Shown here: positions 1 through 64,000 of the stretch, piece by piece | Layout: the number at the start of each line of letters is the position of its first letter | How positions within the stretch are numbered: the stretch's first letter is position 1 | From: a virus | Virus record (IMG/VR): IMGVR_UViG_3300008954_000049 | Coordinates: 1-64,000 of that record | DNA length: 64,000 bases | Strand: one strand, 5' to 3' | The notes under the pieces: model-generated | The model's database searches: none | The model's input: the letters and a program-made list of their open reading frames with translations, nothing else | What the model was told of the DNA's origin: nothing | Position numbers and translations under genes: made by a program

Positions 1-1
1 A

Positions 2-35
2 CTCGGGGGGCGGGCCTGATGGTCCGCCCCCCGAG
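2..35 (+). terminator. Hairpin upstream of the resolvase gene
   Basis: A perfect 12-bp inverted repeat (arms 2-13 and 24-35, CTCGGGGGGCGG and its complement) encloses a 10-nt loop and ends 17 nt before the resolvase start. There is no T-run, so it is either a GC-only terminator of the gene to the left, a kind often proposed for actinobacteria, or an RNA structure in the resolvase leader. Confidence 0.4.
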
Positions 36-52
36 GCGTCGAGGAGATCCCC

Positions 53-721
53 ATGCGCGTGCTCGGGCTGGACCCGTCCCTCACCAACTTCGGGTGGGCG
101 GTTCACGACACCGAGGCGGAGGGCCGTGATCTGTGCCCCGAGAGGGGGCGGTTCCAGACCTCCGCCAAGATGTTGTTCATCGACCGCTACATCGAGATGC
201 GGTCGAACGTAGCCGCCCTCGTGGAGCGGCTCGGGGTCACGCGCGTCGGCTGCGAATACCCGATCTTCAACGACCTGTGGTCCGAAGGGATGTACGGGTT
301 GTTCCTCTACACCTGCGAGGCTCTGCGGGCGGCGAAGGTGGACCTCGTGTTCTTCGCGCCCCCGCAGGTGAAGGCCCACGCCCGCACCTTCCTCGACCGG
401 CCGTCGCCGGGCGGGAAGCTCTGGGTCATGGGCAAGCCGGACATGGTGGAGGCGGCTCGGGAGGCGACCGGAGGAGTCGGCCGGTGGAACCACAACGAGG
501 CAGACGCCTACTGGGTTGCGCGTTCGGCGGCCCGGTTCTGGTTGCACCTGGACGGGGTAGTCGGTGAGCAAGACCTGACTCCAACCGAGCGGAAGCAGTT
601 CAGGAAGATCCACACCTACAAGCGCGGCAAGCGTGCAGGCCAGACCGAGAAGAAGGGCATCCTCTACCGCGAGGACGAGCGGTTCTTCCGGTGGGCAGGA
701 GACGAGGACGACGATGGCTGA
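53..721 (+). CDS. RuvC-like Holliday junction resolvase
   Basis: The 222-aa product opens with the RNase H-fold strand of RuvC-type resolvases (VLGLDPSLTNFGWAV), giving catalytic Asp7. An acidic residue follows in a VGCEYP context, and a C-terminal acidic cluster lies in WNHNEADAYWVA near residue 150. These are the positions of the RuvC metal-binding acids. The tail is rich in Lys/Arg (KRGKRAGQTEKKG), as expected for a protein binding branched DNA. It probably resolves recombination or replication junctions before packaging. GAGGAG precedes the ATG. The last codons overlap the recA start by 8 nt, so the two genes are translationally coupled. Confidence 0.85.
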   Translation: MRVLGLDPSLTNFGWAVHDTEAEGRDLCPERGRFQTSAKMLFIDRYIEMRSNVAALVERLGVTRVGCEYPIFNDLWSEGMYGLFLYTCEALRAAKVDLVFFAPPQVKAHARTFLDRPSPGGKLWVMGKPDMVEAAREATGGVGRWNHNEADAYWVARSAARFWLHLDGVVGEQDLTPTERKQFRKIHTYKRGKRAGQTEKKGILYREDERFFRWAGDEDDDG

Positions 722-1928
722 GAAGAAGACCACGACCCGGAAGAAGGCGACCCGGAAGAAGTCGGCGAAGCCTTCGGCCTCCGCGCTGGCGTCCGTTCGC
801 ACCGTCGTCAAGAAGGTGCTCAAGGACGACGACCCCACCGTCACGGTGGACAGCAACCAGCTCACGGAGAGCCGCCCGCACATCACCTCCGGGTCGGTCG
901 TGCTCGACTACCTCATCGGCGGAGCCCTCAACAAGCAGGGCGTCCCCCCGTGCCCCGGCTGGCCGAAGGGGATGATCAGCAACATCTTCGGCCACGAGTC
1001 GAGCGGCAAGACCACCGTCGCCCTGGAGGCCGCTGCGGCTGTCTGTGCGAACGGTGGGCTGGTGTGCTTCATCGACTGGGAGCACGCCATCAGCCTCGAC
1101 TACGCCTCCGCGCTCGGGTGCCCGGTGGAGGACCCCGACCGCTTCTACCTGGTCCAGCCGAACACGCTGGAGGCCGGGCTCTCCGTCCTGTTCGCCTGCG
1201 CTCGGGCCGGGGTGGACCTCATCATCCTCGACAGCGTGGGTGCCGGGGTGCCGAAGGCCATCCGCAAGCAGGCCCTCGAAGACAAGGGCGAGATGGGCCG
1301 GGTCGGGCTGGTGGCCGCGAAGTGGTCCCTGGTCCTGCCGCAGCTCGCCGGGGACATCGCCGAGTCCGGCAGCCACATCATGGGCCTGTCCCAGCTTCGC
1401 AAGAAGATCAACACGGGCGGCTACGGCGGTGACGGCAGCACCCACCAGGGCGGCGAGGCGTGGAAGTTCTACAGCAACATCCGCGTGAGCTTCCGCCGGG
1501 TGAAGAGCCTCAAGTCGAAGGACTACGACGCCCTGACCCACAAGCAGATCGAGCGGGCCACGTCGGCCCTCATCAAGGCCACCATCAAGAAGTCGAAGGT
1601 GTCCAACAGCCAGCAGCGGGAGGCCGAGTACCACATCACCTTCGGCGAGGGCATCGACAACGTCCGCGACCTGATCGCGGTCGGCGTGGCCCACGGCATC
1701 GTGGTGAAGGGCGGGGCCTGGTACGCCTTCGAGATGGGCAACGGCACGTCCGTCCGCTCGCAGGGTGCCCTGAACTTCAAGGAGGACATCCTCTCGACGG
1801 CGGGGGCCTACGACGAGCTGGCCGAGAAGGTGGTCACGGCCATCCGGGCCGGGGGCAAGAACTCCGTCAAGGCCGTGCAGGACGACGAGGACGACGTGGA
1901 TGAGGCCCTGGGCTTCGTAACCGACTGA
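714..1928 (+). CDS. recA: RecA-type recombinase
   Basis: 404 aa. The Walker A is GHESSGKTT (residues 93-101). FIDWEHAISLDYASALG matches the RecA strand after it. The L2/DNA-binding stretch is STHQGGEAWKFYSNIRV, and YHITFGEGID and GAWYAF match the RecA C-terminal domain. The N-terminus carries an extra Lys-rich tract (KKTTTRKKATRKK), and the C-terminus is acidic, as in RecA. The start at 714 is chosen over an upstream in-frame ATG because it has GGAG about 12 nt before it and the usual 8-nt overlap with the resolvase. It should form ATP-dependent filaments on ssDNA for strand exchange, together with the neighbouring SbcCD-like proteins and resolvase. Confidence 0.93.
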   Translation: MAEKKTTTRKKATRKKSAKPSASALASVRTVVKKVLKDDDPTVTVDSNQLTESRPHITSGSVVLDYLIGGALNKQGVPPCPGWPKGMISNIFGHESSGKTTVALEAAAAVCANGGLVCFIDWEHAISLDYASALGCPVEDPDRFYLVQPNTLEAGLSVLFACARAGVDLIILDSVGAGVPKAIRKQALEDKGEMGRVGLVAAKWSLVLPQLAGDIAESGSHIMGLSQLRKKINTGGYGGDGSTHQGGEAWKFYSNIRVSFRRVKSLKSKDYDALTHKQIERATSALIKATIKKSKVSNSQQREAEYHITFGEGIDNVRDLIAVGVAHGIVVKGGAWYAFEMGNGTSVRSQGALNFKEDILSTAGAYDELAEKVVTAIRAGGKNSVKAVQDDEDDVDEALGFVTD

Positions 1929-1929
1929 C

Positions 1930-1940
1930 GGGGGTAGGGT
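1930..1940 (+). promoter_or_regulatory. GGGTAGGGT -10-like element before split sbcC
   Basis: GGGGTAGGGT ends 5 nt before the ATG at 1946. TAGGGT fits the actinobacterial TANNNT -10 consensus. At this spacing transcription would begin at or next to the start codon, giving a leaderless mRNA. The same 9-mer occurs at 5239, 9831, 45231 and 57811. No convincing -35 box is seen. Confidence 0.4.
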
Positions 1941-1945
1941 GACCC

Positions 1946-3043
1946 ATGCCCGTCACGATCCGAGTCCAGAACTTCCAGTCGATCCGAGAGGCTGAAGTCG
2001 AAGTGGCCCGCTTCACGGCGGTCCACGGGACGAACAACTCGGGCAAGACTGCGCTCCAGCGGGCTGTTCGAGGCGTCTTCCAGAACACCGGGGGCACCGC
2101 CTTCATCCGCCACGGCGAGAAGCGGTGCTCCGTCGAGGTGGACTTCGGCGAGGACGGCAAGGTCCGCTGGGAGAAGGGGACCGGCAAGCGCGACCGGCCC
2201 ACCTACGTCATCAACGACGGCGACCCGATCCACCCTGGCTCGGCCGTCCCCGACGAGGTGGCCGCGTTCGGGGTCGTCCCCATCCAGGCGGGCGGCCAGG
2301 ACGTGTGGCCCACCGTCGCCCCGCAGTTCACCGGCCAGGTGTTCTTGCTCGACCGGCCGGGGTCGGCGGTTGCCGAGGCCGTCGCCGACGTGGAGCGGGT
2401 GGGCCAGCTCAACCGGGCTCTCCGTGCATCCGAGAGCGACCGCCGCCAGGCCGCCGCTGCCCTCAAGGTGCGGGCGAGCGACCTGGTGGAGCACGAGGCC
2501 GAGGCGCAGGCGTTCGACGGCCTCGACGACGCCCTGGTCGCTGTGGAGGCCCTGGCGACCAAGCGGACGAAGGTCGAGACGGTCCGCCGGGCGGTGGAGC
2601 GGCTGGTCCACCTGAACGACAAGCTCGTCGATGCCCGTGCCGAGGTCGAGAAGCTGGAGCCGGTGGCCGACATCGAGGTTCCCGACGCCTCATCGGTGCT
2701 GGAGCTTCAGGACGAGCTGGATGACCTTCGTGGGCTTCGTGACCGGCTGGTCGCGGCTCGGTCCGAGGTGGACAAGTACGCGGGCATCGACGACGTGCTG
2801 GTGGAGGTGGACGAAAGCCGCCCCGAGCGCGTGCTGGCAGCCCTTCAGGTGCTCGAAGGGCTCCGCGACAGGCTCAGGCAGGCGGAGAACGCGGTGGTGG
2901 CTCGGCAGACTGATTTGGATCAGGGGCAGGCACAACTGGTAGAAGCCACGACCGCTGCGAGTGCGGCTCTGGCGGAAATCGGTCAGTGCCCCACCTGTGG
3001 AACGGAGATGCGGCAGGAAGCCGCAGAAGGAGCTACGCCATGA
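1946..3043 (+). CDS. SbcC/Rad50-like ATPase, N-terminal half
   Basis: 365 aa. Residues 1-40 form the Rad50/SbcC N-lobe with Walker A GTNNSGKT (28-35). A long heptad-rich coiled coil follows, and the protein ends just after a zinc-hook motif, C348-P-T-C351. A full SbcC/Rad50 would continue with a returning coiled coil and a C-lobe carrying the signature and Walker B. Those parts are in a separate gene at 8581-9219. The two products presumably associate to make one ATPase head that partners the SbcD nuclease at 3664. The TGA overlaps the next ATG (ATGA). Confidence 0.8.
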   Translation: MPVTIRVQNFQSIREAEVEVARFTAVHGTNNSGKTALQRAVRGVFQNTGGTAFIRHGEKRCSVEVDFGEDGKVRWEKGTGKRDRPTYVINDGDPIHPGSAVPDEVAAFGVVPIQAGGQDVWPTVAPQFTGQVFLLDRPGSAVAEAVADVERVGQLNRALRASESDRRQAAAALKVRASDLVEHEAEAQAFDGLDDALVAVEALATKRTKVETVRRAVERLVHLNDKLVDARAEVEKLEPVADIEVPDASSVLELQDELDDLRGLRDRLVAARSEVDKYAGIDDVLVEVDESRPERVLAALQVLEGLRDRLRQAENAVVARQTDLDQGQAQLVEATTAASAALAEIGQCPTCGTEMRQEAAEGATP

Positions 3044-3660
3044 TGTCCGCCATTCTGCTCGCCGCCCTGGTCGTCGTCGCACCCGAGGCTGTGGACCCGC
3101 AGGAGGCCTGCGAGGCTGCCTCGATGGTCCTCAAGGACATGCGCTACGTGGAGGGCAAGTACGCCGAGAAGGGCGACTTCAGCCACCCGAAGATCCAGCG
3201 ACGCCTCGCCTCGTGCGTCGAGATCGCGACCCTGGCCGCCCCGCACGGGGAGGACGTGACCTTCGCGTCCATCGCCATCGCCTACAACGAGTCGAACTTC
3301 CGCCAGAACGTCGGCAAGGGCGGGGACGGGGAGGTCGGCCGGATGCAGGTCATCCCCGGCTACCACTGCAAGCCCTACGGCGACCTGGACGACGGCAAGG
3401 GCGGCTGCATCAACCCGGAGAGAGCCGGGGTCCGGGCCATCCGGCTCGCCCGCTCGCGGGTGCTCAAGAAGCACCGCCGCCACTGGGGCCTGCACACGGG
3501 CAAGGACGCCTGCAAGTGGGGCCAGAGGCGGACCCCGACCATGTGCCGGGTGCTGCGCGAGTACAACGGCTCGACGACCTACGCGACCAAGGTGGGCGGG
3601 TTCATCCGGTCCATCCGCCGGAGCTACGAGCGGCACACCACGCTGGCCGCGAAGGGGTAG
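3040..3660 (+). CDS. Secreted lysozyme/SLT-like transglycosylase
   Basis: 206 aa. It begins with a hydrophobic signal-like stretch (MMSAILLAALVVVAP). The lytic transglycosylase core follows: catalytic Glu84 in AYNESNF and, after a short loop, GRMQVIP, which corresponds to the G-L-M-Q motif of SLT domains. Several Cys could form disulfides outside the cell. The ATG at 3040 overlaps the previous stop and has AGAAGGAG upstream. It probably cuts peptidoglycan during lysis or genome entry. Its place between sbcC and sbcD halves is odd. A role as a virion-associated muralytic enzyme is possible, but no tail genes are nearby. Confidence 0.7.
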   Translation: MMSAILLAALVVVAPEAVDPQEACEAASMVLKDMRYVEGKYAEKGDFSHPKIQRRLASCVEIATLAAPHGEDVTFASIAIAYNESNFRQNVGKGGDGEVGRMQVIPGYHCKPYGDLDDGKGGCINPERAGVRAIRLARSRVLKKHRRHWGLHTGKDACKWGQRRTPTMCRVLREYNGSTTYATKVGGFIRSIRRSYERHTTLAAKG

Positions 3661-3663
3661 CCG

Positions 3664-4662
3664 ATGATCACGCTGGTCTGGCGAACGGACGTGCATCTGG
3701 CGGTGAAGTCGCCGCAGTCTCGGACCGATGACTGGGCCGAGACGGTGCTCGGGAAGCTCCGCCAGGTCGGCGAGATCGCTCGGGAGGTGGGGGCTGCGGC
3801 CGTCCTCGATGGTGGAGACTTCTTCCACATCAAGACGCCCAGCCGCACGTCCCACGAGCTGATCCAGCGGGTCGCGGCGGTCCACTCCGAGTACCCCTGC
3901 CCGGTGTACGCCGTGCGCAACGGCAACCACGACGTGAAGTACGGCGACGGGGACTACATCAACGAGGCCCCGCTCGGCGTCCTGTTCGAGACGGGCGTGT
4001 TCCGGCTGCTCGACGAGGATGAGGGCCACACCTTCGAGGAGTTCGAGCACCCGGATGGGGAGCCCAGCGTCCGGGTCAACAGCGTCCGGGTCGTCGGCGT
4101 GCCGTACCACGGCAAGAGCTACGACATGAACCGGCTGACGACCATCACGAAGGGCAAGGAACGTCATCTGGTGGTGGCTGCCCACCTGCTCGCCAGCCAG
4201 GCGGGCGGGGAGATGTTCGGCTCCGAGGACATCGTGCGCTACGCCGACATCCTCAACCTGGACCCCGACGTGTGGTGCTTCGGCCACTGGCACAAGAACC
4301 AGGGCGTCTACGAGAAGGGCCGCAAGGCCATCGTCAACATCGGGAGCCTGACCCGAGGAGCGTTGTCGCAGGACGACGTGGCCCGCGTCCCCGAGGTGGC
4401 GATCCTCCGCTTCGACAAGAAGGGGTTCACCGTCGAGCGGCGTGCCCTGGACGTGCAGCCCGCCGACGAGGTGTTCGACCTGGAAGGCCGGACCCGGCAG
4501 GAGGCCAGGGAGATGACCGTGGACGCCTTCGTCGAGTCGGTGAAGGCGACCTTCGAGCAGAAGACCCGCCCGCCCCTGCTCGACGAGGTGCGCGGGATGG
4601 ACATGCCCGAGCCGGTGCGTGAGCGGACGCTGCTCTACCTCGAAGCCGAGGGTGTCTCCTGA
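3664..4662 (+). CDS. sbcD: SbcD/Mre11-like metallophosphoesterase
   Basis: 332 aa with the calcineurin-like metal-binding motifs in order: TDVHLA (D-x-H), GGDFF, GNHD, AAHLLAS and GHWHKN, then NIGSLTRG as in SbcD. The C-terminal third may hold the Rad50-binding cap. It should be the Mn-dependent nuclease partner of the split SbcC-like ATPase, clearing hairpins, protein-blocked ends or replication intermediates. Its stop overlaps the next start (TGATG), which places it in the same operon as recA and the N-terminal SbcC half. Confidence 0.88.
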   Translation: MITLVWRTDVHLAVKSPQSRTDDWAETVLGKLRQVGEIAREVGAAAVLDGGDFFHIKTPSRTSHELIQRVAAVHSEYPCPVYAVRNGNHDVKYGDGDYINEAPLGVLFETGVFRLLDEDEGHTFEEFEHPDGEPSVRVNSVRVVGVPYHGKSYDMNRLTTITKGKERHLVVAAHLLASQAGGEMFGSEDIVRYADILNLDPDVWCFGHWHKNQGVYEKGRKAIVNIGSLTRGALSQDDVARVPEVAILRFDKKGFTVERRALDVQPADEVFDLEGRTRQEAREMTVDAFVESVKATFEQKTRPPLLDEVRGMDMPEPVRERTLLYLEAEGVS

Positions 4663-4844
4663 TGGACGAGATCACCGAGGGCTACGTCATCGAACCGGAC
4701 GAGAAGGCCCTTGGCGGGTTCACCATCACCTGCTTGCGGTGCGACATGAAGTCGTACAACCGTAACGATGTGGACCACCGCTACTGCGGCAACTGCAAGG
4801 CCTACCACGCGGAAAGGGGCTCAGGAGCAGGCGGGACCGAGTAG
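4662..4844 (+). CDS. Small two-CxxC zinc-ribbon protein
   Basis: 60 aa. Two CxxC pairs (CLRC and CGNC, about 20 residues apart, with a nearby DHRYC) suggest a single zinc ribbon. No catalytic domain is visible. It overlaps the end of sbcD by 1 nt, so it is co-translated with the recombination genes. Small zinc ribbons of this kind are common in phages as nucleic-acid or protein-binding adaptors. The function is unknown. Confidence 0.65.
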   Translation: MDEITEGYVIEPDEKALGGFTITCLRCDMKSYNRNDVDHRYCGNCKAYHAERGSGAGGTE

Positions 4845-4861
4845 TCTGGGGGAGGTGCCCC

Positions 4862-5224
4862 ATGAGCGATGACAGCAAGACAACTCGCGAGATCGCCATC
4901 CCACTCGCCCCCGACGACCAGGGACGGCCCCACCTGCTGCGCATTCGCGGCGACGACTCCGGTCCGAAGGAGGCGTCCCTCGGCGTCCTGATGCCCGCGA
5001 AGGACGGGGTGCCTCTCCCGCCCGGTGCCGACCTCATCCACATGAAGCCCCGCGAAGACAGCCCCGCGTTCGACTGCGAGACGTTGTACGAGGCTCCGGC
5101 CCCCCAGGGCAGCGGCGGCCGGAAGCCGATGTCGGTGTCGCACGAGCAGTTCGCGGCCAACTGGGACCGCATCTTCGGCAAGAAGGACGAGGACAAGCCC
5201 GAGGACGAGCCCGTCCTGCACTGA
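4862..5224 (+). CDS. Hypothetical acidic protein
   Basis: 120 aa, not recognised. It is rich in Asp/Glu/Pro with an acidic C-terminal tail (KKDEDKPEDEPV). A GGGGAGG ribosome site precedes the ATG, and a TAGTCT -10-like box overlaps the stop of the previous gene 14 nt upstream. It lies in the recombination block between a zinc-ribbon protein and another unknown. No signal peptide or membrane segment is seen. Confidence 0.6.
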   Translation: MSDDSKTTREIAIPLAPDDQGRPHLLRIRGDDSGPKEASLGVLMPAKDGVPLPPGADLIHMKPREDSPAFDCETLYEAPAPQGSGGRKPMSVSHEQFAANWDRIFGKKDEDKPEDEPVLH

Positions 5225-5238
5225 CCTGGTGGGCTTGT

Positions 5239-5247
5239 GGGTAGGGT
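5239..5247 (+). promoter_or_regulatory. GGGTAGGGT -10-like element
   Basis: GTGGGTAGGGT lies 21 nt upstream of the start at 5269. A weak -35 candidate (CTGACC, 5221-5226) sits closer than usual. Same 9-mer as at 1932, 9831, 45231 and 57811. Confidence 0.4.
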
Positions 5248-5268
5248 GCTCCGTGCAAAGGAGCCCCG

Positions 5269-6045
5269 ATGGAAGCCCGGCCCGTCTACCGCCATGTCGT
5301 CGTCCAGCGCAAAGCTCTGGTCGAGCACGTTGACCCCGAGAAGCTGCGTCGCCTCCGCCAGCAGATGATGGAGGGGCTGGAGATCGACGAGGATCTCCGC
5401 CACCTGGTCGTCAAGGACACGCTCAAGAAGAGCGTGCGCAAGGCGATGGGCTGGGCAGGCCACGGTGACGTGGATGTCCAGGGCAGCGATGACGGGATGG
5501 ACGCAGGCCAGGTGTTCGCCGAGGCCGACGCCCGCCAGAAGCGCGGCGACGGGGGCGACGACGAGGCCATCCGCTACAGGCGGCAGGAGGGCGTCATCGT
5601 CAGCAGCCTGGTCAAGGACCAGGTGCCCGGCGATCTCCCCGGCCAGGCGATGCCCCGCAACCCCTCGTACCTGTTCCACTCCGGCTTCGACGCTGCGGAG
5701 AACCGCCAGGCCGAGTTCATGCGGTGCGCGCAGGAGCTTCACGCGAAGTTCCAGGCGTTCAGCGACCGCAAGTTCATGCTGCTCGACCCCGAGCTACGGT
5801 CGGGCGTGACCCTGGTGACTGTGGTACTCACGCCCATCATCGGGGTCCCCCGGACGGACAACGGGGTCGAGCTGCTCTGCGAGTTCCATCAGAAGACGCA
5901 GTTCGGCCACATCGCCACGGACGGGTTCGATGTCTTCTCGGAGATCGGCGAGTACCCAGTCCAGGTGCCCTCGGACGGGGACATGGCGATGATGTTCACC
6001 ACCTTCGACGAGTTCAAGGCGATGGAGGCCGGGCGGGGTTCGTGA
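5269..6045 (+). CDS. Hypothetical protein
   Basis: 258 aa, not recognised. The N-terminal half is helical and charged (KLRRLRQQMMEGLEIDEDLRH). The C-terminal half contains a beta-rich stretch (SGVTLVTVVLTPIIGVP) and an aromatic/acidic tail. AAAGGAG precedes the ATG. It stands between recombination genes and a Cas4/RecB-like nuclease, downstream of its own -10-like box, so it may start a small transcription unit. No enzyme motif could be identified. Confidence 0.6.
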   Translation: MEARPVYRHVVVQRKALVEHVDPEKLRRLRQQMMEGLEIDEDLRHLVVKDTLKKSVRKAMGWAGHGDVDVQGSDDGMDAGQVFAEADARQKRGDGGDDEAIRYRRQEGVIVSSLVKDQVPGDLPGQAMPRNPSYLFHSGFDAAENRQAEFMRCAQELHAKFQAFSDRKFMLLDPELRSGVTLVTVVLTPIIGVPRTDNGVELLCEFHQKTQFGHIATDGFDVFSEIGEYPVQVPSDGDMAMMFTTFDEFKAMEAGRGS

Positions 6046-6081
6046 TCGCCCCAAGCGGGTAGACGAACGAGAGACGCTGGG

Positions 6082-7137
6082 GTGTTGATGAGCACGCGAC
6101 GATTCACGCTGTACTGGTCGAGCATGACCTCCTACGAGAACTGCCCGCAGGGGTTCTTGTGGGGTCGAGGGTGGCCCACCATCGATCTCGGTCAGGGACC
6201 GGGTCGGCCGAAGAAGAGGCCCGTGAAGCGGTCCGAGCACCACGCCGTGATGGGCATCGTGCTCGCGAACTTCTGGGAGTGGCTCTACAACGACGAGGAG
6301 TGGAAGCACAAGCACGGGCTGGTGGACCGCCTGCTGGAGAAGGCCCGCAAGGACTTCAGCCGCCTGTGCATCAGCAAGCACATCGACTGGCGGCTCGCTC
6401 CTCCTCGTGACGAGATGTGGGACACCATCGAGGCGGGCATCCGGGGCTACCTGAAGACGATGCGGCACCACCGGCTGCTCGGCCCCTACGCCCGCTCCGA
6501 GGTGGACCTCACCTGCTACGTCAACAAGTGGACGCCCATCGGCGGCCGGGCCGACCTCATCATCCGCCGGTCGGTGGACGGCAAGGACGAGATCAGCATC
6601 CTCGACGGCAAGAACAGCCGCCGGTACAAGGGGCCGAAGCGCAAGGGCCAGCCCCAGAAGCTCATCACGTACACCGACCCCGACCAGCTCCGCTGGTACG
6701 CCCTCTGCTTCTACCTGTCCTACCGCCGGATGCCCGACCGGCTGGGCTTCATCTACTTCCGCTACCCCTACGGGGCCGAGAAGCTCGACGTGGACGGCGA
6801 GACCATCCCCGAGATCGGGGAGGACGGGATGCCCACGGGGGCCAACGAGATTGAGCAGGGGGTCGAGTGGATCGAGTTCGACCGCGACGACCTCAAGGGC
6901 ATCGCGACGCGGGCTCGGGACGCTCTGCGGGGGATGCAGCGCGAGAAGTTCCCGGCCAACCCCGTGCCGAGCCAGTGCCGCTTCTGCGACTTCGAGACGG
7001 TCTGCCCCGAGCGCATCGCGCAGAAGAAGGCGAACCGCCGGAACAAGAAGTCCAGCGAGGCCTTCTTCGACGGCCAGGTCGGCTTCGTCCAGTTCGGCAT
7101 GGGTCCGGGGGGGTCCATCGTCACCAGCGACGAGTAG
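6082..7137 (+). CDS. Cas4/RecB-like PD-(D/E)XK nuclease with Fe-S cysteines
   Basis: 351 aa. An N-terminal Cys lies in YENCPQG. A GGRADLIIRR strand is followed by ILDGKNS, the D...(D/E)xK nuclease core. A C-terminal cluster CRFCDFETVC completes the four-Cys pattern of Cas4/AddB-type Fe-S nucleases. It is probably an exonuclease that processes DNA ends for the RecA pathway or degrades host DNA. No Cas1/Cas2 is nearby, so CRISPR adaptation is not implied. The start could be GTG 6082 or ATG 6088; a weak GAGA site fits 6082 better. Confidence 0.8.
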   Translation: MLMSTRRFTLYWSSMTSYENCPQGFLWGRGWPTIDLGQGPGRPKKRPVKRSEHHAVMGIVLANFWEWLYNDEEWKHKHGLVDRLLEKARKDFSRLCISKHIDWRLAPPRDEMWDTIEAGIRGYLKTMRHHRLLGPYARSEVDLTCYVNKWTPIGGRADLIIRRSVDGKDEISILDGKNSRRYKGPKRKGQPQKLITYTDPDQLRWYALCFYLSYRRMPDRLGFIYFRYPYGAEKLDVDGETIPEIGEDGMPTGANEIEQGVEWIEFDRDDLKGIATRARDALRGMQREKFPANPVPSQCRFCDFETVCPERIAQKKANRRNKKSSEAFFDGQVGFVQFGMGPGGSIVTSDE

Positions 7138-7144
7138 AAGGCCC

Positions 7145-7408
7145 ATGAGCGACCACAACCACAAGCGGCTCCAGGCCGCCATCAAGCGTCGAGACGAGGC
7201 CAACCAGAGGGTGCAGCGTCTCCAGGGTCGCCTCTCGGCGGCACAGGAAGACGTGGTAGCGGTCGAGGCCGAGTGCGTCGAACGGGGCGTCCCCCCGGAC
7301 AAGCTCGATGCTGCCATCGCGCAGTTGGAGAAGCGGTACGACAAGGCCGTGACCGCGTTCGAGAAGGACATCACAGCAGCCGAGGGCAAGCTCGCCCCGT
7401 TCGTGTAG
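7145..7408 (+). CDS. Small coiled-coil protein
   Basis: 87 aa, almost entirely charged helix with heptads (RLQAAIKRRDEANQRVQRL onward). It is probably a coiled-coil dimer. It lies 7 nt after the nuclease and 10 nt before the clamp gene, in the replication/recombination operon, so it may be an accessory of either. No homologous family could be named from sequence alone. Confidence 0.6.
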   Translation: MSDHNHKRLQAAIKRRDEANQRVQRLQGRLSAAQEDVVAVEAECVERGVPPDKLDAAIAQLEKRYDKAVTAFEKDITAAEGKLAPFV

Positions 7409-7418
7409 GAGTGCGTCG

Positions 7419-8570
7419 ATGAGATTCCAGGTGGCGAAGCAAGACCTCGAAGCAGCCCTTCAGGTCGTGACCCCGAGCCTGTCCAGCAGCGGGACGGACA
7501 TCACCTCCCACTACGTGTTCCGGCGGACGGGGGCGAAGAAGGACGGCTATGGCGTCGAGGTGGTCACCTGCTCCGGCCGCGTGTTCTCCTCCTGCCCCAT
7601 CAAGGGCAAGGTGGCGGACCCCGGTCAGAAGGGCACGTTCACCATCGAGGGCAAGCGGCTCAAGCAGTGGCTCTCCCACGTCACCGAGGCGGCCCTGACC
7701 TTCAGCTTCGACGAGGACGAGGGCGAGGTGGTCGCGAAGGCCCCGAAGGGCAAGCAGCTCTTCCAGACCCTCCAGCCGGACAAGCGGTTCACCTGGTCGA
7801 AGACGCTGGAGGAGTCGAAGCTCACCGCCACCGTGGCGGCCGAGCGGCTGGCGTCGGCCCTGAGCTACTCCCGGCTGTTCGCGTCCACGGACGAGGCGAA
7901 GAAGCCCGATATGTGCCTCTGCGAGGTGCAGAAGGGCATCCTGTTCTCGTCGGACAAGAAGTCCGTCGCGCTCGTCAAGGTCGAGGGCCTCGACGAGTCG
8001 AAGATGCGGGTCCACACGAAGGACGTGAACGGCGTCCTCGCGTTCCTCGGCACCTTCGACGGCACCGATGTCGAGGTGCTGGAGCACGAGCGGATGCTCA
8101 TCCTCCGCCGGGGCGACGGGGCGGTCTTCGGCGAGAGCCGGTTCCAGAAGCCGTTCCCCGGCCTCAAGGCCAAGATGGGCGAGCCGGACCAGCGCACCTG
8201 GACGCTCAACAAGGCGGACGTGGAGCAGGCCATCGGCTTCCTCGTGTCCGGGGCCTCGTGGGAGGACAACCGGCTGCGGTTCGTCGAGGGCGAGGAGGAC
8301 AACACCGTCGTCCTGTCGATGATGACCACGGCCGGGAAGGCGACCAAGCTCCCCGTCGAGTGCGTCTCGATGTCGGTGGCGGACGGGGCCGACGACATGC
8401 CGGACACCGGCTTCGCGCTCGACCACTTCTGCCTGTCGAAGGTGCTGGGCTCGTGGAAGGGCGACGAGATCGAGTTCGGCCTCAACGTCCGGGGCGACCG
8501 GGGCTACGTCCAGTTCAAGTCGTCGCACGACGAGGTGGACTACCTGACCATCCTCGCCTGGCTGCGCTGA
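7419..8570 (+). CDS. dnaN: DnaN-like DNA polymerase sliding clamp
   Basis: 383 aa, the length of a bacterial beta clamp. The N-terminus (MRFQVAKQDLEAALQVV) matches the first helix of DnaN domain 1. The remainder shows three rough repeats of the alternating strand/helix clamp fold, ending in DYLTILAWLR where DnaN has its terminal beta strand. It would encircle DNA as a dimer and tether the replicative polymerase. The DnaX-like loader is at 12605. The identification rests on overall pattern, so divergence from DnaN is large. Confidence 0.72.
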   Translation: MRFQVAKQDLEAALQVVTPSLSSSGTDITSHYVFRRTGAKKDGYGVEVVTCSGRVFSSCPIKGKVADPGQKGTFTIEGKRLKQWLSHVTEAALTFSFDEDEGEVVAKAPKGKQLFQTLQPDKRFTWSKTLEESKLTATVAAERLASALSYSRLFASTDEAKKPDMCLCEVQKGILFSSDKKSVALVKVEGLDESKMRVHTKDVNGVLAFLGTFDGTDVEVLEHERMLILRRGDGAVFGESRFQKPFPGLKAKMGEPDQRTWTLNKADVEQAIGFLVSGASWEDNRLRFVEGEEDNTVVLSMMTTAGKATKLPVECVSMSVADGADDMPDTGFALDHFCLSKVLGSWKGDEIEFGLNVRGDRGYVQFKSSHDEVDYLTILAWLR

Positions 8571-8580
8571 CGGAGGGCTC

Positions 8581-9219
8581 TTGCTTCAGCCTCTCCCCGA
8601 CGTGACCCGCCTGCGCTCGCAGGCGGACCGGCTCGCTGGTGCCCGTGATGCCGCTGTTCAGCGGGTCGCCGACACCCGCAAGGCCATCAAGGACTTGGAG
8701 GACGAGGCAGAGCTTCTTGCTCTGGTGCAGGGCATCCTGCGCACCCTCATCGACAAGGAGGTCACCGCCGGGGTCGAGGTCGTCGAGAAGCTGATGACCG
8801 AGGGCCTTCAGGCCGTGTTCCACGACCAGAAGCTCTCCGTCGAGTCCGAGGTGAACATCCTCCGGGGCAAGGTCAGCGTGGACCTGGTGACGGTGCAGGA
8901 ACGCCAGGACGGCACCATCATCCGGGGCGTCCCCAACGACGCCTTCGGGGGAGCCGTCGCCACCGTCATGTCGGTGCTCCTGCGCATCATCGTGATGAAG
9001 CGGCGAGGGCTGCGGCCCCTGCTCCTGCTCGACGAGAGCCTGCCCGCGTTCGACGGCAACTACGTCCAGAACATGGGCGAGTTCCTCCAGCTCATCTGCG
9101 AGCGGCTGGACATCGACATCCTGCTGGTCACCCACAATCCGGCCCTGGTGGATGCCTCGAACCGGGCCTACCGCATCGTGCGGACGAAGACAGGGGCGCG
9201 GTTCGAGAGGATGCGATGA
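8581..9219 (+). CDS. SbcC/Rad50-like ATPase, C-terminal half
   Basis: 212 aa with a TTG start right after GGAGG (a GTG at 8602 is also in frame). A short coiled coil (residues 10-75) leads into the C-lobe. The ABC signature is degenerate (NDAFGGAVAT, FGG at 122-124), Walker B is LLLLDE (147-152) with a D-loop, and the H-loop is LLVTHNP. These are precisely the parts missing from the 1946-3043 product. Together they rebuild a minimal SbcC head. The stop overlaps the next ATG. Confidence 0.78.
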   Translation: MLQPLPDVTRLRSQADRLAGARDAAVQRVADTRKAIKDLEDEAELLALVQGILRTLIDKEVTAGVEVVEKLMTEGLQAVFHDQKLSVESEVNILRGKVSVDLVTVQERQDGTIIRGVPNDAFGGAVATVMSVLLRIIVMKRRGLRPLLLLDESLPAFDGNYVQNMGEFLQLICERLDIDILLVTHNPALVDASNRAYRIVRTKTGARFERMR

Positions 9220-9836
9220 GCGGGCTGTGGGACGATGACGACGATCTGGCCTTCCTGTTCGAGGACGACGACCCCAAGCCGCCGGAGAAGCCCCTCGCCT
9301 CGCAGGTGACGGCTCAGACGCCCCCTCCCCTCGGCTTGAACGTCGGCTCGACCTACAGCCACCCCACCGACTTCGACCGGCTCTCCAACAGCCGTCAGCG
9401 GGTGCTCCTGCTGACCCTGGACGGCAAGAAGTACAGCAACGTCCAGATCAACCGCTCGCCCGCCGAGGGTGGTGGGGGCCAGGAGGGCACCCGCCGTCTG
9501 CGCGAACTCCAGGGTGACGTGTGGGGGCCGCTCCGGTACACGAAGGAGCGGGGCGACGGCGGCATCTGGTGGTATCAGCTCGACAGGTCGTCGCTCACCC
9601 AGCGCATCCTCGACAAGGTGTTCCAGAACCGCCCGGACCCCATCGTCTCGGACCTGGCCGTCCGCCGGACGAAGATCAAGAAGCTGGTGGACCAGGCCGA
9701 CAGCGACACCCTCGGCAAGATCGAGGCGGTGCTGAACCTGGACACGGTGGCTGCGGCCTTCTCCGGCATCCCCGTCGAGGCGGTGCAGGACGAACTCGAC
9801 GCCATCGACGGGCTCTTCGACGAGGACGGCGGGTAG
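9216..9836 (+). CDS. Hypothetical protein, possible winged helix
   Basis: 206 aa. It starts with an acidic tract (DDDDDLAFLFEDDD) that could bind the clamp loader or mimic DNA. Residues 60-120 (NSRQRVLLLTLDGKKYSNVQ, then GTRRLREL and WWYQL) have the spacing of a winged-helix domain, but this is only a pattern resemblance. It overlaps the SbcC C-half by 4 nt (ATGA). Its TAG stop is part of a GGGTAGGGT element. The function is unknown. Confidence 0.6.
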   Translation: MSGLWDDDDDLAFLFEDDDPKPPEKPLASQVTAQTPPPLGLNVGSTYSHPTDFDRLSNSRQRVLLLTLDGKKYSNVQINRSPAEGGGGQEGTRRLRELQGDVWGPLRYTKERGDGGIWWYQLDRSSLTQRILDKVFQNRPDPIVSDLAVRRTKIKKLVDQADSDTLGKIEAVLNLDTVAAAFSGIPVEAVQDELDAIDGLFDEDGG

Positions 9837-9839
9837 GGT
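9831..9839 (+). promoter_or_regulatory. GGGTAGGGT -10-like element
   Basis: The TAG stop codon of the preceding gene is the TAG of TAGGGT. The box ends 27 nt before the start at 9866. Third copy of the 9-mer in the window. Confidence 0.4.
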
Positions 9840-9865
9840 GACGGGCCACAGAGGATAGGAAGGCC

Positions 9866-10354
9866 ATGCGGTCACAGAGCCAGATCCGACATCAGCTCAA
9901 GCAGGTGACCTACCGGCACCTCCAGAAGCGGCTGCGTGCGCTGTTCAAGCAGCGCCCGGACACCTGCTGCCACAACCGGGAGTGGGAGCTGGCGGACGGC
10001 GTGTGCGTCAACCTCTGCGGGGTCCTCAACGCCTCCGGTCAGTCCCGCATGGTCCCCTGCGACTCCCGGCTCCCCGGCTGCGACGACATGGCCCGCGAGT
10101 GCCCCCTGTGGGAGCCGCTCAAGACCAAGGCCCAGGTGAAGTCGGAGTTCCACGCCATCGTGCAGTCCGGCAACAGGGGCCTCATCGCAGCGAGCTTCCC
10201 CGACGTGGCCGCCTTGATGTGGGTGCTCGACGACCCCGACGAGATGCCCAGCGAGGCCGATGTCGAGGCTGCCCTCGAAGAAGCTGAGGACGACGAGGAC
10301 TCCGAGCCGTCAGGTTGGTGGCCGTCGCTCCGCAAGAAGTTGGGAGGGGGCTGA
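9866..10354 (+). CDS. Cys-rich hypothetical protein
   Basis: 162 aa. The first half has many Cys (TCCHN, VCVNLCGV, PCDSRLPGCDD, ECPLW), suggesting a metal site, and a basic N-terminal helix. The C-terminal third is acidic and helical. No family is recognised. It precedes the gene at 10354 with a TGATG overlap and follows a -10-like box, so it probably heads the unit that leads to the primase-like gene. Confidence 0.6.
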   Translation: MRSQSQIRHQLKQVTYRHLQKRLRALFKQRPDTCCHNREWELADGVCVNLCGVLNASGQSRMVPCDSRLPGCDDMARECPLWEPLKTKAQVKSEFHAIVQSGNRGLIAASFPDVAALMWVLDDPDEMPSEADVEAALEEAEDDEDSEPSGWWPSLRKKLGGG

Positions 10355-11043
10355 TGAGCCACCTGCTGTTGTTCCAGCGACTCGCCTCGCAGGCCATGAA
10401 GCGGCGGGGCACCGTCCCGCTGATGCTGGAGTTCACCGTCGCAGAGGAGACGGCCCCGTACCTGGTGTCGTCCTCGTCCTCGGTCATGTGGATCAACGAG
10501 GCCCACCCCGGACCCGTCGTGAAGGCCGCCGTGCGGAACATGACGGTGGGGGCGTTCTTCGCCGAGATCGTCGAGGCCGTGGAGGCGATGGGTCGGCAGC
10601 AGCAGTGGGGCAACTCCCACCCGCTGACCATCGAGGGGCTGCGGGAGGCCATCGCGCACGTCGAGTTCTACGAGCTGGGGCCGTTGGAGCTGCTGACCCC
10701 CCGAGCCCACCAGGCGACCGAGGTGGCACTGCTCGACCCCACCGATGAAGGGGAGGGGGTCGAGGAGGACGGCCAGCGGGTAGAGCCAGTGGACCTGATG
10801 CCGCCTGAGCTTCGCCCGCTCATCGAAAGCACTGGCCTCCCGTTCCGGCCTTCTTCGTGGGTGCCGGACGACACGATCATCGTGGTGCCGAAGGACCGTT
10901 CCTTCGTCGGGCTGGTGGTGCAGGTGACGACGAAGCAGTACGCGGGGGTGGTCCACAACGCCGCACGCGGCATCGCCATCGCCCGAGGACCCGCCCCCGA
11001 TGACCTGGCTGACGAACCACCTGCCGAACCTCCCGCTGGCTGA
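10354..11043 (+). CDS. Hypothetical protein upstream of primase
   Basis: 229 aa, not recognised. It is mostly helical at the N-terminus with a Pro/Glu-rich tail (DDLADEPPAEPPAG). The start at 10354 is taken because it overlaps the previous stop and has GGGAGGGGG upstream; an earlier in-frame start exists. It overlaps the primase-like gene by 44 nt, implying tight coupling with DNA replication. Confidence 0.6.
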   Translation: MSHLLLFQRLASQAMKRRGTVPLMLEFTVAEETAPYLVSSSSSVMWINEAHPGPVVKAAVRNMTVGAFFAEIVEAVEAMGRQQQWGNSHPLTIEGLREAIAHVEFYELGPLELLTPRAHQATEVALLDPTDEGEGVEEDGQRVEPVDLMPPELRPLIESTGLPFRPSSWVPDDTIIVVPKDRSFVGLVVQVTTKQYAGVVHNAARGIAIARGPAPDDLADEPPAEPPAG

Positions 11044-11722
11044 AGCCCACGAGGGGTACTTCCTCGGCCGGGGAGCCTCGGAGGAGTCCATCGCCCGGCA
11101 CGGGATCAAGACCTGGCAGGTGTTGTCGGAGCCCTCCCCCGACCCGACGTTCCGCGAGCGGTACTCGTCCCTGGAGTACGGCGGCAAGGGCGTCGGCGAG
11201 CACCTGGAAGGCTGGGCCGTCTGGCCGCTGTTCAGTGCCCGAGGCCGCATCCTCGGGTTCGAGGGCCGCCGCCTCCCCGAGAAGAAGGTCACCCGCTACC
11301 TGCTGCCCGAGGCCGGGTGGCACCCTCTCTGGCTCGGCCTGACCCCGGAGACGATGCAGCGCATCTGGGACGGGGCGGACGTGTGGATCGTCGAGGGGTT
11401 CTTCGACCTCTTCGCGATGGAGTGGGTCATCCCCGAGAGCGACGTGGTGCTCGCCAGCCTGCGGGCGAAGCTCACCGACAAGCACGTCGAGTTCCTCCGC
11501 CGCTTCTGCCGAGGGTGGGTGCGGATGGTGTACGACAACGACGAGGCGGGGCAGCATGGCACCCACGGGTTCATCGACGACAACGGCAAGGAGCGGTGGG
11601 GAGCCCTGAAGCGCCTTGAGCGGGTAGATGTGAAAGCGGTGAGCATTCGCTACCGGGGCAAGGACCCCGGCGAAATCTGGAACCAGGGAGGCGTCGCAGG
11701 AGTGCGGCGGGCCTTCCAGTAG
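11000..11722 (+). CDS. DnaG-type TOPRIM primase core
   Basis: 240 aa. WPLFSARGRILGFEGRRL matches the DnaG strand before TOPRIM. The TOPRIM glutamate is E132 in WIVEGFFD, and the metal aspartates lie in MVYDNDEAG. GKDPGEIW resembles the DnaG KDPDE motif. The N-terminal zinc finger and C-terminal helicase-binding domain of full DnaG are absent, so this is a core only. It may prime lagging-strand synthesis, with template recognition supplied by another protein such as the Cys-rich one at 9866; that pairing is only a suggestion. Confidence 0.75.
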   Translation: MTWLTNHLPNLPLAEAHEGYFLGRGASEESIARHGIKTWQVLSEPSPDPTFRERYSSLEYGGKGVGEHLEGWAVWPLFSARGRILGFEGRRLPEKKVTRYLLPEAGWHPLWLGLTPETMQRIWDGADVWIVEGFFDLFAMEWVIPESDVVLASLRAKLTDKHVEFLRRFCRGWVRMVYDNDEAGQHGTHGFIDDNGKERWGALKRLERVDVKAVSIRYRGKDPGEIWNQGGVAGVRRAFQ

Positions 11723-11734
11723 AAGGAGCACGAG

Positions 11735-12205
11735 ATGTCCGATGGACCCTGGAAGGCTGGCGGCGAGGTCTACAAGCTGATGGAGACCCTGATCGCCAAC
11801 AACGCGAACCTCTCCGATCTCGCCCTCGTGGACGACGAGATCCTCATCGTCTTCAAGGAGAAGGGGACGGTGAACGGGGAGCAGGTCATCGCCGGGAAGA
11901 CGAGCAAGGCCAACGCCCTTCTCGGCGTCGTGGACGGCGAGAAGGACTGGAAGTTCGTCATCACCCTCGCCGCCGACCAGTGGCAGGCGATGGGGGCCTC
12001 GGAGCAGGAGGCCCTGCTGTTCCACCATCTCTGCGCCTGCCGGGTGGAGGAGAACCCCGAGTCCGGCAAGACGAAGTGCTCGGTCCGCCTGCCGGACGTG
12101 AGCTTCTTCCGCGAGGAGGTCGAGAACTACGGCTTCTGGCGGACGAGCGGCTCCACGCCCGAGCCCAACCTGATCGAGGAGCTGTTCGGCGAGTCGTCGC
12201 CCTGA
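11735..12205 (+). CDS. Putative phage metallopeptidase-like protein
   Basis: 156 aa. LITLAADQW-type strands followed by EQEALLFHHLCACR resemble the family annotated as phage metallopeptidases, which have a His-rich helix after a W. The usual H-E-L-x-H is changed to HHLCAC here, so zinc binding or catalysis is uncertain. AAGGAG precedes the ATG. It lies between primase and clamp-loader genes. It could be a catalytically altered member with another role. Confidence 0.5.
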   Translation: MSDGPWKAGGEVYKLMETLIANNANLSDLALVDDEILIVFKEKGTVNGEQVIAGKTSKANALLGVVDGEKDWKFVITLAADQWQAMGASEQEALLFHHLCACRVEENPESGKTKCSVRLPDVSFFREEVENYGFWRTSGSTPEPNLIEELFGESSP

Positions 12206-12208
12206 CCT

Positions 12209-12583
12209 ATGTGGGACCTCGACACCATCATCCAGATGAATGCCGAGGCCGCACAGGCGACTCGACGCGATCGGACCCCGCTGCTCCGAGTGGCGGCGGG
12301 GTCCGACTTCGCGTGGCCGCCTGAAGATGCACAGGTGCCGTTCGTCGGGGACGCGAAGACCGACTTCGACCAGCGGCTCTACCGCATCACCACGTTGTTC
12401 GTGGACACCAGCGGCTTCGGGCGAGACGACGAACCGGCTCTGTCGCGGGAGCAGCTCAAGCAGAAGCTCATCGACCTGACCGAGCAGTACGGGCCGGTGC
12501 TGCTCGGGATCACCGAGCACGGACAGTTCCAGGCGTACATCGGCGTGTGGAAGGAGGGCTCTGCCGACCCCTTCACGGGGTAG
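12209..12583 (+). CDS. Hypothetical protein
   Basis: 124 aa, not recognised. The N-terminal helix (IIQMNAEAAQATRRDRTPLLR) is followed by a compact alpha/beta region ending in YIGVWKEG. It begins 3 nt after the previous stop with no clear ribosome site, so translation is probably coupled. It ends 21 nt before dnaX, with a TAGACG -10-like box (12581-12586) overlapping its stop. Confidence 0.55.
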   Translation: MWDLDTIIQMNAEAAQATRRDRTPLLRVAAGSDFAWPPEDAQVPFVGDAKTDFDQRLYRITTLFVDTSGFGRDDEPALSREQLKQKLIDLTEQYGPVLLGITEHGQFQAYIGVWKEGSADPFTG

Positions 12584-12604
12584 ACGGGGCACAGGAGGAC
12601 AGCC

Positions 12605-14020
12605 GTGAGCCTGGACATCAAGTACCGCCCGAAGAACTACGACGACGTGCTCGGGCAGGACGCCAACATCGCCATCTTGCGGCAGTACGTCGCACAGGGC
12701 CGGGGCTTCCGGCAGAGCTACCTGTTCTGCGGCGGCCACGGCTCCGGCAAGACCACCCTCGGCCGCATCCTCGCTCGTGCGCTGCTGTGCGAGGAGCCGC
12801 GAGAGGGGAACCCCTGCAACGAGTGCCAGTCCTGCCTCGGCCTGCTGGCCGACGACTCGTCGGCGGACTTCACCGAGGTCGATGCCGCGACCAACTCCGG
12901 CAAGGCGGACGTGACTGCGATCACCGACGAGATCCAGTACGCCACCATCAGCGGCAAGCGGCGGATCTACCTGTTCGACGAGTCCCACCAGCTCTCGAAG
13001 GACGCCCTGGACGCCCTGCTGAAGCCGCTGGAAGACAACCTGCCCGGCAGCGAGGACAAGCAGCTCACCTGCATCTTCTGTACGACCGAGCCCGAGAAGA
13101 TGCGGGCGACGGTCCTGTCCCGGTGCGCCCCCGCCTTCGTGGTCCAGCCGCAGCCGCCCGACGTGATCGCCACCCGGCTCCAGTTCGTCTGCGAGCAGGA
13201 GGAGATCGAGTTCGAGCCGGACATGCTCACCCTCGTCGCGGAGATCACCGAGTGCCACATCCGCGACGCGCTCAAGGCCATCGAGGGCGTCTCCATGCTC
13301 GGCGGGGTGACGAAGGACAACGTCGCCGCCTACCTGCACCTCGACCTGAACGCCGCCTACATCGACCTGCTGGAGGCCATCGGCTCCGACCTCCCCGCCG
13401 CCTTCGAGGCCGCGAAGAAGATCATGACGCGGGCCTCCCCCGTCTCCTGCTACCGGAAGCTGTCTGAGGCGGCCATGCTGGCCTTCCGGGCCTCCCTCGG
13501 GGAGAAGGTGCCCGGCTACTGGGGCAAGGAGCGCCTGGCGGCCCTGGGGGCCTCCAAGGGGGCTGCCCTGCTCGGGTACGCGAGCCGGTTCGCCTCGCGG
13601 CCTGGCCGCCCGACCCCCTCGATGCTGCTCATGGACATCGGCCACCTGCACCACGTCGGCGGCTCGGTGAGCCAGCCGCAGGCGGTTCTCCAGGTCCAGG
13701 CGGTCGGAGGTGCCGCGCCCCCGGTCCCCCCTACACAGGCGGCGGCCCCGCCGCCGAAGATGCCGAAGGCGGCTGAGTCTTCCGGGTCGATGGCGGTTTC
13801 ACCTACGGTGCGGGAGGGGACGGCCCAGGACGGTACGATCCCCGAGCAGGATCATCTGTGGGTGTCTGCGATGCGTGGACCCGCAGCGGTGAAGCGTGAG
13901 CGTACCGCCAAGGAAACGACCGGGAGTCCCGAATCATCCGCCCTCAAGCCCAACGAGTTCGCCCGGCTTCTCGGCCGAACCCTCACCGACCTGGAGTCCG
14001 GTGATGGGAGATCGCCGTGA
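12605..14020 (+). CDS. dnaX: DnaX (gamma/tau-like) clamp loader ATPase
   Basis: 471 aa, GTG start after AGGAGG. It shows all DnaX marks: YRPKNYDDVLGQ at the N-terminus, Walker A GGHGSGKTT (43-51), the zinc module CNECQSC, Walker B YLFDESHQL, sensor 1 FCTTEPEKM and the arginine finger in VLSRCAP. Past residue 370 is a Pro/Ala-rich linker and short tail, much shorter than bacterial tau. It should load the DnaN-like clamp at 7419. Delta and delta-prime subunits were not found here, so host ones may be used. Confidence 0.9.
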   Translation: MSLDIKYRPKNYDDVLGQDANIAILRQYVAQGRGFRQSYLFCGGHGSGKTTLGRILARALLCEEPREGNPCNECQSCLGLLADDSSADFTEVDAATNSGKADVTAITDEIQYATISGKRRIYLFDESHQLSKDALDALLKPLEDNLPGSEDKQLTCIFCTTEPEKMRATVLSRCAPAFVVQPQPPDVIATRLQFVCEQEEIEFEPDMLTLVAEITECHIRDALKAIEGVSMLGGVTKDNVAAYLHLDLNAAYIDLLEAIGSDLPAAFEAAKKIMTRASPVSCYRKLSEAAMLAFRASLGEKVPGYWGKERLAALGASKGAALLGYASRFASRPGRPTPSMLLMDIGHLHHVGGSVSQPQAVLQVQAVGGAAPPVPPTQAAAPPPKMPKAAESSGSMAVSPTVREGTAQDGTIPEQDHLWVSAMRGPAAVKRERTAKETTGSPESSALKPNEFARLLGRTLTDLESGDGRSP

Positions 14021-14546
14021 CGAGAGGACGTGGGTCACGCTCGAACTGGCTCGCAGCGGGGAGGTCTACGCGGTAGAGGGCACCCTCGCCGCGCACATCC
14101 GCCGGGATCTCCAGGTGGACGAGGACCACGAGGTCTTCGTCCCCGTCGCCCTGTTCCGCAAGAACAACCGAGTCGTCCCGATCCACCTGGTCGAGGGCTA
14201 CGCCTTCGTGGCCTCCGGGCTCGACGACGTGGCGTACTACGCCCTGGAGCGGGAGCCCTACATCAACCAGGTGATGAGCAGCCGGACGGGTCCACACCGG
14301 ATGCGGTGCCTCTCCGTGGTCCCGAACTTCCAGGTCGAGGCCATGCGCGACGAGCTGCGCAGGATGGTCACGGCCGAGGTCCCGCTGCACGCGATGGTGA
14401 ACATCACCCAGGGGGCCTACCGTGGACTCGAAGGGCGGGTGTGCGGCCTGGACGAGGACAACGCCTTCATCCGAATCCGGCTGCGATCCCTGGAGGTTGT
14501 AGCCACCGTTCCCCGCATCTTCATCGAGGAACAAGTGGGGGATTGA
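14004..14546 (+). CDS. NusG/KOW-like transcription factor
   Basis: 180 aa; start chosen at 14004 (GGAG 9 nt upstream), overlapping dnaX by 17 nt. Residues 35-70 look like an NGN domain (EVFVPVALFRKNNRVVPIHL then VEGYAFVASG, cf. the NusG pattern ending in GYVFV). The last 60 residues contain a KOW motif: VNITQGAYRGLEGRVCGLD. It may bind host RNA polymerase and change pausing or termination. Its position just before the sigma-like gene and the long virion operons fits a processive late-antitermination role, which is inference. Confidence 0.7.
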   Translation: MGDRRDERTWVTLELARSGEVYAVEGTLAAHIRRDLQVDEDHEVFVPVALFRKNNRVVPIHLVEGYAFVASGLDDVAYYALEREPYINQVMSSRTGPHRMRCLSVVPNFQVEAMRDELRRMVTAEVPLHAMVNITQGAYRGLEGRVCGLDEDNAFIRIRLRSLEVVATVPRIFIEEQVGD

Positions 14547-14573
14547 TAGACCAACGGGGGGTTTTGGTATAGT
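14543..14573 (+). promoter_or_regulatory. Sigma70-like promoter before the sigma-like gene
   Basis: TTGATA (14543-14548) and TATAGT (14568-14573) are separated by 19 nt, in a locally AT-rich stretch unusual for this genome. The sigma-like gene starts about 50 nt downstream. It overlaps the end of the NusG-like gene. Confidence 0.5.
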
Positions 14574-14623
14574 AAGGGTCTGCTGGTGCTTCTGGATCTG
14601 AGCTTTTGACCTCGTGGAGTAGC

Positions 14624-15226
14624 ATGGCCTGGTCCGGGCATCAGATGATCGACCCCAATGACATCGAGACCCGCTTCTCGAACGAGGACTCGATGTCGCA
14701 CATGGCGTCGGTCTTCACCGAGCCCGACGAGGAGTCCCTGGCGAAGATCGAGCGGGTCCGGGCGTTGCTCGACCAGCTCCCGCCGCGCGAAGCGGACTTC
14801 GTGGACCTGTACTACTTCCGGCACCTGAACCAGACCGACATCGCCAACATCTTCGGCGTCAGCCAGCCCACGGTCTGCTACCGGCTCAAGCGCGCGACCG
14901 ACCGCATCCAGTTCCTCCTCCGCCTCCCCGACATCACGAAGCCCGAGCTGGAGGAGGCCATGACCGGCTTCCTCCCCGACCCGCTCGACGCGAAGATCAT
15001 GGTCCTCATGTGGGAGACGACCTGCCAGAGCGAGGTCGCCAAGCGCCTCGGCGTCACGCAGGGCCTCGTGCGGCACCGCTTCATCCGGGCGGTCAAGCGG
15101 ATGAAGACCCACGACGACCTGGCCGACCTGGCCGCGATGTTCGACACCATCGCCGCGAACCTGAACATCCTCCGCGAGGTCAAGCGCCCGGCCTGGGACG
15201 GCCGGTGGACGCACGTCATCGACTAG
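14624..15226 (+). CDS. Sigma-region-4-like regulator with two HTH motifs
   Basis: 200 aa. LPPREADFVDLYYFRHLNQT followed by DIANIFGVSQPTVCYRLKRA is a clear sigma-70 region 4 / LuxR-type HTH. A second HTH (SEVAKRLGVTQGLVRHRFIRAVKRM) follows about 75 residues later. No region 2 for -10 recognition is evident, so this is either a partial sigma, a -35-type adaptor or a repressor. It has its own TTGATA/TATAGT promoter and lies just before the virion genes, where seven CCTATR-GTAGAR elements begin. Possible starts are 14606 (TTG), 14624 and 14645; 14624 has GGAG upstream. Confidence 0.75.
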   Translation: MAWSGHQMIDPNDIETRFSNEDSMSHMASVFTEPDEESLAKIERVRALLDQLPPREADFVDLYYFRHLNQTDIANIFGVSQPTVCYRLKRATDRIQFLLRLPDITKPELEEAMTGFLPDPLDAKIMVLMWETTCQSEVAKRLGVTQGLVRHRFIRAVKRMKTHDDLADLAAMFDTIAANLNILREVKRPAWDGRWTHVID

Positions 15227-15240
15227 CCGGGCCTCGGCGT

Positions 15241-15270
15241 TAGTTCGCCTATGCCGCCGGTCAGGTAGAG
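15241..15270 (+). promoter_or_regulatory. Two-box late element, copy 1
   Basis: TAGTTCG-CCTATG (box A 15248-15253) and GTAGAG (box B 15265-15270), 17 nt start to start. It precedes the gene at 15290 by 20 nt. It is the first of seven copies with identical box spacing. Confidence 0.6.
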
Positions 15271-15289
15271 CATAGGAGGGCGTCAGCCC

Positions 15290-15601
15290 ATGACCAAGGC
15301 CAGTTCCGACAAGCGGGTGTTGATGACGAAGCGGGTCGCCCAGCGGTGGCTCCGTGCCGTCTCCTTCCCCGAATATCGGATCAGGGTGCTCTACGGCGCG
15401 AAGGAGATCCGCAACATCGCGAACCTCCTGTACTCGTTCCGTGATGGCAAGGTCGCCATGAAGGGGGTTCCCCGAGTGGCCGACCTCGGCATCAAGGCCG
15501 ACTTCGACGGACTGGAACTCTGGTCCCGAGATCACGACGGTTTGAAGGCCCTCGGCGAGTGGTTCGAGAAGCGGGGCTTCGAGACCACCGGAATCTGGTG
15601 A
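15290..15601 (+). CDS. Small hypothetical protein with RVAxRW motif
   Basis: 103 aa with AGGAGGG upstream. The N-terminus contains KRVAQRWLRA, one of a set of R-(V/L)-A-x-R-(Y/W) motifs shared by several proteins of the virion region. The rest is a small alpha/beta protein ending in LKALGEWFEKRGFETTGIW. It is the first gene after the sigma-like regulator and directly follows a two-box late element, so it is probably expressed late and may be a virion or assembly protein. Confidence 0.6.
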   Translation: MTKASSDKRVLMTKRVAQRWLRAVSFPEYRIRVLYGAKEIRNIANLLYSFRDGKVAMKGVPRVADLGIKADFDGLELWSRDHDGLKALGEWFEKRGFETTGIW

Positions 15602-15615
15602 AGGAGCGAGCACAC

Positions 15616-16092
15616 ATGAGCACGATCAAGCAGACCCTCAAGCGCATCGCCTCGGAGGTTCCCGAGACGCGGCCCTTCATCGTCCCCCTCCTGCGGCGGC
15701 ACGCCTCCTGCGCCTGCGGCGACGAGATGCTCGCAGGGGACCTGGACGAGATGTTCGCCGGGCGGCAGTTCAACCCGCACAACCCGAAGACGAACCCGGA
15801 CTACGCCAAGAACGTCAAGGACCCCGGCAAGTGGCTCGGCGACAACAAGGGCAAGGGCAAGTGCTTCTACGAGACGGGCAACGAGGCGGACCGCTGCTAC
15901 GTCACGACGAACGGCGGCCCCGGCGGCCAGAAGAAGCCCGACACCGGCTCCGCCAAGAACAAGTCCGAGTACAACAAGAAGTACATCCAGCAGCGGTGGC
16001 CGGACGGCGTGGACCGCAGCAAGTACAGCTCGCTGGAGGAGTACCAGGCGGAGCGCCTGGCCGAGCTGCGAGCCCTGCGGGCGAGCGCCTGA
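15616..16092 (+). CDS. Hypothetical protein
   Basis: 158 aa, start at 15616 after GAAGGAG. It is Lys/Asn/Gly-rich in the middle (DNKGKGKCFYETGNEADRCY) with a CACGDE motif near residue 37 that might bind metal, and a helical C-terminus. Not recognised. It sits in the late region between a small motif-bearing protein and fibre-like proteins, so it is probably a structural or assembly protein. Confidence 0.55.
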   Translation: MSTIKQTLKRIASEVPETRPFIVPLLRRHASCACGDEMLAGDLDEMFAGRQFNPHNPKTNPDYAKNVKDPGKWLGDNKGKGKCFYETGNEADRCYVTTNGGPGGQKKPDTGSAKNKSEYNKKYIQQRWPDGVDRSKYSSLEEYQAERLAELRALRASA

Positions 16093-16106
16093 GGAGGTAG
16101 CCCGCG

Positions 16107-16796
16107 ATGGCGTTGACCCGCCAGCAGTCCGTCCACACCTACTCGTCCAGCTCGGGCGGGCAGACCTACTACTTCGACGTGGTGGTGGACGCCCAGGGTG
16201 TCGTGAGCGTGCGGAACTTCCGCACGCCGACCGGCGGGATCTGCGATCCGTTCACAGCCATGCCCCAGGCTGTGATGGACGACGTGAAGGAGGCGACCGA
16301 GCTGGTGGCTCTGCTCCAGCAGGAGACCGAGGTGGACAGCGGCAACGTCGTCTTCACCGGCCAGACCACGCAGGCGGTCGTCATCCCCGGCGGGGTGCTG
16401 AACAACACGAACTACCGCGTCGTGTTCACCACCCCGGATGCCACCGTCCTCGAAGCGGCGGCGAAGACCACCACCGGGTTCACGGCTACGGCCGCGACCA
16501 CCTACGGGACCCTCGCTGATCCGAAGACGGTCGGCTACTCGGTGCTGGTCAAGACGGGTCAGACGAGCGACCTCTCCGGGGTCGTCACCATCACGAACGC
16601 GGACGGCGGCTCGCTGGCGGTGGTCTTCACCACACCGCTCTCGACGGCTGCCTACCGCGTCCTGCTGGAGCCTCGCGGGTTCTTCGACGCCCACGTCCCC
16701 ACGGCCCTCAAGCTCAAGACGGGGTTCACCATCGAACTCGGCCACGTCCCCGCAGTCGGGGCGGATGCCGATGTCGGCTACGACGTGTTCGTGTGA
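16107..16796 (+). CDS. Fibre-like structural protein
   Basis: 229 aa, GAGG before the ATG. After an N-terminal beta domain the sequence has two copies of a beta module: YRVVFTTPDATV...KTTTGFTA and YRVLLEPRGFF...KTGFTIELG...DVGYDVFV. The same module closes the next gene product. Such modules occur in head or tail fibre proteins of tailed phages. It is probably a virion surface protein, perhaps for host contact. Confidence 0.65.
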   Translation: MALTRQQSVHTYSSSSGGQTYYFDVVVDAQGVVSVRNFRTPTGGICDPFTAMPQAVMDDVKEATELVALLQQETEVDSGNVVFTGQTTQAVVIPGGVLNNTNYRVVFTTPDATVLEAAAKTTTGFTATAATTYGTLADPKTVGYSVLVKTGQTSDLSGVVTITNADGGSLAVVFTTPLSTAAYRVLLEPRGFFDAHVPTALKLKTGFTIELGHVPAVGADADVGYDVFV

Positions 16797-16804
16797 GGTA
16801 GACG

Positions 16805-18076
16805 ATGGCGCAAGATCCCTTCCTCATCGACCAGATCGACATCGAGCCCAGCGCAGCCGGGACTCGGAGGATCAATCGCGACGCGGCCACGGACGGCCTG
16901 GCGTTTCAGGACGCCGTGGTCACGACCCCGCTCACCCTGTCGCAGCTCGCCGGGCTGCGGAACATCCCCAACGTGCTCATCGTGGGCACGAGCGGGGCAG
17001 GTGCGGCCTACACCGGGGCGACCGCGATTCAGGACGCCCTGGACGCAGTGCCCGCAGCCGCGAGTGCGGCGAACCCGTACATCGTCCTGGTCCTGCCGGG
17101 CGTGTACGACGAGACCGTCAACATCGTCCGCGACGGTGTGCGCCTGGTCGGCATCGGCAAGCCCACCATCCGTTCGGCCCTCGAAGCCACGCCCGACGCG
17201 GTCGGCAACGACCACACAGTCATCATCTCCGCGCAGCTCGGCACGATCCCGCTCTCGACGATCATCCAGGGCTTCACCATCACGAACGCGCACACCAACA
17301 AGGCGTGCGTCCGTATCGTGGGGGCGGCGGGCTCGACGGTCGGCAGCTCGATGCTCTCGCTCATCGACTGCGACCTGAACCCCAACGCGGCGGCGGGCAA
17401 CCGGACGCTGTGGGCCACGGCGGTCAACAACGTCGAGGTGGTCGGCGGCCAGTGGACCGAGAGCACCAACCTCGGCCTGCTCCTGCTCGAAGAGGTGTCC
17501 TGGTTCCAGGCGAAGGGCGTCCGGCTCCTGGGGGCCATCAGCCTGCGGTACGACGACGCCAACGACGAGCCGGTGAACACGGGCAACGCCTACAGGTTCA
17601 TCGACTGCGGCCCCATCGCCGCGACGACGCTGCTGGCGACCCCGGTGCAGGTGGACCTGGACGGCGACGGCTCGCTGCTGTTCGAGGGCTGCTCCCTGCC
17701 CGCGACGGTCCTCTCCGGCGACCAGGCGGCGATCTTCCGCAACTGCGCCGTGGAGGAACTCGACGTTCAGGAGACGGTCACGGTCGGGGCCGAGAACACC
17801 CTGGTCAAGGCCATCACCGCCGCCAACGCGGGAGCGGTGCTCGACCTGCCGAAGCTCCAGGGGACCATCGCGTTCGCTGCCGCGACGACGGCGGACGTGA
17901 CCTTCGACATCCCGATGAGCGACGCCAGCTTCCAGGTCTTCCTCGAAGTTCCATCGCAGCCCGCCAACGACGAGACGCCCTGGATCACGCTCAAGGCCGT
18001 CACGGGCTTCCGCATCAACTTCGCCACCAACCAGACCATGACGGTCGGCTGGACGGCCATCCGCATCGACGTGTGA
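16805..18076 (+). CDS. Beta-helix spike/fibre-like protein
   Basis: 423 aa. Residues 70-330 look like a right-handed parallel beta-helix (AIQDALDAVPAAAS, IVLVLPGVYDETVNI, VRLVGIGKPTI, IIQGFTITNA, repeating short strands), the fold of tailspikes and pectate lyase-like proteins. The last 60 residues (FQVFLEVP...LKAVTGFRINF...VGWTAIRI) repeat the C-terminal module of the previous protein. It may be a host-recognition spike or a capsid fibre. No polysaccharide-cleaving residues could be assigned. Confidence 0.7.
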   Translation: MAQDPFLIDQIDIEPSAAGTRRINRDAATDGLAFQDAVVTTPLTLSQLAGLRNIPNVLIVGTSGAGAAYTGATAIQDALDAVPAAASAANPYIVLVLPGVYDETVNIVRDGVRLVGIGKPTIRSALEATPDAVGNDHTVIISAQLGTIPLSTIIQGFTITNAHTNKACVRIVGAAGSTVGSSMLSLIDCDLNPNAAAGNRTLWATAVNNVEVVGGQWTESTNLGLLLLEEVSWFQAKGVRLLGAISLRYDDANDEPVNTGNAYRFIDCGPIAATTLLATPVQVDLDGDGSLLFEGCSLPATVLSGDQAAIFRNCAVEELDVQETVTVGAENTLVKAITAANAGAVLDLPKLQGTIAFAAATTADVTFDIPMSDASFQVFLEVPSQPANDETPWITLKAVTGFRINFATNQTMTVGWTAIRIDV

Positions 18077-18084
18077 GGTGACTC

Positions 18085-18717
18085 GTGGACTTGACAGACT
18101 TCCTCCCCGACGATGAGCAGCTCCCGACCAAGGTGCGCAAGGAGGCTCACGCGAGCTTCTTGCCGGGCCGCGACGAGGTGGGTGGCGACATCCACTGGGG
18201 CGACACCGGGGCCATCGACCATGTGCTCCAGGGCCGGACCATCGAGGGTGCCTCGACGACAGCTCTCCGCGAGCTGACCGACGCCTCGCGGGCGGCCAAC
18301 GCCCTGAAGCTCCCGGTCGAGGCCGGGACGCGGGTGGCCTTCAAGCACAACCTCGGCTCGGTGCTGGCCTACGCCACCGTCCCGGCGGACGAGGGCACGG
18401 TGGTCACCGTCCGCTCGGCCAACGGCGACGTGACCGCGCACGACGGCATGGTCATGGTCGCCTGGGACGACGGCATCTTCCTGCCGGTCCACCCCGAGCA
18501 CCTCCGCCTGGCGGGGGTGAACAAGAAGCGGGCCGGTGCGGTGCGGATGAGCTTCGTCTCGTTCGGCGACCTGTCGTCGCTGTTCGAGCAGGCGAAGAAC
18601 GGGTCGGACGACCTGGTCCACAAGGCGACGAAGGATCTGTGGTCCTTCAAGGAGAGCGACGGGGAGTTCGTCATCGAGCGCCTGTTCTCGGAGGACGGCA
18701 ACCCGCTGAAGGTGTAG
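18085..18717 (+). CDS. Hypothetical structural-region protein
   Basis: 210 aa, GTG start after GAGGTG. A central beta-rich part (GTRVAFKHNLGSVLAYATVP, DEGTVVTVRS, GMVMVAWDDGIFLPVHPEHL) looks like a small SH3-like barrel. The C-terminus is helical and charged. Not recognised. It is the last gene before the second two-box late element. Confidence 0.55.
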   Translation: MDLTDFLPDDEQLPTKVRKEAHASFLPGRDEVGGDIHWGDTGAIDHVLQGRTIEGASTTALRELTDASRAANALKLPVEAGTRVAFKHNLGSVLAYATVPADEGTVVTVRSANGDVTAHDGMVMVAWDDGIFLPVHPEHLRLAGVNKKRAGAVRMSFVSFGDLSSLFEQAKNGSDDLVHKATKDLWSFKESDGEFVIERLFSEDGNPLKV

Positions 18718-18724
18718 GCCGCTG

Positions 18725-18755
18725 GTATCCAGCCTATATCCCGAGTCCTGTAGAA
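18725..18755 (+). promoter_or_regulatory. Two-box late element, copy 2
   Basis: CCTATA (18733-18738) and GTAGAA (18750-18755), 17 nt start to start, 19 nt before the start at 18774. The downstream box continues as GTAGAAGCCG, identical to copy 5. Confidence 0.6.
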
Positions 18756-18773
18756 GCCGGAGGTGAGCCGCTC

Positions 18774-19361
18774 GTGTCCGACAACCGCCAGATGAAGGAA
18801 GCCATCGACCGGCTGGCTCGTCGGTACGTGCGGGCGTCCGTGCGGACGGCTCGGACGAAGACGGCGGGCGAGGTCCGGTTCATCAAGGACCGGGGAGGCG
18901 ACCACAACGAGTGGGGCTGGAACCCGCCGCAGGCGTCCGAGCGCAGCATCGACCCGGACTACGCCTTCAACGCGAAGCACCTCAAGCCGCTGGCGAAGGT
19001 GCTCCGCTCCGCCCTGATGGCCCTCGGGCACATCCAGACGGCCCGATCCACGTTCACGAAGATCCGCTCGCAGCGCATCAGCCCGGACGGCAACCTGGGC
19101 GGCAAGGGCTACGTGATGCCCATCAAGGACATCCGCAAGCAGCTCGCCAACTGCGACGAGGCCCTCTCGGCCGTGACCGACACCATCTACGACGAGATGC
19201 AGGCGGTCCACTGGCACCCGGATGTCGATGACTCTGGTGGCAACCCGCGTGAGCGCGGCGAGGTCAAGCAGATCATGGACGACGTGGACGAGATCCGAGA
19301 GGACCCGGAGGAGTGGGCCGAGGGCGAGGAAGCCGAGATGGACGACGGAGGCTCCCCATGA
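18774..19361 (+). CDS. Hypothetical protein with RLARRY motif
   Basis: 195 aa; GTG start at 18774, behind a CCGGAGG site. The N-terminus contains EAIDRLARRYVRASV, another member of the R-(V/L)-A-x-R-(Y/W) set. The middle is helical (KHLKPLAKVLRSALMALGHI) and the tail is strongly acidic. It overlaps the next gene by 4 nt. It is probably a virion assembly component. Confidence 0.6.
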   Translation: MSDNRQMKEAIDRLARRYVRASVRTARTKTAGEVRFIKDRGGDHNEWGWNPPQASERSIDPDYAFNAKHLKPLAKVLRSALMALGHIQTARSTFTKIRSQRISPDGNLGGKGYVMPIKDIRKQLANCDEALSAVTDTIYDEMQAVHWHPDVDDSGGNPRERGEVKQIMDDVDEIREDPEEWAEGEEAEMDDGGSP

Positions 19362-21604
19362 GCAACAAGAAGCTGGCCTCCTGGGCCGACATCATCATGG
19401 CCGACTCCGACCTTCCGGCGGACGAGTTCACCTGGACCGAGGGCTCCAACTACGGGCTCGACGGCTTCCACCACGACCAGACGCTCGGCGAGGGCACCCG
19501 GAGCCGAGGCGACCAGTCCGGCATGTCCGGCCCGATCACCCCCGCGCAGTCCACCGGCATGTCCGCCCTGCCGGACGGTCTCGTGTCCGACAGCAAGAGC
19601 GCGGACGACGGGCTCGGCCTGTCCTTCGTGGACGACGAGGGCGATTTCGACCTCTCGCAGATGCTCTCCCCGGAGGAGGGTGCCCTGCACATGGCCGAGA
19701 ACGTCCGCCAGGCGGCGAGCATGGCGGACCTGGCCTGGCTCGACCCCACTCAGGAGCAGGACCCGGAGCGGCTGCCGAAGGAGCTTCGGCCCGACAAGCC
19801 CCCGCTGAAGTCCACCCTGGAGCTGGAGGAGGCGTGGGGCGTCAACCGGCGCACCGATGGCCTGGCCCTGGTCCCGAACCGGGACAAGGCCGTCGCCGAC
19901 TACGAGAAGTCCATCGAGAGCGGGGTCCCGGCGACGCCAGGCGTCGAGAAGTCCGCCGCTGAAGCTGCCTGGCACATCAAGAAGGCCGTGCGCCTGTCGC
20001 ACTACGGCCGGTCGATGACCGAGATCAGCCGCTACCTGCACGCCCACCTGCCGAAGCAGGCCGCCGAGCAGGCGACGACCCGCATCGCCGAGGAGCACGG
20101 GGTCGCGGGCAAGGTCTTCGTGCGGGCCTCCGCCTTCCCCGGCCTGCACAACGGCAAGTGGGCGAAGGAGCTGAAGAAGCTCGCCCGCACCGCCCGGTAC
20201 GTCATCACCGACAACCCGCGCATCGCCTCGAAGCTCTCGATGCAGATGGTCAGCGAGGTCCCGTGGCGGAAGGCCCTGCGCCAGTACCTCCCGCACCTGC
20301 GGGCGGCGGGCTACAAGGTCGCCAGCGTCGGAGACGACCCGAAGAAGACCCTCCAGCTCGCCTTCCTGACCGGCCCGAAGGAGGCCGCTCCGGTGGTCGC
20401 CACGAAGCCGGTCCACACCCCCCCGGCCGACCGGGTGACCCTCGCCGAGGCCAAGCAGGCCGCTGCGAAGGCTCCCCGCCAGGTGCAGCAGGTCATCGCC
20501 CGCGACGACCAGGCGAAGGCCCGCACGGCGGCCCTGAAGCTCGTGAAGAAGGCGGCCGACGCCGGGCTCATCTCGAAGCAGGACGCCCTGCGCATCGCGA
20601 AGTCCGACGCCAACCCGGCCGACCTCCGCAAGGCGGCCGAGAAGCTCGCCAGGGCCAACCAGATGCCCCGAGAGGCCATGTACGGCGGCGTCGGGACGCA
20701 GGTGACGGCTCACCGCCAGGCGGGCCGTGACGCGGCCTGGGCGCAGCTCAAGCAGGCCGAACTGGCCGCCGCGCAGATGAAGAAGGCCCACGCCACCGTC
20801 GCGAGGATGGCGCAGGCGGGCCAGATCACCGTGGACGAGGCCCGCACGGCGGCAGCCGAGGCGACGCCCGAGATGGTGCTCAAGGTCGCCACGGCCTACG
20901 CCAACGCCTCGGGCACCCGCAAGGTCAAGATGGCCGCCGCGAAGCCCGCGAAGGAGTACGGCGGGGCCGTCCGCACGGCAGCTCTCCAGCAGCGGGTGGC
21001 GACCAAGAAGCTCGCGGCCGACGAGGAGGCCATGCGCCAGGCGTCGGCAGCCAGCGGCATCAAGGTCGCCGAGTTCCGCTCGATGGCCCGCTGGGTCCGG
21101 CAGAAGATGTCGGAGGGGCTGACCGGGGACGACCTGACCGCCCTGATGCACGTCCGGTTCGCCAGCCCCCTCCGGGCGGCAGGCGAGGGCCTCATCGCGA
21201 TGCTGCGGGAGGAGCACGAGGGCCTGGCCGGGCACCTGTACGTGGACGCGGCGGCCTACGCCTCGAAGACCGGCACGAAGGGCTGCGAGAAGGCGGCGGC
21301 GGCCCACCGGGCCAACCAGGTGCCCTTCGTGAAGGCGATGAGCCGCTGCTCGGGCTGCGCCCTGGCGAACGCCAACGGCGTCTGCACGAAGTACGGCAAG
21401 GAGCTGATGCACCAGCTCCCCGCCGACGCGGCGACCTTCAAGCAGCAGATGATCCAGGTCGCCAACGCGCCCGACCACGAGATCACCGCGTCGCTGTTCA
21501 ACCCCGGCGAGTTCAACCTCGACGGGAGCATGAGCGTCGAGGTGGACGAACCGGCCATCACCGAGGACATCGGCGACGTGTTGTTCGGCGGGCTGCACCT
21601 GTAG
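19358..21604 (+). CDS. Large Ala/Lys-rich helical protein
   Basis: 748 aa. The N-terminal 150 residues are acidic and low in structure; the middle (residues 200-600) is helical and rich in Ala, Lys and Gln (AEAKQAAAKAPRQVQQVIA). Near the C-terminus is a Cys cluster (SRCSGCALANANGVC) that could bind zinc, then an acidic end. Its size and Ala/Lys-rich helices resemble internal virion or scaffold proteins, but no family was recognised. Start at 19358 gives an ATGA overlap with the preceding gene. It lies three genes before TerL. Confidence 0.6.
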   Translation: MSNKKLASWADIIMADSDLPADEFTWTEGSNYGLDGFHHDQTLGEGTRSRGDQSGMSGPITPAQSTGMSALPDGLVSDSKSADDGLGLSFVDDEGDFDLSQMLSPEEGALHMAENVRQAASMADLAWLDPTQEQDPERLPKELRPDKPPLKSTLELEEAWGVNRRTDGLALVPNRDKAVADYEKSIESGVPATPGVEKSAAEAAWHIKKAVRLSHYGRSMTEISRYLHAHLPKQAAEQATTRIAEEHGVAGKVFVRASAFPGLHNGKWAKELKKLARTARYVITDNPRIASKLSMQMVSEVPWRKALRQYLPHLRAAGYKVASVGDDPKKTLQLAFLTGPKEAAPVVATKPVHTPPADRVTLAEAKQAAAKAPRQVQQVIARDDQAKARTAALKLVKKAADAGLISKQDALRIAKSDANPADLRKAAEKLARANQMPREAMYGGVGTQVTAHRQAGRDAAWAQLKQAELAAAQMKKAHATVARMAQAGQITVDEARTAAAEATPEMVLKVATAYANASGTRKVKMAAAKPAKEYGGAVRTAALQQRVATKKLAADEEAMRQASAASGIKVAEFRSMARWVRQKMSEGLTGDDLTALMHVRFASPLRAAGEGLIAMLREEHEGLAGHLYVDAAAYASKTGTKGCEKAAAAHRANQVPFVKAMSRCSGCALANANGVCTKYGKELMHQLPADAATFKQQMIQVANAPDHEITASLFNPGEFNLDGSMSVEVDEPAITEDIGDVLFGGLHL

Positions 21605-21613
21605 GAGGTCGAG

Positions 21614-22159
21614 ATGGCGGACAAGTTCAGGACCGGCCCGGCCTTCCAGGTTCACGTCCCCGTGCATCCGGGTGGGACCGACCCGAGCCACAACATCAAG
21701 GCCATCGGGCAGCCGCTTCCGATCCGCGAGTCCAAGGAGTTCCAGTGGATCACGCGGGGCAACGGCTCCGGGCTCGTCGGGCGCATGGACAACGACGGCC
21801 TCACGGTCCTCCAGGCCACCGCCGACATCACGGTCGTCCAGGCCAACTGCACGCCTGGCTTCCACCTCATCCGGGTCGGCGAGGCCGAGCTGCGGCCAGG
21901 CGTGGACTTCCTCGTGGGGGCCAACGACATCGCCCTGGCGGCCAACCTGGCCGGGGCCATCACCGCCCTGCCGGGGTACACTGGCACGTCGGACGGTGTG
22001 GACACCGTGACCGTCACCACGAACTCCGGCCACGGGGATGACCACCGCATCGAGGTGGTCGAGTGGGGAGCCGCGAGCGCGTTCACCCTGGGTGCCCTGA
22101 ACAACGCGGGCTTCATGGATCGGGGCGACCCCCACCCCGATGAGCCTGTGTTCACGTAG
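21614..22159 (+). CDS. Putative virion protein with shared beta domain
   Basis: 181 aa with TAGGAGG upstream. Residues 70-165 (FHLIRVGEAELRPGVDFLV, then NDIALAANLAGAIT, DTVTVTTNSGHGDDHRIEV) follow the same order as domains in the proteins at 50457 and 52532: strand, name-binding-like loop, Ala-rich helix, strand, GxG loop. It is probably a structural module. It lies immediately upstream of the terminase genes. Confidence 0.55.
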   Translation: MADKFRTGPAFQVHVPVHPGGTDPSHNIKAIGQPLPIRESKEFQWITRGNGSGLVGRMDNDGLTVLQATADITVVQANCTPGFHLIRVGEAELRPGVDFLVGANDIALAANLAGAITALPGYTGTSDGVDTVTVTTNSGHGDDHRIEVVEWGAASAFTLGALNNAGFMDRGDPHPDEPVFT

Positions 22160-22167
22160 GAGTCCCC

Positions 22168-22848
22168 ATGCCGCGCAAGAGCAAGACCGACAAGCAGCGG
22201 CGGGCGGACCTTCTGGCGAAGATCCCGCCGAGCGCCACTCGCGTCCGCGTCCTCACGGCGAAGGGCGAGACGAAGTACAAGGCCATCGCCGACCTGGCCG
22301 ACACCGACCAGATCCAGACGAAGAAGAACGGCGACCCCATCGTGATGAAGGGGAAGCCGGGCAAGCCCTCGGCCACCAACGTCGGCCCCGCCAACGCGAC
22401 CGTCGCCGCCATCCTTCAGCGCAAGCAGTCGGCGATGGACGCCGACGACATCCTCGCGCAGATGCGGGCCGACCCCGAGTCCACCGACCTGCTCCAGGCC
22501 ATCATCGTCGGTCTCGGCGAGGAGCAGGCCAGCCTGAAGTTCGAGCGCGAGGAAGCTGCCCGCGAGGGCAAGGACACCTCGGGGCTCTCGTCGAAGCGAG
22601 TCCAGGCCCTCCGGGCCACGGCCGAGACGTGGCTCAAGCGCAAGGACCAGCTCACCAGCCGCACGATCGACCTGGAGTCGCCCGGCTTCGCGGTCCTGTT
22701 CAAGATGATCATGGACACCTTCAGGGAGTCCATGAACGCCGCTCGTCTGCGCCCTGAGCAGGTGGAGACGGTCTTCGCGAAGTTCTCCTCGATGGTGGAT
22801 GAGGACTGGAAGAACGAAGCGAAGACCCGGATGAAGCGATCCGTCTAG
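22168..22848 (+). CDS. Probable small terminase subunit
   Basis: 226 aa directly upstream of the large terminase gene. It is basic at the N-terminus (PRKSKTDKQRRADLLAK), then helical with a coiled-coil segment (KRVQALRATAETWLKRKDQ). Small terminase subunits are usually recognised by position and helical DNA-binding character rather than by motifs. The call is therefore based mainly on context. It would select the phage genome for packaging. Confidence 0.55.
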   Translation: MPRKSKTDKQRRADLLAKIPPSATRVRVLTAKGETKYKAIADLADTDQIQTKKNGDPIVMKGKPGKPSATNVGPANATVAAILQRKQSAMDADDILAQMRADPESTDLLQAIIVGLGEEQASLKFEREEAAREGKDTSGLSSKRVQALRATAETWLKRKDQLTSRTIDLESPGFAVLFKMIMDTFRESMNAARLRPEQVETVFAKFSSMVDEDWKNEAKTRMKRSV

Positions 22849-22861
22849 GAGGGGGCACGCC

Positions 22862-24916
22862 ATGAGCTTGGCGGACATCGCCCTCGCAGCGGGAAAGCAA
22901 GAGCGAACAGGGCAGCAGCCAGCGAACATCATCGAGTTCGTGGAGTCGTCCTGGGGACTCAACATCCCCTTGTATCCCGTGCAGCGGGTCATCCTGAAGG
23001 CCCACTACGGCATCCCCCTCGACGACAACCCGTGGGGCCTGGACCTCACGAAGAAGGTCCCGTCCGACCACCCGAACTACGACGAGATCGCGTTCCTGCC
23101 GGACGACGAGGATGAGGACGAGCCCGGCGAGCTGATCGATCTCCTGCCCGATGAAGTCGAGCCGGAGGAGCCGCTCGACTACCCGGACGCGATGGAGGAC
23201 GAGACCGGCTTCTACAAGTTCCGGGTCAAGATCACCGACTGGCGGCGGGAGAACCCCCGCTACATGACGGAGGCCGAGTACCTCCGGTTCCTGTACGCCG
23301 AGGGCCGCAGCAACATCAAGGAGGTGGTGCCTGGCCGGGAGCGCCGCGAGCTGGTGCTCTCCATCGGCCGTCGTTCCGGCAAGACCTTCATCTGCGCCTG
23401 CGTGATGGCCTACGAGGTCTACAAGCTCATCCTCAAGGACAACCCGCAGCGGTACTACGGCATCCCGAAGACCAACGTCATCCAGCTCATCAGCGTGGCG
23501 ACGGACAAGGACCAGGCGGGTCTGCTCTACAACGAGGCCAGCGGCCACTTCTCGAACTGCGCCTTCTACAAGCCCTACACCGCCAACAACACGATGTCCT
23601 ACGCGAAGTTCCAGTCGCCGGAGGACATCAGCCGGTTCGGCCGGTACGTGGACGACCCCACGGCCAAGGCGACCATCAAGGTCAGCTTCAAGTCGTGCGT
23701 GGCGAAGGGCCTGCGCGGTGCAGGCAACATCGTCATCATCCTCGACGAGCTGGCTCACTTCAACGACGTGGGCCAGAGCGACGCGCTCACGATCTACCGG
23801 GCCGTCAAGCCGTCGCTGGCGGCCTTCTCGCCGAAGGACCCCCGCAACCGGCGGCGGGCCATCGGCAAGGTCGAGGGGCGCATCCTCTCGATCTCGTCCC
23901 CCCTCGGGAAGCAGGGCTTCTTCTTCCGCAAGTTCAGGCAGGGCTACTCCGGCGGCCTGGAGTCGCGGAACATGCTCTGCATCCAGGCCCCGACGTGGGA
24001 GGTGAACCCCACGGTCGAGGCGACGTTCCTCGCGGAGGAGTACGCCACCGACCCGGACAGCTTCTTCACGGAGTTCGGGGCCGAGTTCACGGACCGGACG
24101 AAGGGCTGGCTGAAGCCGGGGCCGCTGCTGCGTTGCGTGGACCCGATGCTCCGGCCCGCGCAGAAGGCCCCGCTGCGTGCCCCGCACTTCATGGGCATCG
24201 ACATCTCGGCGGGCCTGGTGGACGGCGACTACTGCGCGGTCGCCATCGGCCACATCGACGAGGAGCACCGGATCGTCCTCGACTACATCGAGCGCATCCG
24301 GGCAGGTGAGGGCGACTACGAAGACCTGGAGCGGCTGTCCTTCGACGACATCACCGCCTGGCTGTACGCCCTGAGCCGCCGCTTCTACATCGAGAAGGGC
24401 ATGTTCGACCAGTGGGCGGGCATCCCCTTCGAGACGGCCTTGCACAAGCGCGGCCTGACGCAGTGCGAGTCGGTCTTCTTCACGAAGCAGCTCACCAGCC
24501 AGATCTTCGCCAACTTCAAGACCCTGATGTTCGAGCAAAAGCTGGTGCTGTTCGACCAGCCCAACCCGGAGAACCCGAACGCCCACGCCGACTACATCGA
24601 GGAGCTGCTGGAGCTTCAGGCGGAGACGCACAGCAAGTACATCGTGACGGTCGAGGCCCCCAACCAGCCCGACAAGTACGACGACTACTCCGACGCCCTG
24701 GTCCGCATGGTGTGGGAGGCCACCCAGCACATGGGCAAGCGGAAGTACATCGCGGGCACCTCGCGCAAGAAGGGCCGCCACAAGGGCCAGGCGTCGCCGA
24801 CCGAGCTGGCGAAGGCCCGGCGCAAGGCGATGGCCCGCTCTCGGCTCGGTGGTTCGAGCCCCGACCGCCAGCGGTCCCTGATCCGGGGTCGCTCACGCGG
24901 CCGGGGAGGGAGGTGA
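22862..24916 (+). CDS. terL: Terminase large subunit
   Basis: 684 aa. Q-like motif near residue 40 (LYPVQRVIL), Walker A GRRSGKT (about 169-176), Walker B IVIILDELAHF (about 289-299) and coupling motif ISSPLG. The RNase H-fold nuclease begins at FMGIDISAGLVDGDY (near 443). An acidic insert of about 70 residues lies between the Q-like motif and Walker A. The C-terminus is basic. It packages and cuts DNA at the portal. GGAGG precedes the ATG. Confidence 0.92.
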   Translation: MSLADIALAAGKQERTGQQPANIIEFVESSWGLNIPLYPVQRVILKAHYGIPLDDNPWGLDLTKKVPSDHPNYDEIAFLPDDEDEDEPGELIDLLPDEVEPEEPLDYPDAMEDETGFYKFRVKITDWRRENPRYMTEAEYLRFLYAEGRSNIKEVVPGRERRELVLSIGRRSGKTFICACVMAYEVYKLILKDNPQRYYGIPKTNVIQLISVATDKDQAGLLYNEASGHFSNCAFYKPYTANNTMSYAKFQSPEDISRFGRYVDDPTAKATIKVSFKSCVAKGLRGAGNIVIILDELAHFNDVGQSDALTIYRAVKPSLAAFSPKDPRNRRRAIGKVEGRILSISSPLGKQGFFFRKFRQGYSGGLESRNMLCIQAPTWEVNPTVEATFLAEEYATDPDSFFTEFGAEFTDRTKGWLKPGPLLRCVDPMLRPAQKAPLRAPHFMGIDISAGLVDGDYCAVAIGHIDEEHRIVLDYIERIRAGEGDYEDLERLSFDDITAWLYALSRRFYIEKGMFDQWAGIPFETALHKRGLTQCESVFFTKQLTSQIFANFKTLMFEQKLVLFDQPNPENPNAHADYIEELLELQAETHSKYIVTVEAPNQPDKYDDYSDALVRMVWEATQHMGKRKYIAGTSRKKGRHKGQASPTELAKARRKAMARSRLGGSSPDRQRSLIRGRSRGRGGR

Positions 24917-24919
24917 CTC

Positions 24920-25174
24920 GTGCCCAACCCCAACCCCTCGTGGCCGCTCCGGGCTGACCACCGCTTCATGATGAAGCTGGTGACGGTCGCGCTCGGCGGG
25001 AAGGCCAGCCCCCGGCCGGAGGAGTTCGACCGCGTTGCACGGGTATTCTCAAGAGCTGGTGGCTCGTGGAAGAGCGTGTTCAACGGCTCGGTGGAGGACA
25101 TCAACCTCCTGAAGACCGTGATGAAGGTGGCGCTCAAGCACGGCTACCTGACGAAGAAGGAGAAGTGGAGCTAG
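24920..25174 (+). CDS. Small basic hypothetical protein
   Basis: 84 aa, GTG start after GGGAGG. It is helical and basic (FMMKLVTVALGGKASPRPEE). Not recognised. It lies between TerL and portal, one codon after TerL, so it is co-translated with packaging proteins and may be a packaging or portal accessory. Confidence 0.55.
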   Translation: MPNPNPSWPLRADHRFMMKLVTVALGGKASPRPEEFDRVARVFSRAGGSWKSVFNGSVEDINLLKTVMKVALKHGYLTKKEKWS

Positions 25175-25723
25175 ATGCCCGGCCTGCGAGCCACTGCCCG
25201 GACGGCTGCCGACCGGGACCTGAACACGCACCTGAAGCGGGCTGTCGGCTCGGTTCGGGCGGCGCTGGACGTGTGCGGGAGGGCCGCCAGGCGGCGGAAC
25301 CCCGACGCGGAGCTGTTCAGGGAGAAGCAGGACCGCCTGGCCCGAGCCGAGAGGCTCCTCCGCTCCATCGGACACCTGGACGGCTACGCGAGCGACGTGG
25401 ACATCAGGCAGGAGGCTCGCGCACTCTGCTCCTGGCTCGAAGGCCGAGAGCGTTCGGGTGGCGTCACCCGGACCAGGCGGCGGGGGCGGGAGTACCAGGA
25501 GCGGCTGGCGGCCGTCCTCGGCTTTCTGGAGGGCCGCACCGTCAACCTGGAAGACGAGGAGCCTGTGCAGCAGAAGGTGGAGCCGGAAGCTCCAGAGCAG
25601 TCGGCTGAAGGTGAACTGTGGCGGCGAGCGGTCGAGCTGGCTCGCCAGCAGGGTGAGGCGGACAACGACGCCTACGTCCAGACCATCTTCTTGCGGCTCG
25701 CACGCGAGGTGAGCGATGGCTAG
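25175..25723 (+). CDS. Hypothetical helical protein before portal
   Basis: 182 aa. It is Arg-rich and helical in the first half (RDLNTHLKRAVGSVRAALDV), then Glu/Gln-rich. It overlaps the portal gene by 8 nt and abuts the previous gene. No domain recognised. The position suggests a packaging or head-assembly role. Confidence 0.55.
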   Translation: MPGLRATARTAADRDLNTHLKRAVGSVRAALDVCGRAARRRNPDAELFREKQDRLARAERLLRSIGHLDGYASDVDIRQEARALCSWLEGRERSGGVTRTRRRGREYQERLAAVLGFLEGRTVNLEDEEPVQQKVEPEAPEQSAEGELWRRAVELARQQGEADNDAYVQTIFLRLAREVSDG

Positions 25724-27431
25724 GTCGAACGACCCCGACGACACGACGGTCGTCCGCAAGGTGGCAGACCGGAAGGGTGTGACGGTGGGCAAGCCCACGA
25801 AGATCGTCACGTCGTCGATGAAGGCCGCCGCGTGCGGTGTCGGCGGCGGCTACGGCGGTGCTGCGGGCGGCTCCATGATGGGGGCGGGCGGCAACTTCTA
25901 CTCGCCCGAGCTGTCCACCGACTTCCTCGAACTGCCGCAGAGCGACGACGAGAAGCGCAACTTCTACCGCTTCTTCTACGACCACGACCCCTTCGTCGGC
26001 CAGGCCATCGACCTGCTCGACGAGCTGCCGCTCTCGAAGGTCCGCCTCCGCAAGCCGAAGGCCCGCAACGAGAAGCTCGCCTCTGCGTCGCTTCGCTTCT
26101 GCGAGAACTGGGCGAAGCGGCAGGGGCTCCTTCACCGGCTGATGGAGATCAACCACGAGTGGAACCTGCTCGGCGAGGCCCACATCTTCTGCGAGGACAC
26201 CTCGCCGGACATGCCGGAGGACATCGAGTTCGAGATCGTCCGCGAGATCACCAAGGACGGTGAGATCGTCGAGCGCAAGGTCCGGCACGAGGACGCCAAC
26301 GAGCGCATGGCGGCCTGGCTCAAGAAGAACTACAAGGGCTGGACGGCCATCCGCTGCCTGCCCCCCGAGCAGATCCACGTCGAGAGCTTCCCCTTCACGG
26401 ACGAGAAGCTCATCGAGCTGATCCCCGACTCGAAGACGAAGGCGGTCATCAACCGAGCAGCCTCCGGGGACCCCCACGCGGCCCGCGTCGTGAACTCGAT
26501 GCCCGAGGACGTGGTGGCGGCCATCGCCGAGGGGCAGAACATCCCGCTGAACACGGACCCGGAGGCGGGGTCGTTCTACTACCTGATGGCCCGCAAGAAG
26601 TCGCAGTATGAGCCCCGTGGCAAGAGCATCCTGCTCCGCTGCCTGCGGACGCTCGTCTTCCGCGACAAGGTCCGCCAGAGCCTCACGTCCATCGCCTCGC
26701 GGCACATGACGCCCTACCGGCTCATCTACGCCGAGGACATGAACGCGGAGCAGACCGAGGACCTCCGCGAGCAGGTGGACCTGGCCCTTCAGGACCCCGA
26801 CTTCTCCATCATCACCAACTTCCAGGTGACGTGGGAGGAGATGGGGGCGGACCAGCGGCTCCCCGACTGGTCGTGGGTCTTCGACTTCACCGACCGCCAG
26901 ATGTACGCGGGCCTCGGGGTCACCGAGAGCCTGCTCTCCGGCGAGTCCAGCTACTCCGGTGACCGCATCAACCTGGAGGTCATCAACCAGCGGTTCATGC
27001 TCAACCGGGAGACGTTGCAGGGGTTGGTGGAGGAGCAGTTCTTCCGGCCGATGTGCGCCCGCATGGGGTTCGTCGAGGAAGACGAGGACGGCAACCTCCA
27101 GGTCATCGTCCCCCGCTTGTCGTTCACCCGGCTGTCGTTCCGCGACAACACCGAGACGTTCGACGCCCTGATGAACCTCTACCAGAAGGGCTCGCTGGAC
27201 ATCGACACGATCCTCGAACACCTGAACCTCGACCCGGTGACGGTGCGCGAGAAGCTCATGCAGGACGTGGGCACCGTGCAGGACGCGACGTTCAACGAGC
27301 TGTTCCGTGGCCTCTACTCGCGGGTCGGCGACGCCCTGGCGGAGAACAGCGACTTCGCCGAGAAGATCGCCGAGTACCTCGGGCTGAAGTACGAGAAGCC
27401 ACAGGAAGAGGGCGGCGGCCGGTTCGGGTAG
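25716..27431 (+). CDS. Portal protein
   Basis: 571 aa. A Gly-rich N-terminus precedes a typical portal core: FYRFFYDHDPFVGQAIDLLD, then LHRLMEINHEWNLLGEAHIF and a long beta/alpha region ending in helices around RETLQGLVEEQFFRPM. Size, order after TerL and this wing/stem pattern fit the dodecameric DNA-entry portal. It should bind TerL during packaging and the head-tail connector afterwards. Confidence 0.85.
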   Translation: MARSNDPDDTTVVRKVADRKGVTVGKPTKIVTSSMKAAACGVGGGYGGAAGGSMMGAGGNFYSPELSTDFLELPQSDDEKRNFYRFFYDHDPFVGQAIDLLDELPLSKVRLRKPKARNEKLASASLRFCENWAKRQGLLHRLMEINHEWNLLGEAHIFCEDTSPDMPEDIEFEIVREITKDGEIVERKVRHEDANERMAAWLKKNYKGWTAIRCLPPEQIHVESFPFTDEKLIELIPDSKTKAVINRAASGDPHAARVVNSMPEDVVAAIAEGQNIPLNTDPEAGSFYYLMARKKSQYEPRGKSILLRCLRTLVFRDKVRQSLTSIASRHMTPYRLIYAEDMNAEQTEDLREQVDLALQDPDFSIITNFQVTWEEMGADQRLPDWSWVFDFTDRQMYAGLGVTESLLSGESSYSGDRINLEVINQRFMLNRETLQGLVEEQFFRPMCARMGFVEEDEDGNLQVIVPRLSFTRLSFRDNTETFDALMNLYQKGSLDIDTILEHLNLDPVTVREKLMQDVGTVQDATFNELFRGLYSRVGDALAENSDFAEKIAEYLGLKYEKPQEEGGGRFG

Positions 27432-27439
27432 GCGGGCGG

Positions 27440-27469
27440 TCGTTTGCCTATGAACCGTCTTCGACAGAA
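27440..27469 (+). promoter_or_regulatory. Two-box late element, copy 3
   Basis: GGTCGTTTG-CCTATG (box A 27447-27452) and a variant box B ACAGAA (27464-27469), again 17 nt apart. It precedes the 8.4-kb multi-enzyme gene by 16 nt. Confidence 0.55.
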
Positions 27470-27485
27470 GACGTAGGAGCGACTG

Positions 27486-30400
27486 GTGGCAGTGCCGACC
27501 CACATCGCGATGAGCAGCTCGGCGTCCCTGGCGCTGATGAAGTTCTTGTCGGACCTGGCGAAGCGCCTGGGGGTCGGCAGGCACGTCTACGTCGTGGGCG
27601 GGGCCGTCCGCAACTTCGTCATCCGCCGCCCGATCAAGGACATCGACGTGGTCATCGACTCGGTGGCCCTGCGCGGCAAGGACTCCGACTGGTTCGCCAA
27701 GGAGGTCGCCAAGGCCATCCCCGCGAAGACCCGCATCCAGACCAACGACTACGGCGTCGCCCTGCTGCACATCGTGGGCGACTGGATGCTCGGGGAGGAG
27801 AACCTCCAGGGCGAGGACATCGAGATCGCCAACGCCCGCATCGAGTCCTACACGGACGGCGGGTACAAGCCCACGCACGTCGAGAAGGCGACCATCGAGG
27901 ACGACGCCCGTCGCCGCGAGTTCACCTTCAACTGCATGGCCGGGGACACCCTAATCCCTACTGAGAAGGGCATCCTCCGCATCGACCAGATCGCCTCTCG
28001 TGACGGGGGGGATCATCAGGACATCCGGTTGACCGTGGCGGGGCAGGACGGCCCTTCGACTGCTGTGGGGTGGCAGTACAGCGGCTACGCCCCCACCCTG
28101 CGGGTGACGACTGAGTGGGGTCATTCTTTCTCCTGCACGCCCCACCATCCGGTTCTGGTCCTTCGGGGCCACGACCACGAGTGGGTTCAGGCGGACCAGC
28201 TTGAGGAAGGTGACCTGCTCTGTGTGCCCGTGCGGCAGGTGGCGAGGCGGACGCCCCTTGCTCTCGACCTGCCCGATCCGGTACAGCCCAAGCGTGGGCG
28301 ACTCAAGGATGTCCGCAAGCCTGAGAGGATGACGCCCGAACTGGCGTTCCTGATCGGGTGCATCGTGGCCGAGGGGTCGAACACCCACAAGCGGGTGTCG
28401 TTCAGCAACTCTGATCCAGCCCTCATCTCCCACTACGTCGAGTGCTTCCACGCCACCTTCGGGTTCCAGCCCTCCCGCAACAAGGTGGTCGAGAAGGGGT
28501 CCGTCCGCATCTTGCGTGGGGTGGAGTTTGTCGCCAGCGCAGACGGCTACGACATCTACGCCGACAGCAAGGCCGTGGTCGGATGGCTGGAAGACCTCGG
28601 CCTGTACTGCGGGGGGTCCAAGGACGGCAAGTCAGCCTCCCACCACAAGATCGTCCCGTGGTCCATCCTGCAAGCTGACGAGCGAAGTCAGTGGGCGTTT
28701 CTTGCGGCCTATCTGGAGGGTGACGGCTCGATCCGGCCCGAGACGGGGCGTATCACCTACTGCTCGGCGTCCCCCCATGTTCGCCAGCAGTTGCAGGTGC
28801 TTCTCGGTGCTCACGGCATTTTGAGCAAGGTGAAGGGCAGGTTCGTCTACATCAACGCTGTGGATTCGGCTCTCCTGTGGGAGAAAATCCAACCGTGGAT
28901 GGTCACCAAGGGGTTCGATTACACCCGGCGGGACAACAAAGCCCGCAACCGCTACGGCATCCCCGCAGAGTACATTCGGGGGTTCCTTGCCGGGCGGAAG
29001 CAGGACACCAGCCGGGCCGTCTACGCCACGGACGGGGATGGGTTCAGAACCCTCCCCGATGTCCATGAGCCTGTTCGGAAGGTTCAGCGGCTTCTCCACG
29101 ATGCTCATGCCCGAGGGGGTTTCGACGGGTTCCTGGCGAGCCTCAAGGCCATCAGCCCGGACGAGTTTGCCAAGCTCCAGCGGTTGTTCGACCTCGGTTA
29201 CCAGTACGTCGAGGTCACGTCGGTTGAGGATGCGGGGCAGCAGGACGTATTCGACATCTCGATGGGCGAGGGGGTCGAGCCTGCTTTCGTGGCGAACGGG
29301 GTGGTGGTCCACAACACGCTGATGTGGCGGCTGCAAGACCTGGCGAACGGCCCGGACAAGGCCGAGATCATCGACCTGACCGGGTGCGGGCTCGCCGACC
29401 TGGCGGCGGGCTCGATGAAGTGCCCGTCCAGCCCGGACAAGACCTTCACCGACGACGCGACCCGCATGGTCCGGGCCATCAAGTTCATCGTGAAGTACGG
29501 CTTCAAGCTGACGCCCGACACCGAGGCGGCCATCCGGCGGCACAAGGGCAAGCTCAAGAACATCAAGCCGGGCCACCTGAGCACCATGCTCGTCGATCTC
29601 CTGCGGGAGCCCACTGCGAAGAAGGCTCTGGAGGAGATGCAGCGGCTCGGGCTGCTCGACGAGATCAAGGACATCGCGCAGAGCAACGGGGCGATGGCGA
29701 ACGCCCTGTTCAACGTGGCCGATGAGACGCGCTCGGATGCCCTGTTCGCGATGATGGACATGGGGCTCCCGAGCGGGAAGCGGCTCGGGTTCCTCGACCG
29801 CTACCAGGTCGCCCGCCTGCGGGAGATCGCGGTGGACCTGTCGTTTGACGCCACCGACCAGTTCATCGCGGCCCTCAAGCAGCCCGGCAAGGTGCTGGAC
29901 ATGCGGTCGCTCATCAAGGAGTTCGGGCTCCGGGGCCAGCAGATCGCACAGGTCACCGACCTGGCTCGCCGTCACCTGCTCGACAGTCCGTCCCTCGTGA
30001 CCGACAAGCGGCGGCTGACGCAGCGCGTCAGGCTCGACCTTCAGGGTGGCCGCACGGCGGCGATGGCCCCGACCTGGTTCCCCGATGAGGGCGACCAGGT
30101 GACGAGCATCGAGGCGGGCGACGGGTGGGCCTACATCGGCTTCGACTCCGGCCAGGAGGTCGGCCTGCCGACCGACGAGCGGCGGAGCCAGGGCTGGAAG
30201 GCAGCTCGCACGGCGGCCGTGAAGGGCTCCGGGGCGAAGGTGGGGCTGATGCTCCCGCTGCCGGAGGAGTTGGCCGCGAAGTTCCCGAGCCTCGGCGACG
30301 AGGACGACAGCCCGCCCCACTGCACGCTGCTCTACGTGGGGGACGTGCGCGGGCGAGAGGCCGAGTTCCTGGCAGCCGTGCAGGCCGAGGCCAGCCAGTA

Positions 30401-33400
30401 CCGGCCGATGCGGGCCACCATCCAGCCCCTCGACTACTTCGAGCACCCGGAGAAGGAACGCCGAGTGGCGTACTGCCCGGTGCGGTTCGACGGGTACATG
30501 GACCAGCTTCGAGACGGCATCCGGGTTCGGCTGACCGATGCCGGGTTCGCCCTGAAGGACCGCTCGCTCCTCATCTACAACCCGCACATCACCCTCGCCT
30601 ACCTGGACGGGCTCGACTCGAAGTACGAGGGCCAGGTGCCCACGGGTTCGTGGACGGTCGAGGGCCTGGCGGTGTGGGGGATGGCGAAGCCCGAGACGTA
30701 CCCGCTGTCCCGCACGGCGAAGAAGTTCGAGCTGGAGATCGGCGACCCGCTGTTCACGGGCAAGTACCTCAACAGCCCCGGCCGCATCGAGGGTTTCGGC
30801 GAGAACGAGAAGGGCGACCCCACGGTCATCGTTCGCAAGCGTCCGAAGAAGGACCAGGGCGGGCAGGGGGCCAAGAAGGAGGTCAAGCTCTTCAAGGTCC
30901 GTTACGACAAGGACCAGGCCGCCCGCGACAAGGCGGAGAAGTCCGCTCGTGAGTTCGGCACGGACGAGGCCCGCAAGGAGTACCTGCGGGAGCACCCTGG
31001 AGCTGACCCGAAGAACCACACCGTCACCGACGACGCGCCCGAGGCCGAGGATGACAAGCCGAAGCGCGGGAAGCTGCGGTCGGCCGTCAGCGGTGCAGCG
31101 GCTATCGCGAAGAAGGTCATCAAGCGGAAGGTCGAGCGGGGCAAGGACGTGGCCTCCGGGGTGGCGAAGCTCCTCAAGGGCGACGTGCCAGACCCGAAGG
31201 AGCGTGCCCGCATCGCTCGGCTGCTCATCCGCGAGGTGATGAAGGGCGGCATCAACGCCGCCATGTACGTCGCGATCCCGCCCCCGCCCGGCTACATCTT
31301 CGCGAAGAAGGTGGTCGCCGAGGCCACCAAGCTGCTCGACAAGAAGCTCGAAGCCCGGTTCGGCGTCAGCAAGGTGGGCGGCGAGCTGACCGAGGACGCC
31401 CTCGCGCAGATGGTGCAGGACTCGCTCAACGAGGCTGTGGACGCTGTGGGGCAGTCGAAGGAGGCCAACGCGGCCATCCGGCGGCTGTGCGACCGCTACA
31501 ACCAGGCGACCATGCACCGCGTCGTCCTCGAAGTCGGTGCCGACGACATCACGAAGAGCGTCCCCATCGACTCCCTCGCCCTGCTGTTCAACAGGCAGTT
31601 CGCCGACGCCGTGCAGGCGTCCGGGGAGGAGGAGACGATCGTTCCGTTGCACCTGCTGGCCGAGACGCAGCCGTCTCCGGTGGACAGCACGATGCCGCTC
31701 TACGGCCAGGGCCGCCCGGCCCTGCCTCGCGGTGAAGCGGGCGAGGTCGAGATCCACAGGATGCTCGTGGACCGGGTGGCCTCCCGGTACGCGCAGCGGT
31801 TCGGCCCGAACACCCCGCTGATGGAGCACGAGGGCAACAAGGTCAAGTACCGGGTCAAGTCCGACAGCGACGCCATCCTCGCAGGCGTCTACTACGGCCG
31901 AGCCCGCATCGGCGGGCTCCACGCCAGCGTGATGCGCTACCCCGAGCGGGAGACGTGTGGGCGGGATGTCCTGAAGCTGCTGGCGAAGTACCCGCAGGTC
32001 GAGGACACCAGCCGACCTCGGTGGGTGGCGAGCGACGGGGAGGAGCGGACGAACACCCGAGCCCTCCAGGTCTACAAGGCGTTCATCACCGACGAGAGCA
32101 AGCAGGGCCTCGGCATCGGCAAGGCGATGTACCTGGCCGTCATGGTCGAGTGGTTCAAGAAGGTCGGCCCCTTCCTGTTCATGCCCTACGAGTGCTCCGG
32201 CGGCTCCGGCACCAGCACCGCTGCCGGGCGGGTGTGGAAGAGCCTCGCGCGCGACTTCCCCTCCTCCGGCAACGTCATCGCCGTGCTCCGGGCACCGACC
32301 CTGCCCGGCGGCCTGAAGACGGCGGCCAAGGGCACGAAGAAGAAGGTCAAGAACCAGAAGGGCGAGCAGGTCACGGTCTACGAGTACAGCGAGGGCCAGG
32401 TCCAGCACCGCAACCGCGAGAAGGCGAAGAAGGTCGAGAAGCTCCGGCAGAACCTCGACAAGCTGCGCGGCCAGATCGGCAAGGACCTCAAGTCGAAGGA
32501 CGAGAAGACCCGGCTGTGCGCCCTGGCCGTGGGCCTGATGAACGACACCTACGAGCGGGTCGGCAACCCCGGTTCGGCGAAGGACGGCCACTTCGGGGTC
32601 ACCGGCTGGCAGGCGAAGCACGTCACCCTCTCCGGCGGCAAGGCGACCATCAAGTACGTCGGCAAGTCCGGGGTGAGCCAGACGAAGACCACCAGCGACT
32701 CCGGCCTGGTCAGCGGGCTCCGCGAGGCCCTGAAGGGCAAGTCCGGCACCGACCCCGTGTTCGAGGGCGTCGAGGCAGGCGACGTGAACGCCTACCTGAA
32801 GCCCCACGGCATCACCGCGAAGGACATCCGGGGGCTGCACGCCAACCGCGAAGTCCAGACCCGGCTCAAGGCCATCCGGGGCAAGGGCGGCAAGCTCCCG
32901 ACCGACAAGAAGGAGCGGGAGCAGAAGCTCAAGAAGGAGTTCCAGCAGGCGCTCGATGAGGCGGCCAAGGAGGTGGGGCACGAGGCCAGCACGCTCCGCA
33001 GCCAGTACCTCGTGCCGGGCCTCGAAGACACCTTCATGCGGGACGGCACGGTCAAGGAGAAGCTCGACAAGCAGGGGCGGCTCTCGTGGGGCCTGCGGCA
33101 GATCCTCGGCCGAGCCGACGAGATCGTCGCGGTCTTCGGGTGGGGCGAGTCCGAGATGACCAGCGTGAACGAGGACCCCGAGAAGGACCTCGGCGGCGGG
33201 CTCATCGGCTACGTCTGGCGGACCGGCCGCCAGTGGTACAGCATGGCGAAGGGCTCGATGCAGTCGGAGAAGCGGCGGAACCGGGCGCACGGCGTCTACG
33301 GTCTTCGTCACCCGATGCGCCTCGCGGCCGACAAGGTCGCCATCATCTCCATCTACAACGCCTGGCCGGAGGAGGTGGGCTACACCAGCCCGGACCCGCT

Positions 33401-35903
33401 GGTCAGCCTGGTGGGCTTCGAGGGGCTGATCTCCAGCCTGACCGCCTACGAGTGGGCGCTCATCAACGACATGGACCGGGCCGCCGGGGGTGCCGAGCAC
33501 ATCCTGGTGGCGGACGACGGCACGTTCACCTGGCGGGGCTACCCGGTGATGCCCGACGTGGTCACCGAGCTTCAGGGGGCGGGCTACCTCGGCAACGCAG
33601 AGGACGGGAAGATCGGCCTGTCCTGGCAGCTCATCGGCAAGCGGCAGCTCTACAAGCAGGCCACCCGTCGCCTGGCCGCCAGGTGGTTCGTCGAGGGGGC
33701 GTCTCCCCGCCTGGTCTGGCGGGCTCCGCGAGGTTCCGACCCGTGGAAGCTGGCACAGAAGGCCGGGATCAACATCTTGTCGCACATGGACTTCGTGGCG
33801 GGGTACGAGGCCGGGGGCAAGCTCGTGGCTGCCTTGTTCGACTCGTCGGATTCGGGTGACCAGGAGTGCTACGCCTTCGACATCGTCGTGGACCCGGATG
33901 GCTGGCAGCGAAGGGGGCTCGGAGGGAAGCTGATGGACATCGCCATCAGCCAGTACGACGACCTGGTCGAGCCGTTCCCCGACATCCAGTTCTGCCTCGA
34001 TGCGGTGAACCCGCACGCGGTTCGGATGCTCAAGCAGCGAGGGTTCGTGGAGACAGGTCGGGAGCAGGGGCACACCCTGATGACCCGGCGGGCCACGAAG
34101 TCGAAGGCCGAGAAGGAAGAGGAGGAGGTCGAGCGCCTCAACCGCCGCAACCCCACGAAGAAGCCCCCGCGTCGCGATCTCCGCCGGAACCGGATGAAGG
34201 AGGACGACCCGGACATCGAGGGCTTCGGGGCGGACGGCGACCGGGACCTGAGCAACAACTACAAGAAGCGGGCGACCCTGGCCGCCAACCGCGTCGCTCT
34301 CCGCTGGCTGATGGCCGAGGGCGAGCCGAGCCAGAAGCGCAAGCCCGGCGACGTGTGGCCGTCCGACGACGGCACCTGGAACGCGATGAACGCGAAGGGC
34401 CAGGTGCGCAACGACTTCGGCAAGGACAAGGACTCGAAGGCGAAGGCCGAGGCCTACGCGAAGGGCGACGCCGACTCCCCGGAGGAGGCCGAGGAAGCCG
34501 TGGCCGAGAAGGCCAAGGAGGACGAGGCCAAGAAGAAGGAGCAGGCGAAGGCCGACAAGGAGAAGTTCACGGCCGAGATCACCGACCTGGCCGAGAAGCT
34601 CTACGGGGACAAGGTCATCACGGAGGAGACGGCTCTGCTGCTCATGGAGAAGGCCGACTCGGCCGAGTTCCATGCGGCGTACAAGGCGGAGATGAAGCAG
34701 CTCCGCGAGCTGTTCGACGACTTCGGCGTGACGGTGTCGGCGATGAAGGACATCGCGAAGGACCCCTTCAAGGGCGTGGACGGGGACGACATCGACGAGC
34801 TGGCCGAGGCCGTGGTCCAGGCGAAGGCCCAGGAGGCCCTGCTGCTCGACCCCACCAACGTCGGCGGCCAGCCCCTCTCCTCCGAGCAGCTCGACGATGA
34901 CGCCCGGACCGAACGGGCGATGCAGGCGATGAAGCTCTACCGGCGGGTGAGCCCGGACCAGCGAAGGCAGGTGGCCGAGGACGCGGCGGCGAAGCTCGGT
35001 GACTTCGAGAAGGGCAGCCCCGAGCACGACGAGCTGAACGCGATCATCGACGGCATCCACGCGGCGGCGGTGCTCAACGACGAGGACTTCGACGCGAAGC
35101 ACCCGGACGGCCGCCTGGTGCGGGAGCCGCTCAACAGCAAGCTCAAGCTGGTGCTCAAGCAGATGGTCAAGCAGGGCAACGCCGAGGTGTTGTTCCTGAA
35201 GGACTCGTCGAAGGTCTACGCGGCGGAGGGCCGGGCGGCTGTCCGCGACGCGATGGGCAAGCTCGACGACGAGGGCCTGGCGGCGATCTCCGAGGGCACC
35301 TCGTGGGAGCCGCTGGTCAAGGCGCTCGCCGACAACCCGGACATGGCTCCCGAGGTGCAGGAGTACCTGCGGGCCATGATCCGCGACATGGGCGTGATGC
35401 ACATGACCACCGTGCAGGGCGTCGCGGCGGCCATCACCAGGAAGAAGCGGGACCCCGCCAACCTCCCCGAGCTGTTCGACCAGACGGCGGACGAGGTGGA
35501 GGACAAGACCCGCGAGGCCGTGGATTCGGCGGTCGATGAGGCCCTCCAGGCGTGCCTGGAGGAGGGCAAGACGCAGGCCGAGTGCATGAAGCGGTCGCGG
35601 GAAGCTGTGGTCCGGGCACAGGCCGAGGCGACGGCCGACGCCATCGACGACATGGACGTGGAGCCCGACGCGCAGGACACGGCGGTTGCAGTGCTGCGGG
35701 CCGTGGCCGGTGGGGCAGACCTCTCGCTGCTGGACGACCCTTCAGTGCGACCGGAGCGGTCGCCCGAGGAGCGGAAGCGGGACTTTCTCGAAAATGTGAA
35801 GGACCCCGCCGAGCGAAAAAGAATCGAGCAGATGTCGCCTGATGAGTTCACGGCGATGGAAAAAGCGGTTCTTTCGGAGGACGAGCAAGACCTGGTGGCC
35901 TGA
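27486..35903 (+). CDS. 2805-aa multi-enzyme virion-region protein with intein
   Basis: GTG start after GTAGGAGC. Domains in order: (1) Cca/PcnB-type nucleotidyltransferase, VVGGAVRNF with KDIDVVID, resuming after the intein to about residue 860. (2) A 461-aa intein at 150-610. (3) A 2H phosphoesterase with HCTL near 945 and HITL near 1034. (4) A GNAT fold, about 1425-1600 (KQGLGIGKAM). (5) A topoisomerase IB-like domain, about 1620-1860, with R1676, K1727, R1782, H1832 and Y1841. (6) A second GNAT, about 2095-2208 (WQRRGLGGKLM). (7) A 590-residue charged helical tail. R-(V/L)-A-x-R-(Y/W) motifs lie at domain borders near 1427, 2061 and 2265. It lies between portal and prohead protease, so packaging into the capsid and cleavage into separate enzymes is plausible but inferred. 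Confidence 0.85.
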   Translation: MAVPTHIAMSSSASLALMKFLSDLAKRLGVGRHVYVVGGAVRNFVIRRPIKDIDVVIDSVALRGKDSDWFAKEVAKAIPAKTRIQTNDYGVALLHIVGDWMLGEENLQGEDIEIANARIESYTDGGYKPTHVEKATIEDDARRREFTFNCMAGDTLIPTEKGILRIDQIASRDGGDHQDIRLTVAGQDGPSTAVGWQYSGYAPTLRVTTEWGHSFSCTPHHPVLVLRGHDHEWVQADQLEEGDLLCVPVRQVARRTPLALDLPDPVQPKRGRLKDVRKPERMTPELAFLIGCIVAEGSNTHKRVSFSNSDPALISHYVECFHATFGFQPSRNKVVEKGSVRILRGVEFVASADGYDIYADSKAVVGWLEDLGLYCGGSKDGKSASHHKIVPWSILQADERSQWAFLAAYLEGDGSIRPETGRITYCSASPHVRQQLQVLLGAHGILSKVKGRFVYINAVDSALLWEKIQPWMVTKGFDYTRRDNKARNRYGIPAEYIRGFLAGRKQDTSRAVYATDGDGFRTLPDVHEPVRKVQRLLHDAHARGGFDGFLASLKAISPDEFAKLQRLFDLGYQYVEVTSVEDAGQQDVFDISMGEGVEPAFVANGVVVHNTLMWRLQDLANGPDKAEIIDLTGCGLADLAAGSMKCPSSPDKTFTDDATRMVRAIKFIVKYGFKLTPDTEAAIRRHKGKLKNIKPGHLSTMLVDLLREPTAKKALEEMQRLGLLDEIKDIAQSNGAMANALFNVADETRSDALFAMMDMGLPSGKRLGFLDRYQVARLREIAVDLSFDATDQFIAALKQPGKVLDMRSLIKEFGLRGQQIAQVTDLARRHLLDSPSLVTDKRRLTQRVRLDLQGGRTAAMAPTWFPDEGDQVTSIEAGDGWAYIGFDSGQEVGLPTDERRSQGWKAARTAAVKGSGAKVGLMLPLPEELAAKFPSLGDEDDSPPHCTLLYVGDVRGREAEFLAAVQAEASQYRPMRATIQPLDYFEHPEKERRVAYCPVRFDGYMDQLRDGIRVRLTDAGFALKDRSLLIYNPHITLAYLDGLDSKYEGQVPTGSWTVEGLAVWGMAKPETYPLSRTAKKFELEIGDPLFTGKYLNSPGRIEGFGENEKGDPTVIVRKRPKKDQGGQGAKKEVKLFKVRYDKDQAARDKAEKSAREFGTDEARKEYLREHPGADPKNHTVTDDAPEAEDDKPKRGKLRSAVSGAAAIAKKVIKRKVERGKDVASGVAKLLKGDVPDPKERARIARLLIREVMKGGINAAMYVAIPPPPGYIFAKKVVAEATKLLDKKLEARFGVSKVGGELTEDALAQMVQDSLNEAVDAVGQSKEANAAIRRLCDRYNQATMHRVVLEVGADDITKSVPIDSLALLFNRQFADAVQASGEEETIVPLHLLAETQPSPVDSTMPLYGQGRPALPRGEAGEVEIHRMLVDRVASRYAQRFGPNTPLMEHEGNKVKYRVKSDSDAILAGVYYGRARIGGLHASVMRYPERETCGRDVLKLLAKYPQVEDTSRPRWVASDGEERTNTRALQVYKAFITDESKQGLGIGKAMYLAVMVEWFKKVGPFLFMPYECSGGSGTSTAAGRVWKSLARDFPSSGNVIAVLRAPTLPGGLKTAAKGTKKKVKNQKGEQVTVYEYSEGQVQHRNREKAKKVEKLRQNLDKLRGQIGKDLKSKDEKTRLCALAVGLMNDTYERVGNPGSAKDGHFGVTGWQAKHVTLSGGKATIKYVGKSGVSQTKTTSDSGLVSGLREALKGKSGTDPVFEGVEAGDVNAYLKPHGITAKDIRGLHANREVQTRLKAIRGKGGKLPTDKKEREQKLKKEFQQALDEAAKEVGHEASTLRSQYLVPGLEDTFMRDGTVKEKLDKQGRLSWGLRQILGRADEIVAVFGWGESEMTSVNEDPEKDLGGGLIGYVWRTGRQWYSMAKGSMQSEKRRNRAHGVYGLRHPMRLAADKVAIISIYNAWPEEVGYTSPDPLVSLVGFEGLISSLTAYEWALINDMDRAAGGAEHILVADDGTFTWRGYPVMPDVVTELQGAGYLGNAEDGKIGLSWQLIGKRQLYKQATRRLAARWFVEGASPRLVWRAPRGSDPWKLAQKAGINILSHMDFVAGYEAGGKLVAALFDSSDSGDQECYAFDIVVDPDGWQRRGLGGKLMDIAISQYDDLVEPFPDIQFCLDAVNPHAVRMLKQRGFVETGREQGHTLMTRRATKSKAEKEEEEVERLNRRNPTKKPPRRDLRRNRMKEDDPDIEGFGADGDRDLSNNYKKRATLAANRVALRWLMAEGEPSQKRKPGDVWPSDDGTWNAMNAKGQVRNDFGKDKDSKAKAEAYAKGDADSPEEAEEAVAEKAKEDEAKKKEQAKADKEKFTAEITDLAEKLYGDKVITEETALLLMEKADSAEFHAAYKAEMKQLRELFDDFGVTVSAMKDIAKDPFKGVDGDDIDELAEAVVQAKAQEALLLDPTNVGGQPLSSEQLDDDARTERAMQAMKLYRRVSPDQRRQVAEDAAAKLGDFEKGSPEHDELNAIIDGIHAAAVLNDEDFDAKHPDGRLVREPLNSKLKLVLKQMVKQGNAEVLFLKDSSKVYAAEGRAAVRDAMGKLDDEGLAAISEGTSWEPLVKALADNPDMAPEVQEYLRAMIRDMGVMHMTTVQGVAAAITRKKRDPANLPELFDQTADEVEDKTREAVDSAVDEALQACLEEGKTQAECMKRSREAVVRAQAEATADAIDDMDVEPDAQDTAVAVLRAVAGGADLSLLDDPSVRPERSPEERKRDFLENVKDPAERKRIEQMSPDEFTAMEKAVLSEDEQDLVA
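27933..29315 (+). other. Intein with LAGLIDADG homing endonuclease
   Basis: 461 residues in frame. It starts with Cys (CMAGDTLIPTEKG) and ends VVVHN, followed by Thr as the +1 residue. Splicing block B-like TPHHPVLV is present, and two LAGLIDADG motifs occur (LIGCIVAEGS near 288, LAAYLEGDGS near 405). It interrupts the conserved RRREFTFN|TL motif of the nucleotidyltransferase, the typical active-site placement of inteins. Its DNA uses more A/T at third codon positions than the flanks, which suggests later acquisition. Splicing joins N149 to T611. Confidence 0.92.
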
Positions 35904-35924
35904 GAACCACCCAGGGAGTTTTTT
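35891..35924 (+). terminator. Intrinsic terminator after the multi-enzyme gene
   Basis: CCTGGTGG (35891-35898) pairs with CCACCCAGG (35907-35915) with one bulge, overlapping the stop codon. It is followed by TTTTTT (35919-35924). A late element starts only 3-10 nt further on. Confidence 0.7.
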
Positions 35925-35926
35925 CA

Positions 35927-35957
35927 ATCTTTCTCCTATACGGGGAGGGTTATAGCG
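35927..35957 (+). promoter_or_regulatory. Two-box late element, copy 4
   Basis: CCTATA (35935-35940) with variant box B ATAGCG (35952-35957) at the same 17-nt spacing. It follows the terminator directly and starts a leader of about 60-80 nt before the gene at 36018. Confidence 0.55.
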
Positions 35958-36017
35958 AAGGGCCGACCGTGCGCCCTGTGCTGTCCACCCCGTTTCGGAC
36001 ACGGAGGAAACACCGAC

Positions 36018-36752
36018 ATGGCCCAGAAGCTCAGCAAGCAGGCCGCGCTCGACGCGGGGAACATCCTCGACAAGGCAGCGGATCTCATCCAGAAGAACGC
36101 CGAGTCCTTCGGCATCAAGCCGGAGATCGCGCAGAAGTTCGGCTTCCAGTGCGACCTCCTGTCGGACCACATCGCCAAGCGGGCCGAGATCGACATCGAG
36201 AAGCTCGCCACCGAGCGCAAGACCGCCCTCACGGGTGACGACGTGTTCGACGAGGGCAAGCACATCGGCGAGGACCCCGAGCAGATCGGCGAGGAGAAGT
36301 CCGGCCCGAAGGAGCAGGAGGCCGACGAGTCCTACATGGGCGGCCACTTCAGCCAGCAGGAGAACCGCGAGCTGCGCGAGAAGCAGGAGGGCGGCGAGCT
36401 GCCCGGCGGCTCCGACCGGCAGACGGCCCGGCCCGGCGTGCAGGCGGCCCTGGAGAACGGCAAGAAGCTCGCCGCGCTCTACATGGACATCAACGGTGCC
36501 GCGACCCGCTGCGCCGCCAGCGATCACGAGGCCGTCAAGACCCTCGGCGAGCGGCTGGCCGCCGCCGGACTCGACGTGCTCCAGTTCCAGACCCGGCTGC
36601 TGGAGGGCTCCGAGGACGCCGAGCGCCTCGCCACGCTGACGCGGGCCGCCGCGCACGTCATGCCGCACCTCGCGGGCGACGTGCCCCCGGCCGCCGCCGA
36701 CAAGCTCGCCAAGATGGCCGACATCGTCGCGGGGATCGCGAAGGCGGCCTGA
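36018..36752 (+). CDS. Hypothetical helical virion-region protein
   Basis: 244 aa. It is all-helical with Ala/Lys/Glu-rich N-terminus (KQAALDAGNILDKAADLIQ), an acidic middle (EDPEQIGEEKSGPKEQEADE) and a helical C-terminus. Its own terminator-promoter junction upstream marks it as the head of a new transcription unit that leads to protease, scaffold and capsid. It could be a scaffold-like or internal head protein. Not recognised. Confidence 0.6.
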   Translation: MAQKLSKQAALDAGNILDKAADLIQKNAESFGIKPEIAQKFGFQCDLLSDHIAKRAEIDIEKLATERKTALTGDDVFDEGKHIGEDPEQIGEEKSGPKEQEADESYMGGHFSQQENRELREKQEGGELPGGSDRQTARPGVQAALENGKKLAALYMDINGAATRCAASDHEAVKTLGERLAAAGLDVLQFQTRLLEGSEDAERLATLTRAAAHVMPHLAGDVPPAAADKLAKMADIVAGIAKAA

Positions 36753-36778
36753 CCGGCCTCGGACCAGGAGGTCGTACC

Positions 36779-37681
36779 GTGGGGAATCGCCACGCCACCG
36801 TCTTCGTCGATTACCAGCAGCGGGCCTCCGAGTTCGCTGTTGGTGACCTGGCGTACCCGCTTGCGGGTGGAGCGACGGACGAGTCGCAGGCGGGGACGGT
36901 GACTGCGGTGTGGCCTGGCATCGGCCAGGTGGACATCGACTTCCCGTGGGGTTCCGGCCGCTACCCGGTCGAAGACGTGCAGAGGGTGACCGACATCATC
37001 ACGAAGACGCCCGATCCAGAGCACAGCACGGTTCCCGGCGGGGCGGGGACCGTGAGCGTGCCTGGTGGGCCTGTGGCGAAGTCGGCTGCCCGCCTGTCCA
37101 TCGACCGGATCAGCCACGCCTGGATCAAGTCGGCCCTCTACTGGGCCAGCAAGGACCGCCACTACCGGGGCACGAAGGCCGAACTGGACGGCGGGAAGTA
37201 CGCCTGCCCGAAGTGCAAGGCCGACGACGAGGGCAACCCCATCCACCTCCGCCCGGCGAACTACAAGCGGGTGGACGGCCAGAGCCACCGCCTGCTCGGG
37301 TGCCCGCACTGCATGTTCCTCATCAAGCGGGACCAGATCATCGGCGACCCGGCCTACGAGCCCAACGACGACGGCCAGCAGAACGACTTGCAGGCGGAGT
37401 GGGACGGCACGATGGACCAGGGGTTCGACCTGGTCCAGCAGGTGAAGTCGGCAGCCGACGAGCGCACCCTCACGGTGAAGTTCAGCGGCAACGGCGACGG
37501 GGCCGAGTCGATGGCCCGGATGCTCGCGTACATCGGCAAGATCGGTGGTGTCGGGCACAGCTTCGAGATCGTGGTGGACCCGGACGACTCCGAGTACCGC
37601 AAGAGCTTCGGCTTCGACGGTGACGGCAGCGACCGAGTCCTGGCCTGCGACCTCGACGGCAACCCGGTGGAGGCTGCCTGA
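36779..37681 (+). CDS. Zinc-ribbon protein before prohead protease
   Basis: 300 aa, GTG start after AGGAGG. An N-terminal KOW/SH3-like beta segment (GDLAYPLAGGATDESQAGTV) precedes a Cys pair set YACPKCKAD ... LGCPHCMF, a likely zinc ribbon (residues about 140-185). The C-terminus is alpha/beta (LTVKFSGNGDGAESMARML). KSAARLSIDRISHAWI resembles the R-x-A-x-R-x motif family weakly. It overlaps the protease start by 1 nt. Function unknown. Confidence 0.6.
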   Translation: MGNRHATVFVDYQQRASEFAVGDLAYPLAGGATDESQAGTVTAVWPGIGQVDIDFPWGSGRYPVEDVQRVTDIITKTPDPEHSTVPGGAGTVSVPGGPVAKSAARLSIDRISHAWIKSALYWASKDRHYRGTKAELDGGKYACPKCKADDEGNPIHLRPANYKRVDGQSHRLLGCPHCMFLIKRDQIIGDPAYEPNDDGQQNDLQAEWDGTMDQGFDLVQQVKSAADERTLTVKFSGNGDGAESMARMLAYIGKIGGVGHSFEIVVDPDDSEYRKSFGFDGDGSDRVLACDLDGNPVEAA

Positions 37682-39147
37682 TGGCCTTCCTGAAGTACGC
37701 CAGGGCTGAGGTCGTCACCCCGCACGTCGGACGTGCGGGCTGGGCGAAGGTTCGCACGGCCGCCAAGGCCGCTGCGGAGGTGTCGGAGAACCTCATCGAC
37801 CGCGCGTCGGAGATCTTCGGCAAGCCCTTCAACCCGAGCGACTACCTGCTGACCCACGCGACCATCGTGGCGTCGGTGGACACCTTCGAGCCGCCGAACA
37901 CGAAGCTCGGCAAGCACTCCGAGGGCGGCTTCAGGATCAACCGGAAGTACGGCAAGTTCCGGGTCAAGCTCGGCTGCGACAAGTTCATCAACAACAACCT
38001 CGACGCCTGGGACCGGGACGTTCTGCTCAAGAGCTACCGGACCTTCATCGGGGCGCAGAACTTCGTCGAGCACGTCCAGGTCGAGGAGCTGTCGAAGGGC
38101 CGGGTCATCGACGCGGTCGCTCGCGACATCGGCGACTCGGTCTACGTGGACATCCTCATCGCCACGGACCGCAAGCACGCGGACCTGGTCGAGGCCATCG
38201 AGTCCGGCAAGATGGGCACCCTGTCGATGGGCTGCACCGTCGATGGCACCATCTGCACGAAGTGCGGGCACTGGGCCGCCGACGAGACGGAGATGTGCCC
38301 CCACATCAAGTACGAGAAGGGGAACGTCTTCTTCGACGAGCAGGGGCGTCAGCACCGCGTCGCGGAGCTGTGCGGTCACCCGAGCCTCGACCCGACCGGC
38401 GGCGTCCACTTCATCGAGGCGTCCTGGGTCGGCACCCCCGCCTTCACGGGCGCGGTCCTCCGCAACGTGCTCGCCATCCACCAGGGCGACAAGCTCGGCA
38501 AGGCCGCCTCGGCCATCCTCGCGACTCCCCCGGAGGAGTGGACGAAGGGCACCCGCCGCAAGGCCGCTGCCCTCGCCTTCGGCGGCGACCACTTCATGGC
38601 CGGGTGGGGCGACGAAGACGACGACGTGGACGCCCCGGCCGAGAAGAAGGACGAGGGCGGCCCGTTCGACGACATGGAACGTGAGCTGACCGATCACATG
38701 CGGGATCGGGTCAAGAAGAAGCTCAAGAAGGACATGGACCAGAAGGACCTCGACGAGGCCCTCGGTCCCGAGGAGTCTTCGGCGGCTCCCAACGACAACG
38801 TGGTCAAGCAGGCGGCGGTGTACGACGCCACTGTGGCTTTCCTCTGTCGGCACGCTTCGAGCGACACCGACCTGATGGACAAGGTGGCCCTACTGCACGC
38901 GGAGTACGGGGTGGAGATCCCCGTGCCTGTGTACCGGGCTGCTGCGCAGCTCGGCGACATCGGCGAGTACAGCTCGTCGAGTCAATTCCTCCGGGCTTGT
39001 CGAGCGGCGCTCGGCCGCAAGCCCACAACCGCCGAGGCACAGACCTTGATCAAGCTCGGCAAGCTCATCTCGCGGCGAGGCCAGGATCGCAACGGGAGCA
39101 GGAACCCATCCCTGGCAGTCGCCACAGGCAAGGAGACGAAGCGATGA
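37681..39147 (+). CDS. Prohead (capsid maturation) protease
   Basis: 488 aa. The core at residues 100-200 has FVEHVQVEELSKGRVIDA (candidate catalytic His), VYVDILIATDRKHADLVEAI and GKMGTLSMGC (candidate catalytic Ser), the order found in herpes-like phage prohead proteases such as T4 gp21 relatives. A CTKCGHW...MCPH insert may bind zinc. The C-terminal 200 residues are charged and helical and may act as a built-in scaffold. It lies just before the scaffold candidate and capsid genes, as expected. Confidence 0.72.
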   Translation: MAFLKYARAEVVTPHVGRAGWAKVRTAAKAAAEVSENLIDRASEIFGKPFNPSDYLLTHATIVASVDTFEPPNTKLGKHSEGGFRINRKYGKFRVKLGCDKFINNNLDAWDRDVLLKSYRTFIGAQNFVEHVQVEELSKGRVIDAVARDIGDSVYVDILIATDRKHADLVEAIESGKMGTLSMGCTVDGTICTKCGHWAADETEMCPHIKYEKGNVFFDEQGRQHRVAELCGHPSLDPTGGVHFIEASWVGTPAFTGAVLRNVLAIHQGDKLGKAASAILATPPEEWTKGTRRKAAALAFGGDHFMAGWGDEDDDVDAPAEKKDEGGPFDDMERELTDHMRDRVKKKLKKDMDQKDLDEALGPEESSAAPNDNVVKQAAVYDATVAFLCRHASSDTDLMDKVALLHAEYGVEIPVPVYRAAAQLGDIGEYSSSSQFLRACRAALGRKPTTAEAQTLIKLGKLISRRGQDRNGSRNPSLAVATGKETKR

Positions 39148-40661
39148 GCACTCGTCAGCGCATGACGTGGGCGGCCCTCGACCGTGAGGCGGCTGCTCCC
39201 CCCGCAACCCCCGGCTACGGAGTCGAGGACCAGGACCACCCGGCCCACACCCAGGACGATCCGGGCAAGGACGACTACAACATCGGCGGCCCCTCGGAGT
39301 TCGCCGAGGACGTTCACCCGCCGCCCTACGGGGACAGCGGCCCGCCCGCGACGCCCGGCTACGGGGTCGAGGACCAGGACCACCCGGCCCACACCGGGCA
39401 GGTCGGCCGCCAGGCCAACCTGATGCAGCTCGTCCGGCGCAAGTCGGCCAAGTGCCTCGTGCTCGCGCGGGCCACGCTCGGCAAGACCGCGTCGTGGGAC
39501 GACATCGAGAACCAGGCGTTCGGCTACATGAGCATGGACGACACCGCCCTGGAGGCCTCGGTCGAGCGCCTCGGCGGCGACTTCCTCTCGATGGAGGAGG
39601 AGCTGCTCGGGATGTTCCCCGAGGACGAGGCCCCGGCCCTGGACCCGATGGAGGCCCGCCTGGCCGCGATGGAGGCCGAGCTGAAGGCGCTCAAGAGCGC
39701 CGACCAGAACGACCCCGGCGGCGAGACCCTCGGCACCTCCGGCAAGTCCGAGCAGGAGGCGAAGAAGGAAGAGGCGGCCGTCTCGGACAAGGCCGCGAAC
39801 CCCGTCATGGCGATGTTCGACGCCTTCGACCTGGACGGCGACGGCTTCGTGACGGCCGAGGACTGGACCGGCCCCCGCGCCATGTTCGCGTCCCTCGACA
39901 CCGACAACGACGGCATCATCGCTCGGGCCGAGGTCCTCGCGGGCTGCGAGAAGCTCGACGGCAAGATGCAGGAGATGTGCGAGGCCAAGAAGAAGGAGGG
40001 CTCCGAGGACGAGTCCGACGACGACGAGGGCTCCGACAAGGAGGCGTCCGACAAGACCGCCTTCGGCCACGTCGCCGAGTTCGACGACGACGAGCTGGAG
40101 ATGCTCCAGGCCATGCAGTACGGCATGGACGACGAGCTGGTGGACGACGGCGAGATCGCCTGCGGCGACGTGATGGCCTCGAAGAACGCCTCCGACGACG
40201 AGGACGACGAGGAGGGCTCCGACAAGGAGGCCGCCAAGAAGTCCGAGGACGACGAGGACGAGGGCTCCGACGACGAGGGCGGTGACGACGAGGGCTCCGA
40301 CGACGAGGGCGGCGACGACGACGAGGACGAGGGCGGCTCCGACAAGGAGGCCTCCGACGCCGAGTTCTTCGCCACCGGCTTCGACCCGATGGGCCTCTCG
40401 GACGGGACCGAGCTGACGGCCGCCGACAAGGCCGCCTTCAACGAGGTCTTCGGCTCCGAGGACGAGGACGAGGGCGACGACGAGGGCAGCGACAAGGAGG
40501 CCAGCCTCGCGGCCATCCTCCAGCCGCAGGCCCGCAAGGCGTCCAAGGGCGTCAAGTCGGTCGGCCAGGTCCCGAAGGTCGCCTCCAGCGGCGGCAACGA
40601 GATCGCCGAGCTGTCGAACCTCTGGGCCTCCGACCCGGACGTGAGCGGCAGCTTCTCCTGA
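39144..40661 (+). CDS. Acidic EF-hand scaffold candidate
   Basis: 505 aa, start at 39144 overlapping the protease stop. The N-terminus holds two copies of an 18-residue unit (PATPGYGVEDQDHPAHT core). Two EF-hand loops follow: DLDGDGFVTAED and DTDNDGIIARAE. The rest is extremely acidic with four copies of GSDKEA(S/A). The last 40 residues are basic and could bind capsid. Position between protease and capsid, acidity and repeats fit a scaffolding protein removed by proteolysis. Calcium-controlled folding is suggested by the EF-hands. Confidence 0.65.
   Translation: MSTRQRMTWAALDREAAAPPATPGYGVEDQDHPAHTQDDPGKDDYNIGGPSEFAEDVHPPPYGDSGPPATPGYGVEDQDHPAHTGQVGRQANLMQLVRRKSAKCLVLARATLGKTASWDDIENQAFGYMSMDDTALEASVERLGGDFLSMEEELLGMFPEDEAPALDPMEARLAAMEAELKALKSADQNDPGGETLGTSGKSEQEAKKEEAAVSDKAANPVMAMFDAFDLDGDGFVTAEDWTGPRAMFASLDTDNDGIIARAEVLAGCEKLDGKMQEMCEAKKKEGSEDESDDDEGSDKEASDKTAFGHVAEFDDDELEMLQAMQYGMDDELVDDGEIACGDVMASKNASDDEDDEEGSDKEAAKKSEDDEDEGSDDEGGDDEGSDDEGGDDDEDEGGSDKEASDAEFFATGFDPMGLSDGTELTAADKAAFNEVFGSEDEDEGDDEGSDKEASLAAILQPQARKASKGVKSVGQVPKVASSGGNEIAELSNLWASDPDVSGSFS
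39199..39251 (+). repeat. 18-aa coding repeat, copy 1
   Basis: Encodes PPATPGYGVEDQDHPAHT. A second copy lies exactly 144 nt downstream (39343-39395) with the same protein sequence and synonymous changes, so it is selected at protein level. Confidence 0.8.
39343..39395 (+). repeat. 18-aa coding repeat, copy 2
   Basis: Second copy of the scaffold N-terminal unit, in the same frame as copy 1. Confidence 0.8.
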
Positions 40662-40680
40662 TCGGTCGCTGAACCCCTCC

Positions 40681-40743
40681 CCCACCTCCTCCCGTGAATC
40701 GGGGGGAGGTGGGTGGCAAAGGGGGTTTCTTCGAGGAACCCCC
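40681..40743 (+). terminator. Two tandem hairpins before the decoration gene
   Basis: Hairpin 1: CCCACCTCCTCCC (40681-40693) with GGGGGGAGGTGGG (40701-40713), one mismatch. Hairpin 2: GGGGGTTTCT (40721-40730) with AGGAACCCCC (40734-40743), one mismatch. There is no U-tract. They may attenuate transcription or protect the capsid mRNA 5' end, lowering scaffold relative to capsid. Confidence 0.5.
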
Positions 40744-40759
40744 ACTATTTAGCCGATAC
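40742..40759 (+). repeat. CCACTATYTAGCCGATAC element, copy 1
   Basis: The 18-nt sequence matches 49943-49960 at 17 of 18 positions. Here it is intergenic, 125 nt before the decoration/capsid genes. An AT-rich GCATATAGAC follows. It is a candidate promoter or processing site. Confidence 0.5.
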
Positions 40760-40884
40760 CCCGCTGCATATAGACAAGAGGTCGCGTCGCCACGGTGGCG
40801 TCTCGGCCGAACTTCGAGGCTCAACCGCCTGGCGGGTGGGTCATCCAGAAACCCAGCCCTGGAAACAGGGAGTAGGAGGGCATC

Positions 40885-41574
40885 ATGCCTCTGCTCGGAC
40901 AGGCAAGCGGTGGATGGACGGAGTCGAGCAGCGCGCTGCGCATCCTGAACCTCGGGATCGCGAACAGCATCGGCGTCCTGACCGACGACTCGTTCACCCA
41001 GACCAACCCCCCCCAGGTCGTCGCCGTGGCGACCATCACGGCCCAGGTGGACCAGACCCTCACGGGCGTCCTCTCCGGCTCCGTGTGCTTCTCGCGCGGT
41101 GACGCGGGCGGCGGGTCCAACTTCATCGGCGGACCGGCGGCGGTCGGCACCGCGAACGTCGGCATCCTCGGCGTCTTCATCAACAGCGCGAACGGCAACG
41201 CCTTCGAGAACACCCCCGGCACCGCGTCCGGCAAGGGTCCCTACGTCTCGGGGCAGGGCACGTTCGGCAACACGCTGTTCGAGGACTCCGTCCTGACGGG
41301 CTTGAACCTGGGCAACGCGCTCACCGCCTACAACGTCGGCCAGGCCCTCTTCGCCTCGCGGAACGGCTACCTGACCAACATCATCGCCGCCGACTACGCC
41401 GCCGTCTCGACGGAGCAGACGTGGGAGGGTGTGGACATGCTGGCGAACTTCGCCGCGCTGGCCGCCCCCGTCATCGCTGCCGGAGGCGCGATGTCCCTTC
41501 CCACCGTCATCGGGACCGTGAAGATGGTCCCCGACGCCGTCCAGGGCGACCTGGTCTACGACCAGCGCATCTGA
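40885..41574 (+). CDS. Probable capsid decoration protein
   Basis: 229 aa, beta-rich and Gly/Ala/Thr-rich (VVAVATITAQVDQTLTGVL), with no charged coiled coil. It stands directly before the major capsid gene with only 13 nt between, both with strong ribosome sites, and behind a 220-nt structured leader. Size, composition and place fit a decoration (capsid-stabilising) or minor capsid protein. The exact family was not recognised. Confidence 0.6.
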   Translation: MPLLGQASGGWTESSSALRILNLGIANSIGVLTDDSFTQTNPPQVVAVATITAQVDQTLTGVLSGSVCFSRGDAGGGSNFIGGPAAVGTANVGILGVFINSANGNAFENTPGTASGKGPYVSGQGTFGNTLFEDSVLTGLNLGNALTAYNVGQALFASRNGYLTNIIAADYAAVSTEQTWEGVDMLANFAALAAPVIAAGGAMSLPTVIGTVKMVPDAVQGDLVYDQRI

Positions 41575-41587
41575 GGAGGACCAGGAC

Positions 41588-42460
41588 ATGAACGCCACCA
41601 ACGCCGTCAAGCAGAAGATCATCGGCGAGTACATCAAGACCCCGCAGGGTCGCGCCAAGCTCGCCGCGTCGATGACGCAGCCCCTCCGCACGCGGCGGGA
41701 CTACGCCGCCGTGGGCCGCAAGACCTTCCTGGTCGAGCAGCTCCCCGACGGTGCGCTGCCCATCTACGACAAGGACCCCGACATCACCGCCTACGTGGTC
41801 GGCGAAGAGGGCCAGAACATCCTCGCGGTCACCAAGCCGCGCCGGGTGATCTTCCCGCTCTTCGAGATCGCGTCGAACCCGGAGATCCCGCTCACCCAGA
41901 TCAAGGAGCGCCGCTTCGACCTGATCGAGCGGTCCCAGGACCTCGGCCGGGCGCAGATCCAGGCCGCCGAGGACGAGCGCGTCTTCGCCGTCCTCGACGC
42001 CGTCGCCACGGCGGGCTTCGACTCCCTGCCGGGTCAGCTCAACGCCGACATCCCCGTCATCGCCCCGATCTCGGGCGCGGTGCTGGCGGACGCCTTCGCG
42101 CTCATCGAGCGGCACGACCTCCGGGTCGCCCGCATCTACATGAACGCGCGGGACTACGCGGACATCCGCAAGTTCGGCCGCGACATCCTCGACATCGAGT
42201 CGCAGGCGACGCTCCTGAAGACGGGCCTCCAGGGGGTCATCTACGGGGCCAACGTCGTCACCAGCCGCCTCGTGCCCAACGGCACGGTGTACCTGTGCTG
42301 CGAGCCGGAGATGTTCGGCCGCATCCCGGTCCGCACCGAGCTGACGGTCCTGTCGGCCGACGACCCGAAGCGCCGGATGATCGGCTTCTCGATCTTCGAG
42401 AACCTGGGCCTCGGGGCCTACAACCCGCGCGGCCTCGCCCGCCTGACCGTCACCCGCTAG
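41588..42460 (+). CDS. Major capsid protein (HK97-like)
   Basis: 290 aa. After a short helical N-terminus, the sequence shows HK97-type features: an E-loop region (GALPIYDKDPDITAYVV), a spine helix (RFDLIERSQDLGRAQIQAAEDERVFAVLDAV), the P-domain/A-domain (YMNARDYADIRKFG) and a terminal strand (TELTVLSADDPKRRMIGFSIFENLG). A long intrinsic terminator follows, as usual for a highly expressed capsid gene. It shows no long N-terminal delta domain, consistent with a separate scaffold. Confidence 0.82.
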   Translation: MNATNAVKQKIIGEYIKTPQGRAKLAASMTQPLRTRRDYAAVGRKTFLVEQLPDGALPIYDKDPDITAYVVGEEGQNILAVTKPRRVIFPLFEIASNPEIPLTQIKERRFDLIERSQDLGRAQIQAAEDERVFAVLDAVATAGFDSLPGQLNADIPVIAPISGAVLADAFALIERHDLRVARIYMNARDYADIRKFGRDILDIESQATLLKTGLQGVIYGANVVTSRLVPNGTVYLCCEPEMFGRIPVRTELTVLSADDPKRRMIGFSIFENLGLGAYNPRGLARLTVTR

Positions 42461-42518
42461 TAGCGGGCCGGTGAGGAGCGGTCGGTGACCCGGCCGCTCC
42501 TTCGGGACACCACTCGAC

Positions 42519-42557
42519 GCACCCCCGGCGGCTTCGGCCTCCGGGGGTGCTGTCGTT
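42519..42557 (+). terminator. Intrinsic terminator after the capsid gene
   Basis: GCACCCCCGG (42519-42528) pairs perfectly with CCGGGGGTGC (42541-42550); the inner part adds GGC-TTCG-GCC. It is followed by TGTCGTTTC. Confidence 0.8.
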
Positions 42558-42745
42558 TCGGCTCCCCACAACGACGGACACCCCGGCAGGGGTACTACCG
42601 GGGGCCGTCAGACGGAATGGATTCTGTCGCATCGGTCGTCACTTCATCCGGCCTCCTTCGTCGTGGCGGCAGGAGGGGAAGGGCTGTCGGGGCCTCGCTT
42701 CCTGCCTTCACCATCACCACCGACCAGCGGCTTTTTCTGAGCCCT

Positions 42746-42758
42746 CGAACTTTTTTCG
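42746..42758 (+). repeat. 13-nt inverted repeat, left arm
   Basis: CGAACTTTTTTCG. Its exact reverse complement is at 43036-43048. It lies inside a local palindrome (CTGAGCCC 42737-42744 with GGGCTCAG 42765-42772). Confidence 0.65.
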
Positions 42759-42822
42759 ATCTCGGGGCTCAGCCGCCGGAGCAGGCCAGTAGTAGGGGCA
42801 GAACGGATTGGAGAACCCGAGC

Positions 42823-42876
42823 ATGACGACGCGCACGATCACCTACCTGCTGGCCGCCCTCATCATCGACAACTGA
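42823..42876 (+). CDS. Possible 17-aa leader peptide
   Basis: An ATG reads MTTRTITYLLAALIIDN and stops 10 nt before the next start. The hydrophobic core resembles a leader or tiny membrane peptide. A GGAGAA lies 9-12 nt upstream. It is too short to be sure. Confidence 0.25.
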   Translation: MTTRTITYLLAALIIDN

Positions 42877-42885
42877 TTGGACGGG

Positions 42886-43035
42886 ATGATGCGCTTCGGG
42901 AAGATCAAGACCCTGGCCCACCGGATGCTCCGGGGAGAGCCGATCCCCTTCTTCAGCGACAACCGGATCAACCGGGCCATCGAGGCACACGCTGACCGAA
43001 TCCTCCGGGCACGCACCCGCCGAACTCGTCGCTGA
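42886..43035 (+). CDS. Small basic protein
   Basis: 49 aa starting at tandem ATGs (42886/42889) with a weak GGACGGG site. It has a helical body (NRINRAIEAHADRILRA) and an Arg-rich tail (RARTRRTRR). It resembles no known family. It stands alone in the gap, between the two arms of a 13-nt inverted repeat, and stops 22 nt before the ncRNA promoter. It may bind nucleic acid. Confidence 0.45.
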   Translation: MMRFGKIKTLAHRMLRGEPIPFFSDNRINRAIEAHADRILRARTRRTRR

Positions 43036-43048
43036 CGAAAAAAGTTCG
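43036..43048 (+). repeat. 13-nt inverted repeat, right arm
   Basis: CGAAAAAAGTTCG, exact reverse complement of 42746-42758, just after the small basic ORF. It could pair with the left arm in RNA or mark element ends. Confidence 0.65.
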
Positions 43049-43056
43049 GGAACCGC

Positions 43057-43085
43057 TTGACCCCCGAGTCCAGGTCGTTTAGAAC
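43057..43085 (+). promoter_or_regulatory. Consensus promoter before the ncRNA
   Basis: TTGACC (43057-43062) and TAGAAC (43080-43085) with a 17-nt spacer. It is one of the best sigma70-type promoters in the window. Transcription would start near 43092. Confidence 0.65.
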
Positions 43086-43091
43086 CTCCCT

Positions 43092-43565
43092 CGCTGCACG
43101 GGGAGACCCGAGCGGCACGGTTCGAGGCAGACGGGACTAGGCACCGCAGTCACCCCGAACCGGAAGCCAGGACAGCCATCCTGGCGCGCTCCAAAGGGGA
43201 AACCCGGCGGGGCCTCTACCGCAGGCCGACCCCGTGGCAAGGGGAGCAGGCGGCAGAGTAGGGGGTCAGTTAGCCGCTGGCCTCAACGATGGGACCCCTC
43301 TTGAACAAGGGGTCAGGGTAGAGGGGTTCAAGCCCAATACCTGGCTGGAGGAAACTCCGGTCGAAACCCACGCCGAGGAAGAAGGGACCATCACCTTCAC
43401 CTGACTCGGTCTGGCGGAAGCAGCCCGCGAGAGCGGTTGCGGAAGTCGGCCTCCCAAGGGAGGACGGGGACAACATCGGGAACGGCCCCACAAGGCCGCA
43501 GCCGGTGACAGTCATCTGCGGACCCACCGTAGCCCCTTCGGGAGGCCGGTGGGTTTCGTCGTTTA
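43092..43565 (+). ncRNA. Candidate structured non-coding RNA (about 470 nt)
   Basis: The unit runs from a TTGACC-17-TAGAAC promoter to an intrinsic terminator. It has no ORF with a ribosome site. Many compact hairpins are visible: GCCAGGA/TCCTGGC (43166-43185), GACCCCT/AGGGGTC (near 43290-43312), CTGGAG-GAAA-CTCCGG (near 43343), CCGC-GAGA-GCGG (near 43430), GGG-GAAA-CCC (near 43197) and CCTCCC/GGGAGG (near 43450). GNRA tetraloops recur. No match to tmRNA, RNase P RNA or tRNA was convincing. Ends are estimates. Confidence 0.6.
43522..43564 (+). terminator. Terminator of the ncRNA unit
   Basis: ACCCACCG (43522-43529) pairs with CGGTGGGT (43547-43554), an inner CCC-TTCG-GG hairpin lies in the loop, and TTCGTCGTTT follows. 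It ends 13 nt before the convergent nucleotidase stop. Confidence 0.8.
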
Positions 43566-43576
43566 AGACGCCCCGA

Positions 43577-44179
43577 TCAGCGTGCGCTCTCCTTGATGGC
43601 CGCGATGCGCTCCAGCAGCAGGGGAAGCTCCGTGGGCCAGTCCCCGGTGAGCCGGATGATGTTCGGGTGTAGGTGCTCGGGGTACTGGTCGAGCGTGTTC
43701 CAGGGCCAGGCCGGGACCACCAGCAGGCCACGAGGCCGCCACTCCAACCAGCGGATGCCGTAGGCGGGCCAGTCGTCTACCAGCACCTTGCCGTAGACCA
43801 GGCCCTTGTCCTCGGTGATGGTCACCTGCGCGACGCGGGCTTCACGATGATGGTCCTGACCAAGGGGCCGTACCGCAGCACGCAGGCGTGGACCGAGAAG
43901 GTCGAGTGGTGCCGCGAGCACATCCCCGACGCGCAGGTGGGTGTAGGCCGCCATCCCGATGCCGTACACGGGCAGGTTCCGCCACCAGCCCGGCTGGGTC
44001 TTGGTGAGCTTCTTGCGGGCCTTCAGCCAGAGCGGCTCGTCGGAGTCGTCCGGTCCGGCGGCGATCACCTGCTCGCCGGGGCTGGTGAGGGTGGCGAGGT
44101 CCCGTCGCATGGCTCCGTCGAAGTCGGCGACGGTGCCGTCCATGTCGATGAGGGCGACGAGTTCGTGGGGCTTGGTCAT
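43577..44179 (-). CDS. HAD-type 5'(3')-nucleotidase with inverted internal segment
   Basis: 200 aa on the - strand; ATG at 44179 with AGGAGAACACC upstream. Motif I is LIDMDGT (D12, D14) and the late motif is KVLVDDWPAYG (D135, D136), as in phage deoxynucleotidases. Residues 81-119 (HLRVGDVLAAPLDLLG...) do not fit the family. The opposite strand of this same stretch encodes HLRDAGFTMMVLTKGPYR and EKVEWCREHIPDAQV, the missing motif II region. The segment is inverted between 10-bp repeats, keeping the frame open. As written the enzyme lacks motif II and is probably inactive. It is either an OFF state, a mutation or an assembly error. Confidence 0.8.
   Translation of the reverse strand: MTKPHELVALIDMDGTVADFDGAMRRDLATLTSPGEQVIAAGPDDSDEPLWLKARKKLTKTQPGWWRNLPVYGIGMAAYTHLRVGDVLAAPLDLLGPRLRAAVRPLGQDHHREARVAQVTITEDKGLVYGKVLVDDWPAYGIRWLEWRPRGLLVVPAWPWNTLDQYPEHLHPNIIRLTGDWPTELPLLLERIAAIKESAR
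43823..43832. repeat. Inverted repeat, left arm of the flipped segment
   Basis: CACCTGCGCG, with looser similarity for several more bases (CG, GGG). It pairs with 43930-43939 and marks one end of the 117-bp inverted segment. Confidence 0.85.
43930..43939. repeat. Inverted repeat, right arm of the flipped segment
   Basis: CGCGCAGGTG, reverse complement of 43823-43832. Both repeats are coding in either orientation (HLR at one end, AQV at the other). Confidence 0.85.
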
Positions 44180-44297
44180 GGTGTTCTCCTGCCTTGTTCT
44201 ACCCGGCCAGGGGGTTCCGTGAGGCGGGGCAGGGAGTAGATGGCCCATGCCCATGCTCGGAACGACCGCGTTCAATCAGACATCGGAGGGGCAACCC

Positions 44298-44936
44298 GTG
44301 AGCGACTTCGGCACGATGATGCGGGATCTCGGTGAAGCCCTGACGAATGCGCAGTACAGCGGGAACGTCACCCTGCCGCGTGACGTTCAGGACGGGGCAG
44401 GGGCGCTTGGGAAGCTCCTGTCGAGCTTGGGCGATTTCGCCGACAACCTCGACACCACGGCATCGCTCGCGGGCGACATCAAGCAGCAGCTCTGGCAGCA
44501 GGCGAACGCTCGGGAGGAGCGTGCCCGCCAGATGGAGCTGGAGTTCCGCAAGACGAAGGACGAGCTGGAGGCCGAGCACCAGAAGCAGAGGGAGCACCTG
44601 ACGGCCCTCATCGCGGAGCACAGCAAAGTCCTCGACGGCATCAACAGGCGGCTGGGGCTCCTGCTGGCCCCGAGGGACCACCTGGTCGCTGCGCGCGAGA
44701 CGCTGGCGGTTCTTCGCGAGATGCCTTCGGACGGAGCGCCCCGCGATGTCGTCGATGTCCTGCGGCGGCTGGACGAGAGCCTGACGGGCGACCACATCGA
44801 GGAGACCAGCCGCAAGATGGACCGACTTCTGCGGGTAGTGCAGGAGGCTGAAGGCTTCCTGCTCGACGCGGACAGCCCCCCGGACGGATCGGATGATCTG
44901 GCGGAGGCTCTGGCGGAGTGGAAGGAGGCCCAGTAG
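44298..44936 (+). CDS. Coiled-coil protein
   Basis: 212 aa from GTG 44298, which has GGAGGG 7 nt upstream; an ATG at 44247 would add 17 residues with a poorer site. Long heptad-rich helices occupy residues 50-150 (NAREERARQMELEFRKTKDE). The C-terminus is acidic. No family recognised. It diverges from the nucleotidase gene, with about 120 nt between them. It could be an internal or assembly protein. Confidence 0.6.
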   Translation: MSDFGTMMRDLGEALTNAQYSGNVTLPRDVQDGAGALGKLLSSLGDFADNLDTTASLAGDIKQQLWQQANAREERARQMELEFRKTKDELEAEHQKQREHLTALIAEHSKVLDGINRRLGLLLAPRDHLVAARETLAVLREMPSDGAPRDVVDVLRRLDESLTGDHIEETSRKMDRLLRVVQEAEGFLLDADSPPDGSDDLAEALAEWKEAQ

Positions 44937-44948
44937 CCGGGAGCCGAC

Positions 44949-45224
44949 ATGCCGAGACAGGATCGGGTCGTCTGCGAGGTGGTTGTGGACCCCCGCCTGG
45001 CCTTCGGTGTGTTCGCCAACGCCTTCCGGTTCAACGACACGGCGGATGGCCGGTGCCTGCTGGAGTTCCTGGTCTACTCGGCCAGTGAGCGGCAGGCGAA
45101 GGTCGTTGCGAGGGTCCCGGTCCGCAAGGTCTTCTTGCCCGTCATCCGCGACAAGATCAGTGGTGCGCTGGAAGCAGACATCCAGGCGGGTAGCGTTTCT
45201 GCTGCTCGCGAGGAAGGTCTGTGA
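44949..45224 (+). CDS. Small hypothetical protein
   Basis: 91 aa, alpha/beta (VVCEVVVDPRLAFGVFANAF; RCLLEFLVYSASERQAKVVA). It follows the coiled-coil gene by 12 nt with GGGAG upstream. Not recognised; a small virion or assembly protein is possible from context. Confidence 0.55.
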   Translation: MPRQDRVVCEVVVDPRLAFGVFANAFRFNDTADGRCLLEFLVYSASERQAKVVARVPVRKVFLPVIRDKISGALEADIQAGSVSAAREEGL

Positions 45225-45230
45225 GTGGCC

Positions 45231-45239
45231 GGGTAGGGT
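45231..45239 (+). promoter_or_regulatory. GGGTAGGGT -10-like element
   Basis: Fourth copy of the 9-mer, 53 nt before the start at 45293. The leader contains a short CCCC-GTTCAT-GGGG hairpin. Confidence 0.4.
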
Positions 45240-45292
45240 TCACAGGTTCCACCCCGTTCATGGGGCCATACTCCAGGCGGAGGACGATCTAG

Positions 45293-46696
45293 ATGAGCAA
45301 GTTCAAGCGAGGCCAGTTCAAGACGTACCGGGCGACGAACAAGATCCACGTCGGCAAGTACGAAATGGACATCGCCGAGGCCGATGAGTTCGACTACGAC
45401 GGCCAGACCGTGCGCTACGCGGGCGTCGAGTACGCGGTCCCGCAGCTCCAGAGCCTCCTGGGCGACTGGTTCGTCGTCGCGGAAGACCAGACCACCACCT
45501 ACCAGGCGAAGCCCGCCGGGGTGCAGGTCAGCCACGCGACCCCGGAGGCCCGCGAGCGCGGGGACACCTTCGAGATGGGCGAGGCGGCCGAGGAGGAGGC
45601 GGTCATCGGCACGATGGGCGAGGCCAAGCAGATCCGCGAGGCCGCGTCTTCGGGCGACCGCAACCGCCTGGCCGAGCTGCGTGCGCAGCGGGCACAGCGG
45701 AAGGCCGACCTCGGCATCACCGCCGCCGCCGCCGAGCCGACCGAGGCCCTGGACGTGGACATGAGCGCGTCGGGAGCCGAGCACGCTGCCGAGGTGTCCC
45801 CGGATGTCGAGGACATCTTCATGGAGGACGCCGAGAAGGAGCAGCAGTTCGTGAAGGCCACCCCGGTCCACCAGGCGGGCACGGGCAACGCCCCGGCCGC
45901 GTCGCCGTCCGAGCGGGCGGAGGTGGCCCGAGCCGAGCGCATCAACCGCGACCGCATCGCAGCGAGGCAGGCCGCCCTGGAGGAGGCCGACCCCGCGAAG
46001 ACGCGGGATGAGATGGGCGGCACGCGGCACGACACGGCCGACCAGGGTGGTCGCCGGGCGGGCAAGGGCGGCAAGTACCAGGTCATCGCCGACGACGCCG
46101 GGGGCGTCCCGGTGGGCAAGGAGTACAAGTTCTCGTCCGGTGCCACGGTCGGCGACGGCGTCGTCGAGGCGGGCGAGGTCAAGGCCGTGAACGTCACGAA
46201 GGCCGCCCGGCGTCAGCCGGTGCAGGTCGGTCGGGCGGTCGCGAAGACCCCGCAGAACCGCGAGGCCGGTGCGGTGGTCGTCCCCGACGACACGCAGACC
46301 CACCAGGCGCAGGCGGTCCGGGGCCAGGGCTCCACGCAGGTCCCGGCCGAGGGCAACGTCGGCATCGACCACGTCGGCGAGGGCGGGGCGACGGGCGATG
46401 TCGAGGTCACGACGGCCGGAGACGACCTGGCCGCCCTGCTGCCGGACGCCGCCGTCGCGGGCCGCACGCGACCGGCCCCGCCCCCGGCGAAGACCGAGGA
46501 CGAGGAGATCGCCGAGATCGTCGAGGGCTGGTCCACCCGCCGCAACTGGCACAAGCGGGTGGAGGAGGCCGTGGACTTCTACGGCGACTGGCCCGAGGCC
46601 ATCGAGGCCATCTGCGACAAGGAGTCGCCGAAGGTCGCCGCGCAGATCCGCAGCAAGCTGACCAAGCAGGCGGCAGCGGCCGAGAAGCGCGCCTGA
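45293..46696 (+). CDS. Structural-region protein with helical C-terminus
   Basis: 467 aa. A beta-rich N-terminal domain (residues 1-75, RGQFKTYRATNKIHVGKYEM) is followed by a long Glu/Ala-rich low-complexity middle (50% A/E/R) and a C-terminal helical domain (EIAEIVEGWSTRRNWHKRVE). GGAGG precedes the ATG. It resembles capsid-associated or internal proteins by composition, but no family is known to me. It has its own -10-like box. Confidence 0.6.
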   Translation: MSKFKRGQFKTYRATNKIHVGKYEMDIAEADEFDYDGQTVRYAGVEYAVPQLQSLLGDWFVVAEDQTTTYQAKPAGVQVSHATPEARERGDTFEMGEAAEEEAVIGTMGEAKQIREAASSGDRNRLAELRAQRAQRKADLGITAAAAEPTEALDVDMSASGAEHAAEVSPDVEDIFMEDAEKEQQFVKATPVHQAGTGNAPAASPSERAEVARAERINRDRIAARQAALEEADPAKTRDEMGGTRHDTADQGGRRAGKGGKYQVIADDAGGVPVGKEYKFSSGATVGDGVVEAGEVKAVNVTKAARRQPVQVGRAVAKTPQNREAGAVVVPDDTQTHQAQAVRGQGSTQVPAEGNVGIDHVGEGGATGDVEVTTAGDDLAALLPDAAVAGRTRPAPPPAKTEDEEIAEIVEGWSTRRNWHKRVEEAVDFYGDWPEAIEAICDKESPKVAAQIRSKLTKQAAAAEKRA

Positions 46697-46708
46697 CCGA
46701 GGGCGCTA

Positions 46709-46736
46709 GTCCTCCTATGAGGGGCGGAAGGTAGAA
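46709..46736 (+). promoter_or_regulatory. Two-box late element, copy 5
   Basis: CTAGTCCT-CCTATG (box A 46714-46719) and GTAGAA (box B 46731-46736), 17 nt apart, 29 nt before the start at 46765. Confidence 0.6.
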
Positions 46737-46764
46737 GCCGAACCGGCCTACCGGAGGAGCCCCC

Positions 46765-47172
46765 GTGTCGAAGACAGCGAGCAGCCAGGCAGCCTGGGCT
46801 CTCATCACCGAGGGCGTGGTGGCTGCGCGTGTGGAGGCCCACCGGCTCAAGCACCTGGTCAACCGGGCGATGAAGCTCGTCGAGCAGTCTGAGCACACCG
46901 ACCACCTGCACCAGGTGGCAGGCGACCTCATCCAGGCGGCCCCCCGTCGCCTGGAGAAGCTGGAGCTGGACCTCGACCGCACGTCGCTCGCCCTGACGAA
47001 GATGGGCGAGAAGTTCCTCGAAGCCCGGCTGCCCCTTCACGACAAGACCCAGGTGGACGAGGCGGTCCTTCCCGCCTTCGGCGGCGGAGCGCACCGCTAC
47101 GCCTCCCACGAGGCCCTGGTCATGGACCGAGTGGCCGTCCGCTACTTGCTGGCGCAGCTCAAGGGGAGCTGA
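46765..47172 (+). CDS. Helical protein ending in RVAVRYL motif
   Basis: 135 aa, GTG start after GGAGG. Almost all helix (ARVEAHRLKHLVNRAMKLVE). The C-terminus is MDRVAVRYLLAQLKGS, a member of the R-(V/L)-A-x-R-(Y/W) set. It is followed after 2 nt by the 963-aa gene whose product ends with the same motif, suggesting both are processed or sorted alike. Confidence 0.6.
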   Translation: MSKTASSQAAWALITEGVVAARVEAHRLKHLVNRAMKLVEQSEHTDHLHQVAGDLIQAAPRRLEKLELDLDRTSLALTKMGEKFLEARLPLHDKTQVDEAVLPAFGGGAHRYASHEALVMDRVAVRYLLAQLKGS

Positions 47173-47174
47173 CG

Positions 47175-50066
47175 ATGGGGGAGCGTGCCGCAGACCTCAG
47201 CCCGAGCCTCGGCTGGCCCGGTGGCCCTTGCCAGGTCGTCGAGCGCATCGAGGACGAGGTGCGCAGCCCCCGGCTGAAGCACGACCTGGCCGAGAAGGTC
47301 GAGCACGGCCGCAAGCTCACGAACCCCGAGGCCCGCAAGGTCTACGACCTGGAGCGCGAGAAGGGCGGCGGCATCTTCAAGCAGATGCAGATCACGCCCC
47401 ACGCGCAGTACCGGATGGACCAGCGGGGCATCACGGTCGGTGACCTGCGGGTCGCCCTGCGGAACTTCAGCAAGAAGCTCAACGACTGGAAGTCGCAGAA
47501 GTCCTGGCAGTGGAACGACTTTCAGCGGGCCACCAACTACGGCGAGCCCGTCGAGTGGGTGGACAAGACCATCGGCGACCTCCAGGTGGTCTTCGTCAAC
47601 GACCGGGGCGTCGCCCGTATCGTCTCGACGTTCTGGAAGGGGATGAAGGACCCCCGGCCGGAGATGTGCGGCCTGCACCCGCGACATGCGGGCATCCAGC
47701 CGGAGAAGGAGTTCGGGGTCCAGACGTGGACGAAGACCCCGTCCCCCACGAAGTCCGACACGGGCGACACCTCGGGGACGGGCAAGTACCCGACCCGTGG
47801 CCTGCCCTCCCCGCCCTGGTCGCGCAAGAAGCCGGTCGAAGGCCCCGTGACCTTCAACGTGCCTGGCGAGTCCGGCAGTGACTCCGGCGGCTCGATCCAC
47901 AAGGACAAGGCCCGGACGAAGGGCGTGCCTGGCGGTCAGTACGACGGCGGCAAGACCCACCCGACGACCCCGGCCCGGACGGAAGGCCCTGTCCGGCGGC
48001 CCGGCATGACGGCCGAGGGCGAGTTCGACGAGTTCGACGACGAGTGGTTGTTCCGCGAGGCCATCAGCTACAAGCCCCGCTACCGCTCGCCCCACCCCTC
48101 CGGCCAGCAGCGGGAGCGAGAGCAGAAGGCACAGGTCGCCCGGTACGACCGCAAGTGGTATCGGACGCACCGGGGGCCGAAGCTCCGCAAGGTGAAGCTC
48201 CGCCAGCGGCAGCTCCGCAACCACGGGATGTGGAACCAGCGCAAGGAGTGGCGGGAGGAGCTGCCGCAGCGGCACAAGCGGCGGCCTGGCGGCGGAGCCC
48301 GGAACATCGCCGAGCGCAGCAAGCGGCAGCGGGAGAAGGCGAAGAAGAGGGCATACGCCACCGTCGAGATCCCGTTCCTGCACTTCCCCACGGAGGAGTG
48401 GGGCGAGATCATCGAGGTGAGCCCGCTCGGCACCGTCCACATCGAGTGGGACGACGGTGACCGGGACACGGCGAGCCTCGGGACGTTCCTCGACGAGGCC
48501 GTCGTCGAAGACCCCGACGAGCTGTTCGCCTACCTCGACCAGGTGTTCGAGTTCGAGGGCGGCGAGGACGATCCCATCGTCGAGGACGACGACCTGTTCG
48601 ACACCTGGCTGACCCGGCTGGCCTACGCGGGCTTCCGGCTCAAGCGGCGGCCGACCAAGCGGCGTCGCAAGCAGCGAGGCATCGACAAGATCCGGGCAAA
48701 GATGCGCTACAAGCGCAACCGGATGAAGTCGCGGCAGCAGTCGCGCAAGCGGTACAAGCGGCTCAAGCGGAACCCGCAGTTCAAGAAGCAGCAGCAGATT
48801 CGCCGCAAGCACCCCGAGCGGTTCAAGATGCGGCTCGGTGAGGTGCTCACCGCCCCGGACATCGCGTTCGTGCTGGAGATCGGCCTCGGGGGCGACTTCG
48901 TGCGGACGGATGCACCCGAAGACGGCAACCTGGTGCTCGGCTACGTCCGCAACATCAGCGGCATGACCGGACTGGTCCACTTCTACCTGGTGGAGCCTGG
49001 CAGCCGGATGTTGCGCTCGATGCCCGTGCGCGAGTTCCTGGTGGTGGCCGGGTTCCTCTCGGAGGAGGACGAGGACGCCATGTTCGGCCTCATCGACGCC
49101 GAGGTCGGCATCGAGGCGTATGGCGACCCGGAGGAGATCGGCGACAGCCTGGTCAACCTCTACACCATCGAGTCGGAGTTCATGCACCCGACCGACAAGC
49201 GGTGGGGAGACGAGCCCCTCGACGACCAGCTCATCGACCCCGAGGACGACGACTTCTACTACGGGGCGGTCAACAAGCTCGCCTCCGAGGTGCTCGCCAC
49301 CTTCTTCCGCGAGCAGCGGCCCCCGGACATGGACCCGGACACGAAGTACGACCGGGGCACGCCGAAGAGCAAGGGCAAGCGGGACCGCAAGAAGAAGCCG
49401 GGCGACCCCGGCCTGCTCGGCCCGCACGAGGACCAGGTCAAGGGCGAGCCCGGCAGCCGGGTCCTGCCTGGTGAAGAGGCCGGGCACATCCAGCGGCAGG
49501 CGGCCCTCATCCGCGACATCCGCGAGGGCTGCGGCCCCGACCTGGTGGCCCGCAGCCGGGGCATCAAGCTCAGGCTCGCCCGCGTGGACTCGAAGAACGC
49601 CGTGTGGCTGTTCGACGTGCAGGGGTCGAAGGGCGCACACCGGGTCCGCCTCAAGGCGCTGCGCAAGGGCAACGTCCGCGACATGCGGAAGGCCCACGTC
49701 AAGGTGAGCTGCTCATGCCCCTTCTGGCAGTGGCAGGGGCCGGAGTTCCACGCGAAGCAGGGCGACTACCTCTACGGGCGGGCTCGTGGCCTGGCGACGA
49801 AGCCCAAGGTGAAGGACCCGAGCGGCCAGCACCGGGCCTGCAAGCACGTCCTGGCGGTGTTCGACCACGTCGTCTCGAAGCGGTGGGACATCCCGAAGTT
49901 CCGCAAGCGGATGGGGAGCGAGGGCCGGGACGGCCCCGATCTCCACTATCTAGCCGATACTCTGCGTCTGGGTGAGATGATCGCAGAGCACCCCGAGTTC
50001 GAGCAGAGCAGTCGTCGCGTGGCAGCTCGGTATCTTGCAGCACAGGAGGTGCTACGAGATGCCTGA
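47175..50066 (+). CDS. 963-aa protein with DUF4258-like, basic and SWIM zinc domains
   Basis: The N-terminus (ITPHAQYRMDQRGITVGDLR, VVFVNDRGVARIVSTFW) matches the DUF4258/RelE-like pattern H-x4-RM-x2-RG-I. Two very basic regions follow (residues 325-400 and 490-555; RRKQRGIDKIRAKMRYKRNR). Near 845-900 is a SWIM zinc motif: SCSCPF ... CKHVL. The last residues are SRRVAARYLAAQ, the shared motif. It may be an internal DNA-binding virion protein or an injected factor. The last 120 nt carry the 18-nt element seen at 40742. Confidence 0.65.
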   Translation: MGERAADLSPSLGWPGGPCQVVERIEDEVRSPRLKHDLAEKVEHGRKLTNPEARKVYDLEREKGGGIFKQMQITPHAQYRMDQRGITVGDLRVALRNFSKKLNDWKSQKSWQWNDFQRATNYGEPVEWVDKTIGDLQVVFVNDRGVARIVSTFWKGMKDPRPEMCGLHPRHAGIQPEKEFGVQTWTKTPSPTKSDTGDTSGTGKYPTRGLPSPPWSRKKPVEGPVTFNVPGESGSDSGGSIHKDKARTKGVPGGQYDGGKTHPTTPARTEGPVRRPGMTAEGEFDEFDDEWLFREAISYKPRYRSPHPSGQQREREQKAQVARYDRKWYRTHRGPKLRKVKLRQRQLRNHGMWNQRKEWREELPQRHKRRPGGGARNIAERSKRQREKAKKRAYATVEIPFLHFPTEEWGEIIEVSPLGTVHIEWDDGDRDTASLGTFLDEAVVEDPDELFAYLDQVFEFEGGEDDPIVEDDDLFDTWLTRLAYAGFRLKRRPTKRRRKQRGIDKIRAKMRYKRNRMKSRQQSRKRYKRLKRNPQFKKQQQIRRKHPERFKMRLGEVLTAPDIAFVLEIGLGGDFVRTDAPEDGNLVLGYVRNISGMTGLVHFYLVEPGSRMLRSMPVREFLVVAGFLSEEDEDAMFGLIDAEVGIEAYGDPEEIGDSLVNLYTIESEFMHPTDKRWGDEPLDDQLIDPEDDDFYYGAVNKLASEVLATFFREQRPPDMDPDTKYDRGTPKSKGKRDRKKKPGDPGLLGPHEDQVKGEPGSRVLPGEEAGHIQRQAALIRDIREGCGPDLVARSRGIKLRLARVDSKNAVWLFDVQGSKGAHRVRLKALRKGNVRDMRKAHVKVSCSCPFWQWQGPEFHAKQGDYLYGRARGLATKPKVKDPSGQHRACKHVLAVFDHVVSKRWDIPKFRKRMGSEGRDGPDLHYLADTLRLGEMIAEHPEFEQSSRRVAARYLAAQEVLRDA
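49943..49960 (+). repeat. CCACTATYTAGCCGATAC element, copy 2
   Basis: Inside the 3' end of the 963-aa gene, 99 nt before the start at 50059. It uses the rare codon CTA here, consistent with selection on the DNA sequence as well as the protein. Confidence 0.5.
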
Positions 50067-50460
50067 CTACGCCTACGAGTGCAGCGACAAGGAGTGCGGG
50101 ACCGCCTTCTTCCGAACCCTGTCCATCACGAACCGGAACGCCCCGCAGGTGTGCCCGGACTGCGAGGCCCCGGCCGAGAAGAAGATCGCCCCCGGCGTCG
50201 GCGGAGTCCTGCGGGGCGACGTGTGGCCCGGCAAGAACATCCAGGTGAAGCGCCAGATGGCCGAGCGGCGTGCTCGGGTCGGACAGCGCGAGCACCAGCT
50301 CAAGATGGACGGCCCGCAGTTCGGCCTGGCCCCCAACGTCGAAGGCGAGCGGGTGGACAACTGGACCGAGGCCGGGAAGCTGGCCGCCTCGAAGGGCAAG
50401 GACACCACCGAGTACGACAAGCGTGCTCGCGCGGCGAAGAACCGGGGTAAGCGCGCATGA
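50059..50460 (+). CDS. FmdB-type zinc-ribbon protein
   Basis: 133 aa. MPDYAYECSDKECGTAFFR and VCPDCEAPAEKKI fit the FmdB zinc ribbon (P-x-Y-x-Y-x-C, C-P-x-C). The rest is basic and may bind RNA or DNA. The start at 50059 has AGGAGG upstream and overlaps the previous gene by 8 nt. Such ribbons are common in phage virion clusters with unknown role. Confidence 0.65.
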   Translation: MPDYAYECSDKECGTAFFRTLSITNRNAPQVCPDCEAPAEKKIAPGVGGVLRGDVWPGKNIQVKRQMAERRARVGQREHQLKMDGPQFGLAPNVEGERVDNWTEAGKLAASKGKDTTEYDKRARAAKNRGKRA

Positions 50461-51668
50461 GTTCGCCCCTCCACACCTACGCCGGTCTGCTGGAGAGGTC
50501 GAAGAACCTCGTCCACGCCTACGTGCGCGACCAGGCGGAGGTGGTGGGCTACCAGTTCTGGGGTGCCGACACGGTGGACAACGCCTACGGCGACCCGCTG
50601 GACAGCGGTGTGGGCGGCACGGGTCGGGCGGCCCTGTTCACGGTCAACCGGGGAGCGAGCTTCCGCTCGCCCACCCTCCGCCGCAAGCGGCTCGGCCTCA
50701 TCGAGGAGGTCAGGCGGGGCACGACCCACCTGCTGTACGACGTGGAGGACTACATCGGTGCGGGCGTTCCCCTGGAGCCCGACACCGGCTGGATGTTCCT
50801 GCGGGCGCAGGAGAACCGGAACGGCATCGGCCTCCTCCAGAACCTCGGCATCCCCGAGACGACGGTCACGCTGGCCGCCGTGGGGGCCGGGGACGAGCTG
50901 GTCATCAAGGGCCTGATCTTCCAGTTCCAGGCCGGGGCCAACAACATCGCGGGTCGGACGGGTGTCCCGGCCGACGAGTTCATCATCGGGCTCGGTGCGG
51001 GCGACAACGACGCGGCAGCGAACCTGACGGCGGCCTTGAACGACGCGGCCGATGTCGGTGCGCAGCTCGACCTGGCAGCCCCGGCGGGCTACCACACCTT
51101 CGCGACGAACCCCGGTGCGCCCTCGGCGGTGGTGGTCATCCAGCCGGAGGACGGGACCCCGGCCCTGGTGCCCGGCAGCGTGGCGGCCTTCACGATCACG
51201 ACGGCCGACGCCCCGCGCATCGCCCTGGACGCCGCCTCGGTGGCAGCCGGGACGCTGGTGGCGGTCGCCAACGCGAACGACCCGGTCCTCGGGCCGGTCT
51301 ACTGCGTCCCCCCGGCAGCCTTCTTCGGCACCCGCGAGCCGAGCTTCTCGCTCCAGGGCACCGCGCCTTCAAGCACAGCGAGTGTCGCAGGCGCTCCGCC
51401 GGACCTCAGCGAGGATCTGACGCTGGCCGGGCCGAGGGCTCTGTTCCTGGTGTTCCCGAAGCAGCTCAAGGAGCTGGCCGTCCGCAACCTGTCGGCGGTG
51501 AACCTGCTCGTCTCCTTCGGTCCGTACCAGATGATGCGCAACATCCCGGCCGGTGACTTCCTCACGCTGATGGACGGGACCACGAAGTTCGTGTGCCTGG
51601 CCTGCCCTGACGGAGTGGCCGGAGCTGCCTTCTCGCTGCACGGCGTGGTCGCCGGGGAGTCGGTCTGA
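50457..51668 (+). CDS. Virion-region protein, paralogue A with inserted domain
   Basis: 403 aa. Residues 1-133 and 290-403 align well with the next protein (YAGLLER, YQFWGAD, LFTVNR, WMFLRAQENRNGIGLL; then VYCVPPAAFF, LFLVFP, AVRNL). Between them is an insert of about 150 residues with a beta/alpha/beta domain (DELVIKGLIFQFQAGANN, AAANLTAALNDAAD). It overlaps both neighbours. It is probably a structural protein of head or tail. Confidence 0.6.
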   Translation: MSSPLHTYAGLLERSKNLVHAYVRDQAEVVGYQFWGADTVDNAYGDPLDSGVGGTGRAALFTVNRGASFRSPTLRRKRLGLIEEVRRGTTHLLYDVEDYIGAGVPLEPDTGWMFLRAQENRNGIGLLQNLGIPETTVTLAAVGAGDELVIKGLIFQFQAGANNIAGRTGVPADEFIIGLGAGDNDAAANLTAALNDAADVGAQLDLAAPAGYHTFATNPGAPSAVVVIQPEDGTPALVPGSVAAFTITTADAPRIALDAASVAAGTLVAVANANDPVLGPVYCVPPAAFFGTREPSFSLQGTAPSSTASVAGAPPDLSEDLTLAGPRALFLVFPKQLKELAVRNLSAVNLLVSFGPYQMMRNIPAGDFLTLMDGTTKFVCLACPDGVAGAAFSLHGVVAGESV

Positions 51669-52450
51669 TGGCGAATCCCTTCCACAACTACGCAGGGCTG
51701 CTGGAGCGGGCTCCACACCTGATCCACACGTACCTGCCCAATGACCCGGCGGTCGTGGCCTACCAGTTCTGGGGCGCACAGACCCCCGACGACGCCTACG
51801 GCAACCCGGCGGCGAGCGGCGTGGGTGGTGGTGGTGCGAACGCGATGTTCACGGTGAACCGCGACACGAAGTTCATCTCGCCCGCCCTGCGACGCAGGGG
51901 CCTGGGCCGGGTGGATGAGAACCTTCGCGGAACCACGCACGCGATGTTCGACATGGACGACTACGTCGCCCCCGCTGGCGGGCTCCCGCCGGACGAGGGG
52001 TGGTTGTTCTTGCGCGTGCAGGAGAACCGCAACGGCGTCGGGCTGCTGACCGTTCCTGGTCCGCTCCCGGTGCTCGGGGCGATCTACGTCGTTCCTCCCG
52101 CTGCGATGCACGCCCTGCCGAAGCCGACCTTCACCCTCCAGGGGATCGCCCCCTCGGCGGTGGTCGGTGTTGCGGCGGGTGCCGTGCCCCCCTTCGACGA
52201 AGACCTGACGACGGCGGCACCCCGCCCGCTCTACCTGGTCTTCCCCGTCCCGATGGTGGAGTTCACGCTCCGCAACCTGGACGGGGCGAAGGATCTTCTC
52301 GTCGCCCTCGGCCCGAACCAGATCATGCAGACGGTCGCTGCGGGTGATGAGGTGCAGATCTACTCGGGGTCCACGAAGGGCGTGGTCCTTGCCACAGCGG
52401 CGGCCGGTGGCTGTCCGTACTCGATCCACGGAGTTCTGGGCCGAGGTTGA
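51668..52450 (+). CDS. Virion-region protein, paralogue B
   Basis: 260 aa, homologous to the preceding protein but without its insert, starting on the last base of the previous stop. Shared blocks: NYAGLLERAPHLIHTY, VVAYQFWGAQ, MFTVNR, GWLFLRVQENRNG, YLVFPVPMVEFTLRNL. A tandem duplication followed by domain gain or loss is likely. Confidence 0.6.
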   Translation: MANPFHNYAGLLERAPHLIHTYLPNDPAVVAYQFWGAQTPDDAYGNPAASGVGGGGANAMFTVNRDTKFISPALRRRGLGRVDENLRGTTHAMFDMDDYVAPAGGLPPDEGWLFLRVQENRNGVGLLTVPGPLPVLGAIYVVPPAAMHALPKPTFTLQGIAPSAVVGVAAGAVPPFDEDLTTAAPRPLYLVFPVPMVEFTLRNLDGAKDLLVALGPNQIMQTVAAGDEVQIYSGSTKGVVLATAAAGGCPYSIHGVLGRG

Positions 52451-52481
52451 ATAGTTCCTCTATAGCCGGGGAGAAGTAGGC
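52451..52481 (+). promoter_or_regulatory. Two-box late element, copy 6
   Basis: ATAGTTCC-TCTATA (box A 52459-52464) and GTAGGC (box B 52476-52481), 17 nt apart, 51 nt before the start at 52532. Confidence 0.55.
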
Positions 52482-52531
52482 GAGGGTGCTCTGCCTGCGA
52501 CTGGTTCTGGAGCCCACACGGAGAGTCGATC

Positions 52532-53878
52532 ATGCCGTTCATCTGCCTGGCAAACGCAAACGTCCCCGAGGGCGTCCTCCAGATCACGGACCTGTGGCCG
52601 AACGTGTCGCAGCACAACAACCCGACCTTCCCGGCCGGGCAGAACCGCTACCTGCGGCGTCCGGTGCTGGACGCCCCGGCGGTCCATCTGGTGACGGGGG
52701 TCGTGGCGGGTGCTCCGGCGGTCGCCAACCTCCAGAACTTCGACGGCCTCGGGGCCTACCTGGTGGACAAGGTCGAGCCGGGGGCGCTGGAGCAGGCGAC
52801 GGCGAACATCACCCTCGCGGTGAACCCGAACGCCCTCGACCGCATCGTCATCGACGGCGTGATCTACATCGAGTTCTCGGCGGGCGCGACGGACGCGACC
52901 ACGGCCGGAACCGTGGGCGACCCCTTCATCTGCCAGATCCAGGGCACGGCGGCCCTCACGGCGGTCGAGCTGGTCAACAACGTGATCAACGCGGCGGCGG
53001 CCAAGGTCACGATGCGCGGCCTCAACGGCAACATCTACGTCCTCGGCACGGCTCCGGGTGCCGGTGTCGTCCAGCTCGACGCGGTGTTCGACACGGGCGG
53101 CGGTGAGAACAACCAGCTCGGCAACACGGGTGACCTGACCCTCGCCCTGGCGGGCGTCGGTGCGGCCACCCGGATCACCCTGCCGGTCCCGAACCGGCTG
53201 GCCCGGACCAACGAGGCCTGGACGGCGGCGAACATCGCCGCGACCACGGCGGCCATCATGGCGGCGGTGGACGCGGGCACGGCCAACATGAACCTGGCGG
53301 CCATCGTCGCGCTGCTCACGGCGAACGCCGGGGCGGACCTGACGGGCGCGGCGGCCACGAGCGGCTCGGTCGGCACGGTGCTGGAGTTCCTCTCGGTGCT
53401 CGCGGGCCGCACCTACCGCCTCCCGGCGGCGGGGCTGAAGTTCACGGCCGTCACGGCCCCCGACCAGGCCCACATCTGGTCGAACACGCTGCGCGGCAGC
53501 TTCACCACGCCCAACACCACCTGGGACACCGACATGGATTCCGGGGAGTGGGGGGCCACGACCGCCGACGTGAAGTGGCTGAAGACCAGCGGCGGCAACA
53601 ACAAGCCGATCTTCAACGCGGGCGGCGGCGGCGACGTGGTGAACAACGAGATCGGCGATGCTCGCGACACGCTGGACTCGACCCACTTCCAGGCGTCGAT
53701 CAACACCGGGCAGCTCGCCCAGTTCGCGGCGGGCGTCAACCTGTTCCCCGACCCCGACGTGCAGGCCTTCGTGGACCGTCGCTCGGCCCTGAGCCCGCTC
53801 GCGCTCCAGCGGCAGGCACCGCTGCTCAACCAGCGTCTCGTCACCGTCTACGACGATGACGGCACGCTTCTCGTCTGA
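52532..53878 (+). CDS. Virion protein of a tandem paralogue trio, member 1
   Basis: 448 aa, GGAGAG upstream. It shares the frame of the next two proteins: DLWPNVSQ, LGAYLVDKV, then ...LLTANAGADLTGAAATSGSV-type block and EFLSVLAGRTYRLP. An extra domain (residues about 90-210) with IVIDGVIYIEFSAGA and ALTAVELVNNVINAAAAK resembles the insert in paralogue A at 50457. Probably a virion structural protein; its copies may form different rings or layers. Confidence 0.62.
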   Translation: MPFICLANANVPEGVLQITDLWPNVSQHNNPTFPAGQNRYLRRPVLDAPAVHLVTGVVAGAPAVANLQNFDGLGAYLVDKVEPGALEQATANITLAVNPNALDRIVIDGVIYIEFSAGATDATTAGTVGDPFICQIQGTAALTAVELVNNVINAAAAKVTMRGLNGNIYVLGTAPGAGVVQLDAVFDTGGGENNQLGNTGDLTLALAGVGAATRITLPVPNRLARTNEAWTAANIAATTAAIMAAVDAGTANMNLAAIVALLTANAGADLTGAAATSGSVGTVLEFLSVLAGRTYRLPAAGLKFTAVTAPDQAHIWSNTLRGSFTTPNTTWDTDMDSGEWGATTADVKWLKTSGGNNKPIFNAGGGGDVVNNEIGDARDTLDSTHFQASINTGQLAQFAAGVNLFPDPDVQAFVDRRSALSPLALQRQAPLLNQRLVTVYDDDGTLLV

Positions 53879-53893
53879 CTCTGGAGGACCCTG

Positions 53894-54820
53894 ATGGCCC
53901 GCGCCTACATCGTGCTCGCACGGAACGACCTGGACGACTCCCTCCTCCAGGTGCTCGACCTTCGCCCGAACGCCTCGCAGTTCTCGCCCGCCTACGACGG
54001 GCAGGACAACGTGCAGACGCACTACTCGACGCACTACCTGCTCGACGGCGTGAACGCCGCCGTCGCGACGGTGGCCGGTGCGGGCGGTGGTGCGTCTCTC
54101 GACACCGCCGCCGTGACCTACGGCCTGTCGGCCTACCTCCTCGACCACGTCGAGGACACGGGCGGCAACGAGTCGCTGACGGCGGCCGAGGCGGTGGCGA
54201 TCTCCGGCCTCATCGAGGCGGACGTGGCGGCCGGTGTCGCGCTGACGCTGGCCCGGATCAACGTCCACATCAACAACCCGGCGGGCGTCGCGGGCTCCGA
54301 CCTCGACGGCACGCTCGGCAACTCGACCGGCACGGTCGAGGAGATCCTGCGCATCCTGGCGGGTGAGCGGTGGCGTCTCCCGGCGGCGTCGCAGGTTCGG
54401 ACGAACCCCGGTCTGTTCGACGCGGTGGTCCGGGGCGCGTTCGTCACGGCCGCCAACGTCGAGCTGCCCGACAGCGTCCGCACGACGCAGACGGCCGCTC
54501 GTGCCCTGCGCGGCCGGTCGTCCACGTCGCCCTTCCCGTACATCCGCCCCGGCGAGCCCCGCCAGGCGGCCGTGCAGACGGGCCTTCAGGACACGAACTT
54601 CAACGACGTGCGCCAGGTGGTGGACACGGGCCACCTGCACCTGTCCGCGACGGACGGGGTGCTGGCCGAGCTGAAGGACGCCACCTTCACGTTCCTGAAC
54701 CCGGCGTTCACCTACGGCGGTGGTGCTACCCCGGCGCAGACCATCGCTGCCGCCAACGTCCCCGCGACGGGTGTCGCACGGGCCGTCGTCGTGTACGACG
54801 TGCTCGGCAACGTCATCTGA
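53894..54820 (+). CDS. Virion protein, paralogue trio member 2
   Basis: 308 aa, TGGAGG upstream. Shared blocks: VLDLRPNASQF, YGLSAYLLDHVE, GVAGSDLDGTLGNSTGTV with EEILRILAGERWRLP, and C-terminal VVVYDVLGNVI. It lacks the extra domain of member 1. Confidence 0.62.
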   Translation: MARAYIVLARNDLDDSLLQVLDLRPNASQFSPAYDGQDNVQTHYSTHYLLDGVNAAVATVAGAGGGASLDTAAVTYGLSAYLLDHVEDTGGNESLTAAEAVAISGLIEADVAAGVALTLARINVHINNPAGVAGSDLDGTLGNSTGTVEEILRILAGERWRLPAASQVRTNPGLFDAVVRGAFVTAANVELPDSVRTTQTAARALRGRSSTSPFPYIRPGEPRQAAVQTGLQDTNFNDVRQVVDTGHLHLSATDGVLAELKDATFTFLNPAFTYGGGATPAQTIAAANVPATGVARAVVVYDVLGNVI

Positions 54821-54843
54821 GCTGAACCCGGAGGAACTTCACA

Positions 54844-55812
54844 ATGGCGAATCGCGTCTTCATCATCCCTCGGCGGAACGATCTCGTCGGCGTGGGGATT
54901 CACCTCAACGATCTTCACCCCAACGCGGGCCAGAAGAACGGCGTCTACGACGGCACGCACCAGAACGTCTATCTCGCGGAGATGATCGGCGTTCCGGGGG
55001 CGACCGTCGTCAACGGCCTGGCCTACGTGAGCGGCTCCAAGGAGACCACCTTGGCCGCCGCCCACAACTTCATCGACGACCGCACGTCCGTCGCCGCAGG
55101 CGGCAACAACGTGCAGGCCACCCAGCAGACGGCCTTCGGCCTGGCGGCCTACATCATGGACCGCATCGACCCCGGTGGTGCGGGTGGTGCGGGCACCAAC
55201 CCGATCGCGTTCGCCAACGCCAACGCGCTCGCCATCGACATCATGCAGGCGGCTGCGGCGGGCAACGCGCTCACCCTGGCGGCGATCAACGTCATCCTGT
55301 CGGCGGTCGTGGCGAACACCGACCTGGACGGGGCGGCGGCCACCTCCGACTCCTTCGGGTCGGTCGAGGACATCCTGCGCATCCTGGCGGGCGAGATCTA
55401 CCGGGTCCCGCTCCTGACCATCGTCGGTGACGACACGGGCGGCACGTCGGACTTCCTCGGCCTCGTGGCCCGGCAGGCCATCGTCGCGGCGCAGCTCGTG
55501 ACGGACGTGACCACCTACGGCCAGTTCTACGCCTCCGGGGACTTCCTCGCGGCGGACGACGCGGGCTACCAGGCCCGGCCGACCCTGGTGCGGACCGGGG
55601 CGTTCAACCTGTCGGTGGCCTCGGGCGTCATCTCGGGCCTCGCGGCGGCTCCGGGCATCACGCTGCTGAACACCAACAACCACGCCTACGCGGCGGCCGA
55701 CGTGCTGGCCTGGCGGCCCCGCGCGACGTACCTGGATCAGACCGTCGTCCCGGCCACGGGCATCGCCCCGGCCATCGCGGCCTACGACCACCTCGGCAAC
55801 AACCTCGCCTGA
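54844..55812 (+). CDS. Virion protein, paralogue trio member 3
   Basis: 322 aa, CGGAGG upstream. Blocks HLNDLHPNAGQ, FGLAAYIMDRID, VVANTDLDGAAATSDSFGSV, EDILRILAGEIYRVP and IAAYDHLGNNL match members 1 and 2. It is followed by a strong terminator, closing this operon. Confidence 0.62.
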   Translation: MANRVFIIPRRNDLVGVGIHLNDLHPNAGQKNGVYDGTHQNVYLAEMIGVPGATVVNGLAYVSGSKETTLAAAHNFIDDRTSVAAGGNNVQATQQTAFGLAAYIMDRIDPGGAGGAGTNPIAFANANALAIDIMQAAAAGNALTLAAINVILSAVVANTDLDGAAATSDSFGSVEDILRILAGEIYRVPLLTIVGDDTGGTSDFLGLVARQAIVAAQLVTDVTTYGQFYASGDFLAADDAGYQARPTLVRTGAFNLSVASGVISGLAAAPGITLLNTNNHAYAAADVLAWRPRATYLDQTVVPATGIAPAIAAYDHLGNNLA

Positions 55813-55846
55813 TCGACAGCGGGTCGCCATCCCGCTCCTCCATGTG

Positions 55847-55887
55847 ACGACCCGCAGGCCTGCCCGGTCTGCGGGTCGTTGCGTTTC
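55847..55887 (+). terminator. Intrinsic terminator after the paralogue trio
   Basis: ACGACCCGCAG (55847-55857) pairs perfectly with CTGCGGGTCGT (55869-55879) around an 11-nt loop, followed by TGCGTTTC. Confidence 0.8.
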
Positions 55888-55897
55888 TGGTCCTGCG

Positions 55898-55928
55898 GTC
55901 GTCTGCCTATAGCCTCCGGTGGGTAGAG
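55898..55928 (+). promoter_or_regulatory. Two-box late element, copy 7
   Basis: GGTCGTCTG-CCTATA (box A 55906-55911) and GTAGAG (box B 55923-55928), 17 nt apart, directly after a terminator and 48 nt before the start at 55976. It is closest to the consensus. Confidence 0.65.
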
Positions 55929-55975
55929 CTGAACTACCTCCCCGCGATCGGGGATGGACGATGCAGGAGCACGAC

Positions 55976-56221
55976 ATGAGCACGCCCAACGACGGCAAGT
56001 ACAAGACCGCCGACCTCTACTACGCAGCCTTCCTCAAGACGGCGGCCGTGGAGTTCCTGGGGACGGAGAAGGATGGGGACCGGACGGTGTTCGTCTTCAC
56101 CAAGCCCGACAACATCCGCGACCTGAAGAACCAGTTCTTCACCCGTCGAGCGAAGGTCGCGGCCATGACCTACGCTGACGAGATCAAGGCCCTCAAGACC
56201 CTGACGCACATGGAGGACTGA
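55976..56221 (+). CDS. Small hypothetical protein
   Basis: 81 aa, GCAGGAG upstream. It has a short alpha/beta pattern with YYAAFLKTAAVEFLG then TVFVFTKPDNIRDLKNQF, ending in a helix. It heads the operon after the seventh late element and is followed by beta-rich proteins, so an adaptor or tail-completion role is possible. Not recognised. Confidence 0.55.
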   Translation: MSTPNDGKYKTADLYYAAFLKTAAVEFLGTEKDGDRTVFVFTKPDNIRDLKNQFFTRRAKVAAMTYADEIKALKTLTHMED

Positions 56222-56222
56222 C

Positions 56223-56588
56223 GTGGGCAAGCAGGCGGTCATCGACACCGACTTCACCTTCCAGGCCAGGTTCTTGGACGGGACGAACACGCCGTTCGAC
56301 CCCACGGTCGGCCCGACGATCACCATCTTCTCCTTCAGCCTGGCGGGGGCGAAGAACGTCCTCGTGAACGCCGCCGCGATGGTCGCAGTGACCCCGGCCG
56401 AGGTCGGTCGGTTCACCTACGTCTACTCCATCCCCGACACCTTCACGGACGGCGACATGCTGTACTACGAGGTGAACGGGGAAGACGGCGGAGGCAACCT
56501 GCTCGTGCAGGCCGACGAGGTCGTCCTCATCGCCGCCACCAGGTCGGGGACCTTCACGACGGGGCTCATCATCGAGTTCGTGCCGTAA
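56223..56588 (+). CDS. Small beta-rich structural protein
   Basis: 121 aa, GTG start after GGAGG, 1 nt after the previous stop. Beta-sandwich-like pattern (IDTDFTFQARFLDG, VGRFTYVYSIPDTFTDGDML, YEVNGEDGGGNLLVQADEVV). The next-but-one protein has a similar N-terminal domain. It may be an Ig-like virion protein. Confidence 0.55.
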   Translation: MGKQAVIDTDFTFQARFLDGTNTPFDPTVGPTITIFSFSLAGAKNVLVNAAAMVAVTPAEVGRFTYVYSIPDTFTDGDMLYYEVNGEDGGGNLLVQADEVVLIAATRSGTFTTGLIIEFVP

Positions 56589-56597
56589 GGGGGTCCG

Positions 56598-56915
56598 GTG
56601 ATGCTTCGATGGGATCTGGGTAGTGGAGGCAGAGCGTTGGCCGACCATCGCGTGAACTGTCCGGTCGTGGTGGACGATCCCCCCGAGGTGTCCGAGGAGG
56701 TGAACGCCTTCCGGGTGCTGGCGGACACGGGGCGCTCCTACTTCCTCGACTTCATCCACTACTCCCCGGCACGCCTGATGGCCGAGGTGGTCTGTCGGCT
56801 CCGGGTGCATGAAGATGCCCTGGAGTCGATTCGGGACCGGCTCTCCGTGGACCTCATCGAGGCCCCGAGCGAGGGCCTCACCATCGTCTGGCCCGAAGAC
56901 GTGCAGGTGAACTGA
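56598..56915 (+). CDS. Small hypothetical protein
   Basis: 105 aa, starts GTG 56598 or ATG 56601 after AAGGGGG. It is alpha/beta (FRVLADTGRSYFLDFIHYSP; LMAEVVCRLRVHEDALESI). It overlaps the next start by 1 nt. Position suggests a head-tail connector-type protein, but this is not shown by sequence. Confidence 0.5.
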   Translation: MMLRWDLGSGGRALADHRVNCPVVVDDPPEVSEEVNAFRVLADTGRSYFLDFIHYSPARLMAEVVCRLRVHEDALESIRDRLSVDLIEAPSEGLTIVWPEDVQVN

Positions 56916-57808
56916 TGGCCGTCGCATTCCACCGAGGCGATGAGATTGGCCGGGGCGACCTGGACATCTTCATCAAGGACTCCAGCCAGGCCCCCATCAA
57001 CCCGGCGGAGATCACCTACTCGATCTTCTACGTGGACCCCGGCCCGCCCGAGCTGGAGGTGCTCATCGGCCTGGCCGACCGGGTGCCCGAGAACCCGGCC
57101 GTGGGCGAGTTCTACGCGGCCCTGATGGTCCCGGCGAACGCGACGGTCGGGACCTACCGCATCCGGTGGACGATCCGCGAGGCCGTGGGCACCCCGCTCA
57201 TGCAGGTGGTTCAGGAGTTCGCGGTCATCACCGACACGGAGATCGCGGCGAGCCCGTACAGCGATGTCGAGCAGCAGCTCATCAACACGCTGCGGATCAT
57301 GCTGCGGGACAACAACCCGGACCGGAACTACCACTTCCGCCCGCCCGAGCACGAGTGCGACATCGGCGAGTACAACCGGGTCTTCGGCTACGTCTGGACC
57401 GACGAGGAGCTGTTCACCTACCTGGAGCGCGCTCTGGACTGGTGGAATATGTTCCCGCCCCGGACGGGCATCAGCGACCTGGACTGCCTGATGAGCGGCA
57501 GCAACGACTGGCAGACCGCCATCCACTACGGGGCGATGATGTTCGCCCTCATGGCCCTCGCCATCAACTGGGTCCACGAGGAGTTCGACTACTCCATCGG
57601 CGGCGTCAGCCTCTCCATCGAGAAGTCGTCGAAGTACGAGAGCCTCAAGTCGAACGCCGAGGGGCAGTTCGACAAGGCCACCGAGGCGAAGCAGCGGACC
57701 GTGAAGTTCATCCGGGGGCTCCAGCAGCCCCGCTACGGCATCGGCATCCGCTCGGCCTTCGGTCCCCGCGTCGGTCGTGGCGTCCTCTCGCCCCGGAACT
57801 TCCTGTAG
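56915..57808 (+). CDS. Structural protein with Ig-like N-terminus
   Basis: 297 aa. Residues 1-105 form a beta-sandwich-like region (GDLDIFIKDSSQAPINPAEI, GTYRIRWTIREA). A helical domain follows (VEQQLINTLRIMLRDNNP, TYLERALDWWNMFPP) with a hydrophobic helix MMFALMALAINWVHEEFDYS. It is Arg-rich at the end. It may be a connector or tail-associated protein. Confidence 0.6.
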   Translation: MAVAFHRGDEIGRGDLDIFIKDSSQAPINPAEITYSIFYVDPGPPELEVLIGLADRVPENPAVGEFYAALMVPANATVGTYRIRWTIREAVGTPLMQVVQEFAVITDTEIAASPYSDVEQQLINTLRIMLRDNNPDRNYHFRPPEHECDIGEYNRVFGYVWTDEELFTYLERALDWWNMFPPRTGISDLDCLMSGSNDWQTAIHYGAMMFALMALAINWVHEEFDYSIGGVSLSIEKSSKYESLKSNAEGQFDKATEAKQRTVKFIRGLQQPRYGIGIRSAFGPRVGRGVLSPRNFL

Positions 57809-57810
57809 CC

Positions 57811-57819
57811 GGGTAGGGT
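57811..57819 (+). promoter_or_regulatory. GGGTAGGGT -10-like element
   Basis: Fifth copy of the 9-mer; it ends 17 nt before the GTG at 57837, with AGGAGG in between. It drives the accessory Tat-signal gene. Confidence 0.45.
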
Positions 57820-57836
57820 GCTCACAGGAGGTGCCC

Positions 57837-58184
57837 GTGAACCGACGCGACTTCATCCTCACCAGCGCAGCAACTCTGGTCGCCGCCGCCGTCCCCGCGA
57901 CCGGCCTGGCTTCGACCCCGCCCCTGTCCCTCGACATCCCCCGCACCGTGCTCGCGGACCCGGAGCTGCGGAAGGTGCAGGTGTTCACTATGTCCGGGTG
58001 GGCGAAGGCCGAGTGGGGTCAGCTCAAGAAGGGGCACATCTTCCGCCTGGTCGAGCCGGACGGCTCCCCGGTGGACGGGGGCGAGATCAACATCGCCACG
58101 GCCGACGCGGTGGTGCGCCCGCCTCCCGAGTTCTACTCGGTCCAGTGCGACCCCTACACGAAGCCCCTGGCCTGGAACATCTAG
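57837..58184 (+). CDS. Tat-signal exported protein
   Basis: 115 aa, GTG start with AGGAGG 5 nt upstream. The N-terminus NRRDFILTSAATLVAAAVPA is a twin-arginine signal: RRDF then a moderately hydrophobic stretch and an Ala-rich cleavage region. The mature part (about 85 aa) is beta-rich (GHIFRLVEPDGSPVDGGEIN) with one Cys. The host would export it folded. It may modify the envelope or exclude other phages; no enzyme motif is seen. Confidence 0.65.
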   Translation: MNRRDFILTSAATLVAAAVPATGLASTPPLSLDIPRTVLADPELRKVQVFTMSGWAKAEWGQLKKGHIFRLVEPDGSPVDGGEINIATADAVVRPPPEFYSVQCDPYTKPLAWNI

Positions 58185-58330
58185 GGGTCCGGCGGGTGCT
58201 GGTGGTCGATCCACAGGTCGATCAACGCTTCGGCCAGCTCGTCCGGCAGCCTCTCGCGGTTGTCCTGCAACCAGTCCACAGCCCGCTCCAGCAGGTCGTC
58301 TGACGGCGGCTGCACGTCCTCGTCGTTCAT
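58181..58330 (-). CDS. Small acidic - strand protein
   Basis: 49 aa on the - strand; ATG at 58330 with GGAGG 5 nt upstream. It is helical and acidic (DDLLERAVDWLQDNRERLPD, ELAEALIDLWID). Its stop shares CTAG with the stop of the convergent Tat-signal gene. Good codon pattern and ribosome site support it. Similar short acidic proteins are often inhibitors or anti-host factors, but that is only a possibility. Confidence 0.55.
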   Translation of the reverse strand: MNDEDVQPPSDDLLERAVDWLQDNRERLPDELAEALIDLWIDHQHPPDP

Positions 58331-58391
58331 GGGGTCCTCCATCGCGTTCAGGGGGTAGACGCAGGAGGACCAGCGAACCGGACAGGTGGGA

Positions 58392-58715
58392 ATGAGCTTT
58401 CTGCGAGAAGTGTGGTCGTGGGCCGAGGAAGGCCACAAGCACGGCATCCCCACCTGCTGCGGCATCCGGTTCGGTATCAGCGCAGCTCGCCCCAAGCCCC
58501 TGTACTGGACACGCACGGGTCTGCGGCTCTCCCACCGGATCAACGTCTTCAAGTACGACCCCCGCCGCCGGTTCTCCGAGCAGGACCAGCAGGGCTACGT
58601 CCCCTGCGAGTACCACCTGCTGCGCTGGCTCCTGACGGGCAAGCGACCCACGATCCGGCAGGACGACATCTTCGAGAAGTGGGCCTTCGAGGACCCGAAA
58701 ATCAGCCAGGACTAG
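58392..58715 (+). CDS. Hypothetical protein
   Basis: 107 aa from ATG 58392 (GTG 58386 also possible). It is aromatic and basic with HGIPTCCGIRFG and YVPCEYHLLRWLLTG; the two Cys regions and His could form a metal site. It diverges from the small - strand gene, sharing a 60-nt intergenic region with a GGTCCTCC/GGAGGACC inverted repeat. Not recognised. Confidence 0.55.
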   Translation: MSFLREVWSWAEEGHKHGIPTCCGIRFGISAARPKPLYWTRTGLRLSHRINVFKYDPRRRFSEQDQQGYVPCEYHLLRWLLTGKRPTIRQDDIFEKWAFEDPKISQD

Positions 58716-58724
58716 CCCTTCGAT

Positions 58725-58755
58725 TTGACACCCCCCGATTTTCGGGGGATACACT
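58725..58755 (+). promoter_or_regulatory. TTGACA promoter with operator-like palindrome
   Basis: Perfect -35 TTGACA (58725-58730); -10 is GATACA (58748-58753, 17-nt spacer) or TACACT (58750-58755, 19-nt spacer). The spacer is filled by CCCCCGA-TTT-TCGGGGG (58732-58748), a perfect 7-bp inverted repeat. A regulator bound there would block RNA polymerase. It could also act as a terminator for the gene upstream. Confidence 0.7.
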
Positions 58756-58796
58756 TCTGCGTCTACCGGGTAAACGGTGCGGCAAGGAGGTGTCCG

Positions 58797-59423
58797 TTGA
58801 ACGAGAAGTGGCAGCGAGCAATCGAGCTGGTCGATGAGGGTCGGACGAATGCGGAGATCAACGCGACTCTCCGCGAGGAGTACGGCTCCGGGGTCGCCAC
58901 CCGGAAGTTCGGTGAGTGGCGGCAAGGGACGAAGGCCCGGAAGCTGGCCGCCGAGCGGGAGGCCGAGCGGGAGGCGAAGGCGGCCCGAGGCGAGGCCCGC
59001 CGGGAGCTGGCCGCGAAGAAGCGGGCGCTCGTCCGTGAGGTGATGTCTGCCGGGGGCACCGGGTACGCCGCGAACAAGGCGTGCAAGGAGCAGCTCGGCG
59101 GCAGCGTGGGCAACGAAGTCCTGCTGGCCGTCAAGGCCGAGCTGGAGGCCGAGGGCCAGAACCTCGACCCCGAGGACGCCATCGAGGCGGTGGCTCTCCC
59201 GCCGGAGATGCTGCACGAGGACCCCGAAGACCTGCTGGAGCCAGTGGAAGGGGGCAACGACCTGGTGGTCCATGCCCCGCACGGCCCCAACGGCACCCTC
59301 AAGAACATGAAGGCACTCCAGGCGTGGATGCAGGACATCGACGCCGTGGAGCTGCACCTGACGCGGGAGGGGAAGCTCTCTGTCCTCGCCCGCCACGAGT
59401 TCGACATCGGAGGCATCGAATGA
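58797..59423 (+). CDS. Possible HTH DNA-binding protein
   Basis: 208 aa, TTG start with AAGGAGG 6 nt upstream. The N-terminus (KWQRAIELVDEGRTNAEINA then TLREEYGSG and RKFGEWRQG) reads like a helix-turn-helix of the Hin/terminase-small type. A charged coiled coil follows, then a second region with STGGTGYAANKACKEQLG-like HTH spacing. It could bind the palindrome in its own promoter and so autoregulate; that is inference. It overlaps the next gene (ATGA). Confidence 0.55.
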   Translation: MNEKWQRAIELVDEGRTNAEINATLREEYGSGVATRKFGEWRQGTKARKLAAEREAEREAKAARGEARRELAAKKRALVREVMSAGGTGYAANKACKEQLGGSVGNEVLLAVKAELEAEGQNLDPEDAIEAVALPPEMLHEDPEDLLEPVEGGNDLVVHAPHGPNGTLKNMKALQAWMQDIDAVELHLTREGKLSVLARHEFDIGGIE

Positions 59424-59803
59424 GCAAAGGCAAGACGCGCCTGCGGCTGAAGGCCGTGGTCCGCTGTTCCTTCAGTCGCAGCGAGGCGACGAACCTGGTC
59501 CTGTTCAGCAAGGAGGGGCACTACCCCGGCGACCTGGAGGAGGGTGAGGCGTTCCTGTTCCTGTCGAAGGGCGGCGACCAGGTGATCTTCATCTTCCGCA
59601 GCCCGATCTTCTTCGAGGGCCGCAAGGGCGACCTGAAGGTCATCGACTCGCGGCGGCTGCGCATCCCCGGCGGCACCTGGAGCCCCTACATGCTCCAGAA
59701 CTACGCGGAGGAGATCGGCCTGCACCTCATCGGCGTCAAGCGGTTCGAGCAGGTCCACGACGAGATGATGGCCGCGAAGCGGGCGAAGCGCGCTCGTCGA
59801 TGA
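59420..59803 (+). CDS. Hypothetical protein
   Basis: 127 aa, start at 59420 overlapping the previous stop. It has a beta-rich fold (EAFLFLSKGGDQVIFIFRSP) and a basic C-terminal tail (KRAKRARR). Co-expressed with the HTH candidate. Not recognised. Confidence 0.55.
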   Translation: MSKGKTRLRLKAVVRCSFSRSEATNLVLFSKEGHYPGDLEEGEAFLFLSKGGDQVIFIFRSPIFFEGRKGDLKVIDSRRLRIPGGTWSPYMLQNYAEEIGLHLIGVKRFEQVHDEMMAAKRAKRARR

Positions 59804-59863
59804 GGGGACCGGCTCTGGCCCCCAGCGAGTAGACCCGGCAGCACCACAAGGAGGTTCCCCGAG

Positions 59864-62332
59864 ATGAAGTTCGCCCTGCACAACTACGGCGGCAAGCCCG
59901 TCCGCTTCTTCACCGTCGAGTCCCAGGACGTGACGCCCGACCCGAGTGCGGGGGCCACGGCCCCGAGCCACCACATCGCCGTCCTCGACGTGAGCGGCTC
60001 CATGTGGGGCGACCTCGACCAGGTGAAGTCGGTCATCGAGAAGGTCTTCACGGCGGAGGAGTTCAACGACCCGTCGATGAAGATCAGCCTGCTCACCTAC
60101 TCGTCCAACGGCGACTGCCGGGTCCACTTCGAGAAGGTGACGGTCGAGGAGGTGATGGCCCCCGGCAGCCCGCACCTGGCCGAGATCCGCAACCTCCGCG
60201 TGCGCGGCCTCACCGGCATGAGCCAGGCGCTCGTCGAGGCCGAGAAGCTCATCGACGACGCCGAGGTCACCTGCATCAGCCTCCACACGGACGGCTACGC
60301 CAACGACCCGTCGCCCTACCGCGAGGCCCAGAGCATCGTCGCGGCGGTCGAGGCCATCGAGCGGCACCCCAACGTCTTCTGCAACACGGTCGGCTACCGC
60401 TCCTGGTGCGACTTCGCCCTGCTGGCGGCCATCGCCAACCGGCTGTCCGGCAAGTCGATGCAGGCCAGCAACGCCCGCGAGGTCTACAAGGCCCTGCACG
60501 ACACGCAGACCCTCCTGGCCGGGCAGATGTCGCCGGTCATCGAGGCGGGCATCGGCGGCTTCGACTTCATGACCTTCGTCAGCAAGAAGGGCGGCAAGGT
60601 GCTCGGCAGCACCAAGCCCCTGACCGTGCGCGGCCTCTCCGGCGACGACGACGCGACCGTCTACCGCTACAAGGAGGTGGACGAGGCGGCCTACAACGCG
60701 GCCTCCGGCCCCATCTGCGACGGCCTCACCGAGCCGACCGCCCTGCTCGCCTTCGCGAAGGCGCAGATCGCGCTGGGCAACCTGAACACCGCGAAGTTCG
60801 CGATGGTCAGCACCCGCATCGGCGGCCTCATCCACCGCAACGCCCGTGCGCTCGTCGCCTCCGAGGTCGCGTCGATGGCGACCGACATCGAGGCCTACCT
60901 GCTCGGCGACAAGGGCGAGAGCCTGACCACGGGCTACGGCCTCGGGGATACCGGCCCGGCCGTGCTCGACCTGCTGTCGGTGCTCAACACCTACCGGGGC
61001 AGCCTCCGGGTCAACGTCGCGAAGCTCGCCAACGGCTACACCCGCCGGGGCCTGAAGCGCGTGCCCGGCAAGCGCAACGACCAGGGCGTCATCGAGCCGC
61101 CCACCCACAAGCTCCAGACGCCCCGCGACAACACGGCGGTCGCGGTGTCCGGCTTCGACATCAACCGGGACACGGCCACGGCCAACATCCGGCTCGTCGA
61201 GGACGGCAAGCTCATGGAGACGGCCACCGGCAACCCGGTGGGGGAGGTCGCGGGCATCAAGCTGGACCTCAAGAGCTACCGCAACTACACGCTGGTCGGC
61301 GACGGTGCGATCAACGTGGCGGTGCTGCCCTTCCGCACGAGCGACAAGCGGTGCTTCGCCGCGCTCAAGACGATGGGGCTGGTCCAGGGCGACTTCGACC
61401 CCAACCAGGAGATCAGCATCCCGCTGGGCGACATGCCGCTGGTGGACTACGACCAGGAGTTCGGCGACATGGTGCCGGACCTGTTCGAGGACATCGCCAA
61501 GCTGACCGTCCTCCAGAAGCTCCTGTCCGGCCTGACGGCGGGCACGTCGGAGGCCCTGACGGCCGAGCAGATCGCCGACCTCAAGGCCTGCTACATCAGC
61601 CCGGCCATGTACTTCACCCCGCCGACGACGACCCCCTACGCCGACCTGGCGCAGGCGCTCGCGACGGGCGAGGTGGACACCAAGCTGTCCTACAAGGTGA
61701 AGCTCGGCACGCCCGACATCACCAACGTCGGCAAGCTGAAGAGCGGCAACGCCTACCTCCAGCGGCGCTTCGACCTGACGGCCAGCGACGGCACGAAGGT
61801 CAAGAAGCCGAAGCTCTCCGACTGGTGGGCGGACGGCAACGCCTGGTCCCTCAAGAGCCTGTCCGCCCGGACGAAGCTCGACGCGGTGGACGAGCTGTCC
61901 TTCCCCATCTACGAGGGCTTCCTGCGCACCGGCAGCGACGCGGCCCTGCGCGACGCCCTGGAGGCCGCCCACGCCGACGTGGACGCCTTCATGGACGTGC
62001 TCGCGGGCGGCATGGACGCCGACGAGGCGCTGGGCGTGTTCAAGGCGGCCCTGGGCCAGGTCAACGCGGCCATCGACGCCCTGTACGCCGAGCACCTGAC
62101 CCCGCTGGCCTTCTACATCGGGGCCACCGGCCTCATGCCCGAGGGCTTCGGCTCGGCCATGACCGCCGACCAGCTCGTCGAGGCGTTCCCGGCCGTCAAG
62201 CTGGCGAAGGCCGAGAAGGAGGGCACCTTCTACAAGGTGCCGGGCACCGGGATGATCCTCGGCGTGTTCACCAAGGCCGAGCACTTCTCGACGGAGCGTG
62301 GCCTGGAAGCCGCCAAGGCGCTCCAGGCGTAG
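59864..62332 (+). CDS. Large VWA-domain protein
   Basis: 822 aa, AAGGAGG upstream. Residues 35-230 form a von Willebrand factor A domain with a complete MIDAS: DVSGS (42-46), Thr in LTGMSQ (near 118) and Asp in HTDGYAND (near 145). The remaining 590 residues are unassigned; a helical part near 480-560 and another near 660-760. VWA domains bind partners through a metal ion, often with AAA ATPases, but no MoxR/AAA partner is next to it here. The role is unknown. It ends 2 nt before the deaminase gene. Confidence 0.8.
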   Translation: MKFALHNYGGKPVRFFTVESQDVTPDPSAGATAPSHHIAVLDVSGSMWGDLDQVKSVIEKVFTAEEFNDPSMKISLLTYSSNGDCRVHFEKVTVEEVMAPGSPHLAEIRNLRVRGLTGMSQALVEAEKLIDDAEVTCISLHTDGYANDPSPYREAQSIVAAVEAIERHPNVFCNTVGYRSWCDFALLAAIANRLSGKSMQASNAREVYKALHDTQTLLAGQMSPVIEAGIGGFDFMTFVSKKGGKVLGSTKPLTVRGLSGDDDATVYRYKEVDEAAYNAASGPICDGLTEPTALLAFAKAQIALGNLNTAKFAMVSTRIGGLIHRNARALVASEVASMATDIEAYLLGDKGESLTTGYGLGDTGPAVLDLLSVLNTYRGSLRVNVAKLANGYTRRGLKRVPGKRNDQGVIEPPTHKLQTPRDNTAVAVSGFDINRDTATANIRLVEDGKLMETATGNPVGEVAGIKLDLKSYRNYTLVGDGAINVAVLPFRTSDKRCFAALKTMGLVQGDFDPNQEISIPLGDMPLVDYDQEFGDMVPDLFEDIAKLTVLQKLLSGLTAGTSEALTAEQIADLKACYISPAMYFTPPTTTPYADLAQALATGEVDTKLSYKVKLGTPDITNVGKLKSGNAYLQRRFDLTASDGTKVKKPKLSDWWADGNAWSLKSLSARTKLDAVDELSFPIYEGFLRTGSDAALRDALEAAHADVDAFMDVLAGGMDADEALGVFKAALGQVNAAIDALYAEHLTPLAFYIGATGLMPEGFGSAMTADQLVEAFPAVKLAKAEKEGTFYKVPGTGMILGVFTKAEHFSTERGLEAAKALQA

Positions 62333-62334
62333 GC

Positions 62335-63051
62335 GTGCTCACCCGACCTGCCATCAAGACCCTCATCGGGGCCCGGCTCATCAAGGTGAGCCCGGCCCCG
62401 GTGAACATCGGGCCGAACAGCATCGACCTCCGCCTCGGCGACTCGCTCAAGATGTACCACCCCAAGGAGGGGCGGGTGCCGGTGTTCGACCCGGTGTACG
62501 AGGGCTTGCAGATGGCTCTCGACCCCAAGAATCCACCGCCGCTCATCGACGTGCCGAAGGTGGACAAGGACGGCTACCGGGACTGTTGGGTGCTCGTGCC
62601 CGGCCAGTTCTACCTGGGCGTGACGCTGGAGGAGACGTACTGCCGGGGGGTCGTCCCCCACCTGGACGGGAGGTCCACCTGCGGTCGGCTGTCCATCGAG
62701 GCCCACAAGACGGCGGGCGTCGGCGACAACGGCTTCCACGGCCGCTGGACGCTGGAGATCGAGGCGACGGAGCCGGTGCTGGTGCGTCCGGGCGACCGGC
62801 TGTTCCAGGTCTACTTCACCCCGGCCTGGGGTGCCGGGCTGGCCCACCTCATCCACAACCGGGTGGACTGCAACTTCATCGCCGACATCTGCAAGCTGGA
62901 CCCGCAGTACGTCGATGCCGGTGGGCGGCAGGAGGATGGTGAGCCCCTGCACCGTGACCCACTGCTGGAAGTGGACGACCTCTACGGGCACGGCAAGGGG
63001 CACCACTACCAGGACTCGGACGAGGTGATGGGGCCGTCCCCCCTCGACTAG
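62335..63051 (+). CDS. dCTP deaminase / dUTPase-family enzyme
   Basis: 238 aa, GTG start 2 nt after the VWA stop. NIGPNSIDLRLGD matches the Dcd N-terminal motif; LDGRSTCGRLSIEAHKTAGV contains the R-S active-site motif. DNGFHGRWTLEIEAT carries the position of the catalytic Glu, and RPGDRLFQVYF closes the fold. It is about 40 residues longer at the C-terminus than typical Dcd. It should make dUTP from dCTP or dUMP, feeding thymidylate supply. Its end overlaps the convergent - strand gene by 4 nt. Confidence 0.8.
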   Translation: MLTRPAIKTLIGARLIKVSPAPVNIGPNSIDLRLGDSLKMYHPKEGRVPVFDPVYEGLQMALDPKNPPPLIDVPKVDKDGYRDCWVLVPGQFYLGVTLEETYCRGVVPHLDGRSTCGRLSIEAHKTAGVGDNGFHGRWTLEIEATEPVLVRPGDRLFQVYFTPAWGAGLAHLIHNRVDCNFIADICKLDPQYVDAGGRQEDGEPLHRDPLLEVDDLYGHGKGHHYQDSDEVMGPSPLD

Positions 63052-63962
63052 CGGTCGAGGACGTGGACCGTCTCCTTGATCAACAACGGCTTGTCCTCCG
63101 GCCCTTTCACGAAGGGCATGATGTAAATGCGCTTCACCCCCTGGTTGGTCGGCTGAAGCCGCCAGTGGCCGCTCACGACCCAGCGGTGCGACCAGTCCAC
63201 GGGCTGTGACTCGCCCTTCGGCGTCTCCCGGTGCCGAACCCTCCGCAGCCGGACGATCTTGACCATCTTCTCGTGCAGCGGGGAGTCCTTGCGCTTGAGC
63301 CGCCGCCGGACGTGCCGCCGGGGCTTCTCCGGCGTCTGCACCACGATGGTCTGCTGCATCAGGGTGAAGATGCACAGGGGCAGGGTCCGCATGTGCAGGA
63401 TGGCCTCGGCAATCGTCTCCTCGCTCCCGCCTTGGCGGGCCTGGACTTCTTCCAGGGTGAGGGAGAGGTCGCCGAACAGCTCCATGTTGCGGCCCACCGG
63501 GAGGAGGCGTGGCATCCCTTCGATCAGCTCGGCGTCGTAGTAGTCGTCGCGGGGGTCACGGGTGTCACTGTAGATGGTCCAGAAGACGCCCTTCTTGCCC
63601 CCCTGGATGGCGATGTGCCAGGTGAACCCGGCCATCGACACCAGCTTGCCGTGTACGTCCGGGGCCACGATGGGCTGCTCCAGCAGGCAGAAGCCAGAGG
63701 GGCTGGGGAGGTCGCCTTCGGCGAGGGGCACGTCGGGCATGGACCGGGCGGCGTGCAGGGCGAGCTGGTACATCTCCTCGGCGACGAGGTAGGTGGGGGC
63801 CAGCTTCAAGGTGACGACCTCGACCGCTTGGAACGGCCGGGCCTCGTCCTCGCTGTCCATCTTCGAGAAGCTCGTCCAGTAGCGCAGGCCCTTGTGGCTC
63901 TGTGCGAAGGCGAACTGCTCGTGCTGAAGCTCCAGGGCTTGCGATGCCGTGATCCGGCTCAT
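63048..63962 (-). CDS. Hypothetical - strand protein
   Basis: 304 aa, ATG at 63962 with GGAG upstream. Residues 1-190 are mixed alpha/beta (ALELQHEQFAFAQSHKGLRY, GKLVSMAGFTWHIAIQGGKK). The C-terminal 110 residues are basic (RRHVRRRLKRKDSPLHEKMV) and end in DWSHRWVVSGHWRLQPTNQG and VKRIYIMPFVKGPEDKPLLI, a block I recall from actinobacterial phage and plasmid proteins of unknown function. It is the only long - strand gene near the right end and may mark a new transcription block. Confidence 0.7.
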   Translation of the reverse strand: MSRITASQALELQHEQFAFAQSHKGLRYWTSFSKMDSEDEARPFQAVEVVTLKLAPTYLVAEEMYQLALHAARSMPDVPLAEGDLPSPSGFCLLEQPIVAPDVHGKLVSMAGFTWHIAIQGGKKGVFWTIYSDTRDPRDDYYDAELIEGMPRLLPVGRNMELFGDLSLTLEEVQARQGGSEETIAEAILHMRTLPLCIFTLMQQTIVVQTPEKPRRHVRRRLKRKDSPLHEKMVKIVRLRRVRHRETPKGESQPVDWSHRWVVSGHWRLQPTNQGVKRIYIMPFVKGPEDKPLLIKETVHVLDR

Positions 63963-64000
63963 GTGGTCGGCTCCAGGGCTTCAGGGTGGACGTTCCACCA

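Follow-up and report, generated by a model that had tools for sequence, protein, structure and literature searches.

The open reading frame at positions 27486..35903 (+) of the 64,000-nucleotide stretch analysed here (the window, taken from a 64.7-kb record) encodes a precursor of 2805 amino acids that is probably a phage polyvalent protein, which, by analogy with P1 DarB, would be packed in the head and injected with the DNA. Polyvalent proteins have been described in phages and conjugative elements as comprising 2-15 domains with unrelated activities and as being encoded close to virion genes in phages of the portal-terminase type; 2H, GNAT and Pol-beta-type nucleotidyltransferase (NT) domains are listed among their components (Iyer et al. 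2017, PMC5512222). Several traits of this class were found in the chain and around it: at least two unrelated activities in one polypeptide (NT, 2H phosphoesterase and topoisomerase IB with Pfam scores above the cut-offs, and two GNAT domains by fold or weak profile), late genes for the virion and for portal-terminase packaging on its flanks (terminase large subunit, TerL, portal, protease and capsid protein), and variable mosaic architectures with shared domains, as borne out in a survey of 63 loci. This match and the P1 DarB precedent both support the packaging of the chain.

The frame itself is real, as the first-pass annotation had held. It is uninterrupted over its 2805 codons, opens with GTG and has an AGGAG ribosome-binding site 6 nt 5' of this start codon. 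A 110.9-kb sister contig, which matches the window at 99.97% identity over a region containing most of the gene, shows the same frame. The two differ at seven nucleotides across the ORF, six of them within 12 bases (window 29937-29948), where two whole codons are altered; this cluster is either a local variant or assembly noise. The sister contig probably belongs to the same phage population and is hence weak as independent evidence, and stronger support for the frame comes from diverged relatives, in which ORFs of 1700-3125 aa occupy the same place. In a simple Nei-Gojobori count on the domains compared, dN/dS between this protein and its relatives was 0.13-0.57, below 0.6 in every domain. 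The opposite possibility, raised alongside the original reading, is that an assembly or frameshift error has joined several genes. Some relatives do have the modules as separate ORFs; nevertheless, the shared frame of the sister contig, the same-place ORFs of up to 3125 aa in diverged phages and the purifying selection contradict such a fusion and make it extremely improbable.

The location of the gene between portal and prohead protease, also noted earlier, was confirmed by profile matches. Upstream lie the terminase large subunit (22862..24916; phrog_2, 1e-20; 59% to LR745208) and the portal protein (25716..27431; phrog_16240, 3.6e-30), and downstream the prohead (head-maturation) protease (37681..39147; phrog_18299, 3e-13) and the major capsid protein (41588..42460; phrog_2522, 3.6e-48), all on the + strand. 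Packaging of the chain is supported by this position in the head module, adjoining portal and protease. After the protease, window 38997-40661 encodes a protein with an EF-hand calcium-binding loop, and near the window end an 822-aa protein (59864-62332) has a von Willebrand factor A domain and a phrog_2426 match.

The capsid protein is 84% identical to that of LR745208, a 485-kb uncultured phage, 49% to that of Tunturiibacter phage Tunturi_5 and 39% to that of Bacillus phage G. A scan with a topoisomerase alignment retrieved 62 viral loci, on contigs of up to 618 kb, and was far more productive than single-protein scans with the tail or 2H region, which recovered the sister contig alone. Because of the capsid and TerL kinship with LR745208 and the size of the relatives' contigs, the window most likely represents part of a huge-phage genome. 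The topoisomerase scan of bacterial genomes matched a single uncultured metagenome bin, which pointed to no host, and the topoisomerase had no counterpart among the matches from Bacillus phage G or Tunturi_5. LR745208 has, at the same portal-protease locus, a topoisomerase IB 52% identical to that of the chain together with the linker; however, its protein is only 508 aa long, NT, 2H, GNAT and tail domain were not detected in it, and its N-terminal part is HAD-like on our reading of a motif. In Tunturi_5, a distant relative that is in culture, gp321 (L035:1-3590), annotated as Nudix, gives weak matches to 2H (E 5e-4) and GNAT1 (E 4e-3) and is possibly a culturable counterpart of the chain.

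The N-terminal enzyme is a class II NT of the poly(A) polymerase / CCA-adding type that is split by an intein. The N-terminal part of the NT (aa 1-149; 27486..27932; Pfam PF01743) carries GGAVR and DID, and the C-terminal part (aa 611-850; 29316..30035; Pfam PF12627, NT profile 597-848) carries motif C, DATRMVRAIKF, and the RNA-binding region; both Pfam domains, the PolyA_pol head at aa 34-154 and PolyA_pol_RNAbd at aa 672-727, score above their curated cut-offs. All the class II motifs (GGxVR..DxD, RR(D/E)FTxN and DxxRxxR) are present, GGAVR and DID being invariant in 16/16 homologues. Within the PDB the NT is nearest in sequence to poly(A) polymerases, and the closest entry to the intein-free homologue L004 is E. 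coli poly(A) polymerase, 3aqk (E 5e-17). Between the two parts lies the intein (aa 150-610; 27933..29315; like both NT parts on the + strand), in which Pfam detects Intein_splicing (PF14890, aa 164-610) and LAGLIDADG_3 (PF14528). It begins with CMAGDTLIP, contains the block TPHH and two LAGLIDADG motifs and closes with VVVHN, Thr being the next residue, so that all the hallmarks of a class 1 intein (Cys1, block B TxxH, C-terminal HN, +1 nucleophile, LAGLIDADG) are there. The insertion point falls in the invariant NT motif RR-E-F-T-x-N|T; excision in silico restores RRREFTFN-TLMW, and its RR, N and T are shared by 16/16 intein-free homologues. The site is empty in L004 and L007 and is occupied by an intein in L040, L045, L058 and L077. 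Since splicing would remove aa 150-610, the 2805-aa precursor would yield a mature product of 2344 aa. The tRNA nucleotidyltransferase-like domain that had been proposed stands by Pfam and by motifs, whereas the intein that splits it had been missed. Inteins also interrupt the portal of relatives (L042, L067, L068, L093) and, once or twice, their prohead protease (L045, L051, L052, L054, L055, L058, L067, L068, L078, L093), for which reason the head module seems to be an intein hot spot.

The remaining modules, all on the + strand, bear out the list of domains and key residues given before (NT, 2H, GNAT, topoisomerase IB, GNAT and helical tail) by Pfam, motifs and fold models. The 2H phosphoesterase (aa 913-1073, HCT...HIT; 30222..30704; Pfam PF13563) matches 2_5_RNA_ligase2 at aa 941-1064 above the curated cut-off. 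It is followed by a small conserved module (aa 1083-1142; 30732..30911), found by profile in 29 loci and termed SH3-like as a descriptive name, and by a region (aa 1186-1430; 31041..31775) for which the survey profiles found no relatives. GNAT1 (aa 1436-1613, QGLGIG; 31791..32324) has no sequence match in Pfam or the PDB and was recognised with AlphaFold2 and Foldseek: the model, built from six sequences, reached a pLDDT of 80, and its top matches in the PDB were mostly GNAT folds, the scores being modest (E about 8e-3, TM 0.3-0.5). The topoisomerase IB (aa 1631-1856; 32376..33053; Pfam PF01028, 4.7e-24) matches Topoisom_I at aa 1640-1836 above the curated cut-off as well as topoisomerase I entries in the PDB, and its catalytic R, K, R, H and Y are all present. 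Two small conserved modules defined by profiles, D9 (aa 1866-1955) and D10 (aa 1956-2059), then extend over 33081..33662; their order is inverted in L039. GNAT2 (aa 2071-2205, QRRGLGG; 33696..34100) rests on matches below cut-off, to Acetyltransf_7 at aa 2111-2188 (Pfam PF13508, 2e-4) and weakly to AAC/RimI sequences in the PDB, and a GNAT2 domain stands at the same place in L046. A conserved charged linker (aa 2207-2263, KPPR.DLR..RM; 34104..34274) recurs in 46 survey loci, and the helical tail domain (aa 2310-2770; 34413..35795) in 30. The acidic helical tail described earlier is confidently modelled by AlphaFold2 as an all-helical folded domain (aa 2290-2805; pLDDT 85.5; 24 sequences), and the model has no fold match in the PDB or in BFVD, a viral fold library, which counts against the packaging of the chain. 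The tail is read as a folded, lineage-specific domain and is a candidate virion anchor, this last role being a guess from its position.

Invariance of the catalytic residues (both H-x-T motifs of the 2H in 22/22 of the family, and the R, K, R, H and Y of the topoisomerase in 51/51 homologues) argues that the predicted enzymes of the chain are functional, and with dN/dS below 0.6 it favours a packaged enzyme cargo. The HExxH motif is absent from the 2805-aa protein and occurs, by pattern only, in some relatives, for which no Pfam zincin match above cut-off was obtained; a 1009-aa protein of one relative, with a match below cut-off to the anthrax-lethal-factor family, is read only as a possible HExxH peptidase.

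The order of these domains is one among many at a modular locus that a huge-phage lineage has in common. Profiles for each module were run on 63 loci, namely the 62 from the topoisomerase scan and LR745208, some of them near-duplicates, so that the counts are not independent. Of the 37 loci with a portal, 34 have the topoisomerase downstream of it, which supports the packaging of the chain; in three loci the topoisomerase is a separate gene upstream of the portal, and at some others no head gene turned up in its vicinity, and both of these arrangements weigh against packaging. A core of topoisomerase, linker and helical tail recurs, usually downstream of the portal, and the other parts (NT, 2H, SH3-like module, GNATs, HExxH motifs) change places around it, the modules being either wholly fused or spread over two to four ORFs, as separate genes for instance in L050, L055 and L080. 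The NT precedes the 2H in this protein, L050 and L070 and follows it in L042, L043, L046, L049, L080 and L085; a 2H without NT is seen in L047 and L091, and an NT without a full 2H in L039. This recurrence of the same modules, fused, split and reordered at one locus, also speaks for a packaged polyvalent protein. The first-pass annotation had taken the domain order to be undescribed, and indeed the search across relatives found the exact order in this population only, among many other permutations; nevertheless, it is a variant of a shuffled locus, and polyvalent proteins had already been described. Three things go beyond that earlier reading: the intein, the conserved locus with its shuffled modules, and a motif that recurs at module borders. 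In L023, which stems from the same phage as does L005, a protein of 669 aa (14999-17005) lies between the portal and the polyvalent protein; it combines a GNAT with an AAT (acyltransferase) domain and has this motif twice, and we read it as a second cargo-like protein.

The motif, RVAxRW for short, was searched with the pattern [RK][VIL]A.[RK][WYF]. It occurs three times in this protein (+ strand), at aa 1430, 2062 and 2269, before GNAT1 (RVASRY, 31773..31790), GNAT2 (RLAARW, 33669..33686) and the tail (RVALRW, 34290..34307). The window proteins hold seven copies against 0.5 expected from shuffles, and the 80 module-bearing ORFs hold 73 against 3.1, an enrichment of about 20-fold that depends in part on the discovery set, the pattern having been picked by eye from some of the counted sequences; most of the topoisomerase-scan loci were not used in defining it, yet they show it as well. 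Only 8 of the 73 copies fall inside domains, though domains cover 48% of these ORFs, and the typical spacing is 13-14 residues before the NT and 21-22 before the topoisomerase. A whole 402-kb relative has only five copies against 1.25 expected, and the motif is therefore not a genome-wide feature; nor is it universal, few copies being present in the LR745208 region, which counts against the packaging of the chain. The motif is also found near either end of stand-alone proteins: C-terminal in window 46765-47172 and 47175-50066, N-terminal in 15290-15601, and near an end of a further protein at 18774-19361, one of these four having a weak SWIM zinc-finger match. In Bacillus phage G, gp13 (L036:11937-12203), encoded just 5' of the portal, begins MKRLISKTAARYAASGE, which is motif-like. 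The idea that the motif marks a classical cleavage site was rejected, as no conserved cleavage motif or acidic residue stands beside it. The motif may be a packaging or docking peptide; that it is a relic of fusion is less probable, given that the fused copies keep the consensus.

We infer that the chain is spliced, packaged and injected, and the same applies to every substrate and role suggested for it. The gene would be made late, together with the head genes; the intein would splice itself out, joining the NT halves into one 2344-aa chain; and the C-terminal linker and helical tail, perhaps with the RVAxRW motifs, would retain this chain inside the prohead near the portal, from where it would enter the cell along with the DNA. 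There, the topoisomerase IB may relieve torsion of the very large incoming genome, the 2H may act on RNA ends or signalling nucleotides, the NT may add nucleotides to RNA 3' ends, e.g. of damaged tRNA, and the GNATs may modify host proteins. It is tempting to go further, to a proposal that we hold only tentatively and regard as less probable than its converse: RVAxR(W/Y/F) would be a new phage packaging tag that marks protein ends and is repeated between modules, so that huge phages can string and shuffle injected enzymes on a chain anchored by the helical tail, the head module being an intein hot spot (NT, portal and protease).

The chain could instead be a polyprotein that the prohead protease cuts, perhaps beside the RVAxRW motifs, into enzymes during head maturation. 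The protease gene lies downstream of the chain, the motif separates modules far more often than chance predicts and seldom falls within domains, the relatives L050, L055 and L080 encode the same modules as separate genes, and P1 DarA has been reported as proteolytically processed. The prohead cleavage-site consensus of T4 and SPN3US is, however, acidic, and no conserved residue of that kind follows the motif; moreover, the motif also stands at the extreme ends of stand-alone proteins, where cutting would free nothing, and the N4 virion RNA polymerase is packaged uncut, so that we consider processing of the chain rather unlikely. Less probable still is that the chain stays out of the virion, as a late intracellular enzyme complex or as a head-assembly protein with enzymes for replication, repair or packaging. 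It is favoured by the relatives in which topoisomerase IB and NT are separate genes, in some cases without a nearby head gene, whereas the conserved portal-side position and the fusion of enzymes there to a conserved tail are what would be expected of virion cargo and not of soluble enzymes.

For the packaged polyvalent protein, it may also be asked whether the 2H and the NT form one RNA end-repair pathway, as had been suggested, in which the 2H opens cyclic phosphate ends and the NT rebuilds the 3' end. The two domains are adjacent, in either order, at many loci, and CCA-adding enzymes are considered RNA repair enzymes in jumbo phages; GNATs modifying host RNA polymerase have also been described among phage enzymes (PMC7824862). 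The chain, however, has no RNA ligase, and Iyer et al. favour RNases or degraders of signalling nucleotides for the 2H of polyvalent proteins, as these are not seen with RNA ligases (PMC5512222); in addition, each domain occurs at some loci without a full partner. The pathway is one possibility only, not favoured by the literature on 2H in polyvalent proteins and, in our estimation, somewhat less probable than its alternatives taken together.

If the chain is packaged, this lineage of very large phages would possess an enzyme cargo that is conserved and shuffled and sits at the portal; its central member, the topoisomerase IB, may help the several-hundred-kilobase genome to enter; a short candidate packaging motif is offered for direct testing, and inteins sit in head-assembly genes and in enzyme cargo alike. 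In T4 the capsid targeting signal is N-terminal and cleaved, whereas RVAxRW is located at either end of proteins or internally and has no evident cleavage consensus. A short capsid targeting peptide is known to direct the T4 internal proteins into the prohead (discussed in PMC9024508). The N4 virion RNA polymerase provides another precedent, being a very large enzyme that is carried inside the head and then injected (as cited by PMC5512222), although the N4-type enzyme has other domains, and inteins or such a shuffled module set were not found for it in the literature searched. Likewise, the searched literature gave no description of the lineage-specific linker, the helical tail or the recurrent RVAxRW motif, and in the text of PMC5512222 the word intein is absent and topoisomerase appears once, in a reference title. 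P1 DarB differs from the chain in its annotation, which names a methylase and a helicase; neither homology nor a common motif was found to link the chain with the P1 proteins, RVAxRW is absent from the five that were scanned (DarB, DarA, DdrA, DdrB and Ulx), and no P1 record was among the matches listed in a protein search with the chain. DarB is nevertheless the best precedent as regards function: this 251-kDa head protein is present in the virion, its gene neighbours those of portal and protease, and its first 30 residues are enough to send a reporter into the capsid (PMC9024508). Taken together, the chain resembles DarB in being a giant protein whose gene adjoins portal and protease, DarB being packaged via a short N-terminal signal, and it resembles the polyvalent proteins in being likewise large, multi-enzyme, encoded beside virion genes and mosaic in its architectures.

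Follow-up and report, generated by a model that had tools for sequence, protein, structure and literature searches.

Type IB topoisomerases (TopIB) of poxviruses and bacteria, such as those of variola virus (2h7f/3igc), Deinococcus (2f4q/3m4a) and Pseudomonas aeruginosa (PAT), have in common the fold of the catalytic domain, a catalytic pentad of the form RKR(H/N)Y and a KxxR box. We take the spacing of the pentad in the vaccinia enzyme to be R130-37-K167-56-R223-42-H265-9-Y274. PMC2666729 likewise gives R130, K167 and Y274. According to the same source, Tyr-70 and Tyr-72 of the poxvirus enzyme contact bases of the target site; P. aeruginosa TopIB remains able to relax DNA, though at lower efficiency, when residues 1-98 are removed, and a Tyr-to-Phe change at its active site leaves it inert (PMC2666729). 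As the N-terminal clamp domain is dispensable for relaxation in the P. aeruginosa enzyme, we do not treat it as defining TopIB.

TopIB is also known in the jumbo phages Motura, NCTB, phiRSL1, Lu11 and PaBG (PMC7824862). A second class of relevant proteins is that of the polyvalent proteins of phages, large chains that may unite GNAT, 2H and nucleotidyltransferase domains and that typically adjoin virion genes (Iyer et al. 2017, PMC5512222). TopIB is not among their domains in the main text of that paper, where the word topoisomerase appears in one reference title only. Lastly, giant phages package and eject many head proteins (PMC10052503, PMC13282480). In SPN3US and phiKZ enzymes are packaged with the genome and head proteins are cut by the prohead protease, and the available portions of these two accounts do not mention a packaged TopIB. 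A largely open-access literature search found no paper describing TopIB in a phage polyvalent protein or fused to a head-cluster protein. Thus jumbo-phage TopIBs and polyvalent proteins are already known, and we have not found described any head-cluster protein that carries TopIB as a fused module.

A mosaic reading frame between the portal and protease genes

The stretch of DNA analyzed, which we call the window, comprises positions 1 to 64,000 of the record IMGVR_UViG_3300008954_000049, a viral fragment of 64.7 kb. The genes and domains of the head cluster described below all lie on its plus strand. The cluster runs from the terminase large subunit (22862-24916; phrog_2, 1e-20) through the portal protein (25716-27431; phrog_16240, 3.6e-30), a mosaic ORF that begins immediately downstream of it (27486-35903), two uncharacterized genes, the head maturation (prohead) protease (37681-39147; phrog_18299, 3e-13) and two more uncharacterized genes to the major capsid protein (MCP, 41588-42460; phrog_2522, 3.6e-48), and this order is kept in relatives. 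We refer to the interval between portal and protease as the slot; its downstream gene (36018-36752) is conserved, with no function assigned.

The MCP is strikingly conserved. It is matched by 435 viral contigs, the top 80 of them with identities of 85% or more, and the proteins that neighbor it diverge to 30-50%. The gene at 38997-40661, between protease and capsid, has an EF-hand; downstream (59864-62332) lies a gene for a protein with a von Willebrand A domain.

The mosaic ORF is one continuous frame of 2,805 aa, with a GTG start and an AGGAG six bases upstream. Its GC3 is 0.92 along the whole length; the frame is fixed by GC3 and homology, so that a frameshift or antisense artefact is excluded, and an antisense ORF of 2,256 aa is a high-GC shadow. 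Pfam places along it, in order, a poly(A)/CCA nucleotidyltransferase split by a LAGLIDADG intein, a 2H phosphoesterase, the TopIB catalytic core and a weak GNAT. The first half of the nucleotidyltransferase head (27585-27932; PF01743, 6.4e-13) has an intact GGxVR...DID signature, and NCBIfam models for CCA tRNA nucleotidyltransferase match with scores under their cut-offs. The second half, the RNA-binding part (29316-29765), matches PF12627 (2.9e-06) and, over aa 625-761, NF009814. The intein (aa 150-610, 27933-29315; PF14890 and PF14528, each 3.1e-12) is inserted at the RREFTFN/T active-site motif, and its boundaries are precise, FTFN-[C150...HN610]-TLMWRL in the window corresponding to FTFN-TLLWRL in the intein-free relative L003. 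Splicing is predicted to leave a protein of 2,344 aa, in which the residue numbers after 610, given here for the 2,805-aa ORF, would fall by 461. The nucleotidyltransferase of L017 also contains an intein (aa ~753-1199). Elsewhere, portal ORFs of about 1,100-1,200 aa are found in L104, L105, L107, L110 and L111, where the portal match covers half only; the long portal ORFs among L104-L112 suggest inteins in the portal too.

The 2H phosphoesterase domain (30306-30677; PF13563, 7e-11) has both HxTL motifs, as PHCTL and PHITL. There are two GNAT-like stretches, flanking the TopIB domain. The first (aa 1430-1600, 31773-32285) is 72% identical with L004/L005 and has the QGLGIGKAM motif only; it gave no match in Pfam or in PDB sequence searches and is an unconfirmed GNAT candidate. 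The other (aa 2111-2188, 33816-34049) matches the acetyltransferase family PF13508 at 2.3e-04, under its Pfam cut-off. It is followed by the slot-specific KPPRxDLR tail (aa 2204-2275, 34095-34310), which ends in a copy of the peptide RVALRWL.

Thus several unrelated enzyme domains (nucleotidyltransferase, 2H phosphoesterase, TopIB and GNAT) are joined in one chain, and the gene sits among virion genes, from portal to head maturation protease, and is kept in relatives. These are the characteristics of a polyvalent protein, and the GNAT, 2H and nucleotidyltransferase domains are met in the large chains beside virion genes of PMC5512222. In contrast to those, the commonest recognized module in the family of the window is TopIB, and a slot-specific tail marks the carrier. 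The combination of GNAT, 2H and nucleotidyltransferase in the same chain is also the pattern of injected conflict proteins (PMC5512222), which would fit an injected TopIB that acts as an anti-host effector, altering the supercoiling of the host chromosome for takeover or to blunt a topology-sensitive defense. Yet the enzyme would act equally well on phage DNA, and the free TopIBs of related phages suggest a house-keeping role, so that we consider an anti-host function quite improbable.

The TopIB domain and its catalytic residues

The TopIB domain extends over aa 1619-1865 (32340-33080). Pfam family PF01028 matches aa 1640-1836 at 85.5 bits (4.7e-24) compared to a curated cut-off of 23.7, which rules out a chance occurrence of the pentad. 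A search of the PDB with a profile of five relatives returned TopIBs, those of an archaeon (2.4e-18), Deinococcus (2e-17), variola (3.9e-12) and human (1.2e-9). An AlphaFold model of the domain built on 23 relatives has a pLDDT of 85. When this model was searched with Foldseek the first 22 matches were all TopIB (variola at 3.7e-12), followed by XerH, the best recombinase, at 1.3e-3. VIA-align gave Z scores of 23.1 for variola TopIB (5.8 Å over 244 residues) and 22.4 for Deinococcus TopIB (2.6 Å over 212 residues), and 13.1 for XerH.

The R2 box of the domain is KDIR, which is the KxxR of a TopIB and not HxxR, and there is no match to PF00589 (Phage_integrase). With fold scores that are also closer to TopIB, identity as a tyrosine recombinase or integrase is rejected, and there can be very little doubt that the domain is a topoisomerase IB. 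A sequence-only reading of this DNA had placed a TopIB-like domain at 32340-33060, and had named as checks a profile comparison with TopIB and tyrosine recombinases and the overlay of a structural model on vaccinia TopIB; the Pfam match, PDB profile and predicted fold all uphold the assignment. The same observations bear on the idea that TopIB chemistry is employed here for strand transfer, for example to process DNA branches or hairpins ahead of packaging, or to leave a protein covalently linked to a genome end. TopIBs and tyrosine recombinases do have common catalytic chemistry and fold, the gene is near those of the portal and terminase, and the choice of substrate may differ where the N-terminal domain is mostly missing (see below). 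Nevertheless the KxxR box, the lack of a Phage_integrase match for the window domain and a fold clearly nearer to TopIB make strand transfer improbable.

The five catalytic residues can be assigned as R1691 (32556-32558) in its ERVGN context, K1727 (32664-32666), R1782 (32829-32831) within the KDIR box, H1832 (32979-32981) and the nucleophile Y1841 (33006-33008). The spacing is thus R1691-36-K1727-55-R1782-50-H1832-9-Y1841. The sequence-only reading had claimed the full pentad, and was correct for the last four residues; the arginine that it had chosen, R1676, lies in EKTRLCALA, and the catalytic arginine is R1691. Its further points hold good. The gap of nine residues between histidine and tyrosine is that assumed for vaccinia (H265/Y274), and the ERVGN and YVGKSGV contexts fit, since a profile alignment to variola TopIB pairs RVGND with RFGKM and GKSGVSQ with GKDKVSH, as well as KDIRG with KDLRT, VGHEAS with VGHTPS and QYLV with AYMA. 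All five residues are invariant in 27/27 distinct domain sequences (26 orthologues and one divergent paralogue). The phage domain has histidine at the position where the four bacterial TopIBs compared have asparagine. Pairwise dN/dS for the domain is 0.16-0.40, values that are rough because GC3 is high, yet show constraint.

Ahead of the catalytic core the model has a beta hairpin only, and the usual N-terminal domain of the DNA clamp is mostly absent. In the window the sequence upstream belongs to a different module, and the shortest TopIB ORFs (L024 and L031, 335-336 aa) begin ~30 residues before the core. The short ORFs and the hairpin-only model together indicate that the family is without most of the usual N-terminal domain. 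A remnant is retained as a Tyr-x-Tyr strand, Y1632 and Y1634 (32379-32387), which align with poxvirus Tyr-70 and Tyr-72 and are invariant within the huge-phage clade. The domain therefore resembles the pox enzymes in these tyrosines as well as in its H-to-Y spacing; it differs from poxvirus and bacterial TopIBs in the loss of the bulk of the N-terminal domain, in being either a module of a mosaic protein or a short ORF by itself, and in belonging to a separate, well-supported clade. Since the truncated P. aeruginosa enzyme relaxes DNA (PMC2666729), activity of the phage domain is plausible, and we think it likely to be an active topoisomerase. The loss of most of the clamp could also be read as the mark of a degenerate or purely structural domain, in which the TopIB fold is kept for DNA binding only; but with the pentad and the DNA-contact tyrosines invariant across the family, and under purifying selection, this is hardly credible.

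Distribution of the TopIB in huge phages

How is this TopIB distributed? A contig of 110,937 bp is 99.9% identical over the mosaic protein. The nearest named record is LR745208.1, an unannotated 485-kb uncultured phage that is 52% identical over the TopIB domain, and no other named phage record was found near the window. With the TopIB profile 31 viral loci were recovered, the longest contig measuring 485 kb, and searches with the portal or MCP reached a 619-kb contig. A profile search of genome contigs yielded a single relative, whose huge-phage contig is part of a MAG. PF01028 matches above cut-off in 17/17 huge-phage records searched, about half of which were originally found via TopIB; the nine that were reached via portal or MCP also match, in some cases only through a divergent copy at another site.

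In a tree of 26 domains the huge-phage TopIBs form a clade separate (100/99) from the bacterial enzymes, from the PaBG/Lu11/NCTB type and from a second, divergent huge-phage TopIB; the deeper joins are not settled and branches are long. The divergent paralogue, with RPGK and FRKL contexts, is found in L033 (6874-9369), G001 (81025-84036), L250 and L026 (aa 671-934), and keeps the same pentad in three of these. In L026 this second match shares an ORF with the main TopIB. The TopIBs of PaBG, Lu11, NCTB and related Rhizobium and Xanthomonas phages are like the window domain in being phage-encoded and having the same pentad. They differ in that they are single-enzyme ORFs of about 560-690 aa (about 560 aa in PaBG, Lu11 and NCTB) with their own N-terminal region, in which the head-cluster tail was not seen, and they are about 23-27% identical over full-length matches.

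Within the family, a deeper-branching subset has a strong TopIB located >100 kb from portal and MCP (loci L027, L029, L030 and L035; records G003, G014, G015 and G018), so that a link to the virion does not hold for every member of the family. Such genes, standalone or far from the head cluster, together with the single-enzyme genes of isolated jumbo phages and the match in every huge-phage record searched, favor the main rival to a function in the particle. This would have an active TopIB work in the infected cell, in late replication, transcription or packaging, its position in the head cluster reflecting only late, packaging-coupled expression. We regard this as possible but rather unlikely, because the TopIB of the slot lineage shares its ORF with a tail confined to the slot, in some cases also with the adjacent head-cluster protein, and a free enzyme would need neither.

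The slot and its conserved tail

To reduce the bias of a TopIB-based search, slots were collected by adding the results of portal and MCP searches to the TopIB-derived loci, keeping one locus per portal sequence. This gave 41 non-redundant loci that show both portal and protease, a pool still enriched for TopIB. TopIB lies between portal and protease in 23 of the 41 and is absent from the remaining 18, and is thus rejected as an obligatory component of the slot. By contrast the tail of ~70 residues is found in all 41. Its consensus is TKTxAEKEDEEVERLxRxxPKKKPPRxDLRRxRxxxDDxD...DKDLSLNYKRVA, and in 22/23 TopIB slots it is within the TopIB ORF itself. The sequence-only reading had spoken of a virion-region protein. 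That setting is supported by the position between portal and prohead protease and by a tail universal to the slot; the mosaic of several enzymes with its intein, and the variable presence of TopIB as a module of the slot, had been missed. In two huge phages (362 and 421 genes, from simple-script gene calls) the tail occurs once per genome, in the slot, and it was not found in TopIB proteins encoded at other places.

Where TopIB is absent the tail is often part of a protein of ~220 aa with an N-terminal helical domain. In LR745208.1 this helical domain is a separate ORF directly before the TopIB-tail ORF, and in L026 and L089 it lies inside the TopIB ORF. The TopIB ORF is in addition fused in frame to the next head-cluster protein, the counterpart of 36018-36752, in L050, L056, L089, L090 and L094. 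Relatives' TopIB ORFs span 335-2,813 aa. Among 22 mosaic proteins almost every invariant column belongs to either the TopIB domain or the tail, and Pfam recognizes TopIB in 21, the nucleotidyltransferase in nine and 2H in four; slot proteins without TopIB have almost no enzyme recognizable by Pfam. The TopIB is thus fused onto a conserved head-cluster protein, most simply through insertion of TopIB and other modules between the parts of a small protein adjacent to the portal. Searches of PHROGs with the small slot protein and its neighbors gave nothing significant, and when the small protein was compared with PDB folds nothing matched at E <= 0.001.

The helical domain has a CPDCIRKHFLTIEA motif (L086, 12398-13048, with homologues in L054, L076, L078, L081 and L101). 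In BFVD it matches uncharacterized proteins of giant eukaryotic viruses, from Fadolivirus (44% identity, E 1.6e-6), Yasminevirus (37%) and Tetraselmis virus (30%). It thus appears to be a domain of uncharacterized role common to huge phages and giant viruses.

Domain junctions and protein ends repeatedly bear a short peptide of consensus (A)xRVAxR(W/Y/F)L. In the window it is found at 31773-31793 and 34290-34310, and in 15290-15601, 46765-47172 and 47175-50066. The mosaic slot proteins have 22 copies, where shuffles predict 0.45. Phage G001 (436 kb) has 19 copies (0.9 expected from shuffles), 10/19 near termini where 21% is expected; the second TopIB protein of this phage has strict copies, and UvrD-like and SNF2-like helicases have looser ones. 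LR745208.1 has three copies only (0.6 expected). The peptide could be a targeting or packaging tag. Both slot and non-slot TopIB proteins (L004, L029 and L039) contain HExxH-like stretches such as AHEMGHHL, which suggest zinc metallopeptidase modules, although Pfam reports none in L004.

Discussion

Our analysis leads us to propose a near single-domain, catalytically competent TopIB that is fused to a conserved portal-adjacent head protein, the giant polyvalent protein being loaded into the head and reaching the host together with the genome; for this proposal as a whole we judge the chances to be about even. The encoding of the enzyme in the head cluster, between portal and capsid genes, means that it may travel inside the particle. 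Whether the slot protein is packaged there is finely balanced, the case resting on the tail, the fusion, the neighbors and the precedent of the giant phages (PMC10052503, PMC13282480), from which packaging in the clade of the window is inferred. No characterized capsid-targeting signal or protease site was identified for the mosaic slot protein. The tail could serve assembly rather than packaging. Moreover, TopIB is missing from 18 slots and so is not needed for assembly in every member, and, with almost no recognizable enzymes in slot proteins without TopIB, a general cargo slot is no more than a possibility.

More tentatively, and at somewhat below even chances, the small head protein with its KPPRxDLR/RVAxRWL tail would be the carrier for enzyme modules, and the TopIB an ATP-independent DNA swivel that is injected with a genome of several hundred kb. 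The slot protein would be loaded into the prohead through the tail, the RVAxRWL peptides or both, and the neighboring protease might then cut it. Y1841 would form a transient 3′-phosphotyrosyl link and allow the DNA to swivel about a nick without ATP, and torsion in the very long phage genome might in this way be released at packaging, on leaving the head or during first transcription. The sequence-only reading had likewise suggested that the TopIB could relax or resolve supercoils during ejection or packaging. The other modules could act in the same infection. The nucleotidyltransferase and 2H modules may repair tRNA ends cut by host defenses, as has been argued for jumbo phages (PMC7824862), and GNAT may modify host proteins.

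A TopIB covalently attached to a conserved portal-adjacent protein would open to direct test how torsion is handled in very large phage genomes as they enter the head, leave it and are first transcribed. If the proposal is correct this would be, to our knowledge, the first virion-borne swivel enzyme in phages. The slot shows, within a single clade, how a head-cluster protein of ~220 aa may have expanded to 2,800 aa through the acquisition of enzymes. In its tail it offers a specific candidate for a signal that directs protein packaging in these uncultured phages, which form a widespread group.

Follow-up and report, generated by a model that had tools for sequence, protein, structure and literature searches.

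A gene in this viral genome contains a 117-bp segment that is inverted relative to its homologs, and the reading frame passes through it unbroken. The DNA analyzed here (the window) is a stretch of 64,000 nucleotides, part of a 64,702-base IMG/VR virus record. The gene lies on its minus strand (43577–44179) and encodes a 200-aa protein like the NT5C 5′(3′)-deoxyribonucleotidases of the HAD superfamily, an assignment based on the ORF, the PF06941 match of the flipped form, 30 relatives and the predicted fold of one relative. The segment (43823–43939) comprises 39 codons, residues 81–119, and was delimited by reading both strands, by comparison with the relatives, by a scan of possible inversions and by G+C content at the three codon positions. 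We put the probability at about three in four that this is a recent loss-of-function inversion, generated by template switching or by recombination through a hairpin or cruciform, and not a programmed switch.

Direct inspection of the sequence bears out the arrangement described in the initial annotation. The segment is bounded by perfect 10-bp inverted repeats, CACCTGCGCG (arm 1, 43823–43832, plus strand) and CGCGCAGGTG (arm 2, 43930–43939, plus strand), and 117 bp is the distance between their outer ends. Extended inward, the repeat matches at 14 of 16 positions. In this lineage the arms are ordinary codons, HLR (CAC CTG CGC) and AQV (GCG CAG GTG). Between them, the sense strand encodes a stretch foreign to the family, and the family sequence, HLRDAGFTMMVLTKGPYRSTQAWTEKVEWCREHIPDAQV, is found in codon phase on the opposite strand. 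The TKGP codons, which include the Thr of motif II, thus lie on the wrong strand (43859–43870, plus strand). Outside the segment, motif I (DMDGT, residues 12–16; 44132–44146, minus strand), the motif III region (TEDK, residues 122–125, with K at 125; 43805–43816, minus strand) and motif IV (DD, residues 135–136; 43772–43777, minus strand) are intact.

Judged from sequence comparison, the case for inversion relative to the family is well above chance. Pfam gives no NT5C match for the as-assembled protein, which falls outside PF06941. After flipping the segment in silico, the protein matches NT5C at 2.5e-8, with 34.5 bits against a curated cut-off of 24.8, and motif II is restored in frame, as the initial annotation had proposed. 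The gene descends from the NT5C family, even though its as-assembled product fails the profile. Searches of viral and bacterial contigs yielded 30 relatives (37–59% identity), and flipping the segment raises the tblastn score against every one of them, by 27 to 65 bits. In all 30, the motif II region runs collinear with the remainder of the gene. Using a profile built from the relatives, we also scored every inversion of 30–300 bp within the gene. The top score, +127.7 bits, was obtained by exactly those inversions that break within the 10-bp arms at both ends.

Codon-position G+C provides another line of evidence. In the gene's sense, the values for the segment are 1.0/0.46/0.62, compared to 0.65/0.47/0.95 and 0.66/0.45/0.91 for the flanks; read on the opposite strand, the segment gives 0.62/0.46/1.0. 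This reversal with respect to the flanks indicates that the segment evolved as coding DNA in the opposite orientation. A BLASTN search with the locus returned nothing among named phages, and a second scan match to the junction 20-mer (L008) was set aside, as it encodes no relative.

All 30 relatives are uninverted, and among the 32 sequences compared the inverted form occurs only in the window and in one near-identical record, IMGVR_UViG_3300007512_000012 (110,937 bp). Because all relatives are uninverted, the window's form must be the derived one. The ancestral reading of the segment shows no decay. Of the segment columns that are at least 90% conserved, 12/12 are intact when the segment is flipped, versus 2/12 as assembled, and mean identity to the relatives is 0.49 for the segment, compared to 0.38 and 0.40 for the flanks. 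The undamaged state of the ancestral reading implies either that the inversion is recent or that the segment has been turned back often enough to be maintained. On the sequence data, a recent, one-off inversion seems most likely.

What the inversion does to the protein can be gauged from structural models. Motif II, which we take from established knowledge of HAD enzymes to be the Thr of LTKGP, lies where a core strand ends. LTKGP or a close variant is present in every relative, and in the as-assembled protein the Thr is missing, with T93 replaced by D; motifs I (DxDGT), III (K) and IV (DD) are present. In the AlphaFold2 model of one relative (L018), the corresponding region forms a strand (86–91), a helix (98–111) and a second strand (116–119), with mostly high confidence, and this model resembles solved 5′(3′)-deoxyribonucleotidases (best Foldseek E 1.7e-9). 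A profile search with a relative likewise identifies deoxyribonucleotidase 2i7d, at 2.6e-13. In the as-assembled model, pLDDT falls below 50 at residues 92–116, and most other residues are modelled well. Thus, the uninverted relatives share both family and predicted fold with the NT5C enzymes (PF06941; PDB 2i7d, 2jao, 3bwv), whereas motif II and the surrounding strand-helix-strand are missing from the protein encoded in the window. According to these models, the inversion is an effective deletion of HAD motif II and of the core strand-helix-strand from the product. We expect the as-assembled product to be an enzyme that is inactive and partly misfolded, and the nucleotidase gene is probably dispensable for the phage.

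How might such an inversion arise? By the route that we infer, two 10-bp inverted repeats would have appeared by chance from ordinary codons (HLR and AQV), and during replication inter-strand template switching by DNA polymerase at these arms would have inverted the intervening DNA, once and without later reversal. Recombination via a hairpin or cruciform is an alternative route that would leave the identical trace, indistinguishable from that of template switching. Either way, the product would keep its frame and lose motif II together with the core strand, helix and strand. The inversion in the window is reciprocal, and both of its breakpoints lie within perfect short inverted repeats. Moreover, when the segment is folded in silico as single-stranded DNA, the arms are predicted to pair with each other (z −2.4; 5 of 200 shuffled sequences gave an equally good fold). 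Of the three causes offered in the initial annotation, a template-switch mutation fits best.

There is precedent for such events. In yeast coding genes, the spacer between inverted repeats can be inverted by intermolecular template switching, and only where the arms exceed 9 bp (Abraham and Hazkani-Covo 2021, PMC8604942). Single inverted fragments are also among the types of template-switching event described in great apes (PMC7954356). The window resembles the yeast cases in that the inverted repeats are perfect, the arms are longer than 9 bp, the event is intragenic and the protein is changed. One caveat here is scale: the documented yeast inversions span 2–5 bp and affect a few residues at most, a short range put down partly to selection (PMC8604942), whereas the spacer in this phage gene is 97 bp and the inversion covers 97–117 bp, up to 39 codons, with loss of active-site sequence. 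A second is that one would not quite expect a disabling mutation to be the consensus in both records if the phage needed the gene.

An alternative proposed in the initial annotation is a reversible switch, in which a host enzyme or an unrecognized phage recombinase flips the segment at the 10-bp repeats and so turns the nucleotidase on and off. Several features are compatible with this idea. The inversion is balanced and exact between perfect repeats, the gene is in frame and open both ways, and the uninverted reading is free of damage. In bacteria, intragenic invertons are reversible within a population, and the fim switch works with repeats of 9 bp. Bacterial intragenic invertons, reported by Chanin et al. 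(2024 Nature), resemble our case in being inversions between inverted repeats within a gene. Our case differs from a reversible element in that a single orientation was seen and no recombinase found.

Other data argue against a switch. Perfect 10-bp inverted pairs within 200 bp number 33 in the window, versus ∼25 expected from Markov-1 sequences, so the repeat taken alone is near chance level. Neither are the arms conserved in any of the 30 relatives, in which 1–6 of the 10 homologous positions match. The initial annotation correctly stated that both orientations stay open through the gene, but this is no evidence of design: among codon-phased 117-bp inversions in this genome 97% stay open (55% in any phase), so a two-way open frame is to be expected. 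We therefore discount both the open frame and the repeat as signs of a designed element. Searches for an invertase gene recovered no serine resolvase (PF00239), tyrosine recombinase (PF00589) or IS110/Piv (PF01548) domain in the 64.7-kb record or the 110.9-kb record, both of which may be incomplete. Finally, both available records (2/2) have the segment in the same orientation, and an inner 27-mer that detects either orientation matched no other viral contig. Taken together, these observations make a programmed switch unlikely. We consider similarly doubtful a looser version, an inverton inside the phage gene for a metabolic enzyme that operates at chance 10-bp repeats and has no dedicated phage recombinase, relying on template switching or a host enzyme.

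The initial annotation also raised the possibility of an assembly artefact. An amplification chimera or assembly error, with the true phage gene being uninverted, would account for the wholly undamaged state of the uninverted reading, and the two records may not be independent. With k of at least 21, a de Bruijn assembler can turn a segment around at 10-bp repeats only if reads containing the junctions are supplied. Because the repeats fall short of the k-mer length used in assembly, the graph alone should not be able to invert the segment, and pure assembly error is unlikely. Polymerases do generate chimeras at inverted repeats during strand-displacement amplification; these are common and mainly fold-backs (PMC9484634). 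A fold-back chimera has one junction and an inverted duplication, whereas in the window both junctions are clean and reciprocal. In addition, the second record, which differs from the window at five small sites elsewhere in the 64 kb, agrees with it on the orientation of the segment. We thus regard an artefact of either kind as rather improbable.

A further possibility, that the inversion has recoded the protein and given it a new function, is very improbable, despite a frame open at full length and the retention of motifs I, III and IV, as the new stretch is modelled at pLDDT below 50, occurs in no relative and is simply the antisense of a conserved stretch, and antisense also matches the relatives weakly.

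This locus is a clear natural case in which about a hundred bases of a coding gene were inverted in frame, with breakpoints exactly at short inverted repeats and the ancestral reading still intact. Such inversions are easily missed, because the gene stays open and is annotated as a hypothetical protein. Scanning for codon phase, combined with flipping and rescoring, could reveal further cases in metagenomic genomes. If reads showed both orientations, the gene would instead represent a seldom-sought type of switch in a phage enzyme.

We looked for similar events elsewhere in the genome. No second flipped segment inside a gene was recognized in the 110.9 kb, where part of the candidate signals were inspected singly. 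A flip signal at about 29046–29120 was rejected as a second inversion because it lacks matching repeats and falls within an intein whose codon usage is foreign. The remaining signals genome-wide were mostly near the starts or ends of ORFs, and none resembled a second inversion. The intein lies in an ORF of ∼2,800 aa (27486–35900, plus strand), where a LAGLIDADG intein with a foreign codon signature splits an N-terminal tRNA nucleotidyltransferase/poly(A) polymerase head. This ORF matches PF01743, PF14890, PF14528 and PF12627 in Pfam, as well as phrog_2244.

Among the differences between the two records are two SNPs, clustered codon changes and an in-frame tandem indel of 12 bp. The indel is an extra tandem unit, CGAGGACAAGCC, present in the window at 5188–5199 relative to the 110.9-kb record. 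In the cluster (29937–29948), neighbouring base changes alter the protein between the two records (RGQQIAQV versus RGGQISQV), perhaps as a result of recombination with a related strain.

A gene neighbouring that of the nucleotidase (41588–42460) encodes a phage major head protein (phrog_2522, 3.6e-48). The ∼1.1 kb between the two (42460–43576) lacks any clear gene; short inverted repeats occur there, such as CGAAACCCAC (43362–43371) and GTGGGTTTCG (43549–43558). Elsewhere in the window, a near-repeat of ∼55 bp (39198–39251 and 39341–39395) is 93% identical between its two copies.
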